Below are positions 1 to 64,000 of a stretch of 64,000 bases of DNA, piece after piece. This DNA is from Lachnospiraceae bacterium. Its GTDB lineage: Bacteria > Bacillota > Clostridia > Lachnospirales > Lachnospiraceae. Made by a program: the position numbers and the translations under genes. A model generated the notes under the pieces. The model made no database searches and had not been told where the DNA came from. It saw only the letters and a list, made by a program, of their open reading frames with translations. Every line of letters starts with the position of its first letter. Within the stretch, counting starts at the first letter, position 1. The stretch spans positions 1 through 64,000 of the forward strand of contig CAJTDX010000009.1 of assembly GCA_910575155.1 (NCBI GenBank), written 5' to 3'.

Positions 1-85
1 CCAGGTAAAAAACGATTTTTGCCGTCATCATTAATATACATGAAAATGACAGAAAAATAAATGTATACATGAACCTGTTTCATTT

Positions 86-1021
86 ATGGTGGTGCTAAGA
101 GCCGAAGCATGGAAGTTTATAGAAAAAAAATTGAAAAGCTCCATCAGGGGATTTGGTGATTATGTAGAGAAAGAGGCAGATAAATTCAGTGTTGCCGTTA
201 TGATTATCAGTGTTCTTTTGGGAATCGGGTTTATCCTGAATCCGAATATCAAGGAGATGACCCCTTACCATCTTTACCAGATTGTTGTGAATTTTATCCT
301 CACAGGCACCCTGCAGCTTCTGGTGTTCCGATTCTATTTTCATGTCGGCATAGAGCGGGAATATGAGAGGGACAATCAGCTGATACAGATGAACCACAGA
401 CTTCTGGAACGTCAGATGGAGATTCTCGAGGAGTCCGTGGAGTCGGGAAGAAGGATACGCCATGACGTAAGGCACCATAATGCGGTAATAGCGGAGTATG
501 CACGCAATTTTCAGAACAGGGAGCTGCTGCAGTACCTGGAGGAGTATGACAGGGAAATAGATCAGAACAGGGTGGAACGGCTCTGTGTGAACACGGCGGT
601 CAATAATATCCTTTCAGCATATAGCAGAAAAGCGAGGAGCGAGCAGATTAAGGTTACGATGGATATTGAAATTAGCAGGAAATTGACGATACCCAATATC
701 GACATGGTAACAATACTTGCAAATGCTTATGAAAATGCGATTTACGCCTGCATGGACGTCAGGAAGCATTCAGAGGAAAGAGAATGTTTTATTCATTTTG
801 TGATGAAAAAAAGAAACAATAAGCTGATGATTTTATGCAGCAATACCTGCAGGATGGAAACGCAATTAAAGAACGGGCAGCCGAAAACGGAGTTTACAGG
901 AGGAATCGGGGTATCAAGCATTATCAAGACGGCGGAAAAGTATGGCGGCGTTTACGATTTTAAAAATGAAAACGGAGTGTTTGTGTTCCGGCTGATTCTG
1001 AATATTCCGCCGGATTTTTAG
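86..1021 (+). CDS. AgrC-like GHKL sensor histidine kinase, probably 5'-truncated
   Basis: Membrane sensor kinase of the AgrC/GHKL type that should phosphorylate the LytTR regulator just downstream. Two hydrophobic segments lie near residues 35-55 and 64-90. They are followed by a coiled linker, an H-box (RIRHDVRHH, about residues 122-130), an N-box (ILANAYENAIYAC) and a G-box (GGIGVSSI). It aligns over its whole length with the C-terminal two thirds of the second kinase at 2073-3365, but lacks the first four or five membrane segments that form the signal-sensing part. No ribosome site precedes the ATG at 86, and an in-frame stop sits at 47-49. The gene is therefore either a 5'-truncated relic or has its start mis-set by an upstream frameshift. 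The catalytic half looks intact. Confidence 0.75.
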   Translation: MVVLRAEAWKFIEKKLKSSIRGFGDYVEKEADKFSVAVMIISVLLGIGFILNPNIKEMTPYHLYQIVVNFILTGTLQLLVFRFYFHVGIEREYERDNQLIQMNHRLLERQMEILEESVESGRRIRHDVRHHNAVIAEYARNFQNRELLQYLEEYDREIDQNRVERLCVNTAVNNILSAYSRKARSEQIKVTMDIEISRKLTIPNIDMVTILANAYENAIYACMDVRKHSEERECFIHFVMKKRNNKLMILCSNTCRMETQLKNGQPKTEFTGGIGVSSIIKTAEKYGGVYDFKNENGVFVFRLILNIPPDF

Positions 1022-1071
1022 GGGAGGAGAGATCAAAGAGCGATTGCTTTTTTATTTGAATTTATTATATA

Positions 1072-1881
1072 GTGAATGAGGAGAATAATGTCGAAGCAGC
1101 TGAGCTGGCGGGAGTTGACAGGAAGTTGGAGGATGTGGAAAGATTGTACTCGATAGCATTATGTGATGATGATGAAAGGGAGCTTGAGCGGATTGAAAAT
1201 TTCCTGGCAAGCTATCAGGAAAGAAAACAGGAAGTGGAATACAAAACGGAGAGGTTTTTCAGTGCGGAAGCATTGCTGTGGCAGGTCAGGGAGAATGGGT
1301 ACCTGCCGGATATTTTGCTGCTGGATATATTTATGTCCGGGAAGACCGGTATGGAAGCTGCCGAGGAAGTGCGTATGCTGGGCATGGATATGCCGATTGT
1401 CTTTCTCACCACGTCAACCGAATATGCCCTGAAAGCTTATGGGGTGGACGCGGTGCAGTATCTTGTGAAACCGCTTGATGATCAGAGATTTTTTCATGCC
1501 ATGGATTCTGTAATGGGACAGATTGATAAAAGCAGGAAAAATCAGATTATGATTAAAGTAGCAGGGGGGATTCGGCAAATCCAGCCGAATGATATCATTT
1601 ACTGTGAATCGCAGAAAAATTACCAGGTACTTTATCTGGCAAAAGGGGAGTACAGGGTTCGCATGACGACGGGAAAGCTCTGGGAATTGTTGGAAGAATT
1701 TTGCCAGTTTGGCAGGTGCGGACGCTCCTATATCCTGAACATGGATCATATTATCTCGGTGGAGCGTGAAAAGATCGTAATGGATAATGGATGTACGATT
1801 TACATACCGCGAAATAAGGCCGCGGAATTTAAAAAAATTTACTTTGCCTATTATTTTGACGTTCAAGATGGGAAGGCATAA
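1072..1881 (+). CDS. LytTR-family response regulator
   Basis: Response regulator with an N-terminal receiver domain (acidic pair CDDD near residue 31, phospho-acceptor Asp in LLLDIFM, Thr in FLTTST, Lys in LVKPLD) and a C-terminal LytTR DNA-binding domain from about residue 160 (IIYCESQ, GRSYILN, IYIPRNK). It lies between two AgrC-like kinases and is probably the shared output of both, controlling the downstream biosynthetic genes or its own operon. The start is uncertain. The GTG at 1072 has no ribosome site, whereas an in-frame TTG at 1144 follows GGAGG by 11 nt and would give the usual short regulator N-terminus (LYSIALCDDD). A strong terminator follows at 1931-1971. Confidence 0.88.
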   Translation: MNEENNVEAAELAGVDRKLEDVERLYSIALCDDDERELERIENFLASYQERKQEVEYKTERFFSAEALLWQVRENGYLPDILLLDIFMSGKTGMEAAEEVRMLGMDMPIVFLTTSTEYALKAYGVDAVQYLVKPLDDQRFFHAMDSVMGQIDKSRKNQIMIKVAGGIRQIQPNDIIYCESQKNYQVLYLAKGEYRVRMTTGKLWELLEEFCQFGRCGRSYILNMDHIISVEREKIVMDNGCTIYIPRNKAAEFKKIYFAYYFDVQDGKA

Positions 1882-1930
1882 CATGATTCCTGCGGTTGCA
1901 TAAATTGTATCAGAGCTAAAAACGTCAGAA

Positions 1931-1971
1931 AAAGATTCTCTTGTCCGGTTTCGACAGGGGGATCTTTTTTT
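1931..1971 (+). terminator. Rho-independent terminator after the LytTR regulator
   Basis: A 15-bp stem (AAAGATTCTCTTGTC pairing with GACAGGGGGATCTTT through three G-U pairs) with a 7-nt loop, running directly into a T tract. It separates the first kinase and regulator from the second kinase. Confidence 0.85.
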
Positions 1972-2072
1972 GTCCCTCTAAATTTATGGTTTATCCCATT
2001 TTGTAGAATTTCCATACGTAAAAAGCTATCATAGAACATGAAAAGTGTTCTGCAAAAAGGAGGATGAGAAGT

Positions 2073-3365
2073 ATGCTGGGAGGTTCCTTTTGGGTTGCGT
2101 TTTTTCGTAATGCCATTAGCACAGTATTAATGCTGTCATTTTTTTTGATGCTGGACCGACCGAGGTTTTCCGTGAAGAAAACAGCCTGGTGTTACATAAT
2201 ATTTGGCGCTTCGATGATTATTACTTATAGCGCATGGTATCTGGTGGCAAACGACAGCTTTGTCCGTTTTGCTGCGCTGTCAACGCTTCCTGTCATTGGA
2301 GTTTTCTGCAGTATCATGAGCAGCGACGTTTTGTATTTGTCTTTGTATAAGATGGCATTGACATTTTATTTGTTTTCGGTGTGTGTCTTTTGCGGCGTGG
2401 ATGTGGCGCGCTGGTGGTTTGGAGGTAATCTATGGGTAGATATTCTTGTGCGTTTTGTCTGTTTTGTGTTAATCCTCATTTTTACCTGGTTTAAGTTCCG
2501 GAAACAGTTTTTAAGCGGTGTGGATTTTTTGCTCCAGGAAATGGATTTGTTCAGTGCGGCGGCTCTTTTCGTGTCGGTAATGCTCGGCGCAATTATGGCA
2601 TATTGGCCTAATTTACAGGGATTTTCTGTTTTTAACATGGTGCGTGCGTTTTTGATTTTGTTTATGGCGGGAACGCTCCAGTACGCAATCCTTCATCTGT
2701 ATATCCACTTGGGACAGGAACATTATTATCAGGCGGAAAAGGAGCTGCTTGAAGTAAATGAACAGCTCCTGCACCAGCAGATGGATCTTATGAGAGAATC
2801 AGAAACAGAAGCGGCGAGGATTCGCCATGATGTGCGGCACCATGTCCTTTTGATTCGGGAATATGTTGAAAAAAAGGAGTTTGATCAGCTTCTTGCGTAT
2901 CTTACACAGTATGATGAGGATGTGGAAAAGTGGAAAGTAAAGGATATCAGCAGGAATCTGGCGGTAAACAGTATTTTGCTGGCGTATGCGAAAAAGGCGC
3001 GGAGACAGAATATTCAGGTCACTATGGATGTGAGACTGGGAAAGAACCTGCCTGTCCGGGATATTGACTGGATCGCAATTCTGGCAAATATGTTTGAGAA
3101 TGCGATTCATGGGTGTGCCGGCTCCGGGCAGCCGCAGCAGGAGATCGACATTTATATTTCACAGAAAAGAAACAAGGTGATTATCCAGTGCCGGAATACA
3201 AGCAGCAAAGAGGTAGTTTTTCGTAATGGGCTGCCACAGTCGGATAAAGGCGGCGGCATGGGTGTGATCAGTATTATGAAGGCGGTTTCCCGTTATGAAG
3301 GCGAGACAGATTTTTATGTGCAGAACGGCATGTTTATAACAAGAATACTGCTGAATCTTATTTAG
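2073..3365 (+). CDS. AgrC-like GHKL sensor histidine kinase
   Basis: Full-length AgrC-type quorum or peptide sensor kinase. The first 220 residues contain about six hydrophobic segments. They are followed by a dimerisation coiled coil (KELLEVNEQLLHQQ), an H-box (RIRHDVRHH), an N-box (ILANMFENAIHGC) and a G-box (KGGGMGVISI) characteristic of the GHKL ATPase fold. The ATG at 2073 is preferred over the ATG at 2064 because GGAGG at 2059-2063 lies 9 nt upstream of 2073 but abuts 2064. The protein is closely similar to the truncated kinase at 86-1021, so a duplication of the kinase gene around the LytTR regulator is likely. No AgrB or AgrD peptide gene was found nearby, so the signal is unknown. 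Confidence 0.9.
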   Translation: MLGGSFWVAFFRNAISTVLMLSFFLMLDRPRFSVKKTAWCYIIFGASMIITYSAWYLVANDSFVRFAALSTLPVIGVFCSIMSSDVLYLSLYKMALTFYLFSVCVFCGVDVARWWFGGNLWVDILVRFVCFVLILIFTWFKFRKQFLSGVDFLLQEMDLFSAAALFVSVMLGAIMAYWPNLQGFSVFNMVRAFLILFMAGTLQYAILHLYIHLGQEHYYQAEKELLEVNEQLLHQQMDLMRESETEAARIRHDVRHHVLLIREYVEKKEFDQLLAYLTQYDEDVEKWKVKDISRNLAVNSILLAYAKKARRQNIQVTMDVRLGKNLPVRDIDWIAILANMFENAIHGCAGSGQPQQEIDIYISQKRNKVIIQCRNTSSKEVVFRNGLPQSDKGGGMGVISIMKAVSRYEGETDFYVQNGMFITRILLNLI

Positions 3366-3483
3366 CAGAGCCGTACAGATCGGGGAAAAGAATACTGCCG
3401 CTGTTGTGAAAATGGAAAGAACAGGTTTGAGACAGAACGATATGAGACAATGCCATGGATGTCAGAATGCGTGGAGGATTAAA

Positions 3484-4605
3484 ATGATGCGTACAGTTTT
3501 TTCAAAGGAAGAAGTAAATACAGGAAGGCAAAGGGAGTTCGATTATCTGAAAGGGATTTTCATGCTGTTTATATACCTGATCCATGCGTTTCAGGCAACT
3601 TTGTCTCCACAGGATTCCATGAGCCAATGGATTTATTCGTTTGCAACGATGTCCGGGGCGGCTATTTTTATCTTTGTTATGGGAATTGGAACGGTTTACA
3701 GCAAGGATGCGGCGCCGGCAAATTTTGCAAAGAGCGGCGTTCGCATGGTGATTTACCAGTATCTGAATAATATTGCTTATATAGCGGCGCTGACGATACC
3801 CTATCCGTTCGTTTCCGGAAGATTGACGGAGAGTGTGACGGAAAATGTAAGGTTCCTGGTAAAGATTTACATGCAGTATACGAATATCTTTTTTATTACC
3901 GGAATCATCTATCTGATACTGGCGCTGCTTAAGAAATTGGATCTGAAAACGGTATGGTATGTGATGATTGGCGCAACAGTCAGCATAGCGGCGCCATTTA
4001 TTTGCGGCATACCTGTGAATGTGCCGGTAATCGGGTATATTGTGAAGCTTTTGATTGGAGAGGCAGATTTTGTTTCTTTTACACCGCTATATTTTCTGTC
4101 TTATGCGCTGCTTGGCGTTGCTTTTGGCAAAATGATCAGACATGTTAAAGATAAAACGGGATTTTACAGAATGTTTTGTATTCCCGCTGTTGCAATTGTC
4201 GTTGTATGGTGGCTGCTGATATTTAAAAATTACGGTTCGGATCTGTCCGAACTGCACGCCTTTCTGAGTAATGCGTATACGCATCCGGATTTTTGGCATG
4301 TGGCGGCAAGCCTGGCGCATATATTCTTTTTTGCCGCAATCTTTTTCTTTATCGAAGAGATTCGCAGGAAAAATAATAAATTATGTACACCAGAGAATTT
4401 TGCTGCGAGACAGCTTCTATATTACAGCAGGCATATATCGAAATATTATGCCCTGCATACGCTGGTATATTTTGCCGCTCTTGGAATAAACGGCTATGAG
4501 AGCTTTCAGAGCTATCAATGCTGGCTGCTCGCATTATTGTCAATTGTGGTTACGGAGCTAATGGTAAGAGGATTTAACTATTTATCTGAAAAATATTTTA
4601 ATTAA
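3484..4605 (+). CDS. Acyltransferase-3 / DUF1624-like polytopic membrane protein
   Basis: Integral membrane protein with about ten hydrophobic segments. It opens with a REFDYLKGIFMLFIYLIHAF stretch, the Arg-x-x-x-Asp ... His pattern seen at the first helix of acyltransferase-3 and heparan-glucosaminide acetyltransferase-like (DUF1624) families, which move acyl groups onto sugars or small molecules at the membrane. The start at 3484 is chosen because GGAGG at 3473-3477 lies 6 nt upstream; earlier in-frame ATGs lack ribosome sites. It ends 25 bp before the NRPS gene and is probably co-transcribed with it, so it may acylate the product or a carrier. That role is inference, and the family call is by pattern only. 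Confidence 0.65.
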   Translation: MMRTVFSKEEVNTGRQREFDYLKGIFMLFIYLIHAFQATLSPQDSMSQWIYSFATMSGAAIFIFVMGIGTVYSKDAAPANFAKSGVRMVIYQYLNNIAYIAALTIPYPFVSGRLTESVTENVRFLVKIYMQYTNIFFITGIIYLILALLKKLDLKTVWYVMIGATVSIAAPFICGIPVNVPVIGYIVKLLIGEADFVSFTPLYFLSYALLGVAFGKMIRHVKDKTGFYRMFCIPAVAIVVVWWLLIFKNYGSDLSELHAFLSNAYTHPDFWHVAASLAHIFFFAAIFFFIEEIRRKNNKLCTPENFAARQLLYYSRHISKYYALHTLVYFAALGINGYESFQSYQCWLLALLSIVVTELMVRGFNYLSEKYFN

Positions 4606-4630
4606 AAATATAATGTAGGAGGAATGAGGC

Positions 4631-7600
4631 ATGAATTTTTTGGATGAGTTTCAGTATGTGGTGCGCACATACCCGCAAAAGGCGGCGTTGGCGGACTGTA
4701 ACGGAGAGCGGATGACAACGTATAAGGAGCTGGAGACCTTAAGCCGCAGGATTGCCGCTAAGCTTTTGGAGTCAGGGGAGATGTCAGGCAAAGCCGTCAT
4801 GGTCTGCATGGGCAGGAAGATGGAGTATATTGCGGCGGAACTGGGCATTATGATGGCCGGCGGCGCATTTGTTCCGGTGCTGCCGGAATATCCCGGGGAA
4901 CGGCTTAATTACATCAAAGAGGACTGCAAGGCGGCAGCGGTGATTGATGATGGCTGGCTGTCAGAGATCGAAACATATGAACCCATTCAGCCGGCGGCGA
5001 GAGAGGATGACAGCCTGGCAATGATGATCTATACCTCTGGCTCTACCGGGCGTCCCAAAGGGATTGTACATACGATGGCGAGTCTCACACAGGGAGTCTG
5101 GCGGAACAGGAGCGTTCTGTATGTAGATGAAAATGATGTGCAGGCAGCGGGGGCGCCGATGTCTTTCGTTGTCTTGGTCTTAGAGTATTTTACCGTGCTT
5201 TCGCGCGGCGGCTGTTCCCATATCCTGCCGGAAGAGACAAGGAAAGATGTGCGGCTTTTGGAGGATTATTTTGCCGCAAGAGACATTACCTGCGCATTTA
5301 TCAGCCCGCAGATACTGCGTCTGTTTAAAAATAAGAGCCGTACCCTGAAAAAAGTGGCGACCGGAAGCGAACGCGTTTCCATGATGGCAGGGGATGGCTA
5401 TGAGCTGTATAACTGCTATGGCTCCAGTGAGACGGCAGCGACGGTGTTAAGCTATAAAATTGAGGAACCTATGGAAAATACGCCGATCGGCAAGCCGTTG
5501 GAAGGGCTGGAATTTTTCCTGCTGGATGAGGACGGAAAAGAAGTTGCGGATGGTAAAGAGGGTGAAATATGCATCAAGGGCGTCCTTGCCGGGTCTTACC
5601 TTAATCTGGAGGAACAGAGCGCAAAGACATTTATCAGGCAGGACGATGGCAGCGTCCTTTTGCATACCGGGGACATAGGGCGCAGGATGCAAGACGGCAA
5701 TTTCGTCTATGTCAACCGCAAAGACTGGATGGTGAAAATCAATGGGCAGCGTGTGGAAACCGGGGAGATTGAACTGCGCATTACGTCTGTGCCGGAAGTG
5801 GAAAGCGCAGTTGTAAAGGCTTTTGAGGATGAAAATGGCCAGAATTACCTCTGTGCATACTATGTGTCAGCAGAAGAAGTGAAGGTGGAGAAGATCCGCG
5901 CCTGTCTGAAAGAGACGCTTCCTGATTATATGATTCCCCGTTTCTTTAAACGATTGGACAGCCTGCCGAAGAATGTGAACGGCAAGCTGGACCGTACGGT
6001 ATTGCTGCCGCCAGGTTTAGACGAATATAAAACAACATATAAAGAACCGCAGAGCCACTGCGAAAAACGTATCTGCCAGGGCTTTGAGGAAGTTTTGCAC
6101 TGCGGCCGGGTCGGTGTGGATGACGATTTCTTTAAACTGGGCGGAGATTCCATCAATGTTTTAAAACTTGCAGAATTCCTCAGTGATATCGAATTGCAGC
6201 CGGAACATGTATTGAATGGAAGGGCGCCTGCAAAGATTGCGGCGCTTTTAGAAGAGAAGAAGGAAGATCAGCTTAAGAGGCATTCTCAGGAGAGAAAGGA
6301 ATATGTCCTCACCGATTCCCAGATGGGCGTCTACTTAGAATGTGTCAATGACCCGCAGGCGACAATGTACAATATTCCTGTGTGCTGCGAGCTTCCGGAT
6401 GCGGTTGATATGGAGAGATTTAAGGACGCTGTGAAAAAGGCGGTATCCATGCATCCGTCTTTTGGCGTGAACGTTGCCCTGAACAGGGGTACGCCGGTGA
6501 TGAGCCTGCATCCTGAATATCTGAGAGCAGATGTCGGCGAGTGGGAGACAGAGGATATCGAAGCCGTCAAGAGGACGTTCGTACGTCCCTTCCGTCTGGA
6601 AGGAGAGCCGCTGTACCGCATGGCGCTGTACCGCTGCGTGGACAAATGTTATTTTCTGTTTGACGTACACCATATTATTTTTGACGGCACATCTGTTAAG
6701 GTATTTCTTGATGAAATTTCGCAGCTTTACCACGGACAGGAGCCGGAGTCTGAGGAAATTTCCCAGATGGATTTCTCTGTCTATGAGGAATCAATAAAAG
6801 ATACTGCCAGATATCAGAAAGCAAGGGAATTTTTTGCGGGCAAACTTGCAGGCGAAGATTTTGGCGAGGCATTAATAAAAGATTATAAGAAAAAGACGGT
6901 TACGCCTGCAGGCAGGGAGGTCAGAATTTCTCTGAGCGGAGAATTGTCGTCCATGGCGGTGGAGCAGTTTGTAAGACAGAGGGGAATTTCTGAAAATACA
7001 CTGTTTCTGGGAGCATTTTCCTATACGCTGGGGAAATTCAGCGGGGAAAATAAGAGTCTGTTCTGTACGGTCAATAACGGCAGGCATACGGTAAACATGG
7101 CAAATTCCACAGGAATGTTTGTGCGCACGCTGCCAATCTGCCATTCCTGGGAGGAAAGTGTGTCTGTAGAACAATATCTGCAGAGTTTCCAGGAGGAATT
7201 TTATGCGGTGATGAGCCATGACTGTATTTCTTTTGCCGAGCTGGCGAAAGATTACGGCATTGCCTCGGATATCCTGTTTGTCTATCAGGGGGAAATGTTT
7301 CAGGGCCTGTCACTGGAAGGCGGACAGTATGAAGCGGCGCCGCTTGCTACGGGCGATGTGCAGGCAGATGTCTCTGTGATGGTGATGAAGCAGGGGGGAG
7401 GATATGAAATTTCCCTGGAATACCGCACGGATCTATATTGTGAAAAGACGGCGCGCGGTCTGCTTCATATGCTGCAGCAAGTCTTAAGAGGGATGTTGGC
7501 CAGTGAAACCCTGTCACAGATTGCGCTTGTGTCAGAACTGGATATACAGATTTTAGATGGTTTTAACGAGACGGAAGTTTCCTATGACCGCAGTAAGACG

Positions 7601-10600
7601 GTGATTGATTTATTCCGCGCACAGGCGAAAAAGACGCCAGATCACACAGCCGTTGTCTATACGGACAGAAGCTATACCTATGCCCAGGTGGATGAAATGT
7701 CAGATCGTCTTGCAGCCTGCGTTGCGGGGCTTGGCATTGGCAGGGAAGAGGTGGTGTCCGTGCTGATTCCCAGATGTGAATACATGGCGATTGCTTCGAT
7801 TGGCGTGTCTAAGTCCGGTGCGGCATATCAGCCCTTAGATCCTACCTATCCAAAAGAACGGTTAGCATTTATGATGGAGGATTCCGCGGCAAAGCTGCTG
7901 ATTGCCGATGAGGAACTTTTGCCGCTGGTGCCGCAGTGGCAGGGCAGAGTTTTGCTGACAAAGGATATCCCCAATCTGCCCAGGGCAGACAAACTTCCGG
8001 AGCCGCCGAAACCGGAGGATTTGTTTATTCTGCTCTATACCTCAGGTTCCACAGGCGTGCCCAAGGGCTGTATGCTTGAACATAAAAATATTGCGGCGTT
8101 CTGCGACAGCTATCGCAGGAATTATGAATTGACAGAAGACAGTTGTGCGGCAGCCTATGCGAGTTACGGATTTGACGCCAATATGATGGATATGTATCCC
8201 ACGCTGACGTCCGGCGCGGCGCTTCATATCATAGATGAATCCATACGTTTAGACTTGAATGCGTTGCATGAGTATTTTGAGGAACATAGAATTACCAACG
8301 TGTTTATGACGACTCAGATCGGACGGGCGTTTGCCACCAGTATGCTTTCTGGAGCAGCGGGTTCGGGCAGTGCGGCGGATGCAGAGAATACGCATTTGAA
8401 ATATCTGCTGATGGGCGGAGAAGCGTTGGCGCCGTTTGCGCCTGAAGGCAGCACGCATTACCTGAATGTATATGGTCCTACGGAATGTACGATATTGACG
8501 ACTGCCTACCCGTTTGAGGAATATGAGGAGGATTTACCGATCGGCAAGCCTCTGCCAAATATTAAATTATATATTATAGACAAGCAGGGCAGAAGAGTTC
8601 CGGTCGGCGTGCCGGGAGAACTGTGTATTTCCGGCGTCCATGTATCCCGGGGGTACCTGAACCGCCCGGAAAAAACGGCGGAGGTCTATGGTGACAATCC
8701 ATATAGCAATTTGCCGGAATATAGCAGGATTTACCATACCGGTGATATCGTGCGTTATCTGCCGGACGGCAATATTCAGTTTATCGGCAGACGGGACGGG
8801 CAGGTGAAGATCCGCGGCTTCCGCATCGAGCTGACCGAGGTGGAAGAAATTATCCGTCGTTTCCCAGGGATTAAAGACGCTACGGTGGCAGCGTTTGACG
8901 AGACATCGGGTGGGAAATACATCGCCGCTTATGTGGTTTCGGACGAAGAAGTTGATGTGGATGCGATGAATGCTTTTATCGAGGAGAGCAAACCGCCATA
9001 TATGGTTCCGGCAGTGACAATGCAGATTGATAAGATTCCGCTGAATCAGAACCAGAAAGTGAATAAGCGTGCGCTGCCTATGCCGGAGCGCAGGCAGCAA
9101 GATTTAGTGACGCCTGAGGGAGAAGTGCAGCAGAAGATTTTTGACTGCATAGCAGAAGTCATTGGACATCGGGAATTTGGCGTAAATTCAGATATCTATA
9201 AGGCGGGGCTGACCTCGATTGGCGCAGTCAGGCTGAACGTGCTGCTGTCAGATGCCTTTGAGGGCGCAGTCATCCGCAACAAGGATTTAAAAGAGCATGA
9301 CACGGTAGAGAAATTAGAAAAATTCCTGGCGGGCAGCAGCCGCAAAGAGACGTTTGAGAAACGGGAAACATATCCGCTGACACAGACGCAGAATGGTATT
9401 TTTGTAGAGTGCGCAGCCAACCCGGGAAGCACGATTTATAATATTCCTTTCCTGTTTTGCCTGGGAGAGAATGTAGATTTACAGCGTTTGAAGAAGGCGG
9501 TCGAGGAGACAGTAGAGGCGCATTCTTATATTAAGACGACGCTAATGCTGGATGATAACGGCGATATCTGGCAGAAACGCAATGATGATTTGCCGTTTGA
9601 AGTTGAGATATGCGAAGAGCTGCATAAGGAAGAACTGGTGAAACCATATCAGATCCTTGGCGACAGGCTGTTTCGTATACAATTATTTGATACGCCGGAA
9701 GGGAAATATCTCTTCCTGGAATTCCATCATATTATCAGCGATGGCGAGTCCTGCGGTATTTTCCTCCGCGATATGAATGAGGCGTATGACGGGAAATCGC
9801 CGGAGAAGGAGAAGTTCAGCGGTTATGAGGCTGCGCTCGTAGAACAGAAAGCGCTGCAAGGACAGGAGTATACCCTTGCCAGACAATATTACGACGGTAT
9901 TTTTAAGGGCTGCGACACCGATTTCCTTCCAGCTAAAGACCACAGGGAGGAGACGCCTGGGCTTGGCTTGTATCAGAGAGCGGATCAGGCTGATCTGGAA
10001 GCGCTGAGGCAGTTCTGCACCGGGCAGAAGGTTACTTTAAATACGTTGTTTACAGCGGCGTTTGGATTTGTGACGGGACGTTATGTATATAAATATGAGG
10101 CAGTTTTTACGACCATATATAATGGCAGAAATGATTCCCGGCTGTCATCCACCATCAACATGCTGGTGAAGACGCTGCCGGTTTACTGTAATCTGGAGGG
10201 GGAAAAAGAGATTAGCTCTTACCTGAAAGAGACCGGGGAACAGTTGATGAACAGCATGAATGCCGATATTTATTCGTTTGCGGAAATCAGCAGGGCTTAC
10301 GGTATCAAAGCGGATATCATGTTTGCGTTCCAGGGCGACAGCTTCCTGTTTGATACGATTGCCGGGGAGAAAGCCGTCAGAGAGGAGCTTTCCTTAGACA
10401 CGGCGAAGGCGCCGTTGTCCATAGACGTAATGGTAAATGAAAATGAGATCTGCTATCAGGTGGAATACCGCAGTGATCTGTATGAGGAACGCACGATTGC
10501 CGGGCTGGTTGACAGTCTTGCAGTGGCAGTGCAGGAATTCCAGGATAAGAAGCAGTTAAAGGAAGTCTGTATGGTAAGCCAAAGCGCGCGCCGTGAACTG

Positions 10601-13597
10601 GATCACTACAATAAGACAGAGTATGCGGTGGAGCAGACCACGGCAAACGTATTGTTTGAGCGGCAGGCTGCACTTTATCCGGATAAGACGGCGGTGATTG
10701 CCTGCGGCAGGAGCCTGACGTTTTGTGAACTGAATGAGAATGCCAATAAGATTGCAAACCATTTAATTGAAATGGGCTTATCCATCGAGCAGATGGTAGG
10801 CGTGATGCTGCCGAGGACCGTGGATGTCTATGCGGCAAGACAGGGAATCATGAAAGCGGGCGGCGCATTCCTGCCCATAGACCCCGAATATCCGGATGAG
10901 CGTATCAGCTATATCCTGGAAGATTCCAGGGCGGAATTTGTGCTGATGCCCGCAGAGATTGCAAAAGAGCGGAAAAAGCTGCTTGAACACCTGTCTGCCA
11001 AAGTGCTGATTCTCGAGGAACTTTTGGAAAAGGATGGCAATACCGGCAATCCTGAGGTGGATATACGCCCGGAGAACCTGTGTTACTGCATTTATACTTC
11101 CGGCTCTACCGGAAAGCCGAAGGGCGTCATGATTGAGCACCGGAATCTGGTGAACTATGTGGATGATAACCCCTACAATGTAGAGGCGCAGTCTTATGTA
11201 TACAACGCCACGGTATCGCTGGCATTTGCGGCGATTACCTTTGACGTTTCCATTTTGGAGGAATGTATCCCGCTGTACCACGGCATTACTGTCTGCATGG
11301 CAAACGAAGAGGAAATCCACAATCCGCTTGCGCTTTCCAGACTGATCCTGGAAAATGGCGTGGATATGATGACCTGTACACCCTCATTTTTAATCAATAT
11401 TATCGACATGCCGGAGATGAAGAAAGCATTGTCGCAGATTAAAGTCTTTAACGTGGGTGCGGAGGCATTTCCGGAGGCGCTTTATGACAAAATTATGGCT
11501 CTGGGAACCAACGCCATTACCTTTAATGGCTATGGGCCGACTGAGACGACGATTGGCTGTGCCTTCGACCAGGTGAGCGGGGATAAGATTACGATTGGCA
11601 AGCCGATGGCAAACATTAAGATGGTAATGATTGATAAGTACCGCAATCTGCTTCCCGCCGGCGTACCGGGCGAGCTTTTGATTATTGGAGACGGCGTCGG
11701 CAGGGGCTATGTGGGCAAGCCAGAGATGACAGCGGATAAATTCATTCAGTTTGAGGGCATGAATGCTTACCGCAGCGGCGATCTGGCGAAATGGAACCAC
11801 CATGGCAAAATTGAATTTATGGGACGCATGGATAACCAGGTGAAACTGCGCGGGCTGCGTGTGGAGCTGGATGAGATTGAAAATGTTATGAACCAGTATC
11901 CCACGGTCAAATCCAGCGTAGTGCTTGTAAAAGAAAAAGATTCCAATCAGTTCCTGTGCGGTTACTTTGTGGCCGAGAGCCAGGTGGAGAAACAGAATCT
12001 GACCTGCTTTATGCAGAAATATTTAACGCCTTATATGGTGCCGAGCGTGCTCATGCAGCTTCCTGAGCTGCCGCTTACCAATAACGGCAAGGTCAATAAG
12101 CGCGCCCTGCCGGAGCCGGAGTACACAGTGGACAATAAGAATTATGTGAAGCCGCACACAGAACTGCAGCGTAAATTATGTGAAATCTTTGAGATGGCTC
12201 TCGGCGTGGATCAGATCGGCATCGAGGATGATTTCTTTGAACATGGCGGCACGTCCCTGTCAGCGTCCAAAGTGGCGATGAAGTGCATGAGCGCAGGCAT
12301 TCAGGTAGCGTATGCTGACTTGTTCGAGTACAAGACGCCTTTGGAACTGGAACGCCATATCCAGAAGCAGCAGGGCGGGAGCGCTGCCGCAGGAGGAGAG
12401 CAAAAGAGCGGTGAAGGACAGAGCGCCTTAGAGCAGGTATTAAGCCGCAATGTGACAGCGCATGTGGACGAGATTGCTCCATCTGCACTCGGCAATGTCC
12501 TGCTTACAGGTGCAAATGGCTTCCTGGGAGCGCACATCTTAAAGAACATGATAGACAATGAGGATAATGTGATATACTGCCTGATGCGCAGGGGAAAAGC
12601 TTCCACCCTGGAGAAACGGTTAAAGAGCATGCTGGTGTATTATTTCAGCAATCCCTATGAGGAATTATTCGGCAGCCGGATCCAATTAATTGAAGGCGAT
12701 ATCACGGACGCTGCCAAGGTAGAAAGCCTTCAGCAGTACGACTTTGTCCGGGTTATTAATTGTGCGGCGTGTGTGAAGCATTTTTCAGCAGATGATACTT
12801 TGGAGCGGGTGAATTATCAGGGCGTTTTGAATCTGATTGATTTGTGTAAAAAGACGGAGCGCGAGTTGATTCAGATTTCCACGGTGAGCGTTGCCGGGGA
12901 AAATGTGGGCGGCAAATTCCCACAGGAGAAGAAGATGTACGAGAGTGAACTTTACTTTGGACAGAGCCTTTCCAACAAGTATATTGATACGAAGTTCCGT
13001 GCAGAAAAGGCTGTCTTAGAGGCAGCATCACAGGGCATGAAGGGCAAGGTCATCCGTGTGGGGAACCTGATGAGCCGCATCAGTGACGGTGAATTCCAGA
13101 TCAACTCTGTGACGAACGGATTTATGCGCACCCTGCGCGGTTATGTGGCGCTTGGCAGGTTCCCGGTGTCCATGCTGGATATGCCGACAGAATTTTCACC
13201 GATTGATTCTACGGCGGAGGCGATTGTCAAATTGTCTGCGGTTGAAGGTGAATTTACGGTATTCCATGCTTATAGCAGCTATTTAGTCCAGATGGCGGAT
13301 GTAATAGAACAGATGAATGAGTCGGGTATTCTTGTGGAGACGGTCAGTGATGAGGATTTTGAGCAGGCGCTTTTGGCAGCTTTGGAGGATGAAAAGAACA
13401 ATGAGCTGATCTCCGGTCTGATTGCCTATGCATCCAGCGACGCGGATCATAGCGCCGTCTACATAGATGCGGACAATCGTTTCACTACCAAAGCCTTGTA
13501 CCGCCTCGGGTTTAAGTGGCCGATGCCGGACAGCGTTTATCTTAAAAATGCGCTGACGGCTCTTGAAACATTGGGATTTTTTGATGGAAGGTTATAA
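4631..13597 (+). CDS. Trimodular nonribosomal peptide synthetase with terminal thioester reductase
   Basis: Assembly line of 2988 residues with the order A1-T1-C1-A2-T2-C2-A3-T3-R. Carrier serines are at about residues 507 (LGGDS), 1529 (AGLTS, atypical) and 2542 (HGGTS). Both condensation domains keep the HHxxxDG motif (His680/Asp685 and His1699/Asp1704). The reductase has the NAD(P)-binding motif TGANGFLG from residue 2626 and the Tyr2784-xxx-Lys2788 pair, so the chain should leave as an aldehyde or alcohol. A1 reads SFVVLVLEYF at core A4, with Val where amino-acid A domains have Asp235; a non-amino carboxylic acid starter is predicted. Specificity lines read by eye: A1 VVLFAGCAT, A2 DAMFLGVIL (aliphatic type), A3 DVLTFVGIG, each followed by the A10 Lys. 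No PPTase gene is in the window. The likely product is an N-acyl dipeptide aldehyde, a class known from gut Clostridia as protease inhibitors. Confidence 0.95.
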   Translation: MNFLDEFQYVVRTYPQKAALADCNGERMTTYKELETLSRRIAAKLLESGEMSGKAVMVCMGRKMEYIAAELGIMMAGGAFVPVLPEYPGERLNYIKEDCKAAAVIDDGWLSEIETYEPIQPAAREDDSLAMMIYTSGSTGRPKGIVHTMASLTQGVWRNRSVLYVDENDVQAAGAPMSFVVLVLEYFTVLSRGGCSHILPEETRKDVRLLEDYFAARDITCAFISPQILRLFKNKSRTLKKVATGSERVSMMAGDGYELYNCYGSSETAATVLSYKIEEPMENTPIGKPLEGLEFFLLDEDGKEVADGKEGEICIKGVLAGSYLNLEEQSAKTFIRQDDGSVLLHTGDIGRRMQDGNFVYVNRKDWMVKINGQRVETGEIELRITSVPEVESAVVKAFEDENGQNYLCAYYVSAEEVKVEKIRACLKETLPDYMIPRFFKRLDSLPKNVNGKLDRTVLLPPGLDEYKTTYKEPQSHCEKRICQGFEEVLHCGRVGVDDDFFKLGGDSINVLKLAEFLSDIELQPEHVLNGRAPAKIAALLEEKKEDQLKRHSQERKEYVLTDSQMGVYLECVNDPQATMYNIPVCCELPDAVDMERFKDAVKKAVSMHPSFGVNVALNRGTPVMSLHPEYLRADVGEWETEDIEAVKRTFVRPFRLEGEPLYRMALYRCVDKCYFLFDVHHIIFDGTSVKVFLDEISQLYHGQEPESEEISQMDFSVYEESIKDTARYQKAREFFAGKLAGEDFGEALIKDYKKKTVTPAGREVRISLSGELSSMAVEQFVRQRGISENTLFLGAFSYTLGKFSGENKSLFCTVNNGRHTVNMANSTGMFVRTLPICHSWEESVSVEQYLQSFQEEFYAVMSHDCISFAELAKDYGIASDILFVYQGEMFQGLSLEGGQYEAAPLATGDVQADVSVMVMKQGGGYEISLEYRTDLYCEKTARGLLHMLQQVLRGMLASETLSQIALVSELDIQILDGFNETEVSYDRSKTVIDLFRAQAKKTPDHTAVVYTDRSYTYAQVDEMSDRLAACVAGLGIGREEVVSVLIPRCEYMAIASIGVSKSGAAYQPLDPTYPKERLAFMMEDSAAKLLIADEELLPLVPQWQGRVLLTKDIPNLPRADKLPEPPKPEDLFILLYTSGSTGVPKGCMLEHKNIAAFCDSYRRNYELTEDSCAAAYASYGFDANMMDMYPTLTSGAALHIIDESIRLDLNALHEYFEEHRITNVFMTTQIGRAFATSMLSGAAGSGSAADAENTHLKYLLMGGEALAPFAPEGSTHYLNVYGPTECTILTTAYPFEEYEEDLPIGKPLPNIKLYIIDKQGRRVPVGVPGELCISGVHVSRGYLNRPEKTAEVYGDNPYSNLPEYSRIYHTGDIVRYLPDGNIQFIGRRDGQVKIRGFRIELTEVEEIIRRFPGIKDATVAAFDETSGGKYIAAYVVSDEEVDVDAMNAFIEESKPPYMVPAVTMQIDKIPLNQNQKVNKRALPMPERRQQDLVTPEGEVQQKIFDCIAEVIGHREFGVNSDIYKAGLTSIGAVRLNVLLSDAFEGAVIRNKDLKEHDTVEKLEKFLAGSSRKETFEKRETYPLTQTQNGIFVECAANPGSTIYNIPFLFCLGENVDLQRLKKAVEETVEAHSYIKTTLMLDDNGDIWQKRNDDLPFEVEICEELHKEELVKPYQILGDRLFRIQLFDTPEGKYLFLEFHHIISDGESCGIFLRDMNEAYDGKSPEKEKFSGYEAALVEQKALQGQEYTLARQYYDGIFKGCDTDFLPAKDHREETPGLGLYQRADQADLEALRQFCTGQKVTLNTLFTAAFGFVTGRYVYKYEAVFTTIYNGRNDSRLSSTINMLVKTLPVYCNLEGEKEISSYLKETGEQLMNSMNADIYSFAEISRAYGIKADIMFAFQGDSFLFDTIAGEKAVREELSLDTAKAPLSIDVMVNENEICYQVEYRSDLYEERTIAGLVDSLAVAVQEFQDKKQLKEVCMVSQSARRELDHYNKTEYAVEQTTANVLFERQAALYPDKTAVIACGRSLTFCELNENANKIANHLIEMGLSIEQMVGVMLPRTVDVYAARQGIMKAGGAFLPIDPEYPDERISYILEDSRAEFVLMPAEIAKERKKLLEHLSAKVLILEELLEKDGNTGNPEVDIRPENLCYCIYTSGSTGKPKGVMIEHRNLVNYVDDNPYNVEAQSYVYNATVSLAFAAITFDVSILEECIPLYHGITVCMANEEEIHNPLALSRLILENGVDMMTCTPSFLINIIDMPEMKKALSQIKVFNVGAEAFPEALYDKIMALGTNAITFNGYGPTETTIGCAFDQVSGDKITIGKPMANIKMVMIDKYRNLLPAGVPGELLIIGDGVGRGYVGKPEMTADKFIQFEGMNAYRSGDLAKWNHHGKIEFMGRMDNQVKLRGLRVELDEIENVMNQYPTVKSSVVLVKEKDSNQFLCGYFVAESQVEKQNLTCFMQKYLTPYMVPSVLMQLPELPLTNNGKVNKRALPEPEYTVDNKNYVKPHTELQRKLCEIFEMALGVDQIGIEDDFFEHGGTSLSASKVAMKCMSAGIQVAYADLFEYKTPLELERHIQKQQGGSAAAGGEQKSGEGQSALEQVLSRNVTAHVDEIAPSALGNVLLTGANGFLGAHILKNMIDNEDNVIYCLMRRGKASTLEKRLKSMLVYYFSNPYEELFGSRIQLIEGDITDAAKVESLQQYDFVRVINCAACVKHFSADDTLERVNYQGVLNLIDLCKKTERELIQISTVSVAGENVGGKFPQEKKMYESELYFGQSLSNKYIDTKFRAEKAVLEAASQGMKGKVIRVGNLMSRISDGEFQINSVTNGFMRTLRGYVALGRFPVSMLDMPTEFSPIDSTAEAIVKLSAVEGEFTVFHAYSSYLVQMADVIEQMNESGILVETVSDEDFEQALLAALEDEKNNELISGLIAYASSDADHSAVYIDADNRFTTKALYRLGFKWPMPDSVYLKNALTALETLGFFDGRL

Positions 13598-13636
13598 TCA
13601 ACAGCGCAGCCAGCCGAACAGTTACAGGAGGGTTCT

Positions 13637-15397
13637 ATGGAAAGAAATGCGTTTTTAATAAATAAAAAAATTCATCAGTATATTCTGCCAGGGGTGCTGA
13701 TGACAGTTGCAATGCAGCTTGGCAATGTGGTGGACGGCATGATTGTCGGGAACCTCCTGGGAGCGGAGGCGATGGCGGCGATTGAAATTTCCATGCCGGT
13801 GCTGTTACTGCTGCAGATGGCGGCTTTGATGCTTGCTATGGGCGGCGCGGCTGAGACGGCGGTATTTCTTGGTAAACGGGACATGGAAAAAGCCAGCGGG
13901 GTGTTCACTGCCTCGCTGGCAGCCGGGCTGGCAATATCTGTGTTTTTTGCGCTGTTTGCGCCAATCCTGCCGGAACCTGCAGCCAGGCTGCTTGCCGGAA
14001 ACAGTGATCTGGCTGCGCTTGCCGAGCCGTATATTATGGTGAATGTTGCGGGAATCCCGATTCTGACAGTCGCTATTATTTTATGTTATTTTATGAATGC
14101 AGATAACCATCCGCAGCTGGGGAGCGCGCTTTTTATCATTGCCAATGCAGTAAACCTGGTTCTGGATTTTGTGTTTATCCGGAGCTTTCATATGGGCATG
14201 GCAGGCAGCGCGCTGGCTACGGTGATTGGTTATCTGGCTGGCATGGCGCCGGTGGTAATTTATTTTCGTTCCAAACAGCGGATGCTGCGCCTGCGGAAAC
14301 TGGATAAAAAAGCGTTCCATTATGTGAGCATTTCCATGAAAGCAGGTATTCCCAGCGCAGCGTTTACGCTGATGTCTGCGCTGAAGTCTGTGATTATCAA
14401 TTCTGTGATTGTGCGTATTTTGGGAAATGGCCCTATGGCAGTCTATTCTGTCTGCGCCAATGCTGTGCTGATTGCGGAATTGTGTGTAGGAGGAATTATT
14501 GGACTGGTCCAGAACATTGCGGGAATTCTCTATGGGGAACGTGATTATTATGGCATACGTACCCTCTGTAAGAGAGTGCTCACCTACAGCTATATAGCGA
14601 TCGTTATCTTGATGATGATATTTTTTGCCGTTCCCGGGTCGATTGCCGGGTTGTTTGGAATCACAGAGGGCGGTCTGCTTACGCTCTGTGAGACGGCGCT
14701 GCGTATATTTGCCTGCAGCTTTCCCTTCTATGTGTATAATAAGTTCCTGATGTCCTACTACCAGACAATTTTACAGCCGGGGCTGTCCACGATGGTGACG
14801 GTGCTGCAGGGATTTGTGGTGATCGTGCCGCTTACTCTGACAGGGATTTTCTTCTGGGGGTTTCCCGGGGTATGCCTGATGGCAGTGGTAAGCGAAGCCG
14901 TTACAATTTTTCTGGCTATAGTTTGGCGGATTGTGGGTCAGCGCAGGGGGAGGTTTGAACCGGGAGGCGTTTATATGCTGCCGCAGATTACGGATGAGAA
15001 GTCTTTAGATTGTTCCGTTGAGAATAATCTGGAGGAGGTGATTGCTTTTCGGGAAAAGCTGTTTGTATTTTGTGCAGACAATCACATAAGTGAACGGGAT
15101 GCCTCGATTCTTGGGGTTGCCGTGGAGGAGATTGCTGCCAATATTGTGCAGTATGGCTATCGCGGCGGTCAGAGGAATTATATGGACATCAGTTTTACCA
15201 TACAGGATGAGAAATATATTCTGCGAATCCGCGATGACGGTATTCCGTTTAATCCGTTGGACTATGTTCCGCAGGAAGAAGCGGAAGTGACGGTGGGAGG
15301 AATTGGCCTGCTGAAAAAAATCACCTCGGATTTCCAATATATGCGGGCGCTGAACCTGAATAACACAGTGATCGAGCTGAATATCCGGAAGAATTAA
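13637..15397 (+). CDS. MATE efflux transporter fused to an RsbW-like ATPase domain
   Basis: The first 445 residues form a twelve-helix MATE (DinF/NorM-type) cation-coupled drug exporter. The last 130 residues form a cytoplasmic HATPase of the RsbW/SpoIIAB anti-sigma kinase type. N-box residues Glu497, Glu498 and Asn502 (VEEIAANIVQYGY), the G1 box RDDGIPFNP and the G2 box GGIGLLKK are all present, so ATP binding should be intact. It starts 39 bp after the NRPS with a GGAGGG ribosome site, which points to export of the NRPS product. An anti-sigma-type kinase joined to a transporter suggests that partner switching, rather than a sigma factor, gates export. That link is inference; the fusion itself is read directly and is in one uninterrupted frame. 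Confidence 0.92.
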   Translation: MERNAFLINKKIHQYILPGVLMTVAMQLGNVVDGMIVGNLLGAEAMAAIEISMPVLLLLQMAALMLAMGGAAETAVFLGKRDMEKASGVFTASLAAGLAISVFFALFAPILPEPAARLLAGNSDLAALAEPYIMVNVAGIPILTVAIILCYFMNADNHPQLGSALFIIANAVNLVLDFVFIRSFHMGMAGSALATVIGYLAGMAPVVIYFRSKQRMLRLRKLDKKAFHYVSISMKAGIPSAAFTLMSALKSVIINSVIVRILGNGPMAVYSVCANAVLIAELCVGGIIGLVQNIAGILYGERDYYGIRTLCKRVLTYSYIAIVILMMIFFAVPGSIAGLFGITEGGLLTLCETALRIFACSFPFYVYNKFLMSYYQTILQPGLSTMVTVLQGFVVIVPLTLTGIFFWGFPGVCLMAVVSEAVTIFLAIVWRIVGQRRGRFEPGGVYMLPQITDEKSLDCSVENNLEEVIAFREKLFVFCADNHISERDASILGVAVEEIAANIVQYGYRGGQRNYMDISFTIQDEKYILRIRDDGIPFNPLDYVPQEEAEVTVGGIGLLKKITSDFQYMRALNLNNTVIELNIRKN

Positions 15398-15537
15398 GAT
15401 TTATCCCTAAATAGATATCAATTGTCCCGAACTGCACAGTTTGCAAAAATATTTTGTTAATATGGTATGGGGGGGATGGCGCCAGAGGCGCTTTTGACAC
15501 CCTGATTTTATGAAAAATAAGAAAGGAGAAATACAAT
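15398..15537. other. Intergenic region with a weak hairpin
   Basis: This 140-bp gap holds a short GCGCC-AGA-GGCGC hairpin followed by TTTT (15479-15494), a possible weak terminator or attenuator, and an AT-rich stretch. No convincing promoter was found. AAGGAGA lies just before the VOC gene. Confidence 0.4.
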
Positions 15538-16119
15538 ATGAAAAAACCAGTTTTTACAGGATTGTCACATGTATGCATTTTCGTGGATGACGTGATGGAG
15601 GCGTTTCAATACTATGAGAGGATTTTGGGCGCTGTTCCCAACCAGCATATTCCCCATTGGAAGAACAAAGGTTTTTTTCAGGCGGGAGGTTTTATAGAAG
15701 AGGCAGAAGAAGGGGATGTTTCTATTGGCTTTATGGATGTGCCGGGAACGAAGTTTACCATTGAACTGATGTGCTACCACAATCCGAAGGGGCGGCAGGA
15801 ACCCGTGATTTTTAAAGCCAATGATATCAGCGGAGCCAGGCATGTGGCGTTAAAAGTCATCAATATCGAGGAGGCTTTTGAATACATAAAGGCGCAGCCG
15901 GACGTAACTTTGATTAATACCACAGAAGGTTACCAGGTTTACCAGATCAGCAAGACATTGCCGTCAGATTTTTACTATTTTGATGAAGCGAAAGAGAAGG
16001 ACGCTGAGGGTAAACAGAAAGCGGCGGATATTTTGGGCAATACCAAATATTTTTACTTTATTGATAAGTATGGACTGCAATGGGAATTTGAGCAGGGGCA
16101 TACAGATATTGGAGATTAA
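15538..16119 (+). CDS. VOC (glyoxalase/bleomycin-resistance fold) family protein
   Basis: Protein of 193 residues with two vicinal-oxygen-chelate modules. The first opens with GLSHVCIFVDDVMEAFQYYERILG, a typical beta-alpha-beta-beta start with a metal-ligand His. The second centres on ARHVALKVINIEEAFEYI and ends near a Glu in LQWEFEQ. VOC proteins are isomerases, lyases, dioxygenases or drug-sequestering resistance proteins. Its position between two MATE exporters next to an NRPS suggests modification of the product or self-protection. Substrate cannot be told from sequence. It ends a few bases before the STAS gene, whose ribosome site overlaps the end of this frame. Confidence 0.8.
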   Translation: MKKPVFTGLSHVCIFVDDVMEAFQYYERILGAVPNQHIPHWKNKGFFQAGGFIEEAEEGDVSIGFMDVPGTKFTIELMCYHNPKGRQEPVIFKANDISGARHVALKVINIEEAFEYIKAQPDVTLINTTEGYQVYQISKTLPSDFYYFDEAKEKDAEGKQKAADILGNTKYFYFIDKYGLQWEFEQGHTDIGD

Positions 16120-16131
16120 GGAGTGAAGGAT

Positions 16132-16431
16132 ATGGATATTATGGAGAACTTAAATGGAAACCAGTTATGCATTTCTCTGGAGGGAAGGCTGGACACAACG
16201 ACTGCGCCGCAGCTTGAAAAGGTTCTTGCGGACAGATTGGAGGGATTGACGGAACTGGTATTTGACATGAGCGCGCTTGACTATCTGTCATCGGCGGGGC
16301 TGCGTGTCCTTCTGGGAGCACAGAAGCGGATGAACAAGCAGGGAAGCATGAAGGTCGTGAATGTGAATGAAACGATCATGGAGATTTTTGAAGTGACCGG
16401 ATTTGCCGATATCCTTACAATCGAGTCGTAG
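16132..16431 (+). CDS. STAS-domain anti-anti-sigma-factor-like protein
   Basis: A single STAS domain of 99 residues resembling SpoIIAA and RsbV: an N-terminal strand pair (LCISLEGRLDTTTAPQLE), then the switch loop DMSALDYLSSAGLRVL, where the serine before AG is the usual phosphorylation site. The ATG at 16132 is chosen because AAGGAG lies 8 nt upstream; an in-frame GTG at 16123 overlaps that site. In partner switching the dephosphorylated STAS protein binds an RsbW-type kinase, which inactivates it by phosphorylation. Here the kinase-like partners are the HATPase domains fused to MATE transporters and the free kinase at 21694, with the PP2C at 20082 as the reactivating phosphatase. Confidence 0.9.
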   Translation: MDIMENLNGNQLCISLEGRLDTTTAPQLEKVLADRLEGLTELVFDMSALDYLSSAGLRVLLGAQKRMNKQGSMKVVNVNETIMEIFEVTGFADILTIES

Positions 16432-16474
16432 CCTGGCATATGTTTGGAGATGCCATTATGAGAAATGAGAGCGT

Positions 16475-18259
16475 ATGAGTGAGCAGACATCTTCTATTTC
16501 ACTGGAACAGAATGAGCAATTTCTGAAAAAGGCATATGGGAAGGCATTGATTCCCTGTATGCTGTCCATTTTAAGCGGCAATATTAATATTCTTGCAGAC
16601 GGCATCCTTGTCGGGCAGCGGCTCGGGGCGGATGCCTTAGCTGCAATTAATTTCAGTTTACCGGTCTACCTTGTCCTGTGTATTGCCGGTTCTTTTATAG
16701 TTTCGGGGACTGCCATCTGCGCGGCAGGGGCTATTGGCAATCATCAGGGCAAAAAGGCGCAGGAACTTTATAAGATGTCGGTTTTCTGGTGCGTGTTTAT
16801 TTCGGCAGTGGTTACGGCGGCGGGACTCTTATGCATCAAACCTCTGGCAGGCCTGCTGTGTTCCCAGGAGGCGGTATCGCCTCTGGTGATGGAGTATACC
16901 GGCGTGACCCTTGCCGGAGCATTGCCCAGAATCCTGATTTACATTCCCTTCTGGTATCTGAGGCTGGATGGGAGGAATCGGCAGGTCACATGGATGATGC
17001 TTGTGATGGGCGCGGGAAATGTGATGCTGGACGTGTTATTTTTGTATGTCTTTGACATGGGCGTGTCCGGGGCTGCGTTTGCCAGTGTTATGGCGACGGC
17101 GGTCTCCTGTCTGCTGGGCTTTGTCTGGCTGTGCGACAAAAAGAGCAGTTTTTCTTTGGGTATGCGTGTTAATTGCAGGGACGTTTCCTTTGTATGCATT
17201 GCCAGGGCGGGCAGCCCGTCCGCCTTGAATAATCTGTTTCAGACGCTGCGTGTTATGGTCGTAAATACATTACTTTTGCAAAATGGCGGCAGCGGACTGG
17301 TAGCGGCGTTTACGGCGGTGAACTGTATCGGCGCATTTGAAGAGAGCGTAACTGGCGGCGTGCCGCAGGCAGCGTCTGCAATGCTGGGCGTTTACAGCGG
17401 AGAACATGACAATAAGAGCGCATGTCTGCTGCTGACAAGGCAAGTCAGAAGCGGCGTCCCCTATTGCCTGCTGTTTTCCATTGTGATTCTTGCTGGGGCA
17501 GATTTCATTGCGGGTGCATATGGGCTGACAGATTCACTGAGATTTGCCTTTTTGTGCATGTCGTTTGGCATGATTCCTGCGCTGTGTAATTGTATTCTGT
17601 CGGGATACTATAATGTGTCGGGATACGCCATGTGGGCAAATGCAATTATTTTACTGCGCGTGTTTGTTATGCCGTGTGCAAGCCTGTTTGTGCTTTGCCG
17701 GCAGAGCTGCAGTCCCTGGTGGTTTTTATTTACAGGTGAAGTCCTCACGCTGCTTGTCTGGTTTGCGGCGACAGGCGTGTATCGTCATTTCCACAGGCGC
17801 TGCTCGCGTTTCCTGTTGATGGATCAGACGTTGGAAGAGACCGGTCGGGTTATTAATTTTTCGGTGCGGGGCAAGGAAGAGGATATCTGTGATGCCAGCA
17901 GTAAGATTACGGTGTTCTGTGAGGAAAACGGTATGCTTCCCGGACAGGTTATGCGCGTGAGCCTGGCGATGGAAGAAATGATGACGCTGATTCTGTCTGA
18001 AAATGGGGAAGAAGGTGTGGAATTTGATCTCCGGGTGTATTCTCTGGAGGGTGTGATCGGTATCCGCATCCGTTACAGCGGCAGGGAGTTCAATCCATTA
18101 TGCCGCACAGAAGACAAAGGACAGACGGGCGCTGATGCGCTGGGGAAGGAAGCGGGGAATTGTGATATGTACATGGGAATCCGCATGATTGAGGATATGG
18201 TGGAGACGGCAATGTACCAGCGGACGTTTGGCATGAATACGATTCAGATTTACATATGA
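16475..18259 (+). CDS. MATE efflux transporter fused to a degenerate RsbW-like domain
   Basis: Second MATE exporter in the locus, with the same layout as the protein at 13637: a twelve-helix transporter to about residue 450, then a C-terminal HATPase-like domain. The nucleotide pocket is decayed. The N-box Asn is replaced (EEMMTLIL, Leu505 where the first copy has Asn502), and the G1 Asp is replaced by Ser535 (RYSGREFNP). The G2 region (MGIRMIED) keeps one glycine. Such a domain could still bind a STAS protein without phosphorylating it, making it a pseudokinase sensor. It may pair with the first MATE or handle another substrate. Paralogy between the two MATEs suggests duplication followed by loss of kinase activity in this copy. 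Confidence 0.9.
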   Translation: MSEQTSSISLEQNEQFLKKAYGKALIPCMLSILSGNINILADGILVGQRLGADALAAINFSLPVYLVLCIAGSFIVSGTAICAAGAIGNHQGKKAQELYKMSVFWCVFISAVVTAAGLLCIKPLAGLLCSQEAVSPLVMEYTGVTLAGALPRILIYIPFWYLRLDGRNRQVTWMMLVMGAGNVMLDVLFLYVFDMGVSGAAFASVMATAVSCLLGFVWLCDKKSSFSLGMRVNCRDVSFVCIARAGSPSALNNLFQTLRVMVVNTLLLQNGGSGLVAAFTAVNCIGAFEESVTGGVPQAASAMLGVYSGEHDNKSACLLLTRQVRSGVPYCLLFSIVILAGADFIAGAYGLTDSLRFAFLCMSFGMIPALCNCILSGYYNVSGYAMWANAIILLRVFVMPCASLFVLCRQSCSPWWFLFTGEVLTLLVWFAATGVYRHFHRRCSRFLLMDQTLEETGRVINFSVRGKEEDICDASSKITVFCEENGMLPGQVMRVSLAMEEMMTLILSENGEEGVEFDLRVYSLEGVIGIRIRYSGREFNPLCRTEDKGQTGADALGKEAGNCDMYMGIRMIEDMVETAMYQRTFGMNTIQIYI

Positions 18260-18277
18260 CAGGAGACAGAGGAAAGT

Positions 18278-19954
18278 ATGAAAACCAATTATGGAAAACT
18301 GGGGCGGGAATCTATGGATTCACTTAAGAGCACCTCAAAAAGGTCTGCGGAAGTGCAGATGCAGATACTCGCTGAACTCATGTACCGTAACCGTGAAACG
18401 GTATATGGCAGGAAATATGGTTTTGGGGCTATCGAGACGGCCGGGGAGTTCCAGAAAAAAGTGCCGCTTTGCACATATGGGGATTACGAGGATTACATCC
18501 TGCGGATGATTGCAGGCGAGGAAAAGGTTCTGACAGAAGAACCAGCCGTTTATTATTGTATCAGTTCCGGTACTACCGGGGATGCGAAGTATCTTCCGCT
18601 TACGGAGACAGATTTAAAGATTCAGTATACGTATGCATACGGCGTTCTTTTCGGCATGGTAAGAGAGTATTACCGGGATTTGCCGGAAAATGAAGTTTTT
18701 GGCAGGATTTTCCAGATCGGGGAGTTTGCAAAGACTTATATGGAAAATGGTACAATGAACGGCATCCGTTCCGGATGTATTTACCAGTGGCTGGACAGGG
18801 ATGGGCAGTTTGACGCAGAGGATTACTGTGTGCCCAAGGAAGTATTGTTTCCGGATACGCTGGAAGATTTGTGCTATGTTAAGGTGCGGTTTGCATTGGC
18901 AGAGCCGGATCTTCGCGCCATACATGGCGTTTTTGTCAACCGGGTAGCAGGGGTTTTGGACTATATCTGGCGAAACTGGGAAATGCTGCTGAAGGATATG
19001 GAGTATGGAAGGGTGGATGAATGTGTGAGCCTGAGCCGCAGATGGAGGGAGTATGTAGAGAGAAAACTGCCGCCCAACCCTTTGCGGGCGGAACAGCTGC
19101 GCCTTCTTTCCCATGAGACGCTGCGTAAAGATCTCATTAAGAAAATTTGGCCCGGGGTCCGGTATGTGCTGGCAATTGGCGGGGAATCGTTTGCTTATTA
19201 TACAGAAAAGATGCAGGAGTATGCGGGGGACATTCCCATACATCCTTATGCCTATGCGGCTTCGGAAGGAATTTTTGGCGTTGCAGAGAAGATGAATCAG
19301 ACAAATCGTTATATTCTCTTTCCAGAGGCGGGATTTTTTGAGTTTATGCCGTTAAATAAGGAGCAGATGGAAGAACAACGGCCTTTATGTATGTGGGAGA
19401 TTAGCATCGGTGAGCGGTATGAACTTGTGTTTACAAACCATTCTGGGCTGTACCGTTACTGTATGCAGGATGTGATAGAGGTTGTTGACTGGTATGAGCA
19501 GGCTCCCATCGTGCAGTTTTGTTACCGTAAAAATCAAGTGGTCAATATTGCCGGGGAAAAGAGCAACCAGGAGCAGCTTGCAGAGGCTGTCAGGCAGTTT
19601 GCGTTCCGTATGCGCTGTGAGATTACAGGATATTGTATACAGGAGGATCTGTCAGACGTATTGCCGCATTATCAGTTGTATCTGGAATGCACGGATATCA
19701 ATGGCTCAGGCGCAGAAGACATTTTAGATGACTGCCTGTGCCGTGTAAATTATGAATATCAGGGCTGCCGGAAGATGAATGAAATTGGCAAAGTTCGCAT
19801 TTCCTATCTGCGTGCAGGCAGTTTTAGATGCTATGAGGAACAATTGGCGAAGAGTGGCAGGATGATGGGGCAGAACAAGCAGGTGTGCATTCTGGACACA
19901 GAGGAGAAGAAGCAGTTTTTTGCTGCCAGGGAGAATGATTCCAGGCAATATTGA
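18278..19954 (+). CDS. GH3-family acyl-adenylating / amide-forming enzyme
   Basis: Protein of 558 residues matching the GH3 (auxin-responsive promoter) family of the adenylate-forming superfamily. Motif I reads SSGTTGDAKYLPL near residue 93 and motif II reads YAASEGIFG near residue 326, with a C-terminal lid after about residue 400. Plant GH3 enzymes adenylate a carboxylic acid hormone and couple it to an amino acid; the bacterial relatives are largely uncharacterised. Inside an NRPS locus it could activate the starter acid, attach an amino acid to the product, or make an acyl-amino-acid signal. It starts 18 bp after the second MATE and has a ribosome site (AGGAAAG), so it belongs to the same operon. 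Confidence 0.87.
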   Translation: MKTNYGKLGRESMDSLKSTSKRSAEVQMQILAELMYRNRETVYGRKYGFGAIETAGEFQKKVPLCTYGDYEDYILRMIAGEEKVLTEEPAVYYCISSGTTGDAKYLPLTETDLKIQYTYAYGVLFGMVREYYRDLPENEVFGRIFQIGEFAKTYMENGTMNGIRSGCIYQWLDRDGQFDAEDYCVPKEVLFPDTLEDLCYVKVRFALAEPDLRAIHGVFVNRVAGVLDYIWRNWEMLLKDMEYGRVDECVSLSRRWREYVERKLPPNPLRAEQLRLLSHETLRKDLIKKIWPGVRYVLAIGGESFAYYTEKMQEYAGDIPIHPYAYAASEGIFGVAEKMNQTNRYILFPEAGFFEFMPLNKEQMEEQRPLCMWEISIGERYELVFTNHSGLYRYCMQDVIEVVDWYEQAPIVQFCYRKNQVVNIAGEKSNQEQLAEAVRQFAFRMRCEITGYCIQEDLSDVLPHYQLYLECTDINGSGAEDILDDCLCRVNYEYQGCRKMNEIGKVRISYLRAGSFRCYEEQLAKSGRMMGQNKQVCILDTEEKKQFFAARENDSRQY

Positions 19955-20081
19955 GAAGTTCCTGATACTCCATCTGTCCGGTCATCAGCGCCGGCAGTCT
20001 GATGGCTGGCCGGACGGAGCGTTAACCGCCGGAATAATATCATAACAGGGCCAAACGCTGTTTGGGAAAGGAAGAAGTGGA
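19955..20081 (+). other. Intercistronic hairpin between GH3 and PP2C genes
   Basis: This 127-bp gap holds an interrupted inverted repeat (GTCCGG...CATCAG at 19976-19988 pairing with CTGATG...CCGGAC at 19999-20015). It lacks a T tract, so it is not a standard terminator and may stabilise or process the transcript. A GGAAAGGAAG ribosome site precedes the PP2C gene. Confidence 0.4.
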
Positions 20082-21713
20082 ATGAAAAAGAGGATTACCG
20101 GACTTACGGGAAAACTGACGCTCGGCATCATAATCTTCGGCATTTTGCTGGGGGTGATGATCAGCATAATTGGCTACCGGGAATTTACGTCTGTGTTAGA
20201 GCGGCAGTATAATGATTCGGCGTATGAGATCGCGGAGACTGCGGCAAATTACTTAAATCCAGATAAATTTGAAGAATATTTGTCCACAGGGGAGATGGAT
20301 GATGAGTACCATGAGATTGAAAAACGGCTGGATGATTTGGTGGACGCCACGGACACGACATTGATTTATGTGGCGAAGGTTGACACTTCAGATTACCGGA
20401 CGCTTACTTATATTTATGACGCGGTGAATTCCGCCAGCGGCTTTGACCGTTATCCTCTGGGCTATACGGCGGTTGGCGTGGATGAGAAGTATGTGAATAA
20501 TGTGCGGGGGATCATTACCAGAGGCGAGCGTGCTACGGAATATCTTTATTCTTATTCGGAGGAATCCGGGGCGCATACGACGGCAGGCATTGCCATATAT
20601 GATTCAAAAGGAGAAATTGTGGCAATCCTCGGCGTGGAGAAAGCGATGAGAAGACTGGAAAATGCCCGCAATACGTATGTGAAAGACGTGCTGCTTGGCG
20701 TTCTGGCCGCCGTCTGCCTGTTTCTGCTTGTGTATAGCATGTTTTTGTACCGGGAGGTCTTGCTGCCGATTCTTGCCGTCACGGACGAAGCCAAGCGTTT
20801 TGCAGATTCTAATACGCCCTCGGATAAGCTGTCCGCCATTAACAAGAATGATGAAATCGGCGTGTTGGCAAAGGCTGTGGGCAAGATGGAGACGGATCTT
20901 GTGGAATATATAGAAAACCTGACGATGGTCACGGCAGAGAAGGAGCGGATTGGAGCGGAGCTTTCCATTGCCACGCAGATACAGGCAGATATGCTGCCCG
21001 GAATTTTCCCGGCGTTTCCGGACAAACCGGAATTTGATATCTATGCCACAATGAATCCGGCAAAGGAAGTCGGCGGTGATTTCTATGATTTCTTCATGGT
21101 GGACGAGAGCCATCTGGCGGTTGTCATGGCGGATGTCTCAGGAAAAGGCGTGCCGGCGGCGCTGTTTATGGTGATTGGCAAGACCCTGATTAAGGAACAT
21201 ACCCAGCCTGGCAGGGATTTGGGCGAGGTGTTCACAAAGGTCAATGACCTCTTATGCGAGTCTAATAGCGAAGGATTGTTTATCACCGCCTTTGAAGGTG
21301 TGCTTGATCTTGTGAGCGGCGAGTTTACATTTGTCAATGCAGGTCATGAAATACCCTTTATCTGCAAAAAGGACGGCAGCTATGAGCCTTATAAAATTCG
21401 TGCAGGTTTTGTGCTTGCCGGTATGGAGGGGATACGTTATAAGTGCGGTACGATGCAGTTATCTCCCGGCGACCGGCTGTTTCAGTATACGGACGGCGTG
21501 ACAGAGGCAATGGATCAGGACGGCAGGCTCTACGGCATGGAACGGCTGGGAGAAATTCTTGCACAGAATACAGCGTTAGCGCCGATGGAACTGCTGGGGA
21601 AAGTCAAAGAAGATATTGATGCTTTTGTGGGCGATGCGCCGCAGTTTGACGATATTACCATGTTATGTCTGGAATACAGGGAAAGGATGCATAATGAAGG
21701 AATTGACGATTGA
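20082..21713 (+). CDS. Membrane sensor PP2C-type (SpoIIE/RsbU) serine phosphatase
   Basis: Signal-controlled phosphatase of 543 residues. An N-terminal membrane helix (about 13-32) is followed by an outside sensory domain to about 198, a second membrane helix (about 203-222), a HAMP linker, a coiled coil (VTAEKERIGAELSIATQIQADMLP) and the PP2C/SpoIIE domain. Metal-binding aspartates are visible in GGDFYDFF (Asp333), ADVSGKG (Asp351) and QFDDITML. It should remove phosphate from the STAS protein at 16132 when the outer domain senses its ligand. The kinase gene at 21694 overlaps its last 20 bases, so the two are translationally coupled. It completes a partner-switching triad within the NRPS locus. 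Confidence 0.93.
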   Translation: MKKRITGLTGKLTLGIIIFGILLGVMISIIGYREFTSVLERQYNDSAYEIAETAANYLNPDKFEEYLSTGEMDDEYHEIEKRLDDLVDATDTTLIYVAKVDTSDYRTLTYIYDAVNSASGFDRYPLGYTAVGVDEKYVNNVRGIITRGERATEYLYSYSEESGAHTTAGIAIYDSKGEIVAILGVEKAMRRLENARNTYVKDVLLGVLAAVCLFLLVYSMFLYREVLLPILAVTDEAKRFADSNTPSDKLSAINKNDEIGVLAKAVGKMETDLVEYIENLTMVTAEKERIGAELSIATQIQADMLPGIFPAFPDKPEFDIYATMNPAKEVGGDFYDFFMVDESHLAVVMADVSGKGVPAALFMVIGKTLIKEHTQPGRDLGEVFTKVNDLLCESNSEGLFITAFEGVLDLVSGEFTFVNAGHEIPFICKKDGSYEPYKIRAGFVLAGMEGIRYKCGTMQLSPGDRLFQYTDGVTEAMDQDGRLYGMERLGEILAQNTALAPMELLGKVKEDIDAFVGDAPQFDDITMLCLEYRERMHNEGIDD

Positions 21714-22101
21714 CGCGACAGTAGAAAATATAGAAACAGTGACGATGTTTGTTGATGAACAGTTAGCACAGATGAATTGTCCGCTGAAAGCACAGATGCA
21801 GATTGACATTGCTATTGACGAACTCTTTGGCAATATCGCGCACTATGCCTATAATCCTGAGACAGGTCCGGCGACTGTCCGTATTGACGTCTTACAGGAT
21901 CCTCTTTCGGTGGTGGTAACGTTTATCGACAATGGCAAGGCTTACGACCCGCTTGCCAGAGAAGACCCCAATGTGGCGCTTACAGCGGAAGAGCGGGAGA
22001 TTGGCGGGCTTGGCATCTATATGGTGAAGAAGTGCATGGATGAGATTTCTTATGAATATAAGGATGGGAAGAATATCCTGCGCATTAAGAAAAAGATATG
22101 A
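21694..22101 (+). CDS. RsbW/SpoIIAB-like serine kinase (anti-sigma-factor-type HATPase)
   Basis: Free HATPase of 135 residues. The N-box (IDELFGNIAHYAY), G1 box (IDNGKAYDP) and G2 box (GGLGIYMVKK) are all intact, so ATP binding and phosphorylation of a STAS partner are expected. The start at 21694 is chosen because it gives the normal N-terminus and has AAAGGA 8 nt upstream; an earlier in-frame ATG lies inside the PP2C gene. It overlaps the phosphatase gene by 20 bp. RsbW-type proteins normally hold a sigma factor, but no sigma gene is in this locus. The target may be the STAS protein alone or an unlinked sigma factor. Confidence 0.9.
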   Translation: MKELTIDATVENIETVTMFVDEQLAQMNCPLKAQMQIDIAIDELFGNIAHYAYNPETGPATVRIDVLQDPLSVVVTFIDNGKAYDPLAREDPNVALTAEEREIGGLGIYMVKKCMDEISYEYKDGKNILRIKKKI

Positions 22102-22193
22102 CGTTTCTTATTATTACAGGCTTTTCGCCAGAATTGCCCATAAAAAAGTTGATGTAAAGTAAGGTGATTTTTATCATTAGTCACTGTTTAGGA

Positions 22194-22226
22194 ACAGACA
22201 GCCTCCGGGAACCGGGGGCTGTCTGT
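22194..22226 (+). terminator. Very stable hairpin closing the NRPS locus
   Basis: A 15-bp stem (ACAGACAGCCTCCGG with CCGGGGGCTGTCTGT, one G-U pair) and a 3-nt loop. No T tract follows, so it may end or protect the transcript by a route other than a standard terminator. It is symmetric enough to act on either strand. Confidence 0.55.
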
Positions 22227-22257
22227 GGATATATGAAGCGTATTCCCGCGTGATAAC

Positions 22258-22286
22258 TTGCATTGACGGGCAGGTTTTGATATACT
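22258..22286 (+). promoter_or_regulatory. Predicted sigma-A promoter of the SMC operon
   Basis: TTGCAT and TATACT separated by 17 bp, about 75 bp before the first gene of the JetABC-like operon. It is downstream of the stable hairpin that closes the NRPS region. Confidence 0.6.
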
Positions 22287-22360
22287 AAGGACATTATGAC
22301 AGGGTATATTTGGAAGTCACGTCAGACAAGCCTGCTTACGGCAGGAAACGGAGGAATTCC

Positions 22361-23980
22361 ATGCAGTATGAATTTTTAAAACATTTTCCCAGGAGAATGA
22401 AAAATGTGGGACTGTACGCCGTTTTAGTGCAGAACAGCCTGCAGAAAGCCTCCTGGAAAAAATATGGTTTTCAGAAGACAGACGAACAGTTCAATGTGAT
22501 TTTTGCAGTCCTTCTCTATATCATGGAGCAGTCTCTTAAGGAAGAACACTGTACCATGGATGATATCGGCGCCTATATTGATAATGTCAACGCCCAGTAT
22601 TTTGGCAAACAAATGACGTATGAGGACTGCCGCGCACTGGGGGATTTTATCGTAAACGTGGTGCTGTCCAACGAGGGCAGGACTATGTACTTTGAGGGGT
22701 TTCATTTCGAGCACAGCGCATATCAGACGATCAGTATCAGTTATGTGGCAAATCGCATTGTATACAGCGAGCAGGATGTAAAGCGCACTTCTTATTATCT
22801 TACGGATGATGGCTATAATCTTTTATTATCCACATTGGAAATTGAAAATAATATGAAATTAACCATCCACGAGATGATTTTTCAAATGCATCTGGAAAAG
22901 CAGAGCTATGATAAAGCAGTGGATGAGATCAAAAACGTGTTCAATCTTCTGCGCATCCAGCTTCAGAAGATCCAGGAGGCGATGGGGAAAATCCGCAGGA
23001 ATGCCCTGAATTATTCGGTGCGGGATTATCAGGAAATTCTCAATGAAAATTTAGAGACGATCAGCGACACCAAAGCAAAATTCCAGAATTACCGGGAGCT
23101 GGTCAAAAGCCGTGTCAGGGAACTGGAAGAGTCTGACATCAATGTGCGCAGGCTCACCAGGAAGGAAGAGGAAAAGTTAGGGCATTTAAGAGAGATTGAA
23201 TATTATCTGAACCGTACCATAGATGAGCACCAGAAGATTTTAAACAGCCATTTTGACCTGAAATCACTGTATACCAGAGAACTGGAGGCATTATCCCAGA
23301 TGTCCTTTATCCAGCGGTTTCCTCTGCGCGCCGGACTGTATGATCGAATCTTAGAACAGCCGCAGGCTTTGGAGCGTCTGGAATATTTTCTGCGGCCCTT
23401 GTTCTGCCAGGAAGCCGAAAAGACCTATAATCTGAATAAAGCGTTTCAGCTGCAGCGGCCTTTGCGCAAAAATAAAGAGGCGGAAGGAGAGGAAACCCTG
23501 GATTTTGACGCCGGAGCCTGGGAAGAGGAACAAGAACAGCTTCGCCGGGAGAAATTGAGGCGGTATGAGAAGAGCCTGTCTTATCTGTTAGAGCAGACGC
23601 AAAAGCAGGGCGAGATTACGCTGGAAGAACTTTCACAGCGGGTAAGCGAAGAAGGCAGACAGCAGGAGCTGGTGCCCAATGTGGAAATTTTTAAAGAAAT
23701 CATGGTGGAACTGATCCGCAGCAGGGAGATTAATATTCCCCTCCTGCAGAAAGAACAGAGCGAATATATTGGAGAACAGTCCGGGGAATTTCAGTTAAAT
23801 GTTATGTTGTTGTACCTGATAGAAGAATATCCGCAGTTTGCAGATATTGTGAGGATAGAAACATATCGCATGGAGGATGGAAAAACCGTTTATTTTCCGG
23901 AGGTTTCGGATGAAAACGGAGAGAGAAAAACCATTCGCTGCTCCAATGTACAGATACAAATAATCAAGGAGGGACAGTAA
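22361..23980 (+). CDS. jetA: Kleisin-like subunit of a Wadjet/MksBEF-type SMC complex (JetA/MksF-like)
   Basis: Protein of 539 residues with an N-terminal winged-helix-like part (MQYEFLKHFP), a long alpha-helical middle rich in heptads (about 190-310), and a C-terminal helical part ending at the next gene. The layout and gene order, directly before a 244-aa protein and a 1498-aa SMC ATPase, match the kleisin of MksF/JetA type, which bridges the SMC heads. The ATG at 22361 is preferred because GGAGG lies 6-7 nt upstream; an in-frame ATG at 22310 has no site. Sequence similarity to a named family was judged by eye only, so the identity rests mainly on order and architecture. Confidence 0.65.
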   Translation: MQYEFLKHFPRRMKNVGLYAVLVQNSLQKASWKKYGFQKTDEQFNVIFAVLLYIMEQSLKEEHCTMDDIGAYIDNVNAQYFGKQMTYEDCRALGDFIVNVVLSNEGRTMYFEGFHFEHSAYQTISISYVANRIVYSEQDVKRTSYYLTDDGYNLLLSTLEIENNMKLTIHEMIFQMHLEKQSYDKAVDEIKNVFNLLRIQLQKIQEAMGKIRRNALNYSVRDYQEILNENLETISDTKAKFQNYRELVKSRVRELEESDINVRRLTRKEEEKLGHLREIEYYLNRTIDEHQKILNSHFDLKSLYTRELEALSQMSFIQRFPLRAGLYDRILEQPQALERLEYFLRPLFCQEAEKTYNLNKAFQLQRPLRKNKEAEGEETLDFDAGAWEEEQEQLRREKLRRYEKSLSYLLEQTQKQGEITLEELSQRVSEEGRQQELVPNVEIFKEIMVELIRSREINIPLLQKEQSEYIGEQSGEFQLNVMLLYLIEEYPQFADIVRIETYRMEDGKTVYFPEVSDENGERKTIRCSNVQIQIIKEGQ

Positions 23981-23983
23981 GAT

Positions 23984-24718
23984 ATGGGATATGAAGCAGA
24001 AGAGATCCGGCAGAGCCAGGAGATATTTTATTATCTGTTAGAACACCGCGAACTGCAGGAAGAACAGGAACAGCTTCTCTACCGTGCCTATGCGGAACAG
24101 GAGAGCGTACAGAACCTGGTGAAATCCCAGGGAGAAGTCGCGCTGTGCAATATAGAGCGGTATGGAAATGTGATTTATCTCATTCCCAAAGAGGAAAATC
24201 ATTTTCTGGGTTTTTCCAAAGCCCATCTGAAAACCGCCTTATGCAAATCCAACGGCACGGACAAAGATTATTACCTGTCCCAATTTGTAATTCTTACGAT
24301 ATTAGTGGAATTTTTCGACGGTCAGGGAAGCAGCAGTAAATCCAGGGAATATATGCGGGTGGGAGAATTGCAGAACTGTATTTCTCAGAGATTAAAAGAA
24401 GGAGCGCAGAATGTGCCTCCCGAAGAGGAGGAACAGAAAGGAATCGCATTTTCCAATATGATGGAGGCATACGAGGCGCTGCGCTCGGATGAAAAGGGTT
24501 CCCGCGCCAGAACTACAAAAGAAGGATTTCTGCATAATATATTGATGTTTTTGCAGAAGCAGGGATTGATTGAATATGTAGAACAGGATGAAATGATAAA
24601 GACGACCAGGAAACTGGACAGCTTTATGGACTGGAACCTGCTGAATCAGAATAATTACCAAAGAATCCGGAAAGTGCTGCAGGAGGCAGCGCAACCTGCG
24701 GGAGGCGAACATGAGTAA
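23984..24718 (+). CDS. jetB: KITE-like subunit of the SMC complex (JetB/MksE-like, DUF6063 type)
   Basis: Protein of 244 residues, mostly helical with winged-helix character, located between the kleisin-like and SMC genes. It starts 3 bp after the first gene (AAGGAGGGACAGTAAG ribosome site) and overlaps the SMC gene by 8 bp, so all three are translationally coupled. KITE proteins (MksE, JetB) dimerise and bind the kleisin. It resembles the DUF6063 group that accompanies SMC-like ATPases in Clostridia. A charged middle segment (PPEEEEQKGIAFSNM, about 142-156) precedes the C-terminal wing. There is no catalytic motif. Confidence is moderate because the call depends on context. Confidence 0.62.
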   Translation: MGYEAEEIRQSQEIFYYLLEHRELQEEQEQLLYRAYAEQESVQNLVKSQGEVALCNIERYGNVIYLIPKEENHFLGFSKAHLKTALCKSNGTDKDYYLSQFVILTILVEFFDGQGSSSKSREYMRVGELQNCISQRLKEGAQNVPPEEEEQKGIAFSNMMEAYEALRSDEKGSRARTTKEGFLHNILMFLQKQGLIEYVEQDEMIKTTRKLDSFMDWNLLNQNNYQRIRKVLQEAAQPAGGEHE

Positions 24719-27700
24719 AATCAATGCAGTAAGACTGATTAATATTAATTATAATAACAACGCGATTCGGATCAGCGATGAGACGTTTCATTTCAACGGG
24801 GAGAGCACCCTGATGTCTCTGCGCAACGGCGGCGGAAAATCTGTACTGGTGCAGATGCTGACGGCGCCGTTTGTCCATAAACGTTACCGGGACGCCAAGG
24901 ACCGTCCCTTTGAGAGCTATTTTACCACCAATAAGCCGTCTTTTATTATGACGGAATGGGCGCTTGATAAAGGCGCCGGTTATGTACTTGCCGGAATGAT
25001 GGTGCGCAAAGCTGTGGACAGCGAGGAATATGCCGGAGAACGTCTGGAAATGCTGAACTTTATCAGTGAATATCCAAGCGCCTGTCTCCACGATATCCAT
25101 CATCTCCCGGTTCTGGAGAAGCGCAAACGGGAAATTGTCCTGAAAAATTTTGCTTCCTGCCGCCAGTTGTTTGAGGACTATAAAAAAGATTCCGCCATGA
25201 AATTTTTCTGTTATGACATGAGAAACGCAGCGCAGTCGAGGCAGTATTTTGACAAGCTTTCGGAGTATCAGATTAATTACAAAGAATGGGAAGGGATTAT
25301 TAAGAAAGTCAATCTGAAAGAGTCCGGGCTTTCCGATTTATTTGCAGACTGCCGGGATGAAAAAGGTCTGGTGGAAAAATGGTTTCTGGACGCGGTGGAA
25401 AATAAATTAAATAAAGACAAAAACCGTATGAAAGAATTTCAGATGATTTTAGAGAAATACGTAGGACAGTACAAGGAGAACCAGTCTAAAATCAAAAGGA
25501 GGGATATCATCCGCCGTTTCCGGGAGGAGGCGCTTCGCATTGAGGAAAAAAACAGACAGTATCTGGAGATGGATCAGGGTGTAAACGCACAGGAGAACAG
25601 AGTCGCCTGTTTTCGAAGTGAACTGGAAGAACTGCATCAGTACACGGCGAAACAGGAGGAGGAAAACAGAGAAAAAACAGAATCGCTGCGCGCGGAACTG
25701 GCGCAGTTGGAATATCAGAAATTGTCCGAGGAATATTACCGTCTGGAGGAACAGAAGAATTTCCACATGGGAAACCGTGAAATGATTGCCATGGAAAAAG
25801 AGGATCTGGAACGGCAGGCAGAGCGGATGCAGCATAAATTGTACGTGCTGGCCTGCGCGAAGCAGCAGGAAAGCGTGGAAGAAGAGAAGGCGGAATGGGA
25901 ACTTGCCCGCCAGCGTCTTTTGGTGGCCAGAGAGCGCAGGAAAGATTTAGAGCCGGAGCGGAATTGCCTGGGCTGTCTTTTGCGCAGCCATTACCAGTCT
26001 GCGCTTACAAAAAACCGGAGTGACTGCCAGAACAACAGGGACAGCGCCGCGGAAACCGCCGAAAAGTTACGCGGGGAACAGCAGGCGTTGATGGATTTGG
26101 AAGAATCCCTGCGTCAAAATGCTCTGCACATGGGCGAGCTGAACAGTAAAATCGCAGCGTATGACAGATTAGAAGCGCAGTTCAACGCCAGATATCAGGA
26201 ACAGCTTACGAGAAATATCCTCGGAGAATACGAGCCGGGCAGCCTGGAAGTTTTTGCAGAGGTCTTAAAGAAAACTTCAGAAGAGACGGCGCGGAGCAAA
26301 ATTTTGCAGAACCGGGAACTGGAGAAGAAGAAAACGTATGGAGTGAGCTTAGAGCGCAAAATTGCAGGGCAGAAAGAAGAGCGCGCCGGGGTTCTGGCAA
26401 GCCGGGAGCAGCATATGCAATTACAGGAGAGATTTGAGAAGGAGCTGGAGCAGCGCAGATTTATTCTGAAGTATCTGGAACTGGAGGAGTCCGCGCTGTT
26501 TGAGGAGGAGAAGATTTTTCAGACGGCAGACCGCAAGTTAAGAGAAATAGACGTTATAAGAAGAAGTCTGGAAAAAGAGGAAAATGAGCTGCAAAAAGAA
26601 TATCAGAGATTGACAAAGGGAAGAGTGCTGGAACTTCCGCCGGAGCTGTCAGAGGAATTTGAACGGCAGGGCATCCATATCGTTTACGGTATGGAATGGC
26701 TGAAAAAGAACGGATATTCCGAAAAGAAAAACCAGCAGTTGGTGCGAAAACATCCATTTCTTCCCTATGCGCTGATTTTGTCTGAGAATGAGATGGAAAA
26801 ACTGTGCGAATGTTCCGGTATGATTCCCACGGCATTTCCGATTCCTATTATTTTGCGGAAGGATTTGGAGGAAAAGCAGGATAGGAAGGAGGGAAGCGTA
26901 ATTCAGTTTCCCGGGCTCAGTTTCTATCTGTTGTTCAATGAGAATCTTCTGGATGAGGAGAAACTTGCAAAACTTGTAGAGGAAAAACAGCGCCAGATTG
27001 AGAAAAAGCAGGAAATGATCACTGTCCGCAGACAGGAGTACAGCGAGTATTTTGCCTGGAAAGAGCAGGTGAAAAATCAGAATGTCAGCAAAGAGAATTA
27101 TAACAAGAATCAGGCGGAGCTTACGCAGTTAACAGAATCTGTGCAAAAACTGGAAGAGGATATTCGCTGCGGCGCGCAGGAACTGGTAAAGAACCAGGAA
27201 CAGACGGCAAAGCTTGAAAAAGAAATCCGGGAACTGGACCGTAAAATAGAGCAGTCTCAGAGGAAAGAAACAGAGTTTGGAGAATTACAGTCGTCCTATA
27301 CAGAGTATCAGGAACACCGCCGACTGCAGGAAAAATGCAAAAAGGAAGAAATGCGTTTTCTGGAACATCAGAAATTATCCAGGTTTCAGAGCTTAAAGTT
27401 TCAGGAAACCCTGACGAGCCTGCAGAATATGCAGGTTGTTCTGGAGCGTGACCAGGAACAGTTAAAGAAGCGGCTTGCCCTTTATCAGGGATATAAAAAG
27501 GCAACGGAGCAGGAAATGAAAAAAGCGCTGCCGGAAACTATACGTAAATTGCTGACGTCGGACGAAAATGAGGCGCAGCCAGGCGGCGGGGCGTCAGAAT
27601 GGACCAGAGGCTGGCAGAAACATCTGCCGGAACTGGAAGCAAGGTATGCGGCGGTAACAGCGACGGTATCGCAGGAGATTCAGGAGCTGGAGCTTTCAGA

Positions 27701-29207
27701 GCAGCGAAGCGTAAGAAGGTATCAGCAGGCAAAGGAGGAATTGACACACCTCTCAGAGAAATATCAGCTTTCCGGCAGGGAATGGATAGGAACCGCTTAC
27801 AGCCGCAAAGAGGAAACCGATGTGGAAATCTGTCTGGAGGACCGCAGGATGAAGATAAAAGGCAAAGAGAACTTATGGAATCAGGAAGATAAACAGGCTG
27901 CATTGTTCGATTTGCAGATGCAGGACCGGGTTCGGCAGATGAAAGAAGCCTGGGACAAGGAGGAACCTCTGCCCAGAGAAGAGATCCCCAGGGAAGACTT
28001 TGCCTCCAGAAAACGTCAGTTGGATTATCAGTATCAGGAGTTTGAGAAAATGCAGAAGACGCTGCTGGCCCATCTTCACAGCTATAATGAGAATTTGACA
28101 GCTCTTGCAGAGTACAGTGAATTTAAGATCGAAGAACCAGTTGTATGGGAGGACGATTTTTCGCTTATGGATACGCAGGCGCTGAGGAATTTTAAAGGAA
28201 GGCTGCTTCGTGATTACAACAGGATCTGCAGCGACAGGGGAAAAGCAAGGGAGAGCCTCTTGTATGTGCTGAATCAGATTGTGCGTATGGAATGTTTTCA
28301 GGAAGATTTCTACCGCAAGCCTCTGGAGGCAATGCTGGAGCTGTCGGGAGACGCCCGTTCGGTGCAGCGGCAGCTGGAAACCACGATCCAGTCTTATGAA
28401 AACCTGATGGAGAAGCTGGAGGTGGATATTTCTCTGGTGGAAAAGGAAAAGAGCAAGATTGTGGAATTGCTGGAGGATTATCTGAAAGAGGTGCATCAGA
28501 ATTTAGGAAAGATTGACCAGAACTCCACCATAACGATTCGGGAACGTCCGGTGAAAATGCTGAAAATCCAGCTTCCCTCCTGGGAAGAAAATGAGAGCAT
28601 GTATCAGATCCGGCTGCAGGATTTTATAGACGAGCTGACGAAAAAAGGGATTGCTATTTTCCAGAGAAATGAGAATGCCCAGGAGTATTTTGGCACGCAG
28701 ATGACGACCAAAAATCTTTATGATACTGTGGTTGGTATTGGCAATGTGCAGATTCGCTTATATAAGATTGAAGAGCAGCGCGAATATCCGATTACCTGGG
28801 CGGAAGTGGCGAGAAATTCCGGCGGAGAAGGTTTTCTTTCCGCGTTTGTGGTACTGTCGAGCCTTCTGTATTTCATGCGCAGAGATGATTCTGATATTTT
28901 TGCAGACCGGAATGAGGGTAAGGTGCTTTTGATGGACAATCCCTTTGCCCAGACCAACGCGGCGCATCTGTTAAAACCGTTGATGGATATGGCAAAAAAG
29001 ACCAATACGCAGTTAATTTGTTTTACGGGTCTGGGCGGGGAATCCATATACAGCCGTTTTGATAATATTTATGTACTGAACCTGATTGCCGCAAGCCTGC
29101 GGCAGGGGATGCAGTATTTAAGAGCCGACCATATGCGGGGAAATGAGCCGATTACTATGATTTCCGCGCAGGTTGAAGTGGTAGAGCAGCAGGAGCTGGT
29201 ATTTTAA
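24711..29207 (+). CDS. jetC: SMC-like ATPase (JetC/MksB-like) of a Wadjet-type condensin
   Basis: SMC-family ATPase of 1498 residues that should extrude DNA loops. Walker A is RNGGGKS (about residues 38-44), where the family has GxNGxGKS. Two very long coiled-coil arms (about 280-640 and 760-1250) flank a hinge-like region around 660-740. The ABC signature is NSGGEG and Walker B is KVLLMDNPF near the C-terminus. In known Wadjet systems a fourth gene, jetD, encodes the TOPRIM nuclease that cuts circular plasmid DNA. Here the next gene is an oppositely oriented transporter, so the nuclease is missing. The complex may act as a plain condensin (MksBEF-like), may use an unlinked nuclease, or may have lost it. 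The last 10 codons are part of a 73-bp duplication. Confidence 0.85.
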   Translation: MSKINAVRLININYNNNAIRISDETFHFNGESTLMSLRNGGGKSVLVQMLTAPFVHKRYRDAKDRPFESYFTTNKPSFIMTEWALDKGAGYVLAGMMVRKAVDSEEYAGERLEMLNFISEYPSACLHDIHHLPVLEKRKREIVLKNFASCRQLFEDYKKDSAMKFFCYDMRNAAQSRQYFDKLSEYQINYKEWEGIIKKVNLKESGLSDLFADCRDEKGLVEKWFLDAVENKLNKDKNRMKEFQMILEKYVGQYKENQSKIKRRDIIRRFREEALRIEEKNRQYLEMDQGVNAQENRVACFRSELEELHQYTAKQEEENREKTESLRAELAQLEYQKLSEEYYRLEEQKNFHMGNREMIAMEKEDLERQAERMQHKLYVLACAKQQESVEEEKAEWELARQRLLVARERRKDLEPERNCLGCLLRSHYQSALTKNRSDCQNNRDSAAETAEKLRGEQQALMDLEESLRQNALHMGELNSKIAAYDRLEAQFNARYQEQLTRNILGEYEPGSLEVFAEVLKKTSEETARSKILQNRELEKKKTYGVSLERKIAGQKEERAGVLASREQHMQLQERFEKELEQRRFILKYLELEESALFEEEKIFQTADRKLREIDVIRRSLEKEENELQKEYQRLTKGRVLELPPELSEEFERQGIHIVYGMEWLKKNGYSEKKNQQLVRKHPFLPYALILSENEMEKLCECSGMIPTAFPIPIILRKDLEEKQDRKEGSVIQFPGLSFYLLFNENLLDEEKLAKLVEEKQRQIEKKQEMITVRRQEYSEYFAWKEQVKNQNVSKENYNKNQAELTQLTESVQKLEEDIRCGAQELVKNQEQTAKLEKEIRELDRKIEQSQRKETEFGELQSSYTEYQEHRRLQEKCKKEEMRFLEHQKLSRFQSLKFQETLTSLQNMQVVLERDQEQLKKRLALYQGYKKATEQEMKKALPETIRKLLTSDENEAQPGGGASEWTRGWQKHLPELEARYAAVTATVSQEIQELELSEQRSVRRYQQAKEELTHLSEKYQLSGREWIGTAYSRKEETDVEICLEDRRMKIKGKENLWNQEDKQAALFDLQMQDRVRQMKEAWDKEEPLPREEIPREDFASRKRQLDYQYQEFEKMQKTLLAHLHSYNENLTALAEYSEFKIEEPVVWEDDFSLMDTQALRNFKGRLLRDYNRICSDRGKARESLLYVLNQIVRMECFQEDFYRKPLEAMLELSGDARSVQRQLETTIQSYENLMEKLEVDISLVEKEKSKIVELLEDYLKEVHQNLGKIDQNSTITIRERPVKMLKIQLPSWEENESMYQIRLQDFIDELTKKGIAIFQRNENAQEYFGTQMTTKNLYDTVVGIGNVQIRLYKIEEQREYPITWAEVARNSGGEGFLSAFVVLSSLLYFMRRDDSDIFADRNEGKVLLMDNPFAQTNAAHLLKPLMDMAKKTNTQLICFTGLGGESIYSRFDNIYVLNLIAASLRQGMQYLRADHMRGNEPITMISAQVEVVEQQELVF

Positions 29208-29210
29208 CCT

Positions 29211-29235
29211 GAAAAAAGCTGTTCAGGGCAGCTTT
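29211..29235 (-). terminator. Terminator hairpin, copy 1
   Basis: AAAGCTG and CAGCTTT (29215-29221 and 29229-29235) form a 7-bp stem with a 7-nt loop. Read on the minus strand it ends in six T, so it best serves the amino-acid transporter operon coming from the right. It may also stop SMC transcription. Confidence 0.65.
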
Positions 29236-29283
29236 ACCATTGCACAGAAAGTGGTAGAGCAGCAGGAGCTGGTATTTTAATCT

Positions 29284-29307
29284 GAAAAAGCTGTTTAGGG
29301 CAGCTTT
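29284..29307 (-). terminator. Terminator hairpin, copy 2
   Basis: Same stem as copy 1 (AAAGCTG at 29287-29293, CAGCTTT at 29301-29307) with five T after it on the minus strand. This copy is met first by transcripts of the transporter operon, giving tandem terminators. Confidence 0.65.
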
Positions 29308-29350
29308 ACCATTGCACAGAAACAGGAATCTGCGCAGGCGCGGTAAGCAA

Positions 29351-30136
29351 TTACCCCTGAGTGAACCTGGAGAGGAATTGTCTGGTTCGTTCCTCTCTGG
29401 GATTTTCAAATACTTCCAGCGGATTTCCCTGTTCCAGGATATGTCCGTCGTCCATAAAGATTACGTGGTTGGCCACATCTCTGGCAAACGCCATTTCGTG
29501 GGTGACAATTACCATGGTGGTATTCTGTTCCGCAAGCTCCTTCATGACCTTGAGGACTTCTCCTGTAAGCTCCGGGTCTAAGGCGGAAGTTGGCTCGTCG
29601 AAACAGAGAATATCCGGCTGCAGGGCGAGCGCGCGGGCAATTGCCACTCTCTGGCATTGGCCTCCCGATAATTGGTGGGGATAGTTGGTCATGCGGTCGT
29701 GCAGCCCCATTTGCCCAAGCAGCTGTTCTGCATGTGCTTCAATTTGCGCATGGATGTTTTTGCGGTTCGTTTTATAATCCGGCTGCTCTTTTGCCAGAAG
29801 CTCTTCTGCCAGCATGACGTTTTGTAAGGCCGTGTATTGGGGAAATAAATTAAAAGACTGAAAAACCAGGCCGAAGTGCAGCCGCTTCTTGCGGATTTCC
29901 GATTCCTGCCAGGTAGCTGAGTCTTCGGCGTCGAATAAGGTTTCTCCGTTTACACGGATGGTTCCTTTGTCCGGTCGTTCCAGGAAATTCAGGCACCGCA
30001 GCAGAGTGGTTTTGCCGCTTCCGGAAGAGCCTATAATGGAAACCACCTGCCCCTGTTCCAGAGAAAAGCTGATATCCTTAAGGACTTCTGTGCGCTCAAA
30101 ATATTTACGTATATGTTCTACTTCTAAAATTGGCAT
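29351..30136 (-). CDS. Polar amino-acid ABC transporter ATPase (GlnQ-like)
   Basis: ATPase of 261 residues for uptake of a polar amino acid. It has Walker A GSSGSGKT (about residues 33-40), Q-loop VFQSFNLFPQ, signature LSGGQ, Walker B ILCFDEPTSALD and the H-loop His in VIVTHEM. The start at 30136 (MPILEVEHIRKYF) is chosen because GGAGA lies about 8 nt upstream on the minus strand; an upstream in-frame ATG lies inside the permease gene. It is the last gene of a substrate-binding protein, permease, ATPase operon on the minus strand, followed by the duplicated terminators. Confidence 0.95.
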   Translation of the reverse strand: MPILEVEHIRKYFERTEVLKDISFSLEQGQVVSIIGSSGSGKTTLLRCLNFLERPDKGTIRVNGETLFDAEDSATWQESEIRKKRLHFGLVFQSFNLFPQYTALQNVMLAEELLAKEQPDYKTNRKNIHAQIEAHAEQLLGQMGLHDRMTNYPHQLSGGQCQRVAIARALALQPDILCFDEPTSALDPELTGEVLKVMKELAEQNTTMVIVTHEMAFARDVANHVIFMDDGHILEQGNPLEVFENPREERTRQFLSRFTQG

Positions 30137-30155
30137 ATCTTTTCTCCATTTCCGA

Positions 30156-30854
30156 CTACTTAAAATAATCCAGTTTCTTCTCCAGGCGTCCCAAAAGCAC
30201 GGTGAGCATACCATTGCAGATCAGATAGTATACCGCGGTGAAAAACAAAGGCCAGATGGCGCCGGAGATTCCCTGGGATCCCTTCATAAAAGCCTGTCCC
30301 GCCCAGATGATTTCCTGCAGGGCGATAATCCGCGCCAGAGAAGTGTCTTTCACCAGGGTAATGATTTCATTGGACATAGGAGGCACAATTCGTTTAATCA
30401 TCTGAAGCAGGGTAATTTTTAAGAAAATCTGTCCTCTTGTCATGCCTAAGACCAGTCCGGCTTCCTCCTGTCCCACAGGTACGCCCTGAATGCCGCCCCG
30501 GTAAATTTCAGAAAAATAGCAGGCATAGTTGAGGATAAAAGATACGGAAGCGGCTACGAAACGTCCGGTTTCCCCGCCGCCCCAGACCGGATTATGTAAT
30601 ACCAGACCGGGAAAATAATAAATAATTAAAAGCTGAATCATCAGGGGGGTTCCCCGGATGATCCAGACAATGATTTTAGTAAAATAACTCAGGGGCTTAA
30701 ACCGTGACATGGAACCAAAGGCAATCACCAGTCCCAGGGGAAAAGCGCCGATCAATGTTACAAAAAATAGCTTTAATGTCTGCAGAAAGCCGATATTCAA
30801 TGCTTTCAGCACAATAGGAAGCTGTTCCAGAATCTGTTCCATGATTTTCTCCAT
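30156..30854 (-). CDS. Polar amino-acid ABC transporter permease
   Basis: Membrane permease of 232 residues in the HisM/GlnP family, with about five hydrophobic segments. The coupling-helix EAA region (EEAGLVLGMTRGQIFLKITL) contacts the ATPase. The conserved IRGTPLMIQLLIIYY block near residues 66-80 is typical of amino-acid permeases. It lies between the substrate-binding lipoprotein and the ATPase with short gaps (about 20-30 bp), so all three are one transcript. A single permease gene suggests a homodimeric channel. Confidence 0.95.
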   Translation of the reverse strand: MEKIMEQILEQLPIVLKALNIGFLQTLKLFFVTLIGAFPLGLVIAFGSMSRFKPLSYFTKIIVWIIRGTPLMIQLLIIYYFPGLVLHNPVWGGGETGRFVAASVSFILNYACYFSEIYRGGIQGVPVGQEEAGLVLGMTRGQIFLKITLLQMIKRIVPPMSNEIITLVKDTSLARIIALQEIIWAGQAFMKGSQGISGAIWPLFFTAVYYLICNGMLTVLLGRLEKKLDYFK

Positions 30855-30883
30855 TCGTGCGTTATTTAAAACAAACAGATGTT

Positions 30884-31696
30884 TTACTGTTCAATGACAG
30901 CAGCCTGCACACCGTAAGTTTCTGCACATGTCGTCATGCTTCCGGATTTATAACTGGAAGAGAAGAACTCATTTAACGCTTTTGTCAGGTCAGAACCTTT
31001 GCGGAATCCTACGCCGTATTCTTCGTTGTTGAGTCCTACGGTATAGGTAAGATCGGCATAGCTGGTGCCTTCGCCTACCATGGCGGCTGCCATCAGAGAA
31101 TCAATAACTGCGGCGTCGGAAGTTCCTGCCGCCACTTCCATCAGGGCGTCTGCCTGTGCTTTTACAGCGGTATAGTTCAAGTCAAGCGCTTTTACCTGCT
31201 CTTCCCCGGCGCTGCCGGCTTCTACTGCAAACGTCAGGTCAGACAGACTGTCTGTATCCTGATACTGATCGGCTTTATCTTTGGGGACAATAACAATCTG
31301 CGCATTGTTGCAGTACGCATTGGAACATGACATGGAGCTTGTGACTTCGTCGGTCAGCGTCATGCCGTTCCATACGCAGTCAATGGTTTTTCCATCTAAT
31401 TCCATAATTTTATTATCCCAGTCGATTTCCACGAACTCGGCCTCTACGCCGAGGCTTTCTGCAAACGCCTTTGCCATATCCGCATCAAAACCGATCCATT
31501 CGCCGCTTTCATCTTTGTAGTCCATAGGTTCAAAATCGGTGATTCCTATGACCAGAGAGCCTTTGTCTTTTACGTAAGCGATATCGCTCTCTTCTGAGGA
31601 AGCTGAGGAAGCGTCTTTGTCTTCCTTGGAATCGCCGCACGCCGTCAGAGACAGCGTCAGAACTAATGTCAGCATAAGTGCAAGTATCTTTTTCAT
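30884..31696 (-). CDS. Amino-acid-binding lipoprotein of the ABC transporter
   Basis: Extracellular substrate-binding protein of 270 residues. A signal peptide (MKKILALMLTLVLTLSLTAC) ends in a lipobox with the lipid-bearing Cys20, followed by a Ser/Glu/Asp-rich linker. The mature part shows the solute-binding family 3 pattern (GSLVIGITDFEPMDY, GFDADMAKAFAE, IDCVWNGMTLTDE) typical of cystine, glutamine or arginine receptors. It is the first gene of the importer operon. A promoter with an overlapping palindrome lies at 31823-31851. The exact amino acid cannot be read from sequence. Confidence 0.93.
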   Translation of the reverse strand: MKKILALMLTLVLTLSLTACGDSKEDKDASSASSEESDIAYVKDKGSLVIGITDFEPMDYKDESGEWIGFDADMAKAFAESLGVEAEFVEIDWDNKIMELDGKTIDCVWNGMTLTDEVTSSMSCSNAYCNNAQIVIVPKDKADQYQDTDSLSDLTFAVEAGSAGEEQVKALDLNYTAVKAQADALMEVAAGTSDAAVIDSLMAAAMVGEGTSYADLTYTVGLNNEEYGVGFRKGSDLTKALNEFFSSSYKSGSMTTCAETYGVQAAVIEQ

Positions 31697-31822
31697 AATA
31701 AATATTTCTCCCTTTCCTTATTCCAGAATATTGCAAAATGATCATACGTACAGGTATGTCCCTGAAACAGGGCGATTTGCGGTTTGTCTGGTGAATGTAT
31801 TCCTGTAAAATGCTACGTCACT

Positions 31823-31851
31823 ATACTAACAAGTTAGCATGATAAAGTCAA
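31823..31851 (-). promoter_or_regulatory. Promoter with overlapping palindromic operator for the amino-acid importer
   Basis: On the minus strand TTGACT and TAGTAT are 17 bp apart. The palindrome CTAACAAGTTAG (31826-31837, two 5-bp arms) covers the -10 box, so a repressor bound there would block the promoter. The regulator is unknown. Confidence 0.55.
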
Positions 31852-31892
31852 GGATTTCTTAGAGATATTATGAGAGTTTCCGCTTATGCCAA

Positions 31893-32903
31893 TTATAGAA
31901 GCATGATGCCGTGTTCTTCTGCTTCTTTTGCGACCTCTTCTTTCCACAGAGAGGACTGCACTTCTCCAATGTGTGCTTTTCTCAGGAAAAACATACAAAT
32001 ACGGGATTGTCCGATACCGCCGCCGATGGTCAGGGGAAGTTCTTTTTCCAAAATAGATTTTTGGAAAGGAAGCTTGGCACGTTCCAGGCAGTCTGCCTTC
32101 TCAAGCTGGGATAAAAGTGAAGTTTCGTCCACGCGGATTCCCATGGAAGACAACTCTAAGGCAATGTCAAGAACTGGATAATAGACAACAATATCAGCGT
32201 TTAACGCCCAGTCGTCATAGTCCGGCGCCCGGCCGTCGTGCGGTTCGCCGCAGGCAAGCTTATCGCCAATCTGCATAATGCATACAGCGCCGTGTTCTCT
32301 GGCAATCAGGTATTCCCGCTCTTTGGGCGTGTTCTTTGGGTACCTGCTTTCCAGTTCGCTGGTGGTGATGAAGAAAATGTCGTGAGGCAGAATTTCTTCT
32401 ATGTAATCATAGCGGATGGCCATATATTTTTCTGTTTTCCGCAAAACCTTATAGACGATTCTCACGGTTTCTTTCAGAAAATCAAGGTTGCGGTCTTCTC
32501 TGGAAATAATTTTTTCCCAATCCCACTGGTCTACGAAAATAGAATGGATATTGTCGGTGTCTTCATCCCGGCGGATGGCGTTCATATCCGTATATAACCC
32601 TTCTCCTGTGGAGAATCCGTACTTTTTCAGCGCATAGCGTTTCCATTTGGCAAGGGAATGAACGATTTCCGCCTTCTTTTCATGTTGTTCTTTGATGCCG
32701 AAGGTGACAGGGCGTTCTACGCCGTTTAAGTTGTCGTTCAGTCCCGAATCCGGGTCTACAAACAGGGGAGCGGATACCCGCTGCAGGTTCAGCCGCTCTG
32801 ACAGCAGGTTCTGGAAGAAGTCCTTCACTGTTTTAATGGCGATCTGAGTGTCATGCAGACTGAGTTCTGAGTGGTAATGCTCTGGTATAATCAAATGTTT
32901 CAT
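31893..32903 (-). CDS. asnA: Aspartate-ammonia ligase
   Basis: Ammonia-dependent asparagine synthetase of 336 residues with a class II aminoacyl-tRNA-synthetase-like fold. It makes Asn from Asp, ammonia and ATP in the cytosol. Characteristic blocks are VSAPLFVDPDSGLNDNLNG, RPVTFGI, GLYTDMNAIRRDED, VDQWDWEK and the C-terminal LTIGGGIGQSR ATP motif. The start at 32903 (MKHLIIPEHY) is chosen because GGAGA lies 7 nt upstream and matches the family N-terminus; an upstream ATG would add 22 unrelated residues. It is a single gene with its own TTGAAA/TATAAT promoter. It sits next to an amino-acid importer, possibly a shared nitrogen theme. Confidence 0.96.
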   Translation of the reverse strand: MKHLIIPEHYHSELSLHDTQIAIKTVKDFFQNLLSERLNLQRVSAPLFVDPDSGLNDNLNGVERPVTFGIKEQHEKKAEIVHSLAKWKRYALKKYGFSTGEGLYTDMNAIRRDEDTDNIHSIFVDQWDWEKIISREDRNLDFLKETVRIVYKVLRKTEKYMAIRYDYIEEILPHDIFFITTSELESRYPKNTPKEREYLIAREHGAVCIMQIGDKLACGEPHDGRAPDYDDWALNADIVVYYPVLDIALELSSMGIRVDETSLLSQLEKADCLERAKLPFQKSILEKELPLTIGGGIGQSRICMFFLRKAHIGEVQSSLWKEEVAKEAEEHGIMLL

Positions 32904-32940
32904 AGCAGTCTCCTTATCGTTAATTTTTTGTCCGCAACTA

Positions 32941-32969
32941 ATTATATGCCTGCATTTATTTTTTTTCAA
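32941..32969 (-). promoter_or_regulatory. asnA promoter
   Basis: Minus-strand TTGAAA (32964-32969) and TATAAT (32941-32946) with a 17-bp spacer, about 38 bp before the asnA start codon. It is a near-consensus sigma-A promoter. Confidence 0.75.
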
Positions 32970-33037
32970 TAAGTAAGTTGTGGTTTTTCAGGAAATATGA
33001 GAAAATAGGGTGAGTTTAAAAAGGAGACTTATAGGAT

Positions 33038-34591
33038 ATGATTTTAGATGTAAAGAATTTAACCCATGGCTTCGGGGACCGGGCAATTTTTAACGACGTG
33101 TCGTTCCGGCTGCTGAAGGGAGAGCATATCGGGCTGATTGGAGCCAACGGAGAGGGGAAGTCTACGTTTTTAAATATTGTGACTGGACGTCTGACGCCGG
33201 ATGAGGGGAAAGTGGAGTGGGCGAAAAATGTCCGCGCAGGTTATCTGGACCAGCATGCGGCGCTCAAACAGGGGATGACGGTCGGCGATGTTTTGCGCGG
33301 CGCATTTTCCTCTTTTTATGAGATGGAAGCGGAAATGAACCGGATGTTTGAGCAGATGGGGGAGGCGGATGAAGCAGAGATGGCGCGTCTTATGGAGGAA
33401 ACCGGAACCATGCAGGAGCTTTTGGACCAGCATGACTTTTATATGATTGACGCTAAGGTGGAAGAAGTCGCGCGGGCTTTGGGGATTCAGGAATTGGGAC
33501 TTGATACGGATGTAACGGAATTAAGCGGCGGACAGCGCACCAAAGTCCTGCTGGCAAAGCTGCTGCTGGCAAAGCCGGATATTCTATTGCTGGACGAGCC
33601 TACCAACTATCTGGATGAGAAGCATATTGAATGGCTGAAACGCTATCTTCTGGAATATGAAAACGCATTTATTTTGATTTCCCATGATATTCCGTTTTTA
33701 AACAGTGTGGTGAATATTATTTATCATATGGAAAACCAGGAGTTAAACCGTTATGTGGGGGATTATGATAAATTTTTGGAAGTCTATGAGATGAAGAAGG
33801 CGCAGCTTGAGGCGGCTTATAAGCGGCAGCAGAAGGAGATTGAAGATTTAAAGGATTTTGTCGCCAGGAATAAAGCCAGGGTTGCCACCCGCAATATGGC
33901 GATGTCCAGGCAGAAGAAACTGGACAAGATGGATATGATTGAGCTGGCGGCAGAGCGTCCGAAACCGGAGTTTTTCTTTCGCAATGCCAGAGCGTCCGGT
34001 AAGACAATCTTTGAGACAACGGATCTGGTGCTGGGCTATGAGAAGGACAGGCCGCTGTCTGAGCCGCTCAATCTGCGAATGGAGCGGGGAGAGAAGATTG
34101 CCGTCGTGGGAACGAACGGAATCGGCAAGACCACGTTTCTAAAAAGTGTCCTGGGGCTGATAAAGCCTCTTTCAGGAAAAGCGCAGTTGGGCGATTATCT
34201 TTATCCCGGCTATTTTGAACAGGAAATGCCGGCCAGTGAGCGTACCTGTATCGAGGAAATCTGGGAGACGTTTCCGGCCTACAGCCAGTATGAGGTGCGC
34301 TCAGCTCTGGCAAAATGCGGCTTGACGACCAGGCATATTGAGAGTAAGGTAAAGGTATTAAGCGGCGGGGAACAGGCGAAAGTGCGGCTTTGCAAGCTGC
34401 TGAATGTGGAGACAAACGTACTGTTGCTGGACGAGCCGACCAATCATCTGGATGTGGACGCCAAGGAGGAATTGAAGCGCGCCCTGAAAGAATATAAGGG
34501 AGCGATTCTGCTGGTTTGCCATGAACCGGAGTTTTATCAGGATGTGGTAAATCAGATCTGGAATATGGAAGAATATTCCCTGCTGCAGTGA
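33038..34591 (+). CDS. ABC-F family ATPase (ribosome-associated)
   Basis: Soluble protein of 517 residues with two ABC ATPase domains and no membrane segments, the ABC-F layout. Domain 1 has Walker A GANGEGKS, signature LSGGQ and Walker B LLLDEPTNYLD. Domain 2 has GTNGIGKT, LSGGE and LLLDEPTNHLD. They are joined by a basic, helical linker near residues 235-305 (KRQQKEIEDLKDFVARNKAR) that reaches into the ribosome in this family. Members act in translation of difficult sequences or protect ribosomes from antibiotics. The linker is modest in length, and which role applies cannot be decided by sight. AAAAAGGAGACTTATAGG precedes the start. Confidence 0.92.
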   Translation: MILDVKNLTHGFGDRAIFNDVSFRLLKGEHIGLIGANGEGKSTFLNIVTGRLTPDEGKVEWAKNVRAGYLDQHAALKQGMTVGDVLRGAFSSFYEMEAEMNRMFEQMGEADEAEMARLMEETGTMQELLDQHDFYMIDAKVEEVARALGIQELGLDTDVTELSGGQRTKVLLAKLLLAKPDILLLDEPTNYLDEKHIEWLKRYLLEYENAFILISHDIPFLNSVVNIIYHMENQELNRYVGDYDKFLEVYEMKKAQLEAAYKRQQKEIEDLKDFVARNKARVATRNMAMSRQKKLDKMDMIELAAERPKPEFFFRNARASGKTIFETTDLVLGYEKDRPLSEPLNLRMERGEKIAVVGTNGIGKTTFLKSVLGLIKPLSGKAQLGDYLYPGYFEQEMPASERTCIEEIWETFPAYSQYEVRSALAKCGLTTRHIESKVKVLSGGEQAKVRLCKLLNVETNVLLLDEPTNHLDVDAKEELKRALKEYKGAILLVCHEPEFYQDVVNQIWNMEEYSLLQ

Positions 34592-34692
34592 AAGTTATTT
34601 TACGCTTATTCAATATATTAAACAAAGAGGATATAGGATGAAGCAATTGACAAAAGTAAAGCCAATTGCAGGCGTCAGAAAGGAATGGAGCA

Positions 34693-35100
34693 ATGAAAGA
34701 GATTATAAAGACATCAGGAAAGATTATGAAAGATTTGAGAGCGCTTACCGGCTGGAATTTTATCGGAGGAGTGAAAGGGAATATCTGTCTCTTAAATGCG
34801 AAGCTTGTAAGTGAAGAAGGCGTAAAGGTGGATGTATCTCTGCGGTTTCAGGGAACGGATGTATTGATTATGACTACCGCATGGGGAGAACATTTTGAAA
34901 AAGAGGCGGTAGATCAGGCAGTCGAAAAACTGAATGTTCCGGTGGAGACAGAAATAAAAGAAGATTCTGTTATAATCAGTCATCATGAGCCTTTGGGCGT
35001 ATTAGAGCACAGCCTCAGGGGCGTATTGAGTCAATGTATGGTACCAATGGTGACTTCAGCAGCGCAGGCAGTACTGCACAGCGGCGGCGGTGCTGAATGA
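34693..35100 (+). CDS. Conserved small protein of unknown function
   Basis: Protein of 135 residues without a recognised family. It has no membrane segment or signal peptide. The sequence alternates strands and helices (VKGNICLLNAKLVSEEGVKVDVSLRF, DSVIISHHEP). The start at 34693 (MKEIIKTSGK) is taken because an AAAGG/GGAG-rich stretch lies just before it; an in-frame ATG at 34666 would add nine residues. It follows the ABC-F gene by about 100 bp and ends before a bidirectional terminator, so it may be transcribed with it. Function is unknown. Confidence 0.6.
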   Translation: MKEIIKTSGKIMKDLRALTGWNFIGGVKGNICLLNAKLVSEEGVKVDVSLRFQGTDVLIMTTAWGEHFEKEAVDQAVEKLNVPVETEIKEDSVIISHHEPLGVLEHSLRGVLSQCMVPMVTSAAQAVLHSGGGAE

Positions 35101-35124
35101 CCGCTTTGCCGGGGTTGTCAGAAC

Positions 35125-35156
35125 AAAAGCGCCTGCCAGTTTCTGGCAGGCGTTTT
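35125..35156. terminator. Bidirectional terminator between 34693 gene and nhaC
   Basis: GCCTGCCAG-TTT-CTGGCAGGC flanked by AAAA on the left and TTTT on the right. It can stop the plus-strand gene and the converging minus-strand antiporter gene. Confidence 0.85.
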
Positions 35157-35171
35157 CATCTGCAATCATTG

Positions 35172-36794
35172 TTATTCTGTCCGGGAACCGCCGTTTAACA
35201 CTTTAATCAAAGCCAGCACGCCAAGCATCAGTACAATTCCTATGGGAAGAGCAATCCAGGCGGTCTGCACAAATCCGGCGATAATATATGTGACAAAAGA
35301 AACCGCCGCCGCAGTAACGGCATAGGGAAGCTGTGTGGAAACATGATTGACATGATTGCACTGTGCTCCGGCAGACGCCATAATCGTAGTGTCTGAGATC
35401 GGAGAGCAGTGGTCGCCGCATACTGCGCCCGCCATACAGGCAGAAATTGACATGATCATCATGTTTTCATCTTTTCCGGAAAATACGGCAACCACGATGG
35501 GAATCAGGATACCGAACGTGCCCCAGGAGGTTCCGGTTGCAAAGGCCAGGAAACATCCCACCAGGAAAATGATTGCCGGAAGAAGTCTCACCAGTCCTGT
35601 GGCGCTGGCTTTCATAGCCTCTTCCACAAAGTCGGCGGCCCCAAGACTGTCTGTCATTGCCTTTAAGGTCCAGGCGAGCGTGAGAATTAAGATTGCCGGA
35701 ACCATTGCCTTAAAGCCTTCCGGAATACATGCCATAGATTCATTGAATCTCAGCACTTTTCTGACGGCATAGAAGATAATGGTAATGATAAATGCAAAGA
35801 AACTTCCCAGTACCAGTCCTACGGAAGCGTCGCTTGCAGAGAAGGCTTCTACAAAACCTGCCCCGCTGAAGAATTCGCCTGTGTAGATCATGCCGATTAC
35901 ACAGCAGATAATCAGCACAATGATCGGAAAGACCAGATCAATGACGTTGCCTTTGGTATTTCCCGTTTCATCTTTGGCATTCGCATAAGGCCGTTCCGGC
36001 GTGGTAAACAAATCTCCTTTTACCGCATTTTTTTCATGCTGTTTCATAGGGCCGAATTCCACTTTCATCAGCAGCATGCCCACCATCATGACAATGGTAA
36101 GAAGCGCATAAAAATTATAGGGAATGGCGCGGACAAAGATGGACAGTCCGTCTTCGCCTTCCACAAATCCGGTGACAGCCGCCGCCCAGGAAGAAATGGG
36201 AGCAATGATGCAGACCGGGGCGGCAGTAGCGTCAATCAGATAGGATAATTTGGCGCGGGAGACGTTGTGTTTATCAGTAACCGGGCGCATCACGCTTCCA
36301 ACGGTAAGGCAGTTGAAATAGTCGTCAATAAAAATCAGTACGCCCAGCAGAATTGTGGCAAGCTGCGCGCCCATGCGGCTTTTGATATGTGTGCTTGCCC
36401 AGCGTCCAAATGCCGCCGAGCCTCCGGCCTGGTTCATCATGCAGACCATAATTCCAAGAATCACCAGAAAGACAAGAATTCCTACGTTGTAGCTGTCGGA
36501 CAGTACGCCGATAATTCCGTCCTGGAAGACATGGGTAATGGTCTTTTCAAAGGTAAAACCGGAGTAAAACAAGCCGCCGATTAATATACCGATGAACAGG
36601 GAACTGTATACTTCTTTGGTAATCAGTGCAAGTAAAATTGCCACAATCGGCGGGATCAACGCCCAGAACGTCGCGTACATGGCGGGTACATATTCTTCGG
36701 TCTGTTCTGCTGCGAATGCAAGCATGGGGCTGCAAATCAGCAGCAGCAGAACTGCCGGCGCCGCCAGCAGCCATCTGTGATGTAATTTTTTCAT
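35172..36794 (-). CDS. nhaC: NhaC-family Na+/H+ antiporter
   Basis: Polytopic membrane protein of 540 residues with about twelve hydrophobic segments and a signal-peptide-like N-terminus (MKKLHHRWLLAAPAVLLLLI, ending AFA). Conserved NhaC blocks include IFIDDYFNCLTVGSVMRPVTD (about 156-176) and GDHCSPISDTTIMASAGAQC near residue 464, with Asp residues likely used in ion exchange. Members exchange Na+ for H+ or carry organic acids. The cleavable-looking N-terminus is uncommon for this family and may mean that the first helix acts as a signal. A terminator on each side suggests a single-gene transcript. Confidence 0.9.
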   Translation of the reverse strand: MKKLHHRWLLAAPAVLLLLICSPMLAFAAEQTEEYVPAMYATFWALIPPIVAILLALITKEVYSSLFIGILIGGLFYSGFTFEKTITHVFQDGIIGVLSDSYNVGILVFLVILGIMVCMMNQAGGSAAFGRWASTHIKSRMGAQLATILLGVLIFIDDYFNCLTVGSVMRPVTDKHNVSRAKLSYLIDATAAPVCIIAPISSWAAAVTGFVEGEDGLSIFVRAIPYNFYALLTIVMMVGMLLMKVEFGPMKQHEKNAVKGDLFTTPERPYANAKDETGNTKGNVIDLVFPIIVLIICCVIGMIYTGEFFSGAGFVEAFSASDASVGLVLGSFFAFIITIIFYAVRKVLRFNESMACIPEGFKAMVPAILILTLAWTLKAMTDSLGAADFVEEAMKASATGLVRLLPAIIFLVGCFLAFATGTSWGTFGILIPIVVAVFSGKDENMMIMSISACMAGAVCGDHCSPISDTTIMASAGAQCNHVNHVSTQLPYAVTAAAVSFVTYIIAGFVQTAWIALPIGIVLMLGVLALIKVLNGGSRTE

Positions 36795-36812
36795 GAAAAT
36801 GTTCTCCTTTGT

Positions 36813-36854
36813 AAAAAACTGCCTCTTTACAGCTTAGCTTGTGAAGGAGGCAGT
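36813..36854 (-). terminator. Terminator after the OPT-PqqD operon
   Basis: ACTGCCTC (36818-36825) pairs with GAGGCAGT (36847-36854). On the minus strand the stem is followed by TTTTTT. It lies between pqqD-like and nhaC genes, so the two are probably separate transcripts. Confidence 0.75.
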
Positions 36855-36867
36855 CTTAATTGAATCA

Positions 36868-37215
36868 TTATTTTTGCTTAACGTATCCTATGAATTTATT
36901 CTGATACAAAATCTGTATATATTTTACAAGCCGTGGAACTACAGGCTCTGCTTTTTCACCGAATTGCGCGGACACAAGCTTTGAGATTTCAAATACATTG
37001 CGTTTGCCGTCCATCTGCTGCCAGACATAGCTTCCGTATTCATCCAGGGTAATATGGCTGATACGGGGACGTTTAAAAAACTTCTGTGCAATCCAGTTGT
37101 AAAACCCTTTGTTCACCATATGAACGGTGACCGTTCCTTTCCGGTCTGCATCCCAGGTATAACAGGGATTGCAGACCGGGATAAAATCCATAAAATTTTT
37201 CTTTGTTCTGCCCAC
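36868..37215 (-). CDS. PqqD-family peptide-chaperone-like protein
   Basis: Small protein of 115 residues. The C-terminal 70 residues follow the PqqD/RRE winged-helix pattern: LDEYGSYVWQQMDGKRNVFEISKLVSAQFGE then VPRLVKYIQILYQNKFIGYV. The N-terminal third (FIPVCNPCYTWDADRKGTVTVHMVNKG) is specific to this subgroup and has two Cys. PqqD-like domains bind leader peptides for radical-SAM or other RiPP enzymes. No such enzyme or precursor is visible here. It lies 17 bp after the OPT oligopeptide transporter gene in the same direction, so a role in handling a transported peptide is possible. This is inference from order. Confidence 0.75.
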   Translation of the reverse strand: MGRTKKNFMDFIPVCNPCYTWDADRKGTVTVHMVNKGFYNWIAQKFFKRPRISHITLDEYGSYVWQQMDGKRNVFEISKLVSAQFGEKAEPVVPRLVKYIQILYQNKFIGYVKQK

Positions 37216-37232
37216 GGATTCTCCTTTAAATC

Positions 37233-39173
37233 TTATGCTTTTTTCTTCTTACGAAAACAGAAGGACCAAAGAGAAAGGGTCAGCAGTCCGAAGGCAACCA
37301 GACCAATGATATTTCCCACGTTCGCATCTGCAAGGGCCGGTATCATGTTCGGCAGGAATTCACCTACCATAGTTCCTACATTGGAATCCTCGCCAACCGG
37401 GATAATTGCCAGGATGGCTAAAAAGATTCCCACAAGTCCTTCTCCTGCAATCAGGCCGGAAGAATATAAAATACCGTTGGAATCAGCGTCTTTTTTATCT
37501 TTTTCGCTGAGACTTCTTTTCTTCTCAATAATCCATTTGACAACGCCGCCAACCATCATTGGAGTACTCAGATGGATGGGGAGGTACAGACCAATGGCAA
37601 ATGGAAGAACCGGAATGCCCAGGATTTCCACGATAATTGCAATAAATGCGCCGATGCCTACCAGGGTCCAGGGAAGATTTCCGCCCATAACGCCCTCTAC
37701 AATCATTTTCATCAGTGTTGCCTGCGGAGCGGGAAGGTTTGTGGAACCATAGCCCCATGCAAGATGCAGCAGGTATAATACGCCGCCGATGGCAAGCGAG
37801 GAGGCTAAGACGCCGATTAACTCGCCAATCTGCTGTCTTTTGGGAGTTGCGCCCAAAATATATCCGGTCTTTAAGTCCTGTGAGGTATCGCCTGCGATAG
37901 CAGCTACGATACAGATCACGCCGCCGATCGCGATGGCTGCGGTCATGCCCGCCTGTCCGGTGGAGCCGGTTGCTTTCAAAGCAATGGTGGCAACCAGAAG
38001 CGTAGCGATGGTCATACCGGAAACCGGGTTGTTGCTGCTTCCAACCAGACCTACCATACGGGAGGAAACGGTTGCGAAGAAGAAACCAAATATTACAATC
38101 AGGAATGCGCCGAATAAATTGATGGGGATTACCGGAACAATCCAGATGGCAAGCACCAGAACAGCAATACCGCCCAGGATAAACTTGATATTCAGATCCT
38201 GATTGGTACGTTCGTCAGAGGCGACGCCTTTTCCAAAGCCTTTTAACGCGTCGCGGAACGTTCTGATAATCAGAGGCAGAGACTTAATAAGGCTTAAGAC
38301 TCCGCCGCAGGCAACGGCGCCTGCGCCGATATATTTGATGTAATTGGTCCAGATGGCGTAGGAACCGCCGTCTGCGTATAATTCTGCAATGCTGACGTCG
38401 GCCGGGAACAATACAATGTCCGGTCCGAATAATACGATCAATGGCATCAGTACGAACCAGCCCAGAATACCGCCGCAGAACAGATAGGAAGAAATCTTCG
38501 GTCCGCAGATATATCCAACGCCCAGCAGGGCAGGAAGCACGTCCATACCAACGCCGGAACCTTTGTAAGCCGGGATTTCATAATGTACTTCACTGGGGAA
38601 TACTTTCAAACCGTCAGTGATAAATTTATAAGCCGCCGCAATGCCAAGACCTGCAAATACAGTAGAAGCCTTATCGCCGCCTTCTTCGCCGGCCATCAGT
38701 ACTTCCGCGCATGCCTTGCCTTCCGGATAGGGAAGAACGCCGTGTTCCTGTACGATCAATGCTTTTCTTAAGGGAACCATAAACAGGATTCCAAGCGCGC
38801 CGCCGATAAATGCGATTACGGCGATCTCCACCAGAGAAGGAGCGGAAGTGCCCCATTCGCTTGCCCACAGGAATAATGCAGGCAAAGTGAAAATTGCGCC
38901 TGCCGCTACAGATTCACCCGCGGAACCGATGGTCTGCACCATATTGTTCTCAAGGATGGAATCTTTTTTTAAAATTTTACGGATAATACCCATTGAGATA
39001 ACTGCCGCCGGAATGGATGCAGATACCGTCATCCCCACACGGAGGCCCAGGTATGCGTTTGCTCCGCCGAACACGATTGCCAGAATGATTCCAAGAATTA
39101 TGGAAGTTGCAGTGAATTCCGGAAGTGTCTTATTGGCTGGAACAAAAGGTTTGAAATCTTTGTTCTCATTCAT
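37233..39173 (-). CDS. OPT-family oligopeptide transporter
   Basis: Membrane protein of 646 residues with about fifteen hydrophobic segments, matching the OPT family that moves oligopeptides or metal-chelate complexes with protons. Recognisable blocks are NAYLGLRVGMTVSASIPAAVISM near the start, PYPEGKACAEVLMAGEEGG (about 151-169) and GDTSQDLKTGYILGATPKRQQIGELIG near residue 431. It is preceded by GGAGAGTAAATTCAA and a TGGACA/TAAAAT promoter, and is followed closely by a PqqD-like gene. Substrate cannot be read from sequence. Confidence 0.92.
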   Translation of the reverse strand: MNENKDFKPFVPANKTLPEFTATSIILGIILAIVFGGANAYLGLRVGMTVSASIPAAVISMGIIRKILKKDSILENNMVQTIGSAGESVAAGAIFTLPALFLWASEWGTSAPSLVEIAVIAFIGGALGILFMVPLRKALIVQEHGVLPYPEGKACAEVLMAGEEGGDKASTVFAGLGIAAAYKFITDGLKVFPSEVHYEIPAYKGSGVGMDVLPALLGVGYICGPKISSYLFCGGILGWFVLMPLIVLFGPDIVLFPADVSIAELYADGGSYAIWTNYIKYIGAGAVACGGVLSLIKSLPLIIRTFRDALKGFGKGVASDERTNQDLNIKFILGGIAVLVLAIWIVPVIPINLFGAFLIVIFGFFFATVSSRMVGLVGSSNNPVSGMTIATLLVATIALKATGSTGQAGMTAAIAIGGVICIVAAIAGDTSQDLKTGYILGATPKRQQIGELIGVLASSLAIGGVLYLLHLAWGYGSTNLPAPQATLMKMIVEGVMGGNLPWTLVGIGAFIAIIVEILGIPVLPFAIGLYLPIHLSTPMMVGGVVKWIIEKKRSLSEKDKKDADSNGILYSSGLIAGEGLVGIFLAILAIIPVGEDSNVGTMVGEFLPNMIPALADANVGNIIGLVAFGLLTLSLWSFCFRKKKKA

Positions 39174-39205
39174 TTGAATTTACTCTCCTTTGTTTTATTT
39201 TTTAC

Positions 39206-39234
39206 ATTTTAACAAGTTTTTAACATTTTGTCCA
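39206..39234 (-). promoter_or_regulatory. Promoter of the OPT-PqqD operon
   Basis: Minus-strand TGGACA (39229-39234) and TAAAAT (39206-39211) separated by 17 bp, about 33 bp before the OPT start. Two GTTAAAA repeats lie within and beside it. Confidence 0.6.
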
Positions 39235-39323
39235 CTTTATTTGAAATTTAGTTTTGCTTTTTGTCAGAAAATGCCAAAGAAGATTCTGGCATCATTACGG
39301 ATCCGGGCGCAAGTAAATTTTTC

Positions 39324-39352
39324 TTGACATTTAAATCTTACTAGTGTAGTAT
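39324..39352 (+). promoter_or_regulatory. Promoter of the PBP/carboxypeptidase operon
   Basis: TTGACA (39324-39329) and TAGTAT (39347-39352) with a 17-bp spacer. An operator-like dyad covers the spacer and -10 box. The untranslated leader to the start codon at 39461 is about 100 nt. Confidence 0.75.
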
Positions 39353-39354
39353 TT
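39333..39354. promoter_or_regulatory. BlaI-like operator site 1
   Basis: AAATCTTAC-TAGT-GTAGTATTT, an imperfect dyad (AAAT..TAC....GTA..ATTT) over the -10 region of the PBP promoter. The left arm is identical to a second site exactly 100 bp downstream and to a site before blaI at 54770. Confidence 0.65.
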
Positions 39355-39432
39355 AAGACGAAATACAGATCTTACTCTGGCGGTTCGTATGCGTCATTCT
39401 CTAAACGCCGGGGTAATTTATTTTTTAACATG

Positions 39433-39453
39433 AAATCTTACATAAGTAATATT
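39433..39453. promoter_or_regulatory. BlaI-like operator site 2
   Basis: AAATCTTAC-ATAA-GTAATATT, containing the dyad TTAC-N4-GTAA, placed just before the PBP start codon. It shares the nine-base left arm with site 1 and the blaI site. Confidence 0.65.
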
Positions 39454-39460
39454 AATTGCA

Positions 39461-42415
39461 ATGTCTGAAAGGCAGCTGTGCGGTTATTCAGAAAGGATGG
39501 ATAAAAGAGTGTTTTTGTCAGACAGAAACGAAGGAACCGGGAGCGGCCGGACGGGGGCGGCGGACGGCGTTAAAAAAAATCGGGACGCAAGGCTTTTTAT
39601 ATTGATGGCCGTTTTTGTAGGTCTCTTTTTTATACTGCTGTATCATTTGTGGAAGCTGCAGATTGTAAACGGACAGAAATATGCGGAAAATTATCAGTTA
39701 AAAATTACCAGAACGGTGAGAGATCCCAGTACCAGAGGTATCATATATGATTGTAACGGAGAGGTTCTGGCGTATAACGAGATGGTTTACACGGTTACGA
39801 TGACAGATGACGGCGTCTATGCGTCAAACCGGGAACGGCAGTTATCATTAAACAGTATTGTTTATCATGTGATTAAAAAGTTAGAGGAAAATCATGACAG
39901 CGTGAGTCATGAACTGAAAATAGAAATTGGCGCGGACGGCAATTTTCAGTATTCTGTATCGGGACAGGAGTTAAAAAGATTTCAGGCCGATGTTTTTGGA
40001 ACAGCCGATCCCGGAGAAATGACGCCGGAAGAAGACGCCATGAGCGCAGAGGAGATGATTCAATTTCTTGCAGATGACCGGAAGTTTTCAATTTATGGGG
40101 AAGGAAAAAAAGATTACACCAAAGAGGAGCTGCAGGCATACGGCCTGCCGGAGCATTATTCCGGGGAAGAACTTTTGAAAATGGTGGGAATCCGCTATAT
40201 GTTGTCCTTAAACTCCTATAAAAAATATATGCCAATTGTGTTGGCAAGGAATGTGTCAGAACAGACGATTGCTTACATATTTGAGAATCAGACGGCTTTG
40301 CCGGGGATTGGCGTTGGAGAAGAGTGGGACAGGGTGTATGATGGCGGCGAGGCGTTCTCGCATATTCTTGGGTATACGGGGAAAATTTCACCGGAGGAAC
40401 TGGAAGCGTACGCAGATTCAGAGCGCAATTATACATCCGATTCCGTGGTTGGGAAAGCGGGAATGGAACAGTATTTAGAAGAACATCTGCAGGGAAGAGA
40501 CGGAGAACGCCAGATTATGGTAAATAATGTGGGAAAAATGATTGGGGAGGCTCAGATGATCCGGGAAGCCGTAAGCGGCAGGGACGTATATCTTTCCATT
40601 GATAAGAATTTGCAGATTGCCGTGTACAGGATCTTAGAGCAGAGCCTGGCCGGGATTTTAGCCGGAAACCTGATTCCGGATAAAGAATTTGACAAGTCCG
40701 GGATCTCTGATACATCCGATATCCGCATTCCAATTTATGATGTTTATCAGGCCCTGATTGATAATGAGGTGATTTCAATTGCAGATACGTATCGTACAGG
40801 GGCGACGGAGCCTGAGGAGAATATAGCAAAGGCATTGGAGGAAAAATGGGAAGAGACAAACAGGAATTTAAAAACAGAGTTACTGGAACACGACGTGGAT
40901 TTTGGCCAGTTGTCCAGAGAAATGCAGGAATACATTTTATATATTGTAAACGATCTGGGCATTTTTGATGAGGATGCCATAGATAAAGAGGATGAGGTGT
41001 ATAAAAACTGGAATAATAAAACAGGAGTCAGTACAAGGGAATTTTTTCTTCATGGAATAGAGAAGGGCTGGCTGTCATCCGGGGTTCTGGAAGTGCAGGA
41101 GGGATATTTTACATCAGAGGAAACGTATGTCATGCTGGCGGAAACAATAGGGCAGAAGTTAAAACAGGACAGTGAATTTAAAAAGCTGCTGTTCAGATGG
41201 CTGCTGTTCCAGGATAAAATTACGGGAAGGGATGTATGCAGACTGTTGTACGACCAGCAGGTCTTAGCGGATACGGATGGCGATTATGAAAGATTAATGA
41301 CTGGCGAGATGGATTCCTTTACCTTTATGAAAAAGAAGATCGAGCATTTGCAGATCACTCCCGCGCAGCTTGCGTTGGATCCCTGTTCCGCATCGGCGGT
41401 AGCAGTGCAGCCGGAAAACGGAAGGGTACTGGCGCTGGTATCTTATCCGGGGTATGATAACAGCCGTCTTGCAAATCAGATGGATTCGGCTTATTACAAC
41501 CAGCTTTTGAAAGATAAGTCGCTGCCGTTATATAACAGGGCGACGCAGCAGCTTACGGCTCCCGGTTCCACGTTTAAGCCGGTTACAATTGCAGCGGGAC
41601 TGCAGGAAGGGATTATCCGTTCAGATACGCCTGTATTCTGCGACGGCGTATTTGATAAAGTTGAACCCAGCCTGAAATGCTGGAAACATTCAGGGCACGG
41701 CAATGTAGCGGGAGCTTCCACGGCGCTGCAGTTTTCATGTAACGATTACATGTGTGAAATAGCATACCAGATGGGAACAAAGATGGGAACGGAATATACA
41801 GACAGCGCATCTTTGCAGCGGCTGCAGGAATATGCAGAATTATTTTGTCTGAATCAGAAGTCGGGGATAGAGATTGCGGAGTCTGAACCTCATGTAACAG
41901 ACGCGTATGGAATTCCTTCGGCAATTGGCCAGGGAACGCATAACTATGCGACTGTGCAGTTAGCCAGATATGCGGGGGCCATTGCTTCTAAGGGAAATGC
42001 ATATGCGCTCTCTTTAATCAAAGGCGTAGCAGACGCAGAGGGTGTGTTTTCAGAACATAAAACCGTATTGGCGGACAGCATAGAATTGCCGGCTTCGGTA
42101 TGGAATACGGTTCATTCGGGGATGCTGCAGTTTGCAAAGAACAACGATGTTTTGAAAGATATGAAAGTAAATGTCGCAGGTAAGACGGGGACGGCGCAGG
42201 AAGCGGAAGACAGGCCGGACCACGCGCTGTTTATCGGCTTTGCCCCCGCAGAACAGCCCGGAATCGCGGTGGCGGTCCGCATTGCAAACGGATATGGCTC
42301 ATCAAATGCCACAGCCGCCGGAAAAAGCATACTAAATTACTACTTTGGCCTGCAAAGCCAGGAGGAAATTATTACAGGTGAAGCGTCGCAGGCGCTGAAT
42401 ACCAGAAGCGACTGA
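39461..42415 (+). CDS. Class B penicillin-binding protein 2 (transpeptidase) with large insert
   Basis: Peptidoglycan D,D-transpeptidase of 984 residues. A short cytoplasmic head is followed by one membrane helix (about 46-65), a pedestal domain opening with RGIIYDCNGEVLAYNE, and the transpeptidase domain. The nucleophile is Ser703 in GSTFKP, the second motif is SCN in LQFSCNDYM, and the third is KTGTAQ with Lys908. Usual length is 600-750 residues. The excess is largely an acidic helical insert of about 220 residues (roughly 400-630) between the SIDKNLQ strand and PENGRVLALVSYPGYD. The start is uncertain, as the ATG at 39461 has no clear ribosome site and ATG 39497 or GTG 39509 are alternatives. 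The BlaI-like sites upstream suggest induction by cell-wall antibiotics. Confidence 0.9.
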   Translation: MSERQLCGYSERMDKRVFLSDRNEGTGSGRTGAADGVKKNRDARLFILMAVFVGLFFILLYHLWKLQIVNGQKYAENYQLKITRTVRDPSTRGIIYDCNGEVLAYNEMVYTVTMTDDGVYASNRERQLSLNSIVYHVIKKLEENHDSVSHELKIEIGADGNFQYSVSGQELKRFQADVFGTADPGEMTPEEDAMSAEEMIQFLADDRKFSIYGEGKKDYTKEELQAYGLPEHYSGEELLKMVGIRYMLSLNSYKKYMPIVLARNVSEQTIAYIFENQTALPGIGVGEEWDRVYDGGEAFSHILGYTGKISPEELEAYADSERNYTSDSVVGKAGMEQYLEEHLQGRDGERQIMVNNVGKMIGEAQMIREAVSGRDVYLSIDKNLQIAVYRILEQSLAGILAGNLIPDKEFDKSGISDTSDIRIPIYDVYQALIDNEVISIADTYRTGATEPEENIAKALEEKWEETNRNLKTELLEHDVDFGQLSREMQEYILYIVNDLGIFDEDAIDKEDEVYKNWNNKTGVSTREFFLHGIEKGWLSSGVLEVQEGYFTSEETYVMLAETIGQKLKQDSEFKKLLFRWLLFQDKITGRDVCRLLYDQQVLADTDGDYERLMTGEMDSFTFMKKKIEHLQITPAQLALDPCSASAVAVQPENGRVLALVSYPGYDNSRLANQMDSAYYNQLLKDKSLPLYNRATQQLTAPGSTFKPVTIAAGLQEGIIRSDTPVFCDGVFDKVEPSLKCWKHSGHGNVAGASTALQFSCNDYMCEIAYQMGTKMGTEYTDSASLQRLQEYAELFCLNQKSGIEIAESEPHVTDAYGIPSAIGQGTHNYATVQLARYAGAIASKGNAYALSLIKGVADAEGVFSEHKTVLADSIELPASVWNTVHSGMLQFAKNNDVLKDMKVNVAGKTGTAQEAEDRPDHALFIGFAPAEQPGIAVAVRIANGYGSSNATAAGKSILNYYFGLQSQEEIITGEASQALNTRSD

Positions 42416-42457
42416 TGAGAAACTTCCGGACGCCTGTTTATAGGAGGGATACCACAG

Positions 42458-43705
42458 ATGAAAGTTACAGATTATAAACATTGTTATTGGAAGAGCTTAT
42501 GTTGTTGTTTTATTTGTTTTGCCTGTATGCTGCATCCGGCGTATGCGGCAAACGTACAGGGAACGGATATGAACGCAGGTCATGAACAGCCGCCAGAGCC
42601 GGAAATTGCCGGAGAGTCAGGCATTGTGATGGAAGCATCCACAGGCGTTGTCTTGTTTGAGAAAAATATGCACGACGTGCATTATCCGGCAAGTATTACA
42701 AAAATTATGACGGCGCTTCTGGCGATTGAGAATTGTAAGATGGATGAAATTGTGACAGTGCCGCCGGAAGCAGTTTATATGGAAGATAAGGGAACGCATA
42801 TTGCCCTGGATGAAGGGGAACAATTGACCGTTGAGCAGTGTCTTTATGCAGTTATGCTGGCGTCAGCCAACGACGCGGCATATGCGCTGGCGGCGCATGT
42901 GGGCGGCACGGCTGAACATTTTATCAGTATGATGAATGACAGGGCCAAAGAACTGGGATGTTTGAATACGAACTTTACAAATCCGCATGGTCTGCCGGAT
43001 GAACAGCATCTCACCAGTGCGTATGATATGGCTCTGATTACAAGAGCGGCTCTGGAGTACGATTGGTTCCGCAGGGTATCGGGGACGTCATATTATGAAA
43101 TCCCGCCTTCGGAACATCAGAAAGATTTAATCTGCATGTATAATCATCATAAAATGATCGCGAAAAGTGAATTTTATGACGAACGGGTTTTTGCGGGAAA
43201 AAACGGGTATACAGAGGCCGCGCGGCATACTCTGGTTACGTGTGCCGGCAGAGATGATCTGGATATCATCTGCGTAATTATGAAAGCAGAAGGGACGCAG
43301 GACTATGAGGATACGGCGAAATTGCTGGAATATGGACTGGAGAATTTTTCAAAAACGAGCATAGACAAAATGAAAGAAGATCATCAAAAAATGCCGGAGC
43401 AGGAAAAAACAACCGCAGAGACGCAAGAGTCAGAGGAACTGGATCAGGAAAGAACAGCGGCACAGATGCAAGAGTCAGAAGAGCTGGATCAGGAAAGAAC
43501 AGCGGCACAGATGCAAGAGTCACAGGAGGACAGGCAGGAAAAACTGTCAAAAGAGGAGCAGACAGAGGAGTCACAGGAGAGCAAGACGCCGCCGGAACAG
43601 CGTAAAAAAGATGATTACCTGAGGTATATCCTGTTTGGAGGGATTATTGCTGCAGCGGCGGCAGGCTGTCTGCTGCTGAAACAGAAATATCAAAACAGAG
43701 ATTAA
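42458..43705 (+). CDS. D-alanyl-D-alanine carboxypeptidase (class A/DacF type)
   Basis: Secreted, membrane-anchored D,D-carboxypeptidase of 415 residues that trims the terminal D-Ala of peptidoglycan stem peptides. The signal peptide ends near AYA (residue 30). The catalytic motif SITK lies near residue 79, SAN near residue 138, and KNG (in AGKNGYT) takes the place of the usual KTG. A Glu/Gln-rich linker (about 310-380) holds two exact-length copies of a 15-residue repeat. A C-terminal helix (LFGGIIAAAAAGCLLL) with basic tail anchors it. It lies 42 bp after the PBP gene with a GGAGGG ribosome site, forming a two-gene operon. Confidence 0.93.
   Translation: MKVTDYKHCYWKSLCCCFICFACMLHPAYAANVQGTDMNAGHEQPPEPEIAGESGIVMEASTGVVLFEKNMHDVHYPASITKIMTALLAIENCKMDEIVTVPPEAVYMEDKGTHIALDEGEQLTVEQCLYAVMLASANDAAYALAAHVGGTAEHFISMMNDRAKELGCLNTNFTNPHGLPDEQHLTSAYDMALITRAALEYDWFRRVSGTSYYEIPPSEHQKDLICMYNHHKMIAKSEFYDERVFAGKNGYTEAARHTLVTCAGRDDLDIICVIMKAEGTQDYEDTAKLLEYGLENFSKTSIDKMKEDHQKMPEQEKTTAETQESEELDQERTAAQMQESEELDQERTAAQMQESQEDRQEKLSKEEQTEESQESKTPPEQRKKDDYLRYILFGGIIAAAAAGCLLLKQKYQNRD
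43426..43515 (+). repeat. Two tandem 45-bp coding repeats in the carboxypeptidase linker
   Basis: Copies at 43426-43470 and 43471-43515 differ by two bases and encode ESEELDQERTAAQMQ twice, followed by a partial third copy. The in-frame unit lengthens the flexible linker and is likely to vary between strains. Confidence 0.92.
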
Positions 43706-43879
43706 TGTTATAAAGGCGGCCGCAGCGGCGCGTCAAAGCGTGCAACCCCCTCAGAATTGAGGGGTCATGGGAATGGAAGCACACCAGTTTATAAGATGCT
43801 TGGCCTGAGGGCAGAGGGTTACAGGGAAATATAGAAAAAGCCCCAACAGCATATTCCATTGGAACTTTTTCTTACTAAA
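43706..43879. other. Intergenic region with hairpin
   Basis: Contains the 7-bp hairpin CCCCTCA-GAAT-TGAGGGG (about 43746-43763) without a T tract after it, and a GC-rich GGCGGCCGC stretch. No gene was recognised. Confidence 0.45.
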
Positions 43880-43966
43880 TTATGTTACAATCTTTGCGTT
43901 TCTTCCCTGCCCTTTGTGCTTGAACAACTTCTGACAGGCGGACAGATTCGCCATAATTTGTTTCTT
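43880..43966 (-). pseudogene. Relic of the C-terminus of a BspA-like LRR protein
   Basis: On the minus strand this encodes NLSACQKLFKHKGQGRNAKIV then a stop. It lines up with the last residues of the intact LRR protein at 45983 (KLSAYKKLFKNKGQSRKVKIV). No upstream part of a gene remains, because the next gene on that strand ends at 43992. It is therefore a leftover 3' end of a paralogue, probably replaced by the repeat protein gene. Confidence 0.7.
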
Positions 43967-43991
43967 CATTTTCCTGTTTTCTTCTCCGCTT

Positions 43992-45896
43992 TTATTTCAC
44001 CTTCACGGATTTTACTGCTGAATAGGACGATACAACGGTCATCCCTTTTGCTTTCTTATATGCGGCAACTTTATAATAATACCTCCTGCCGGATTTCAGC
44101 TTGTTGTTCTTCCAGGAAAGGGCAGAGGCTTTTTTCAATGTCTGCACTTTTTTAAATCCGTCCTTTTTTGATGTGCTGCGATATACATAATAGCCATTTG
44201 CCCCGGACGCCTTTTTCCATTTCACCGCCGCTGCTTTTTTCCCTGCTTTTAAGGAGGAAATCTTGGGCGCAGAAGGAGCTTTTACATAGTCCGCCAATAG
44301 AGTATATCTGCAGCTATAAGGTGTCGACCAAGAACTGCTGGGTTGTATTTTTATGTAGTAGGTTCCCTTTTTAACATCAAATGAAACAGAATCTGCTTGC
44401 CGGATACTCTCTGCTTTTGTTACTTCATTAGATCTCTTGTCATAAACGACAACATCCCAGCCCTGTCCGATGCTGCCAGATGGATTGGAATTATGAGAAC
44501 TGAATTTAACTTTCAATTTCCCGGATGCGGATATATTCAACTTATAAAAATCCTGATCATTGCTTGCATCCGTGATTCCGTTGTACGTTTTCCCATTTTT
44601 GATGGCAGTCGCCGTTTTCATGGTCTCATTCAGCTCTGACTCCCAATCTGCTGTGGCTTTCTGCGTAACTTTTAAATCATACATACAGTTCAAAGGGTAA
44701 TACCCATATTGGTTATAGGCCAAAACCTGCACATAGAATGTTTTCCCTGGTTCTGCATAGGGAAGAATGATGCTGGTCCAGTTTTTCTCGATTCCTTTTG
44801 CAGATGTAATCACAGTACCTTTACCATCCAGCACATTCACATTCCATCCCTGGTGTACTTCATTGCTGTCCGCTGCATTGTGTGAAAAATTCACCTGAAA
44901 ATATCCATGAACCGTTGTTGTAAATTTGAAATAATCTTCATCGCTGCTATTTACAGTAATGCCATGGTATACTTTATCCGTGCGAATCATATCTGCATCA
45001 GCAATTGTCTCATTCGGCTCCGATTCCCATTCTTGTGACGCCGTCTGATTGACAGTCAAATCATACATACAATTTAATGGGTAATATCCATATTGGTTAT
45101 AGGCCAAAACCTGCACATAGAATGTTTTCCCCGGTTCTGCGTAGGGAATCACAATACTGGTCCAGTTTTTCTCGATTCCTTTTGCAGATGTAATCACATT
45201 GCCTTTACCATCCAGCACATTCACATTCCATCCCTGGTGTACTTCATTGCTGTCCGCTGCATTGTGTGAAAAATTCACCTGAAAATATCCACGAACTGTT
45301 GTTGTAAATTTGAAATAATCTTCATCGCTGCTATTTACAGTAATGCCATGGTATACCTTATCCGTGCAAATCACATCTGCATCAGCAATTGTCTCATTCG
45401 GCTCCGATTCCCATTCTTGTGATGCCGTCTGATTGACGGTCAAATCATACACACAATTTAATGGGTAATACCCATATTGGTTATAGGCCAAAACCTGCAC
45501 ATAGAATGTCTTCCCCGGTTCTGCGTAAGGAATCACAATACTGGTCCAGTTTTTCTCTATTCCTGCTGCAGATGTAATCACATTGCCTTCCCCATCCAGC
45601 ACATTCACATTCCATCCCTGGCCTACGTCATTGCTGTCCGCTGTATTGTGTAAAAAATTCACCTGAAAATATCCATGAACTGTTGTTGTGAATTGAAAGA
45701 AATCCTCATCCTCTCCGCTGTTAATCATTTCTGAATAAGTAGTATTCAGTTCAATTACTTTAGCCTCTGCCCTTGTGCCTCCTGCATCGTCCTCCTCTGC
45801 ATGTGCCAAAGTTCCCTGTCCTGGCAGGAAATACGCCAAAGCCACTGCCAGAAATGCTGCCAGCAGTGGGATTGCTTTTTTCATATGTTGTCTCAT
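43992..45896 (-). CDS. Secreted protein with four PPC-like repeats and a fibronectin type III-like tail
   Basis: Extracellular protein of 634 residues. The signal peptide spans residues 1 to about 32 (cleavage near AHA). Three almost identical 128-residue units each hold a DEDYFKFTTT strand pair, GWNVNVLD, and a closing YVQVLAYNQYGYYPLNC block typical of pre-peptidase C-terminal beta-sandwiches. A fourth, diverged unit follows. The final 90 residues resemble a fibronectin type III domain (APKISSLKAGKKAAAVKW, GYYVYRSTSKKDGFKKV, YYYKVAAYKK). No enzyme domain or cell-wall sorting signal is visible, so it may be an adhesin or secreted binding protein. The start at 45896 has AGGAGG 8 nt upstream. 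It is 86 bp after the LRR gene in the same direction. Confidence 0.85.
   Translation of the reverse strand: MRQHMKKAIPLLAAFLAVALAYFLPGQGTLAHAEEDDAGGTRAEAKVIELNTTYSEMINSGEDEDFFQFTTTVHGYFQVNFLHNTADSNDVGQGWNVNVLDGEGNVITSAAGIEKNWTSIVIPYAEPGKTFYVQVLAYNQYGYYPLNCVYDLTVNQTASQEWESEPNETIADADVICTDKVYHGITVNSSDEDYFKFTTTVRGYFQVNFSHNAADSNEVHQGWNVNVLDGKGNVITSAKGIEKNWTSIVIPYAEPGKTFYVQVLAYNQYGYYPLNCMYDLTVNQTASQEWESEPNETIADADMIRTDKVYHGITVNSSDEDYFKFTTTVHGYFQVNFSHNAADSNEVHQGWNVNVLDGKGTVITSAKGIEKNWTSIILPYAEPGKTFYVQVLAYNQYGYYPLNCMYDLKVTQKATADWESELNETMKTATAIKNGKTYNGITDASNDQDFYKLNISASGKLKVKFSSHNSNPSGSIGQGWDVVVYDKRSNEVTKAESIRQADSVSFDVKKGTYYIKIQPSSSWSTPYSCRYTLLADYVKAPSAPKISSLKAGKKAAAVKWKKASGANGYYVYRSTSKKDGFKKVQTLKKASALSWKNNKLKSGRRYYYKVAAYKKAKGMTVVSSYSAVKSVKVK
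44640..45740 (-). repeat. Three long near-identical 384-bp coding repeats
   Basis: A marker CTGGTCCAGTTTTTCTC recurs at 44773, 45157 and 45541, exactly 384 bp apart. The units are highly alike at DNA level, including silent sites, which points to recent duplication or ongoing gene conversion. Copy number may vary between strains. Confidence 0.9.
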
Positions 45897-45982
45897 TTTC
45901 TTTTCCTCCTTGTAATTTCTATCTTTTTCCAGATGATTCTGATTCTCTTTTTTTGTAAACCGCCATTCTTTTTCCCTACTTA

Positions 45983-47860
45983 TTATTTTACAATTTTCAC
46001 CTTCCTGCTCTGTCCTTTGTTTTTGAACAGCTTCTTGTAGGCGGACAGTTTCTTTGCCGGAACCTTAATCTTTGAAGTAGGCTTGATTCCTTTGAGGGCG
46101 TTCCGGCCGACTTTTTTCAGTTTCATGGACTTAATATCTACTGTCCCCAGCTTTTTACAGTTCTTGAATGCGTTTCCTCTGATTTCTGCAACACCTTTGC
46201 CAATCGTTGCCTTGCTGAGCTTTGTACAGCCTTCCAATGCGGATACGCCAATGGTCTTTACATTGCTCCCAATTTCAATGCTTGTTATCTTTTTATTGTT
46301 CTGAAACGCGTTGTTGCCAATGGCGGCAACTTTGAAAGTCTTCCCGCCAATTTTCACTGTTTTGGGTATTTTGATTTTTGTAATTTTATGGTTCGTTACC
46401 CCTGTCACTGATACCGTGGATGTGCCTGTCACCTGATACTGATAAAAACCAGCTTTATGAGATGTACCTTTCTTTACTGCAATGATAAAATTCTTTGTTA
46501 CTGTTCCTTTGTAATTTCCTGTTCCAGTAACAATGACTGTCGCTGTTCCTGCATTGCTGTTATTGCGATAGGTAAGGGTATAATCTTTCCCTTCTTTTAA
46601 AATCGCAGTTTCGTCTTTCACTGTGACAATTGGTGTCTTGGCTGTTCCATCATAAGTGTAAGTCGTCTGGCTTAAGCTCACATCATTGCTGGAAATGGTT
46701 TTCAACGGATGTAATGAAAAGTTGATGTTATGCTGCTCTGCATAAATCTCAGCGTAAGAACCTGTTTTTCCATAGATTGTTACGCCATCAACATCTCCTT
46801 TAAATGCCATTTCGCCAATCGTTTTTACGCTTTCCGGAATATTCACTTCCTTCAGATTCCTGCACATCCAAAAAGCGTAGCTCTCAATATGTGTTACTGT
46901 TTCCGGAATATCAATTTTCTTCAAATATCCACTTCCCATAAATGCTCTTTCACCGATGCCAGTCACTCCTTCTGGAATTATTGTATTTTGGCACCCTAAT
47001 ATAAGCGTATTGCTCTCTGTCTCAATTACTGCATTGCAATTTTCGCGGCTGTCATATACGGTATTCCCTTCTGCAACTTCTATTGTTGACAAATTGCCGC
47101 ATAACTCAAATGCGCTTAAACCGATATGCGTCACTTTTTCTGGCACACTGATTTTTGCCAGTTCTTTGCTTTGAGAAAACGCAGCTTTACCGATGCTTGT
47201 CAACTCCTCCGGGAAGATGACTTCTGTCATATTGCAGGCAAAAAAGGCAGAATCTCCGATACTCATCACTCCTTTCGGGAAATTGACTGTTGCGATTCCT
47301 GTCCTGAAAAATGCACAGTGAGCGATGTGCTTTGTTCCTTCTGGAATTATTGTGTTTGGGCATCCAAAGAGAAGCGTATTCGTTTCTGTTTCAATAATTG
47401 CATTGCAATTCTCACGGCTGTCATATACGGTGTTCCCATTTTCCACAATTATAGTTTTCAAACAGCAGTCAATAAATGCGTGTTCACCGATGTCTGCCAC
47501 ATGCGCCGGGATATAAATCCCCGTCAGTTTAGAGCATCCGGCAAATGCGCTCTCACCGATGCTTACTACACTTTGGGGGATGCTCACACTTAGAAGATTG
47601 ATATTATCAGCAAACGCGTACTCGCCGATGCTCGTCACTCCTTCTGGCACCACCACTTCCGAAGCCGTTCCAGTATACTTTTTCAGCACCCCGTTTTCAA
47701 TTTTAAACCCATCTGCATCCGCTGTGCTGCTCTCTTCATAAGCTTCTGTCCCAGACTCCGTTGTTTGTTCCTCAGCGGCAAATGCCGCCTGTACAGGAAC
47801 CAGCATTGCCACACTCAGCGCCAATGCCGTTAGACATTTCCAACTCTTTTTCTTTCTCAT
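45983..47860 (-). CDS. BspA-like leucine-rich-repeat surface protein
   Basis: Secreted protein of 625 residues. The signal peptide (residues 1-29, ending AFA) is followed by about a dozen LRR_5 units of the BspA/Treponema type (repeating VTSIGEYAFADN, LTSIGKAAFSQS). A bacterial Ig-like/MBG-type domain (VSLSQTTYTYDGTAKTPIV, about 405-475) comes next, then four more LRR units and a basic tail KLFKNKGQSRKVKIVK. Such proteins bind host or bacterial surfaces in gut Firmicutes. The start at 47860 is chosen because GAGGTC lies about 8 nt upstream and the signal peptide begins there; an in-frame ATG at 48019 would add 53 residues unlike a signal. No anchoring motif is seen. Confidence 0.9.
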   Translation of the reverse strand: MRKKKSWKCLTALALSVAMLVPVQAAFAAEEQTTESGTEAYEESSTADADGFKIENGVLKKYTGTASEVVVPEGVTSIGEYAFADNINLLSVSIPQSVVSIGESAFAGCSKLTGIYIPAHVADIGEHAFIDCCLKTIIVENGNTVYDSRENCNAIIETETNTLLFGCPNTIIPEGTKHIAHCAFFRTGIATVNFPKGVMSIGDSAFFACNMTEVIFPEELTSIGKAAFSQSKELAKISVPEKVTHIGLSAFELCGNLSTIEVAEGNTVYDSRENCNAVIETESNTLILGCQNTIIPEGVTGIGERAFMGSGYLKKIDIPETVTHIESYAFWMCRNLKEVNIPESVKTIGEMAFKGDVDGVTIYGKTGSYAEIYAEQHNINFSLHPLKTISSNDVSLSQTTYTYDGTAKTPIVTVKDETAILKEGKDYTLTYRNNSNAGTATVIVTGTGNYKGTVTKNFIIAVKKGTSHKAGFYQYQVTGTSTVSVTGVTNHKITKIKIPKTVKIGGKTFKVAAIGNNAFQNNKKITSIEIGSNVKTIGVSALEGCTKLSKATIGKGVAEIRGNAFKNCKKLGTVDIKSMKLKKVGRNALKGIKPTSKIKVPAKKLSAYKKLFKNKGQSRKVKIVK

Positions 47861-48136
47861 TTTCTGACCTCGCTTTCCTATTGGTAAGATATATTTTTTT
47901 GCTGATACAATGCCATTGGCGTTCAGGCTGTAATACGTTGTTCTTTTGCCTTCATAAATATAAACCGCCTTTCTGTGTGTGAGAGATGAGATGCCAGGAG
48001 AGGGCATCTGGTGTTTCATTTTGTTTGATTGTTAAATTGCTGCATTTTGAAATTTGGGTAAGTATGATGGAGTTTTTTATATTATCCAGGATGTCTTAAG
48101 TAGAGCGTTTAAAATTTGCCATATTAAAAATAACAT
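47861..48136. other. Leader and intergenic region upstream of the LRR gene
   Basis: AT-rich stretch holding the untranslated leader of the LRR gene. An open frame runs through it in the LRR frame but lacks a ribosome site. A TAATAT-type -10 element is possible on the minus strand near 48080, but no strong -35 was found. Confidence 0.4.
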
Positions 48137-48169
48137 TATTGTTGAAAAAAGTCAACAATATGATATAAT
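48137..48169 (+). promoter_or_regulatory. Promoter with a 9-bp inverted repeat operator
   Basis: TTGAAA (48142-48147) and TATAAT (48164-48169) are 16 bp apart. A perfect inverted repeat TATTGTTGA-N6-TCAACAATA (48137-48160) covers the -35 box and spacer. It is directed towards the sigma-factor gene about 190 bp away. Confidence 0.7.
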
Positions 48170-48276
48170 TTAAGGCAATGCCCATGGAATCTGTCTTAGA
48201 ACAGATGTAAAAATGGAACAAGAGGGAGGATGTTTAAGCGGGGCGTCATGGGCGACGGAAATTTTAAGAGAAAATA

Positions 48277-48313
48277 TTTCAAAAAAGTTATGAAAAATAA
48301 AACTTTTTTGAAA
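48277..48313 (+). promoter_or_regulatory. 13-bp perfect inverted repeat in the sigma-factor leader
   Basis: TTTCAAAAAAGTT (48277-48289) and AACTTTTTTGAAA (48301-48313) with an 11-nt loop, about 50 bp before the start codon. It could be an operator, an RNA hairpin that controls translation, or a weak terminator acting as attenuator. Confidence 0.6.
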
Positions 48314-48364
48314 CAGTTTTCGTTGTAGAAATGAAAAACATGGAAAGGAGATGGAGAAAGAGGG

Positions 48365-50275
48365 ATGGAAAAAGTAGAAGAAATGCTTCAGGCTGCTAAG
48401 GATGGGAACGCGGAGGCGTTCGACTGGCTTTATCGGGCAACTTATAACAAAAACTATTATATTGTGCTGAAAATGGTAAAGCAGGAACAGGACGCAATGG
48501 ATATTTTGCAGGACACTTATGTGAAAGTGTTTCAGAATCTGTCTTCGTTCCATTATACAGGCAGCAAGAGCTTTGCCTCATGGACAGGAAAGATTGCTTC
48601 CAACACAGCGCTGGATTATCTCCGCAGGAAACAGCCGCTTTTATTTTCTGATTTGCAGGCGGACGGAGCAGAAGACGGGCTGGAATTGGAAGTTATGGAT
48701 GAATCAGTTGGGAACCATCCGGAGCTGGCATTCGATCAGAAGGAAACTTCACAGATTGTACAGCAGATGTTGGAGTGCCTGTCTGAAGAACAGAAAATCT
48801 GCGTGGTGTTCCGCTATCTCAGGCAGATGAAAATTTCGGAGATTGCCCAGGAATGCAGATGTTCCGAAAATACAGTCAAGAGCCGTTTGAACTATGCGAA
48901 AAAGCGGCTGTCCGGTGAGCGGGAAGCATTGGAGCAAAAGGGAATCTGCTTATACAATATGGCGCCGTTCTCACTGCTTGTCTTTCTGCTGGAGGAAGAC
49001 ATGAAAGCGGCTGCAGCGCCCTCAGAAGCAGCAGGAGCCTTTGATACAATTTTAAAAGAGGCGTTTGGCGGGCAGGATATCCGTTCACTTTTTCATCAAA
49101 GAGGCGGAAAAGTCCCTGCGGGAATAAAAACGGCTGCAGGACATGGCGCTGGAAAGATTGCGGCTGTGGCTGCCGCTTCACTGATTACAGTGGGGGCGGG
49201 AGGTTTTCTAATGTATTCTCTGGCAGAAAAGGAACCGCCGCAGCCGTATTCTGCGGAGGCAGAAGATACTGGCGGTAAGGAGGAAGAATCTGAAATGCAG
49301 GAAGATTCTGGCAGAGCGTCAGAGCACAAAGCGGCGGAAGAACCAGAAAAGGAGCTGCAAAAAAAGTCGGAAGAGGAGGTATATGATGAATATGTCAATC
49401 AGGTTTTGATTCCTGAATACGGGCTGGCTGATTTGCGTCAGGGAGGGGAAATGACCATGGACTTTAACAATCCAGATTCGCGTATGTCAAAAGATAATGA
49501 CTGGTTTGAACCCAAAGGGATCGTGTCAGCATACATAGATGACCTGGATCTGGATGGGCAGAAGGAATTGTTTGTTATCTATTGGGAAAAAGATGCGTCT
49601 GAATGGGAGTATGGGACTTTCTATGAACTGACGGGAGCCGTTTATGGGATGGAAGGAGAAGGGGTGGTATGGAAAGATAAAATGAGGCTTTCCAGCAGCA
49701 GGTATGACTGGGAAAGGCACCGTGAGTCCACAGGGAATTTCTGTGTTGCCATGATGAAATCAGAAGGAAAGAAATATCTGGTGGTTTATAAGAACCATCT
49801 GGTAAGGGGAGTATTTTCTGATGGTTTAGTGGATCAGGCCATGTGGGCGGCGGAGTATAAGGATGGAAAAATAACAATAATGCAGGAGGCGCGTGTTTCT
49901 GAAATTACGAATAATTCCGGGGACGTCCCATATATCGGCATCAGTTATGAAGGAGGAGAGGAAAAAGAAGAATTACTGTACGCCGGATGGGCGCAGCCGC
50001 AGGAGGGGCCTTACCAAACCCTTGCAGAAGCCTTTTGCGGGTTTTTCAGCAGAAAGGGACTGGATGTCAGCGAGATTGTGGAACATCTTGAGGATTTTGG
50101 GGATGAAACTATGGGGGAACTAACACATACAGAGAATGCAGTGTCAGTCTGTACGCTGAACAGTTTCGTGGAAGATGTCAGCGATGATGCGGGAAAAAGC
50201 ACAGCGCGGCTTGTATTTGAGGGAACAGACTGGACAAACTTGAGAGAACATATGAAGGAGGACTTTGGACAATGA
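48365..50275 (+). CDS. ECF-type sigma factor fused to a membrane-anchored extracellular domain
   Basis: Protein of 636 residues. The first 185 form an ECF-like sigma-70 factor: region 2 (about 10-85, with DAMDILQDTYVKVFQ and FASWTGKIASNTALDYLRR) and region 4 (about 125-185, with ISEIAQECRCSENTVKSRLNYAKKRL). A helical linker leads to one membrane helix near 264-284 (AVAAASLITVGAGGFLMYSL). An acidic spacer and an outside domain of about 300 residues follow, which has a DDLDLDGQKELF calcium-binding-like loop. ECF factors are normally about 180 residues and held by a separate anti-sigma factor. Here the sensor and tether are in the same chain, so release may need proteolysis or a conformational change. 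The next gene overlaps by 4 bp. Confidence 0.88.
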   Translation: MEKVEEMLQAAKDGNAEAFDWLYRATYNKNYYIVLKMVKQEQDAMDILQDTYVKVFQNLSSFHYTGSKSFASWTGKIASNTALDYLRRKQPLLFSDLQADGAEDGLELEVMDESVGNHPELAFDQKETSQIVQQMLECLSEEQKICVVFRYLRQMKISEIAQECRCSENTVKSRLNYAKKRLSGEREALEQKGICLYNMAPFSLLVFLLEEDMKAAAAPSEAAGAFDTILKEAFGGQDIRSLFHQRGGKVPAGIKTAAGHGAGKIAAVAAASLITVGAGGFLMYSLAEKEPPQPYSAEAEDTGGKEEESEMQEDSGRASEHKAAEEPEKELQKKSEEEVYDEYVNQVLIPEYGLADLRQGGEMTMDFNNPDSRMSKDNDWFEPKGIVSAYIDDLDLDGQKELFVIYWEKDASEWEYGTFYELTGAVYGMEGEGVVWKDKMRLSSSRYDWERHRESTGNFCVAMMKSEGKKYLVVYKNHLVRGVFSDGLVDQAMWAAEYKDGKITIMQEARVSEITNNSGDVPYIGISYEGGEEKEELLYAGWAQPQEGPYQTLAEAFCGFFSRKGLDVSEIVEHLEDFGDETMGELTHTENAVSVCTLNSFVEDVSDDAGKSTARLVFEGTDWTNLREHMKEDFGQ

Positions 50276-50709
50276 AACTTGTAGAAATTATTTTGAAAGC
50301 GATTGTGGCGGCTGTCATCGTAGTAATGGGGCTGAAATTGAGTTCTGTTTTTGAAATTATCATGATGTTTGGCATGGTATACGGATTGTTGACGTATTAT
50401 ATCTGGTATTTCAGAAAACGTGGATTCTCTGTTAAAACAGGGAGCCTTGTGACGACGGCATTTTCCCTTATCTTTACCCTGATTCTTCCATTGCTTATAA
50501 TTGTTATACCATACATTGCTTTAACGGAACTCCTGCCAGGGCAGTCAGGTATGTATATTGGAGGAATTCTATTGATTGTGCTTTGCTTCGGATGCGTTGC
50601 CATGGACGTAATTGAAGTCATAAGAACATTTCAGCCGTCTTTTTTGGAAGGCTTTGATTTAGGGACATTTGTAAAGGATGCAGTTTCAAAAAGGAAAACT
50701 GAAAAATAG
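50272..50709 (+). CDS. Four-TM membrane protein coupled to the sigma-factor fusion
   Basis: Hydrophobic protein of 145 residues with about four membrane segments (near 7-24, 28-45, 58-83 and 93-113) and a charged C-terminal tail (DLGTFVKDAVSKRKTEK). No family was recognised. Its ATG overlaps the sigma-fusion stop codon (ATGA), which indicates translational coupling and a roughly fixed ratio of the two proteins. It may be a membrane partner that holds or releases the sigma domain. This role is inferred from coupling only. Confidence 0.7.
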   Translation: MKLVEIILKAIVAAVIVVMGLKLSSVFEIIMMFGMVYGLLTYYIWYFRKRGFSVKTGSLVTTAFSLIFTLILPLLIIVIPYIALTELLPGQSGMYIGGILLIVLCFGCVAMDVIEVIRTFQPSFLEGFDLGTFVKDAVSKRKTEK

Positions 50710-50790
50710 AAGTAAAAAGGAAAAATTTAAAGAACAAAGGCGGGAAAGAATAGAAATTAACAAGCACTTTGTTTATGGAACACATTAAAA

Positions 50791-50947
50791 GCGGTCTGCC
50801 ATTCCCTGTGATGAAAACAAAACGGGGTGCTTACACCTCCATGCGTTCCAGGCAGTGGTGCGGTTAGGGTAGGACAGCCTGGAGCGTCAGGCTCCCGTGC
50901 CTGTTTTCACAGGGTATTGCCATCCCCTTCCATAAAGCAGACAGCGC
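50791..50947 (+). ncRNA. Candidate structured non-coding RNA (rod-like, class unknown)
   Basis: Nested pairings give a long rod: GCG-GTCTGC at 50791 with GCAGAC-AGCGC near 50937-50947, then CCCTGTGA-GAAAAC with GTTTTCACAGGG (about 50804-50818 and 50902-50914). Inner hairpins are TCCAGGC/GCCTGGA and AGGC/GCCT. No open frame covers it. The rod form recalls 6S RNA, but the class was not recognised. A weak TTAACA sequence lies upstream, and a strong terminator follows at 50978. Confidence 0.45.
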
Positions 50948-50977
50948 TGGTATGTATTTGCGTCATGGTATCATTAT

Positions 50978-51042
50978 AAAATCCCGGGTAAGACAGAACA
51001 AGGGAAGGATGGAAAAATCTTTCCTGTCCCTGGGATTTTTTT
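50978..51042 (+). terminator. Strong terminator after the RNA candidate
   Basis: AAAATCCC-GGG pairs with CCC-T-GGGATTTT, with inner GACAG/CTGTC and GGAAGGAT/ATCTTTCC pairings, followed by a run of T. It ends transcription from the RNA candidate or from the 50272 gene. Confidence 0.75.
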
Positions 51043-51289
51043 CATGTTGGAAAGGGGGAATTGCGTCAGGTGTGCCAAAATTGTGTTAGATGTGTCAGAG
51101 TTGTATGGATGTGTGTATAAGGCATATAGGCTTGTCGAACAGTGTCGAAAAAATTAATTAACATAAATTTTATAAAGTCTTATAATTTTAGACATAGAAG
51201 TGGGTCACAAAAAAATACCGGGCGCATATCATTAAGAAACAGAAGGAAAGCCCCGGCATGGCACTTGAAAAAAGGATGGAGGGAATCAT

Positions 51290-52006
51290 ATGGAAATGAA
51301 ATGGAGAATGAAAGGGATTGCCAGAAAGGTTGCGGCGGCAGCCATTGCGGCGGCGGTCGTGTTCGGGAGCGTGCAGGCGGCAGGCTTTACGGCAGAGGCG
51401 AAAGGGACAGCGTTCATCAACAAGAAGACCAGCAGCGTCACCCCGACAATCAAATCCGCCAGGCGGTCTAACGGCAAGGTAAACGTAACCGTTACGGTTC
51501 CTGCCAGCAAGGTTAAAAAACTGGGCAAAGTAAAGAAGGTTACCGTTTCCTACGGTTCTACCAAGAACAGCAGGAAGTTTGAGGCTGTCAAGGCAACCGC
51601 AAAGGTCACCAGGAAGGGTAAGAACCAGTACACATTCTCATTAAACAGCAAGAAACTAAACAGCTACAGGACGGCTTACATGGCGGTAAGGTTTGATGGA
51701 AAGTCAAACTGGTCTAAGCTGGCTAAGGTTTCCGGCAAGGCAGTCAAGGTAATCGTGACGTACCATCTGCAGTGCCAATGTGGTAAGGAGTGGACGAACC
51801 ATACTGGGTTTGCGGCATTATCTGAATTGTGGGGTAAGCATGTTGATGAGATAGATAAAAAGGCTGACGAGGACGCTGGTTTTGTTCCTGCCGGCTCTGG
51901 TGAAAATGGCGAAGTAGTTTCTGTAGATGATATATTAAATATTGGTGCTGGTTTAGGTAAGCATGGTAGTTACAAAACCTGGTACACAACAGGAACAAGC
52001 AATTAA
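51290..52006 (+). CDS. Small secreted basic protein of unknown function
   Basis: Protein of 238 residues with a clear signal peptide (about residues 1-36: basic start, AAAAIAAAVVFGSV core, cleavage near AEA). The mature N-terminal 120 residues are rich in Lys, Ser, Thr and Val with beta-strand alternation (KVNVTVTVPASKVKKL, KVKKVTVSYGS), like a bacterial Ig-type fold. The C-terminal part has a CQCGKEW motif with HLQ before it and an acidic stretch. No family was recognised. GGAGGG lies 6 nt before the start. It is followed by a terminator-like hairpin and seems to be a single-gene unit. Confidence 0.75.
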   Translation: MEMKWRMKGIARKVAAAAIAAAVVFGSVQAAGFTAEAKGTAFINKKTSSVTPTIKSARRSNGKVNVTVTVPASKVKKLGKVKKVTVSYGSTKNSRKFEAVKATAKVTRKGKNQYTFSLNSKKLNSYRTAYMAVRFDGKSNWSKLAKVSGKAVKVIVTYHLQCQCGKEWTNHTGFAALSELWGKHVDEIDKKADEDAGFVPAGSGENGEVVSVDDILNIGAGLGKHGSYKTWYTTGTSN

Positions 52007-52029
52007 TTGAAAACCGACTCTTTACTTTC

Positions 52030-52075
52030 GGGTATGCAGGACTGTCCCAGTTTATGCATACCCTGTTCTATTTTT
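52030..52075 (+). terminator. Terminator after the secreted basic protein gene
   Basis: GGGTATGCA (52030-52038) pairs with TGCATACCC (52055-52063) around a 16-nt loop, followed by a T-rich TGTTCTATTTTT. Confidence 0.65.
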
Positions 52076-52443
52076 ATGCAGGCAGTCCGGGCGGTGTTTG
52101 GCAGCGGGCAGCTTTCCGCTTTCCCTATAGGGATGGCAGGCAGGGCTGGGAAAACAGATTGCCGGATAATCACAGGAATCCGGCGGATTTATTACCCTTT
52201 ATTATTTGACACACATCCCAGAAACGGACACCATTTTTCTGAGATTTTACGGTTTTCAGTGAAAGAAAAGAAGAAATGCCGGAAATGCCCATAAACAGGC
52301 ATTTACAGCGTTCCATATAGATTGGTAAAAGCCATGCCATAAAAACGATTGCTATTCATGCCCAAACGGCTGCCTCTGCCGAAAGTCCTTTTTTTAACGG
52401 CTTCCTTTGTATGTACAAATTATGCGTGGCAGGAAGCATGGTG
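52076..52443. other. Gene-free region
   Basis: About 370 bp with no convincing gene. It holds a small AAATGCC/GGCATTT hairpin at 52283-52304. The only open frames lack ribosome sites and family resemblance. It lies next to the permease relic and may be debris of the same deletion. Confidence 0.5.
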
Positions 52444-52566
52444 TCATAATAACATGACCTCCATATTCGGAATTGTGCCAAAAATATCCGCATACATAGG
52501 AACGCCTGCAGCCGTTGCAATAATAACACCGAAAGACTTACCTGTTCCGGGGACGCGCACGATAAA
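52444..52566 (-). pseudogene. Internal fragment of a DUF318/ArsP-type permease
   Basis: On the minus strand it reads ENFIVRVPGTGKSFGVIIAT then AAGVPMYADIFGTIPNMEVM and a stop. The GVPMYADIFGTIP block is a hallmark of the YraQ/ArsP permease family (PF03773), which normally exceeds 300 residues. Both ends are missing. Its upstream end is fused to the end of the blaR1 gene, whose stop lies at 52572-52574 in another frame, marking a deletion junction. Confidence 0.72.
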
Positions 52567-52571
52567 ATTTT

Positions 52572-54362
52572 CTAGTCCTGCCAGACATGCAGGTCGGAAA
52601 GAATGGAAAAAGTCAGTTCTGCGGCGGCAGAGCCAGTGGCAAGTTCTTCGTTACGGATCTTTGTGGCAAAGAAACAGGGATGGCTGTCCTGTTCTATGTA
52701 TCCAATAAACCAGCCCAGAGTGTTTGCACCGTGTTCTTCCCCGGTTCCGGTTTTTCCATACATACGGCGGCCGCCGTTGGTATACATATGAATGGAATCT
52801 TTTACGGCGTTGATATTTTGCGGGGAAAAGCCAAATTCGTTGTAATAGAATTTCTGTAACAGTTCGACTTGTTCAATAGCGGATATAGTCAGGGAAGAAT
52901 CCGTCCAATAAGAGGATAAATTCTCAGGAACCGCCTGGTTTCCATATCCTGTTTGTTCTATAAAATCCCGTACGGCAGAGAACCCTGCCTGTCTGTCAAG
53001 TTCCTGAAAATACCAGGTGACAGAATTTTGCATGGCGGACCTCAATGTCTGGTCCCGGTTCCAGAGGTTGAAATCATAATGGCGTCCGTCCCAGGCAATC
53101 CGGGAATCTTCCGGGGAGATCACGCCGGTTTCCAGACCCAGCAGGGCGCTGTATATTTTGTATGTGGAGACAGGGGTTGTGCGCGCCGCGGCGTACTCCT
53201 TATTATAAATCTTCCAGACGTCATGTTCCGTATCATATAAGACGAAACTTCCCTCATAATCGCCGAACGCCGCTTTTAAGTCAAGGTACTCAATTCGCTT
53301 TCCCTGTTCCTGGAAAGCGTATCGGCTCCGGCTGGCTGCCTGTGTGGAAAACAGCGGAATAAAATTCAGTAAGACCACTGCAAGCAAAACATATGTAAAA
53401 ATTGCCGCCATAATATTTCGGAAAGACGTTTTTTGGAAATTGGCAATGTTTAAAATCCGTTTTTGCATTTGCGCCATGCCCGCGCTTATGCCCGTGGCAA
53501 AGGGAAAGGGGGAACGGGAGATTTTTTCCGCAAAATTGATTAAAGTATATCCATAGTCCTGATACGCATTTGTTTCAAGCATATTAAGGACCGAAGCGTC
53601 ACAGGCCATTTCCCTGTCGTTTTTCATTTCTTTCAGAGCATACCACACAAAGGGATTGAACCAATACGCGATTGCGGACAGATTCATAAGGCAGTTGACA
53701 AAAGAGTCTTTGTGTCTGTAATGCGAAAGTTCGTGGAGCAGCATATACCGCAGATCCTTTGAATCGTAATCGGCGATCAAATGGATGGGAAGGTAGATGC
53801 AGGGTTTTAAAAGTCCTGCAATGACAGGAGATTTTAAAAATGCCGTACTGTAAACAGGTATATTTTTTGTGATGTTCATTTCGCTGAGGCAGTTGTCGTA
53901 CAATCTGCGCACGCAGGGATTCTGCAAAGGCAGAGCGGATTTTTTCAGAGCATGGAAACGGACGGCGCATCTTACTGTTACGGCGGTCATTCCCAGGATT
54001 CCGGCAATCCACAGAATACATAATAAAAATCCAAGATCAGAAGGAGTGTTTTGACTGATTGCGACGCTGAAATCGTTCATCCAGCCGTAAGCGCCGTTTT
54101 GGTGCAGCGCAGCGTCTTTCTGTATCTGGTTTTCCAGGGAAAACAAAGGTGCGGTCTGAACGTCTTTCATCCATGAAAAAAGCTGCGCGAAGCGGATTGG
54201 CAGAAAAGGGACCGCCAGGAGAAACAGCAGAAGAAACCAGACATGATACTGCGTTTGGCTGGTTAATTTTCTTCTGAGTAAATGCTTTGCGGTCAGAAGT
54301 ATGCCGATAAAGATGCTGATCAAAATATTGCATATCAGAAACCGGACTGCAAAATTACCCAT
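52572..54362 (-). CDS. blaR1: BlaR1/MecR1-type beta-lactam sensor-transducer
   Basis: Membrane sensor of 596 residues. The N-terminal half has four hydrophobic segments and an M56 metalloprotease with HELSH (residues 210-214) as the zinc site. The C-terminal half, outside the cell, is a class D beta-lactamase-like penicillin-binding domain with Ser399-Thr-Tyr-Lys402, SVT near 447 and KTG near 549. Acylation by a beta-lactam is known to switch on the protease, which leads to cleavage of BlaI. The start at 54362 has AGGAGG 8 nt upstream; an earlier in-frame ATG lies inside blaI. It follows blaI with a 1-bp gap. No beta-lactamase gene is adjacent, and the likely output is the PBP operon at 39.4 kb. 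Confidence 0.94.
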   Translation of the reverse strand: MGNFAVRFLICNILISIFIGILLTAKHLLRRKLTSQTQYHVWFLLLFLLAVPFLPIRFAQLFSWMKDVQTAPLFSLENQIQKDAALHQNGAYGWMNDFSVAISQNTPSDLGFLLCILWIAGILGMTAVTVRCAVRFHALKKSALPLQNPCVRRLYDNCLSEMNITKNIPVYSTAFLKSPVIAGLLKPCIYLPIHLIADYDSKDLRYMLLHELSHYRHKDSFVNCLMNLSAIAYWFNPFVWYALKEMKNDREMACDASVLNMLETNAYQDYGYTLINFAEKISRSPFPFATGISAGMAQMQKRILNIANFQKTSFRNIMAAIFTYVLLAVVLLNFIPLFSTQAASRSRYAFQEQGKRIEYLDLKAAFGDYEGSFVLYDTEHDVWKIYNKEYAAARTTPVSTYKIYSALLGLETGVISPEDSRIAWDGRHYDFNLWNRDQTLRSAMQNSVTWYFQELDRQAGFSAVRDFIEQTGYGNQAVPENLSSYWTDSSLTISAIEQVELLQKFYYNEFGFSPQNINAVKDSIHMYTNGGRRMYGKTGTGEEHGANTLGWFIGYIEQDSHPCFFATKIRNEELATGSAAAELTFSILSDLHVWQD

Positions 54363-54363
54363 A

Positions 54364-54750
54364 TTAAGATCCTCCTTTTGGGGAAGTTCCGGAGAGAAGA
54401 GAACGAAGCGTATGAATGTCGGTTTCCGATAAGCGGTCGTGATCAATATAAGCGGACACCATAGCGGAAATATCGCCGTTATAGAAGCGGTTCAGAAAGG
54501 AATTGCTTTCCTGACCGATGTATTCATCCCGGTCCACCACTGGCGTATAGACAAATACCCTGCTGTGCTTTTCATAGGTAAGGACGCCTTTGTTGACCAA
54601 ACGCTTAATCAGCGTCTGTATGGTTTTGGGGCTCCAGGATGTGGTTTTTACCAAATAATCCGTGATTTCATTGGTGCTGATGGGGGCGTGTTCCCAAACG
54701 ATTTTCATTACTTCAAATTCAGCTTCGGAAATCTGAGGCAGCGTTTTCAA
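54364..54750 (-). CDS. blaI: BlaI/MecI-family transcriptional repressor
   Basis: Repressor of 128 residues: an N-terminal winged helix (ISEAEFEVMKIVWEHAPIST, TIQTLIKRLVNKGVLTYEK) and a C-terminal helical dimerisation part with the region cut in BlaR1 signalling (RFYNGDISAMVSAYI). The start codon is TTG at 54750, supported by GGAGG 8-9 nt upstream and the family N-terminus. It is the first gene of a blaI-blaR1 operon with a consensus promoter and a TTAC-N4-GTAA operator next to the -10 box, so it should repress itself. Confidence 0.95.
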   Translation of the reverse strand: MKTLPQISEAEFEVMKIVWEHAPISTNEITDYLVKTTSWSPKTIQTLIKRLVNKGVLTYEKHSRVFVYTPVVDRDEYIGQESNSFLNRFYNGDISAMVSAYIDHDRLSETDIHTLRSLLSGTSPKGGS

Positions 54751-54769
54751 TAGTTTATCCTCCCGTGTT

Positions 54770-54790
54770 AAATCTTACGTTCGTAATAAA
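54770..54790. promoter_or_regulatory. BlaI operator before blaI
   Basis: AAATCTTAC-GTTC-GTAATAAAA, containing TTACG-TT-CGTAA (54775-54786), placed between the -10 box and the blaI start. The nine-base left arm is identical to the two sites before the PBP gene at 39333 and 39433. Confidence 0.75.
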
Positions 54791-54793
54791 AAT

Positions 54794-54822
54794 ATTATAA
54801 ATTAAGAAAAAAAGAATGTCAA
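54794..54822 (-). promoter_or_regulatory. blaI-blaR1 promoter
   Basis: Minus-strand consensus TTGACA (54817-54822) and TATAAT (54794-54799) with a 17-bp spacer. The operator lies over the expected transcription start. Confidence 0.85.
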
Positions 54823-54859
54823 TGATTGATAGATGGAGCGCGCAAAACGACGGCTCTGC

Positions 54860-55627
54860 CTATGACAAAAACAGTTCATTCTTTTTGTAATCGCTGCAGG
54901 ATTTTTTCATTTTCATGCCGCCCGCAGCAAGCAGCGTCTTGCTGATGCTCCGCGCCTTCTGAGGGCAGACGGCAAGGCAGCGCATACAGGAAATACAGAT
55001 CTGCGTGTCCGTATGCGACGGTCTCGCGGGATCAATGGCGCCTACCGGACATTCTTGGGCGCAAAGTCCGCATGTGTTACAGGATTTACTGGCGCGCGGT
55101 TTCATAGGGACGCCGTTATAGGAAAGATAAGGACGGTTTCCAGGCAGAGTTAAATGTGCGGATAATGTGCCTGCTTCCAGCCGGGAACGGATTGCCGCGG
55201 CAAAATCAGCAAGCTCCCTTTCATCCTGCGCGTCCGGACGTCCGGAGGCAAACTGATGCATAATGGAATGTTCGGCAATGGCTGCGACGGCCGCAACGCA
55301 GGAAAAACCGCAATCCGTTAAGGCGTCCTGCAATTCTGTAAAGGTGTCGTCATAAGCTCTGTTTCCATATACTACAATGAGAATGGCCCTGGCGTTGTTC
55401 CCCTTCATCCGGCGCAGCCTTTCTATGGCTGCAGAGGGAACCCGGCCTCCGTAGGAAGGCACGGCCACGATGCAAAGATCTTCTTCATGGAACGAGAAGG
55501 CGGAGAAATTTTCGCTGCGGCTGCAAAGATCAATACAGGTACTTTGAGAACAAAAAGATTTTGTAAACAGCTCTGCGACCCGTTTTGTTCCTCCGGTGGG
55601 ACTGAAAATAAGATGATAAACTGACAT
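54860..55627 (-). CDS. EFR1-family ferredoxin with flavodoxin-like domain
   Basis: Protein of 255 residues. The N-terminal 150 residues form a flavodoxin-like fold (IFSPTGGTKRVAELF as FMN phosphate loop, VPSYGGRVP). The C-terminal part carries two 4Fe-4S clusters (CNTCGLCAQECPVGAID and CISCMRCLAVCPQKARS, eight Cys). It is a probable cytoplasmic electron carrier that joins flavin and iron-sulphur redox steps. The start at 55627 is chosen for its AAAGGA site about 8 nt upstream; an earlier ATG adds ten residues. It is a single gene with no clear redox partner nearby. Confidence 0.9.
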   Translation of the reverse strand: MSVYHLIFSPTGGTKRVAELFTKSFCSQSTCIDLCSRSENFSAFSFHEEDLCIVAVPSYGGRVPSAAIERLRRMKGNNARAILIVVYGNRAYDDTFTELQDALTDCGFSCVAAVAAIAEHSIMHQFASGRPDAQDERELADFAAAIRSRLEAGTLSAHLTLPGNRPYLSYNGVPMKPRASKSCNTCGLCAQECPVGAIDPARPSHTDTQICISCMRCLAVCPQKARSISKTLLAAGGMKMKKSCSDYKKNELFLS

Positions 55628-55824
55628 GTTCGTATTCCTTTCATAATATTGTTTCATAAGAACTGATCTGACAGACTATGTATATCAGCCATTGTATCAC
55701 GAGCCAAAAATGTCTGCAATATGGTCAGAGTAAAACAGACGGTTTCTTTCGTGTCGAATTTTGTTGAAAAAAGTGCCATTCTGTCAATAGAAATTTAGAT
55801 CAGAATAAAATAAAACACTATATA

Positions 55825-55853
55825 TTGACGCTGTCAGGAAGGGATGCTACAAT
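55825..55853 (+). promoter_or_regulatory. Orphan plus-strand promoter
   Basis: TTGACG (55825-55830) and TACAAT (55848-55853) with a 17-bp spacer. It points into a gene-free stretch, so its product should be the small RNA candidate at 55860. Confidence 0.65.
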
Positions 55854-55859
55854 ATGTTT

Positions 55860-55933
55860 GCAGCTCAAGCATATCAGCTCCCCCTAATGTTGATATGTTT
55901 TTACCCCGGTGTTAATCGCACCGGGGTAATTTT
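55860..55933 (+). ncRNA. Candidate small RNA with its own promoter and terminator
   Basis: About 75 nt starting 7 nt after the orphan promoter. It has a first hairpin CATATCA/TGATATG (55870-55897, 14-nt loop) and a second GC-rich hairpin CCCCGGTG-TTAATCG-CACCGGGG followed by TAATTTTA that works as terminator. There is no open frame of useful length. A CTCCCCCTAAT loop could base-pair with ribosome sites. Confidence 0.5.
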
Positions 55934-55982
55934 ATGCGGCTCAAAATAATGAAAAATCTGTATATATCATTATATCATTCTT

Positions 55983-57143
55983 TCACGCGGAGCGAATGTC
56001 AAACGTGTCAGCCAGCAGCAGCCAGTTTGCGCGGAAGAGCTGCATAATTTGCCAATAGCTCATGCCTCTTAGCTGGTATTCTTTTACCAGACCGAATTTT
56101 GCGGAGATGCTGCGCACATCTTCAAACCATACCTCATGTTGTATTCCTTCCTGAATATAATTGAAAAAAGGAGCCTGGGATATTTCATCAAATTGGATGG
56201 AAACGCCCTGGGAAACAGCGATCGTAACGGCCTCGACATTTCCGATCGTAACGGCCTTGGAAGTTCCCTGCACAAAGGGAAGCGTCCAGTCGTAGCCATA
56301 ATTGGGAATACCGAGATGGATTTTCCAGGAAGGAATTTTTGTGAGCGCGTATTCTACCACCTGACGGACTTTGTTGATGGGTGCAACCGCCATTGCCGGT
56401 CCGTGAGTATAGCCCCATTCGTACGTCATAAGCAATACATAATCAGCCGCCTCTCCCAGCAGTTTGTAATCTTTCCCCTCATATAGCAGACCTTTTTGCG
56501 TATCGGAAGTTTTGGGGGCCAGAGCCACTGAGACGGGATAACCCAGGGCATTTACGGCTGTCCGCACATCCCGTACAAAATCCGCAAAAGCAATTCTATC
56601 TTCCGGCAAAATATATTCAAAATCAATATCCACACCTTCAAAACCCCGTTCTTCAATCTGAATGGTGAGTTCTTCAATGAGGCGTTGTTTGGAAGATTCG
56701 TTATTTACCACCTGCGTTATCAGATAATTACTGAACTGCCCGGTCGGCCCAAAGGGAGTCAAAGTTAAAATGGGGGCGGCGCCAGAGGATTTTGCCATGG
56801 TAATCATAAAAGTATCGTCCAATTGCGGTGGGAGAAGCGCGCCCTCTGTTGTGAATCCATAGGAAAAGATAAACAAATCAGAGAGATCGGGGAGAGTCTG
56901 TTCCAATACCCAGCGGCTGATAAAAGGGTAGGCGTAGCCTCCCACATAGGCGGGATAAGGCAAAGGGGGTTCAGAAGGTTCATTGCCATTTGCGGCAGCG
57001 TCTGTTAGCAAGAGCGCCTGTCCAACAGCGAGAGGATAAGGATAGGCAAGCTGATTGTCATAAATGATGGATTGGGGAGAAATTCCAAAGGAAGCGGCAA
57101 TGGTATCGACAGTGTCGCCGGGACGGACAACGTATATAGTCAT
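55983..57143 (-). CDS. LysM plus GH18 hydrolase (YaaH/SleL-like)
   Basis: Protein of 386 residues. One LysM domain (residues 2-46: IYVVRPGDTVDTIAASFGIS) binds peptidoglycan. A GH18 barrel from about 65 to 380 follows, with strand GFEGVDIDFEYI holding the catalytic Glu, and YVLLMTYEWGY and GIPNYGYDW further on. It has no signal peptide, as is usual for spore cortex-lytic or coat proteins of the YaaH/SleL type, which cut N-acetylglucosamine bonds during germination. It therefore suggests a spore former. It is alone, with AAGGA about 7 nt before the ATG. Confidence 0.9.
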   Translation of the reverse strand: MTIYVVRPGDTVDTIAASFGISPQSIIYDNQLAYPYPLAVGQALLLTDAAANGNEPSEPPLPYPAYVGGYAYPFISRWVLEQTLPDLSDLFIFSYGFTTEGALLPPQLDDTFMITMAKSSGAAPILTLTPFGPTGQFSNYLITQVVNNESSKQRLIEELTIQIEERGFEGVDIDFEYILPEDRIAFADFVRDVRTAVNALGYPVSVALAPKTSDTQKGLLYEGKDYKLLGEAADYVLLMTYEWGYTHGPAMAVAPINKVRQVVEYALTKIPSWKIHLGIPNYGYDWTLPFVQGTSKAVTIGNVEAVTIAVSQGVSIQFDEISQAPFFNYIQEGIQHEVWFEDVRSISAKFGLVKEYQLRGMSYWQIMQLFRANWLLLADTFDIRSA

Positions 57144-57202
57144 AGATAATTCCTTTTTCCTTATGATATGGCGGGAATTTACAAGTGTTACAAATAAAAA
57201 TA

Positions 57203-57229
57203 ATCCGGCTGTGTAAAAACAGCCGGATC
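57203..57229 (-). terminator. pta terminator
   Basis: ATCCGGCTGT and ACAGCCGGAT form a 10-bp stem. On the minus strand it is followed by TATTTTTATTT. Confidence 0.85.
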
Positions 57230-57244
57230 TTCAGCAGTCAGAAA

Positions 57245-58252
57245 TTATTCTTCCATATCTACCAGGGCGGCGGTGATAATTGCCATGGAGTATACTTCGT
57301 CGGCGTTGCAGCCTCTGGACAAATCGTTGATTGGAGAATTCAATCCTAACAGGATCGGTCCATAGGCGTCAAAATTACCCATGCGCTGCGCAATCTTGTA
57401 ACCAATATTGCCGGCATTGATATCCGGGAAAATAAAGACGTTTGCGTGGCCGGCAACCGGATCATCGGGGCATTTTGTGCGGGCAACGCGCGGAGAAACG
57501 GCGGCGTCAAACTGCATTTCACCGGAAACAGGCAGATCAGGTCTCATGGCTTTGGCTTTTGCAGCGGCATTGCGCATCTTGTCCACGTCTTCTCCGGCGC
57601 CGGAGCCTAAGGTGGAGTAGCTTAAAAAAGCAACCTTTGGATCTATACCGAAGATTTGTCCGCAGTCGGAAGCTTCAATGGCAATTTCAGCCAGCTCGTC
57701 TTCACTGGGCTTGATGTTAATGGCGCAGTCAGCCATTGCCAGCACTTCATTTTCACCGGTAGCGGAAGGACGCACCAGAATAAAACAGGAAGAAACGATC
57801 TTATGTCCCGGTTTGGTTTTAATCAGTTGAAGCGCGGGACGGATGGTATCGGCAGTGGTGTAGGTTGCGCCGCCCAAAAGGGAGTCGGCAAATCCCATTT
57901 TTACCAACATAGTGCCGAAATAATTGCCCTGCATAAGTATTTTGCGCGCTTCCTCCGGCTGCATATTTTTGCTTTTCCGAAGTTCGCAGAGAGCAGCTAC
58001 CATCTCATCTATTTTTTCAAAATTCTGCGGGTCTATAATCTGGGCGCCGCGGATATTATAACCATATTCCTCAGCAGCATGTTCTACTTCTTCCTGACTG
58101 CCTACCAGAATGGGGGTCAGGAAATTGGAAGCCAGAAGACGGGAAGCAGCTTCCAGGATACGGGCGTCGCTGCCCTCAGTAAAAACAATTTTTTTAGGAT
58201 TCTGTTTCAATTTGCTTATCATTGCCCCAAATCCCTGCATGTTCCTGCTCAT
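57245..58252 (-). CDS. pta: Phosphate acetyltransferase
   Basis: Enzyme of 335 residues that moves acetyl between CoA and phosphate, giving acetyl phosphate for ATP and acetate formation in fermentation. Conserved blocks are KKIVFTEGSDARILEAAS, MGFADSLLGGATYTTADT, RPSATGENEVLAMADCAIN, FLSYSTLGSG and VFIFPDINAGNIGYK. Length fits the short Pta type without the DRTGG domain. An ackA gene usually follows in Clostridia, but here a terminator and a LysM-GH18 gene follow, so acetate kinase must be elsewhere. Promoter region lies in the divergent stretch shared with the RND pump operon. Confidence 0.96.
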   Translation of the reverse strand: MSRNMQGFGAMISKLKQNPKKIVFTEGSDARILEAASRLLASNFLTPILVGSQEEVEHAAEEYGYNIRGAQIIDPQNFEKIDEMVAALCELRKSKNMQPEEARKILMQGNYFGTMLVKMGFADSLLGGATYTTADTIRPALQLIKTKPGHKIVSSCFILVRPSATGENEVLAMADCAINIKPSEDELAEIAIEASDCGQIFGIDPKVAFLSYSTLGSGAGEDVDKMRNAAAKAKAMRPDLPVSGEMQFDAAVSPRVARTKCPDDPVAGHANVFIFPDINAGNIGYKIAQRMGNFDAYGPILLGLNSPINDLSRGCNADEVYSMAIITAALVDMEE

Positions 58253-58475
58253 AGTAAAAATCCTCCTTATTATATGTTATTGAAATCTGCGTTTCATCAT
58301 CAGCTGTAAACTATTCTGTGACGATTTCTTACTATAAATGTATCACTTTTAAAAATTTTTTCAACATATTTGTATGTATAAAAACAGGTACAGATGGAAA
58401 ATTTTGCATTTTTCACAAAAAAAAGATGATTTGGGAGCGAAAAGGCAGGTTTATAAAAATTTTATAGTTTTGTTC
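58253..58475. other. AT-rich divergent promoter region between pta and the RND pump
   Basis: About 300 bp between divergent genes including the promoter below. It is rich in A and T with an AAAAATTTTT stretch near 58350. A pta promoter should lie here but no single best site was found. Confidence 0.5.
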
Positions 58476-58504
58476 TTGTGTTTTTCCTAAGATATTTTTA
58501 TAAT
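58476..58504 (+). promoter_or_regulatory. Promoter of the RND-tetR operon
   Basis: TTGTGT (58476-58481) and TATAAT (58499-58504) with a 17-bp spacer, 55 bp before the start codon. Confidence 0.65.
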
Positions 58505-58559
58505 GTTTTTAAAAACCGACCAGCGGGTCAGAAGTAAACATGCACAGGAGGAAAAGGAT

Positions 58560-61500
58560 ATGCTGTCAAAATTCAGTGTAAAGAAAGCATACACCGTGAT
58601 TGTGGGAATTGTGTTAGTAATTATTCTGGGGGTTGTATCGCTTAGCAAGATGAGCACGGATCTGCTTCCCAGTATGAATCTGCCGTATGCAATTGTAATG
58701 ACTACTTATTCAGGCGCCAGCCCGGAGCAGGTAGAGCGGATTGTGACGCAGCCAATCGAGGGAGCGATGGCCAGCACTTCTAACATCAAAAATATCAGTT
58801 CGACTTCTTCGAATAATATGTCCATGGTGGTGCTGGAATTTGAGCAGTCGGCCAACATGGATTCTGTTACGGTGGAAATGCGTGAGAGTCTGGACCAGAT
58901 CAGCGGTTACTGGCCGGAAGAGGTGGGAAACCCAATCATCATGAAGCTGAATCCGGATATGATGCCTATTATGATTGCCGCCGTGGAAGCGGAGGGCATG
59001 GATACTGTTGAGATCAGCGACTATACAGAAAAAGATCTGATTCCTGAAATAGAAAGCGTGGAAGGCGTCGCCTCTGTATCGGGTACCGGTATGATCGAGG
59101 AATCCGTACATGTGACCTTAAGCCAGGATAAAATTGACAAGGTAAATGAAAAGGTTATGGCTTCCCTGGATGAGAAATTTTCAGACGCGGAGCATGAGAT
59201 GGATTCTGCGGAAGATGAAATCAGCAGCGGCAAGGATGAACTGGAGAGCGGTCAGAAGAAGATGGCGGACCAGATCAGCGACGCCCAGAACCAGCTGAAT
59301 GATAAAAAAATCGAGCTGTTCCAGACAGAGACGGATCTCAATAATAAACTTGCCGAACTGCGGGAAACAAAAACCAGGACGGAGCAGGGCATCGAGACCT
59401 TAAAGTCGCTGCAGGATCAGGTACAGGTTCTGGTGGAAAATAAAACGAAACTGGAAAACAGCATTGCCCAGATGCAGACGATGCAGCAGGATACCGCAAA
59501 ACTGGAAGGACAGCTTGCCAAAGTGGAGGCAGGGCTTGCCAGGATCAAAGCGGAGCTTGCAGCCCAGGAAGGCAGCAGCCTGAAAGACAATGCTTCGGAT
59601 GAAAAACTGATTTCTCATATTTCCCAGTCGTTGTCAGAGGCTGAACAGGGTTTAGTGCAGATCAATGGCGGTATTGCGGCCGTCGAAGCAGGAATCCAGA
59701 GTGTTGCGGAGGGCAAAAATACCATTAATCAGACGCTTGCCACTATAAATCAGAGCCAGATTGCAGGTTCTGTGGAAATGGGAAGCGCCTCGGCGCAGCT
59801 TGCCAGCGGCGAAGATAAATTAAAAGAATCCAGAGAGAGTTTTGAAGACAGCAAAGAGGAAGCTTATGATTCTGCGGATATGAACCAGATTCTTACCATG
59901 GAAACCCTTACCAATATTCTTACGGCACAGAATTTTTCCATGCCTGCAGGATATATCACTGATGAAGGCGAACGGTATATGGTGCGCGTGGGGGACGCCG
60001 TGGACAGCGTTCAGGCTCTGGAGGACATGGTACTCATGGATCTGGGCATGGACGGCGTGGAGGTGATTCATCTGTCAGACGTGGCAGATATTGCCATGAC
60101 GGACAATTCAGATGAATCTTACGCCAGACTCAATGGAAAACCAGGCATTATGCTTTCTGTGGAAAAGCAGACCGGATATTCCACCGGAGACGTTACGAAA
60201 CGGGTTTATAAGAAATTTGACAGTCTTAAAAAAGCAGATGAGAAGCTGACAGTGTCCGTATTGATGGATCAGGGTATCTACATAGACATGATTGTAGATT
60301 CTGTGTTAAGCAATATGATTTTTGGCGCGGTTCTGGCGATTGTGGTTCTGCTTTTGTTTCTCAAAGATATAAAACCTACGCTGGTAATTGCATGTTCCAT
60401 TCCCGTTTCCGTAATTTTCGCGGTGGTGCTGATGTATTTCAGCGGAGTGACGCTGAATATGATTTCGCTGTCCGGACTGGCACTGGGCATCGGTATGCTG
60501 GTGGACAATTCGATTGTGGTAATTGAAAATATCTACCGTATGCGGGGCGAGGGATTATCGGCAAGGAAAGCGGCCGTAGAAGGGGCGAAGCAGGTAAGCG
60601 GAGCGATTACGGCGTCTACTTTGACAACGGTATGCGTATTCGCCCCCATCGTATTTACAGAAGGGATCACCAGGCAGCTCTTCGTGGATATGGGCCTGAC
60701 AATTGCGTATTCACTGCTGGCCAGCCTTATCATTGCTTTGACTTTTGTGCCGATGATGGGTTCTAAAATGCTGAAACGGACGAAGGAGATCAGGCATCCC
60801 TGGTTTCACGCGTTCCAGGAAGTCTATGGAGCGCTGCTGGAAAAACTGCTCAGGGTAAAACTGCTGGTGCTGCTGGTGATGGCAGGCCTGCTGGTTTTAA
60901 GTATGCAATTGTGCCTGGCGCGGGGAATGATCTTTATGCCGGAAATGGAAAGCACCCAGATGAGCGTTGAGATTGTACCTCCGGAGGATGCGGAGTTTGC
61001 AGAAGCCTGTGAGCTTGCCGACCAGGTCACAGAAAAAATACAGGAAATTGAGGATGTCGAAGCGATCGGCGCCATGGCGGGAGGCGGCGGTGTAGCTTCC
61101 GGTTTTATGGGAGGCGGCGGCAGCGCAGATAATATCAGCCTTTATATCATTTTAAAAGAAGATAAAGAACTGACCAATGACAGGATTGCAGAGCAGATTG
61201 CAGAGCTGACCAAAGACCTGAAGGGGGAAATTAACATCAGCAGCTCTATGATGGATATGGGTATGCTGGCCGGAGAAGGTCTTACCGTGCAGATCAGAGG
61301 AAGAGAACTGGAAAAACTGCAGGAACTTGCGGCAGATATAAAAGAGATTGTATCAAAGGTTGAGGGAACGGCAGAAGTTTCCACCGGCGCAGAGGATACC
61401 GAGAATGAATTTCGCATTACGGTAAATAAAGAAAAAGCCGCCAAATACGGCATGACAGTGGCGCAGATTTATCAGCTTGTCCAGGAACAGATGGAAAAGG

Positions 61501-62375
61501 ATACGAAAGACGCCACCATTTCTACGGATATTAAAGATTATGACGTTTATCTGGAAAGTGTGGAGCAGAGCGAAGCTACCATGGAGTCCTTAAAAAAGAC
61601 TACTTTTACCTATAAGGACAAGGAGAGCGGGGAAGAGTCTGAGATTGCTCTTTCACAGGTGGCGGAGTTTGAACAGATGAGCAGTTTTCTGTCTATTTCC
61701 AGGGAAGGGCAGGAACGGTATGTCGATATAACGGCAGCCATTGACACGGGCTATAACGTAGGGCTTGTGGGAGACGCGGTGAAAAAAGCCGTGGAAGATT
61801 ATGAGCTGCCGGAAGGGTACACCGTAGAAATGACAGGCGAGGATGAGAGCATCAATGAGGCCATGGAGCAGTTGATGCTGATGATGATACTGGCGATTGC
61901 GTTTATCTATCTGATTATGGTGGCGCAGTTCCAGTCTTTAAAAGCGCCCTTTATCATTCTCTTTACCATCCCGCTTGCGCTGACCGGCGGTTTTGGCGCG
62001 CTTTTGATTTCCGGCAATGAAATGAGTATCATTGCTATGATCGGCTTTATTATGCTGGTGGGCGTTATTGTTAATAATGGTATTGTGATGGTAGAATATA
62101 TCAACCAGCTCCGCAGAGAAGGCGTAGATAAGAGGGAAGCGATTATTACAGCCGGGAAGACGCGTTTGCGTCCGATTCTGATGACGGCAATGACGACGAT
62201 CCTTGCCATGTCGACTATGGCGCTCGGCTCCGATATGGGATCTGATATGTCAAGACCGATGGCGATTGTAACCATAGGGGGAATGATTTACGGAACGTTA
62301 ATGACCCTGGTGGTTGTGCCGTGTATTTACGATCTGTTTTTCAGAAATAAGAGTATGGTAGAGGAAGAGATCTGA
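58560..62375 (+). CDS. RND-family efflux transporter with a coiled-coil insert
   Basis: Transporter of 1271 residues in the AcrB/SwrC (YerP) family of proton-driven efflux pumps, with twelve membrane segments in two halves. Proton-relay acidic residues lie in GIGMLVDNSIVVIENI, and the second half has the matching GVIVNNGIVMVEYI. The first porter region, normally about 300 residues, contains a helical insert from roughly residue 190 to 440 with long heptad runs (EHEMDSAEDEISSGKDELES, AKLEGQLAKVEAGLARIKAE). In Gram-negatives a separate adaptor protein has such hairpins; none is encoded here. The start at 58560 is chosen because AGGAGG lies 8 nt upstream; an in-frame ATG at 58503 overlaps the -10 box. 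It overlaps tetR by one base. Confidence 0.93.
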   Translation: MLSKFSVKKAYTVIVGIVLVIILGVVSLSKMSTDLLPSMNLPYAIVMTTYSGASPEQVERIVTQPIEGAMASTSNIKNISSTSSNNMSMVVLEFEQSANMDSVTVEMRESLDQISGYWPEEVGNPIIMKLNPDMMPIMIAAVEAEGMDTVEISDYTEKDLIPEIESVEGVASVSGTGMIEESVHVTLSQDKIDKVNEKVMASLDEKFSDAEHEMDSAEDEISSGKDELESGQKKMADQISDAQNQLNDKKIELFQTETDLNNKLAELRETKTRTEQGIETLKSLQDQVQVLVENKTKLENSIAQMQTMQQDTAKLEGQLAKVEAGLARIKAELAAQEGSSLKDNASDEKLISHISQSLSEAEQGLVQINGGIAAVEAGIQSVAEGKNTINQTLATINQSQIAGSVEMGSASAQLASGEDKLKESRESFEDSKEEAYDSADMNQILTMETLTNILTAQNFSMPAGYITDEGERYMVRVGDAVDSVQALEDMVLMDLGMDGVEVIHLSDVADIAMTDNSDESYARLNGKPGIMLSVEKQTGYSTGDVTKRVYKKFDSLKKADEKLTVSVLMDQGIYIDMIVDSVLSNMIFGAVLAIVVLLLFLKDIKPTLVIACSIPVSVIFAVVLMYFSGVTLNMISLSGLALGIGMLVDNSIVVIENIYRMRGEGLSARKAAVEGAKQVSGAITASTLTTVCVFAPIVFTEGITRQLFVDMGLTIAYSLLASLIIALTFVPMMGSKMLKRTKEIRHPWFHAFQEVYGALLEKLLRVKLLVLLVMAGLLVLSMQLCLARGMIFMPEMESTQMSVEIVPPEDAEFAEACELADQVTEKIQEIEDVEAIGAMAGGGGVASGFMGGGGSADNISLYIILKEDKELTNDRIAEQIAELTKDLKGEINISSSMMDMGMLAGEGLTVQIRGRELEKLQELAADIKEIVSKVEGTAEVSTGAEDTENEFRITVNKEKAAKYGMTVAQIYQLVQEQMEKDTKDATISTDIKDYDVYLESVEQSEATMESLKKTTFTYKDKESGEESEIALSQVAEFEQMSSFLSISREGQERYVDITAAIDTGYNVGLVGDAVKKAVEDYELPEGYTVEMTGEDESINEAMEQLMLMMILAIAFIYLIMVAQFQSLKAPFIILFTIPLALTGGFGALLISGNEMSIIAMIGFIMLVGVIVNNGIVMVEYINQLRREGVDKREAIITAGKTRLRPILMTAMTTILAMSTMALGSDMGSDMSRPMAIVTIGGMIYGTLMTLVVVPCIYDLFFRNKSMVEEEI

Positions 62376-62989
62376 TGGAAGAGAAAAGATATCCGCCTAA
62401 GGTCAGGGCAATGTTTGAAGCCGTGCTGGAGCTGTTTGCGTCCGGCAGGGAACTGAGTACGCTGAAGGTTTCTGAGATTACAGCCAGGGCCGGGATCGGC
62501 AAAGGTACGGCATATGAGTATTTTTCCACAAAAGAAGAAATTATTGTGGGGGCCATTGAATACGAAGCTACAAAGCATTTTCAGGTGATTATAAAACTTC
62601 TTGAGGAAGGGCAGACTTTGCCGGAGATCCTTTCCAGGGGCCTGGATATGCTGGAAGCGGCAAATGAAAAGTATCACGGTCTGACGGTGCTGGAGAAAAT
62701 TATCAGCGACAGCACCATAAACGGAGGGATTCTGTTAAAGGAAATAGAAAAGTACAGAGAAGAGTATGAGCCGTGTACCCGAATGACTCAGCGGCTGATG
62801 AAACTGGTAAAGGACAGCGGCGGCGTCTTGGAAACCAGTCCCTGGAAGGTGTGGGGCGCCATTTTATCTCAATATATGCTCTATGCATTTTATCTGGTTC
62901 ACCGTGAGAGAATGGAAGTAATCAGCAGGGAAGAAGCAAGGTCATTTGTGTATCAGAATATTTTGAAAATATTAGATGGAACTACTTGA
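62375..62989 (+). CDS. TetR-family regulator of the RND pump
   Basis: Regulator of 204 residues with an N-terminal helix-turn-helix (about 24-60: LKVSEITARAGIGKGTAYEYFSTKEEIIVGAI), the classic TetR DNA-binding pattern, and a helical ligand-binding part. Its start codon shares one base with the pump stop (TGATG), so both come from one transcript and are translationally coupled. It probably represses the operon promoter at 58476 and responds to a pump substrate. A terminator follows at 63038. Confidence 0.93.
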   Translation: MEEKRYPPKVRAMFEAVLELFASGRELSTLKVSEITARAGIGKGTAYEYFSTKEEIIVGAIEYEATKHFQVIIKLLEEGQTLPEILSRGLDMLEAANEKYHGLTVLEKIISDSTINGGILLKEIEKYREEYEPCTRMTQRLMKLVKDSGGVLETSPWKVWGAILSQYMLYAFYLVHRERMEVISREEARSFVYQNILKILDGTT

Positions 62990-63037
62990 CAATTGTTCCC
63001 TGAACTTTTAAGATGAGAGGAAAGGTAGTGCCAGGAC

Positions 63038-63071
63038 ACGCCCTTTACCGGATTTTGGTAAGGGGCGTTTT
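63038..63071 (+). terminator. Terminator after the RND-tetR operon
   Basis: ACGCCCTTTACC pairs with GGTAAGGGGCGT (one G-U pair) around a 7-nt loop, followed by TTTC. It sits about 50 bp after the tetR stop. Confidence 0.75.
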
Positions 63072-63130
63072 CACTGAATACAGCCGCTTTTACGTATAAA
63101 TGAAGTGACGCTTTAAAGGAGAGAAATATC

Positions 63131-64000
63131 ATGAATAAAGAACTGGCGAAAACATACGATCCCAAAGATCTTGAAGATCGTCTTTACCGGAAATGGGAAG
63201 AGAATAAATATTTTCATGCGAAGCCTGACCGCAGCAGGAAGCCTTTTACCATTGTGATGCCGCCTCCCAATATTACCGGGCAGCTTCATATGGGACATGC
63301 GCTTGATAATACCATGCAGGACATCCTGATCCGTTATAAACGTATGCAGGGATATAACGCCCTGTGGCAGCCCGGCACCGACCACGCTTCCATATCCACA
63401 GAGGTTAAGGTAATTGAATCTCTGAAAGAACAGGGGATTGATAAGAAAGAACTGGGACGGGAAGGATTCCTTGAAAAAGTCTGGGAGTGGAAGGAAGAAT
63501 ACGGCGGACGCATAATCAGACAATTAAAAAAATTAGGATCTTCCGCGGACTGGGACAGAGAACGCTTTACCATGGACGAGGGATGTTCTCATGCGGTGCA
63601 GGAGGTTTTTATCAAACTACACCGCAAAGGATTGATTTATAAAGGTTCCCGTATTGTCAACTGGTGCCCGGTGTGCAGGACTTCTATTTCCGACGCCGAG
63701 GTAGAACATGAAGAGCAGGACGGTTTCTTCTGGCATATCAATTATCCGGTAAAGGGCGAGGAAGGCAGATTTGTGGAAATTGCTACCACCAGGCCGGAAA
63801 CTTTGCTGGGAGATACGGCGGTGGCGGTGAATCCGGAGGATGAACGTTATCAGGACATAATCGGCAAGACGCTGATTCTGCCTCTGGTGGGCCGTGAGAT
63901 TCCGGTAGTGGCGGATTATTATGTGGACAAAGAATTTGGGACAGGCTGCGTAAAGATTACGCCGGCGCACGACCCCAATGACTTTGAGGTTGGAAAACGC
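63131..64000 (+). CDS. valS: Valyl-tRNA synthetase, cut by the window edge
   Basis: First 290 residues of a class I aminoacyl-tRNA synthetase charging tRNA-Val. It shows the [15 protein letters not shown] block with the HIGH-type motif [42 protein letters not shown], and the start of the editing domain ([23 protein letters not shown] and [17 protein letters not shown]). The reading frame stays open to the last base, so about 590 further residues are expected outside. The ATG at 63131 has GGAG 10 nt upstream. No T-box leader with a Val specifier was found in the 140-bp gap, although many Firmicute valS genes have one. Confidence 0.96.

Follow-up and report, generated by a model that had tools for sequence, protein, structure and literature searches.

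Partner switching is best known as a form of sigma-factor control. In the window analysed here (the whole stretch of 64,000 nucleotides from a Lachnospiraceae bacterium), two MATE-HATPase fusions stand in a same-strand row with the parts of such a switch (STAS protein, membrane PP2C phosphatase, free RsbW-like kinase), behind a reductase-ended NRPS. The question is what such a switch controls. We propose that it is a sigma-free partner-switching module with the transporter as its output, and we put the probability of this reading slightly above one half (about 0.55).

Gene content of the locus

From position 86 to 22101, every tabulated gene lies on the + strand, with intergenic gaps of at most 182 bases (Table 1). 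The upstream genes may serve regulation and tailoring; the Pfam match of the acyltransferase-like gene was just under the cut-off. The best NCBIfam match of the NRPS was AusA (1493.7 bits, cut-off 2500), and the GH3 ligase scored 102.2 bits with the OlsH model (cut-off 620). Both matches were below the family cut-offs, and the aureusimine NRPS AusA and the GH3 ligase OlsH probably share their chemistry with these neighbours of the switch. That chemistry is reductive peptide release and N-acyl amino acid formation, respectively, according to the accessible part of PMC12493201.

Table 1. Features of the locus and the evidence for each
Feature	Coordinates	Strand	Evidence
GHKL kinase, LytTR regulator, second GHKL kinase, acyltransferase-like gene, upstream	86..4605	+	Pfam
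NRPS: three adenylation, three carrier and two condensation domains, terminal NAD-binding (reductase) domain	4631..13597	+	Pfam
MATE1, MATE transporter ending in a HATPase domain	13637..15397	+	Pfam, model
Glyoxalase-superfamily protein, accessory	15538..16119	+	Pfam
STAS protein, anti-anti-sigma type, SSAGLR serine site	16123..16431	+	Pfam, TIGR00377
MATE2, MATE transporter whose C-terminal HATPase domain is degenerate	16475..18259	+	Pfam, alignment, AlphaFold model
GH3-family acyl-amino acid ligase, all three GH3 domains	18278..19954	+	Pfam
Membrane PP2C (SpoIIE-type) phosphatase	20082..21713	+	Pfam, motif check
Free RsbW-like kinase	21694..22101	+	Pfam, motif alignment

According to an earlier note on this DNA, a STAS gene, a gene for a membrane PP2C phosphatase and one for a free RsbW-like kinase lie between and after the two MATEs, and the profile searches bore this out. 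The STAS protein scored 63.6 bits (Pfam) and exceeded the NCBIfam TIGR00377 cut-off. Its SSAG and R are invariant among 17 aligned STAS proteins, and the serines are intact in the window. The PP2C/SpoIIE phosphatase (153.6 bits, Pfam) has intact catalytic motifs, two hydrophobic segments separated by about 160 residues and a weak HAMP match (17.7 bits, below its cut-off). The free RsbW-like HATPase (HATPase_c_2, 76.2 bits) contains N, D-x-G and GGLG, and its likely ATG lies inside the end of the PP2C gene. Judged by sequence, three of the parts that define partner switching are present: a serine-site STAS protein, an RsbW-type HATPase with ATP motifs and a PP2C/SpoIIE phosphatase. Two further genes of the row, the glyoxalase-like gene and the GH3 ligase, had been overlooked. 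The former was the sole one of its kind from a profile search of related loci.

The MatE domains (79.1 bits in MATE1, 57.2 bits in MATE2) and the MATE fold identify both transporters, and the claim that their C-termini are HATPase-like held for each. In MATE1, HATPase_c_2 matched residues 462-570 with 51.9 bits (Pfam cut-off 27.4), the structure model had a mean pLDDT of 90.1, and N-box Asn, D-x-G and GGxG are all kept. In MATE2, the match at residues 474-592 (20.6 bits) was below the Pfam cut-off; this C-terminus can be aligned with other HATPase domains, and in the AlphaFold model the HATPase part shows the helices and strands of such a domain, with low confidence at residues 545-564. The domain is degenerate (N-box Asn replaced by Leu, G1 Asp by Tyr, no GGxG). 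MATE2 is 64% identical to the MATE of locus L180. The structures listed by a search with the MATE2 model were all of the MATE, Wzx or MurJ type, so that this search barely tested the HATPase part. The PDB sequences nearest to the MATE-borne domain (E<=0.01) were RsbW or SpoIIAB in 5/5 cases.

Between 13400 and 22700, 26 promoter-like sites (13.6 in shuffles) and 14 terminator-like sites (8.1 in shuffles) were counted, and 14/14 of the latter were intragenic. These sites do not define transcripts.

Recurrence of the fusions and their neighbours

MATE-HATPase fusions were seen in 12 families, and 58 of the 75 stretches read for fusions contained one. Stretches with other HATPase proteins instead (L093, L094, L129-L133, L135-L137), a candidate under the length limit (L109, 348 residues) and long NRPS-adjacent MATEs with no recognisable HATPase (L176-L179, L181, L184) were left out. 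One fusion clade with a FastTree support of 0.999 comprised 75 fused or long MATEs and two unfused ones, L143 and L229, the latter an apparent fusion split over two frames. An earlier, smaller tree had supported this clade at only 0.57.

Genes within six positions of 61 fusions were compared with those around 41 plain MATE genes from 38 stretches, hand-chosen among the matches listed. PP2C genes lay near 22/61 fusions and 0/41 plain MATEs, STAS genes near 21/61 and 3/41, and RsbW-like genes (free or PP2C-/STAS-fused kinases) near 17/61 and 2/41. At least one of the three stood near 29/61 fusions against 3/41 plain MATEs, and all three near 13/61 fusions. The link between fusions and partner genes recurred against this control as well as at the genome level. 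A strict form of it is weakened by the 32/61 fusions that had none of the three within six genes; 33/61 fusion neighbourhoods were one-sidedly shortened, against 10/41 controls. The only two plain MATEs with an RsbW-like gene nearby both belong to L158, where they lie beside STAS and RsbW-like genes in a set that looks like a spoIIA operon, with a sigma gene near one of them. The remaining plain MATE that has a STAS gene nearby is in L164.

The STAS type occurred in 21/24 fusion genomes compared with 37/367 others (P 1.6e-16), and in a second comparison in 17/18 compared with 25/132 (P 3.5e-10); these P-values are optimistic because the counted genomes are related. Fusion genomes G478 and G487 had no STAS match at 1e-13, and G014 had none at 1e-20. 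Three fusions found later (G012, G046, G146) had STAS and PP2C genes close by in 3/3 cases and a free kinase in 2/3. Two others (G056, G511) were bare in the first stretch and had the partner set just beyond its edge. Among cultured relatives, Blautia schinkii DSM 10518 has the set at locus L252, where STAS, STAS-APH, MATE-HATPase and PP2C genes occur together with two HATPase genes. The neighbourhood counts, the genome co-occurrence, the later-found fusions and the single clade ruled out a single-locus accident.

In relatives, the partner genes accompany MATE2 with GH3 and also the NRPS-side MATE1. The tie of a sigma-less module to MATE fusions was supported. The recurrence with domain-bearing exporters in gut and rumen Clostridia suggests, on sequence grounds, that the switch controls exporters directly and not genes.

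Output of the switch

No sigma factor was found in 13637-22101, as the earlier note had said. The only sigma region 2 match in the window is the ORF at 48365-50275, 26 kb away, whose start matches regions 2 and 4 of ECF sigma factors. A sigma gene lay within six genes of 0/61 fusions and 1/41 plain MATEs, and a sigma factor as the output was rejected on the former count. Related loci that carry a sigma factor and lack STAS and PP2C genes, named beforehand as contrary evidence, did not turn up as a pattern. Because the genome has 21 region 2 matches, a distant sigma factor keeps some likelihood.

The use of STAS-centred loci is broader than that with MATEs. Among 79 such loci, 41 had RsbW-like genes, 36 PP2C, 11 MATE-HATPase, 11 APH and 4 sigma genes within reach, the last within six genes, and the STAS type may therefore serve sigma factors elsewhere. 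In L216, sigma, STAS and kinase genes stand in a row, and the related locus L089 has one GGDEF gene. STAS-APH and STAS-APH-HATPase fusion proteins exist. The STAS type, fused to or beside APH kinases, GH3 and AMP ligases, may be a general signalling currency. The APH and sigma neighbours and the APH fusions would fit a switch whose target is elsewhere (a distant sigma factor, GH3, APH or NRPS enzymes), with the MATE tail as an unrelated folding or dimerisation domain. We regard this as unlikely, as the fusion is retained across the 75-gene clade, fusion genomes co-occur with the STAS type, and no sigma factor lies near the 61 fusions.

The ATP motifs bear on the role of the MATE-borne domain. 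In an alignment-free count, the GGxG ATP lid was found in 64/68 kinase-type domains and 2/68 MATE-borne domains, namely the window MATE1 and L252. The N-box Asn was present in 68/68 and 49/68, and the G1 Gly in 66/68 and 26/68, respectively. The N-box Glu pair, which is expected at the STAS side, was found in 67/68 and 68/68 MATE-borne domains. Asn and D-x-G were kept in 12/14 domains of the NRPS-linked group, and N-box Asn and G1 Asp were both lost in 6/9 fusions near GH3. Most of the MATE-borne domains have degenerate motifs and resemble STAS receptors more than further kinases; this reading is weaker for MATE1 and L252 because GGxG is kept there.

We propose that the STAS protein receives a phosphate at the SSAGLR site from the free RsbW-like kinase and loses it through the membrane PP2C, which would be driven by an outside or membrane signal. 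The unphosphorylated STAS protein would then dock on the RsbW-like C-terminal domain of the MATEs and alter transport. The MATE2 domain would be a pure receptor; the MATE1 domain, with its ATP motifs kept, might act as receptor, as kinase or in both roles. MATE1 would carry the peptide that the NRPS releases reductively, and MATE2 perhaps a GH3-made N-acyl amino acid.

The intact motifs of MATE1 and the Asn and D-x-G of the NRPS-linked domains would also suit a reverse flow with the MATE as sensor: the kinase activity of its HATPase domain would follow its transport state, and the STAS protein, phosphorylated by that domain, would report export to another target. We think this rather unlikely, given the near-absence of GGxG from the MATE-borne domains, the double loss near GH3 and the separate intact kinases that accompany 17/61 fusions. 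The RsbW-type fold forms dimers. The MATE domain might thus pair with the free kinase, which has the same fold and recurs near the fusions, and anchor the switch at the membrane with no STAS-mediated effect on transport. STAS and PP2C genes are somewhat commoner than kinases near the fusions, however, and the Glu pair of the STAS side is retained, which makes such a scaffold the least probable of the alternatives. 

The favoured reading of a transporter output can be extended to a widespread sigma-free class in Clostridia. There, a MATE-fused pseudo-RsbW domain would be the point at which kinase, PP2C and STAS exert post-translational control of transporters. This extension is tentative and has a little less than an even chance; the GGxG kept in MATE1 weighs against it.

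Precedents and implications

The window resembles RsbU/RsbV/RsbW and SpoIIE/SpoIIAA/SpoIIAB of Bacillus in its PP2C phosphatase, serine-site STAS protein and RsbW-type HATPase kinase. Unlike those systems, it has no sigma factor at the locus and carries two extra RsbW-type domains on transporters.

Two systems, in the accessible parts of their reports, are precedents, one for each half of the proposed scheme. In SiaABCD of Pseudomonas aeruginosa, a phosphatase and a kinase set the phosphorylation of the small protein SiaC; its direct effect is to activate an enzyme, and no sigma factor is involved (PMC7647112, PMC8457831). Its target is a diguanylate cyclase, whereas the proposed target in the window is a transporter. 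The SiaA model scored 65.7 bits on the window PP2C (cut-off 700), and no GGDEF match was found among the genes scanned around the locus. In MlaFEDB of E. coli, the STAS protein MlaB binds the transporter subunit MlaF, and a phosphomimetic at the conserved site weakens binding; phosphorylation of MlaB itself is not demonstrated in the accessible part of that report (PMC7367683). The partner there is an ABC ATPase, whereas in the window it would be a HATPase tail on a MATE. The MlaB model scored 19.9 bits (cut-off 90), and no ABC gene lies at 86-22101. Among the papers listed by a literature search, with most subscription journals outside its reach, none dealt with MATE-HATPase fusions or transporter-acting partner switching.

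The scheme predicts that the STAS protein binds the pseudo-RsbW tail. If true, an anti-sigma-factor fold has been turned into the regulatory tail of an exporter, which would explain a domain conserved across a whole MATE clade. If the output is the transporter, an outside signal would be coupled to the export of secondary metabolites or lipids quickly and without transcription, and this would be relevant to common gut and rumen bacteria.

Gene row of the module and its surroundings

The gene row from 86 to 22101 lay entirely on the + strand, with intergenic gaps of at most 182 bases, in a source genome of 4.19 Mb and 148 contigs. The set of two MATE-HATPase fusions, STAS, PP2C and RsbW-like kinase genes described in the earlier note was confirmed, and the module also holds a GH3 ligase and a glyoxalase-like gene absent from that description. 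The HATPase domain of MATE1 gave a clear Pfam match (51.9 bits). That of MATE2 scored 20.6 bits, under the cut-off of 27.4, but its region aligned with other HATPase domains and its predicted model contained the elements of the fold. A profile of 28 MATE-linked domains had five PDB matches at E ≤ 0.01, of which four were SpoIIAB sequences and the fifth an RsbW.

The best NCBIfam match of the NRPS was the aureusimine synthetase AusA (1493.7 bits, below the cut-off of 2500). Terminal reductase domains are reported to release aldehydes (PMC7586950), and by analogy the NRPS product is probably released as an aldehyde. The GH3 product may be an N-acyl amino acid, as described for OlsH (PMC12493201), the GH3 family match also being below its cut-off.

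Positions of the features (window contig C9 unless another locus is named)
Feature	Position	Strand	Content
GHKL kinase, LytTR regulator, GHKL kinase, acyltransferase-like, in this order	from 86	+	
NRPS	4631-13597	+	three adenylation, three carrier, two condensation domains; C-terminal NAD-binding release domain
MATE1-HATPase	13637-15397	+	
Glyoxalase-like	15538-16119	+	
STAS	16123-16431	+	
MATE2-HATPase	16475-18259	+	
GH3	18278-19954	+	
PP2C	20082-21713	+	two hydrophobic segments, ~160 residues between them
RsbW-like kinase	21694-22101	+	
Genes immediately 3′ of the module	22310-29207		556-residue ORF (no Pfam match), DUF6063 protein, 1498-residue ORF (no Pfam match)
BspA-type leucine-rich repeat protein and neighbouring repetitive surface-like protein	43992-48019	-	LRR_5, 268 bits (leucine-rich repeat protein)
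636-residue ORF	48365-50275		residues 1-184: ECF sigma regions 2 and 4; long C-terminal extension
spoIIAA-like	C9:70492		
spoIIAB-like	C9:70864		
Sigma gene	C9:71328		
STAS remnant	L096 (G000:C19, window's genome) 5293-5481		62 residues
STAS-APH(-HATPase) fusions	L100 7139-8701; L104 13302-14909; L108 10452-12041; also L087, L090, L110, L182		
AMP-binding (adenylation) + HATPase protein	L093 3939-6038		699 residues; C-terminal HATPase

The HATPase_c_2 matches above the cut-off in the genome were the module's kinase, MATE1, the spoIIAB-like gene and two weak matches in longer frames. The STAS matches were the module's STAS, the spoIIAA-like gene and the short frame on C19, a remnant of module-type STAS that is truncated on either side relative to the full-length proteins. 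The spoIIAA-like and spoIIAB-like genes are followed by the sigma gene, which puts the spoIIA-type operon about 48 kb from the module. The extension of the 636-residue ORF had no Pfam match at 0.001, and the next ORF (145 residues) also lacked a Pfam match. The ends of the 1498-residue ORF read like an SMC-type ATPase, and the genes at its locus are possibly a defence-type operon.

Recurrence of the fusion and its partner genes

The MATE1-domain search matched 26 of 150 genomes of the same family, 15 of these with frames near 600 residues. The profile search matched 53 of 391 genomes of the class at 1e-10, and 24 of these, from 12 families, had frames of 570–673 residues with strong scores. 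Neighbours within six genes were compared between 61 distinct fusions and 41 plain MATE genes of the same genome set. This co-occurrence survey, suggested in the earlier note, counted PP2C near 22/61 fusions vs 0/41 plain MATEs and STAS near 21/61 vs 3/41. RsbW-like genes (17/61 vs 2/41), NRPS reductase domains (14/61 vs 0/41), APH (12/61 vs 0/41), GH3 (9/61 vs 0/41) and LytTR (10/61 vs 7/41) were also counted. The absence of a sigma factor, claimed for the module, held for the relatives, with none within six genes of any of the 61 fusions and one near the 41 plain MATEs. STAS, PP2C and RsbW-like genes were all present in 13/61 fusions, and any of them in 29/61 vs 3/41 plain MATEs. None was near the remaining 32/61, one side of the neighbourhood being incomplete for 33/61 fusions vs 10/41 controls.

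Module-type STAS (E ≤ 1e-20) occurred in 21/24 fusion genomes vs 37/367 others in the class set (P = 1.6e-16), and in 17/18 vs 25/132 in the family set (P = 3.5e-10); the window's own genome is counted in both sets, and both P-values are optimistic because the genomes are related. Within the 21/24, genome G511 was scored as lacking STAS because its match (1.4e-18) fell short of the limit. Fusion genome G014 gave no STAS match at 1e-20, and G478 and G487 none at 1e-13, nor was one found in the part of the G487 contig read.

Two NRPS-linked fusions that seemed bare at first had partner genes just beyond the first stretch: STAS, PP2C and kinase after the NRPS in G056, and PP2C-HATPase and STAS before the NRPS on the opposite strand in G511. 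In G346, a STAS/PP2C-HATPase pair lay elsewhere in the genome. Three fusions that surfaced only in the later profile search (G012, G046, G146) all had STAS and PP2C nearby, and in two cases a free kinase as well.

The closest whole relative (L180/L074, one G057 contig) reads STAS, MATE-HATPase, GH3, PP2C, kinase, second MATE-HATPase, NRPS with reductase domain, second STAS, APH and third MATE-HATPase. The first MATE of this row and MATE2 share 64% identity. Triple STAS-APH-HATPase fusions (~520–535 residues) and STAS-APH fusions (~400 residues) lay near MATE-HATPase genes; here the STAS domain is carried by a phosphotransferase-family protein.

In 79 readable loci from the best 80 of 594 STAS relatives, the neighbours were RsbW-like (41), PP2C (36), APH (11), MATE-HATPase (11) and sigma (4) genes. 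The STAS/PP2C/kinase set is therefore wider than its MATE use. The AMP-binding protein of L093 adjoins STAS and PP2C-HATPase genes and is possibly a ligase under a similar partner switch.

Motifs and descent of the HATPase tails

Kinase-type domains (free, PP2C-fused or STAS-fused, n = 68) were compared with MATE-borne domains (n = 68). The N-box Asn was retained in 68/68 vs 49/68, the G1 Asp in 67/68 vs 58/68, and the G1 Gly in 66/68 vs 26/68, with Cys there in 32. An alignment-free count found GGxG in the second half of 64/68 kinase-type vs 2/68 MATE-borne domains, the two being MATE1 and L252. The N-box Glu pair was retained in 67/68 and 68/68 MATE-borne domains. The N-box Glu of SpoIIAB lies opposite the serine of the STAS partner. 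Retained Glu and lost ATP glycines fit MATE-borne domains that still contact STAS without phosphorylating it. The MATE1 domain may have a kinase role, judging from its motifs. Asn and D-x-G were retained in 12/14 fusions with an NRPS reductase nearby, and N-box Asn and G1 Asp were both gone in 6/9 fusions with GH3 nearby, including MATE2.

The tree built on the MATE part alone grouped 75/75 fused or long MATEs, along with two unfused MATEs, as a single clade (support 0.999). The fusion is therefore old and has mostly been retained. Six loci (L176-L179, L181, L184) have 558–575-residue MATEs that adjoin NRPS genes and belong to this clade but have lost a recognisable HATPase score in the C-terminal region.

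Proposed mechanism and known systems

Past gene content and motifs, we infer every step of the mechanism. The kinase would phosphorylate STAS. PP2C, whose residues between the hydrophobic segments would face outside, would remove the phosphate on a signal. STAS would then dock on the MATE tail and alter transport, in either direction.

The module would work like known partner switches, but the search for the sigma-factor output that defines the known kind was negative, both in the module and within six genes of the 61 fusions. SiaABC has been characterised as a partner switch (PMC7647112), and SiaC is reported to activate a diguanylate cyclase directly (PMC8457831). The STAS protein MlaB binds the ATPase of an ABC transporter, and this binding is reported to be weaker with a phosphomimetic change (PMC7367683). 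A review of STAS-only proteins treats gene regulation (PMC8256260). According to the earlier note, direct control of a transporter by partner switching is not known to have been described, and the literature searched yielded no paper on it, nor on a transporter whose RsbW-type tail is accompanied by a complete switch. This combination of tail and complete switch is what is new here.
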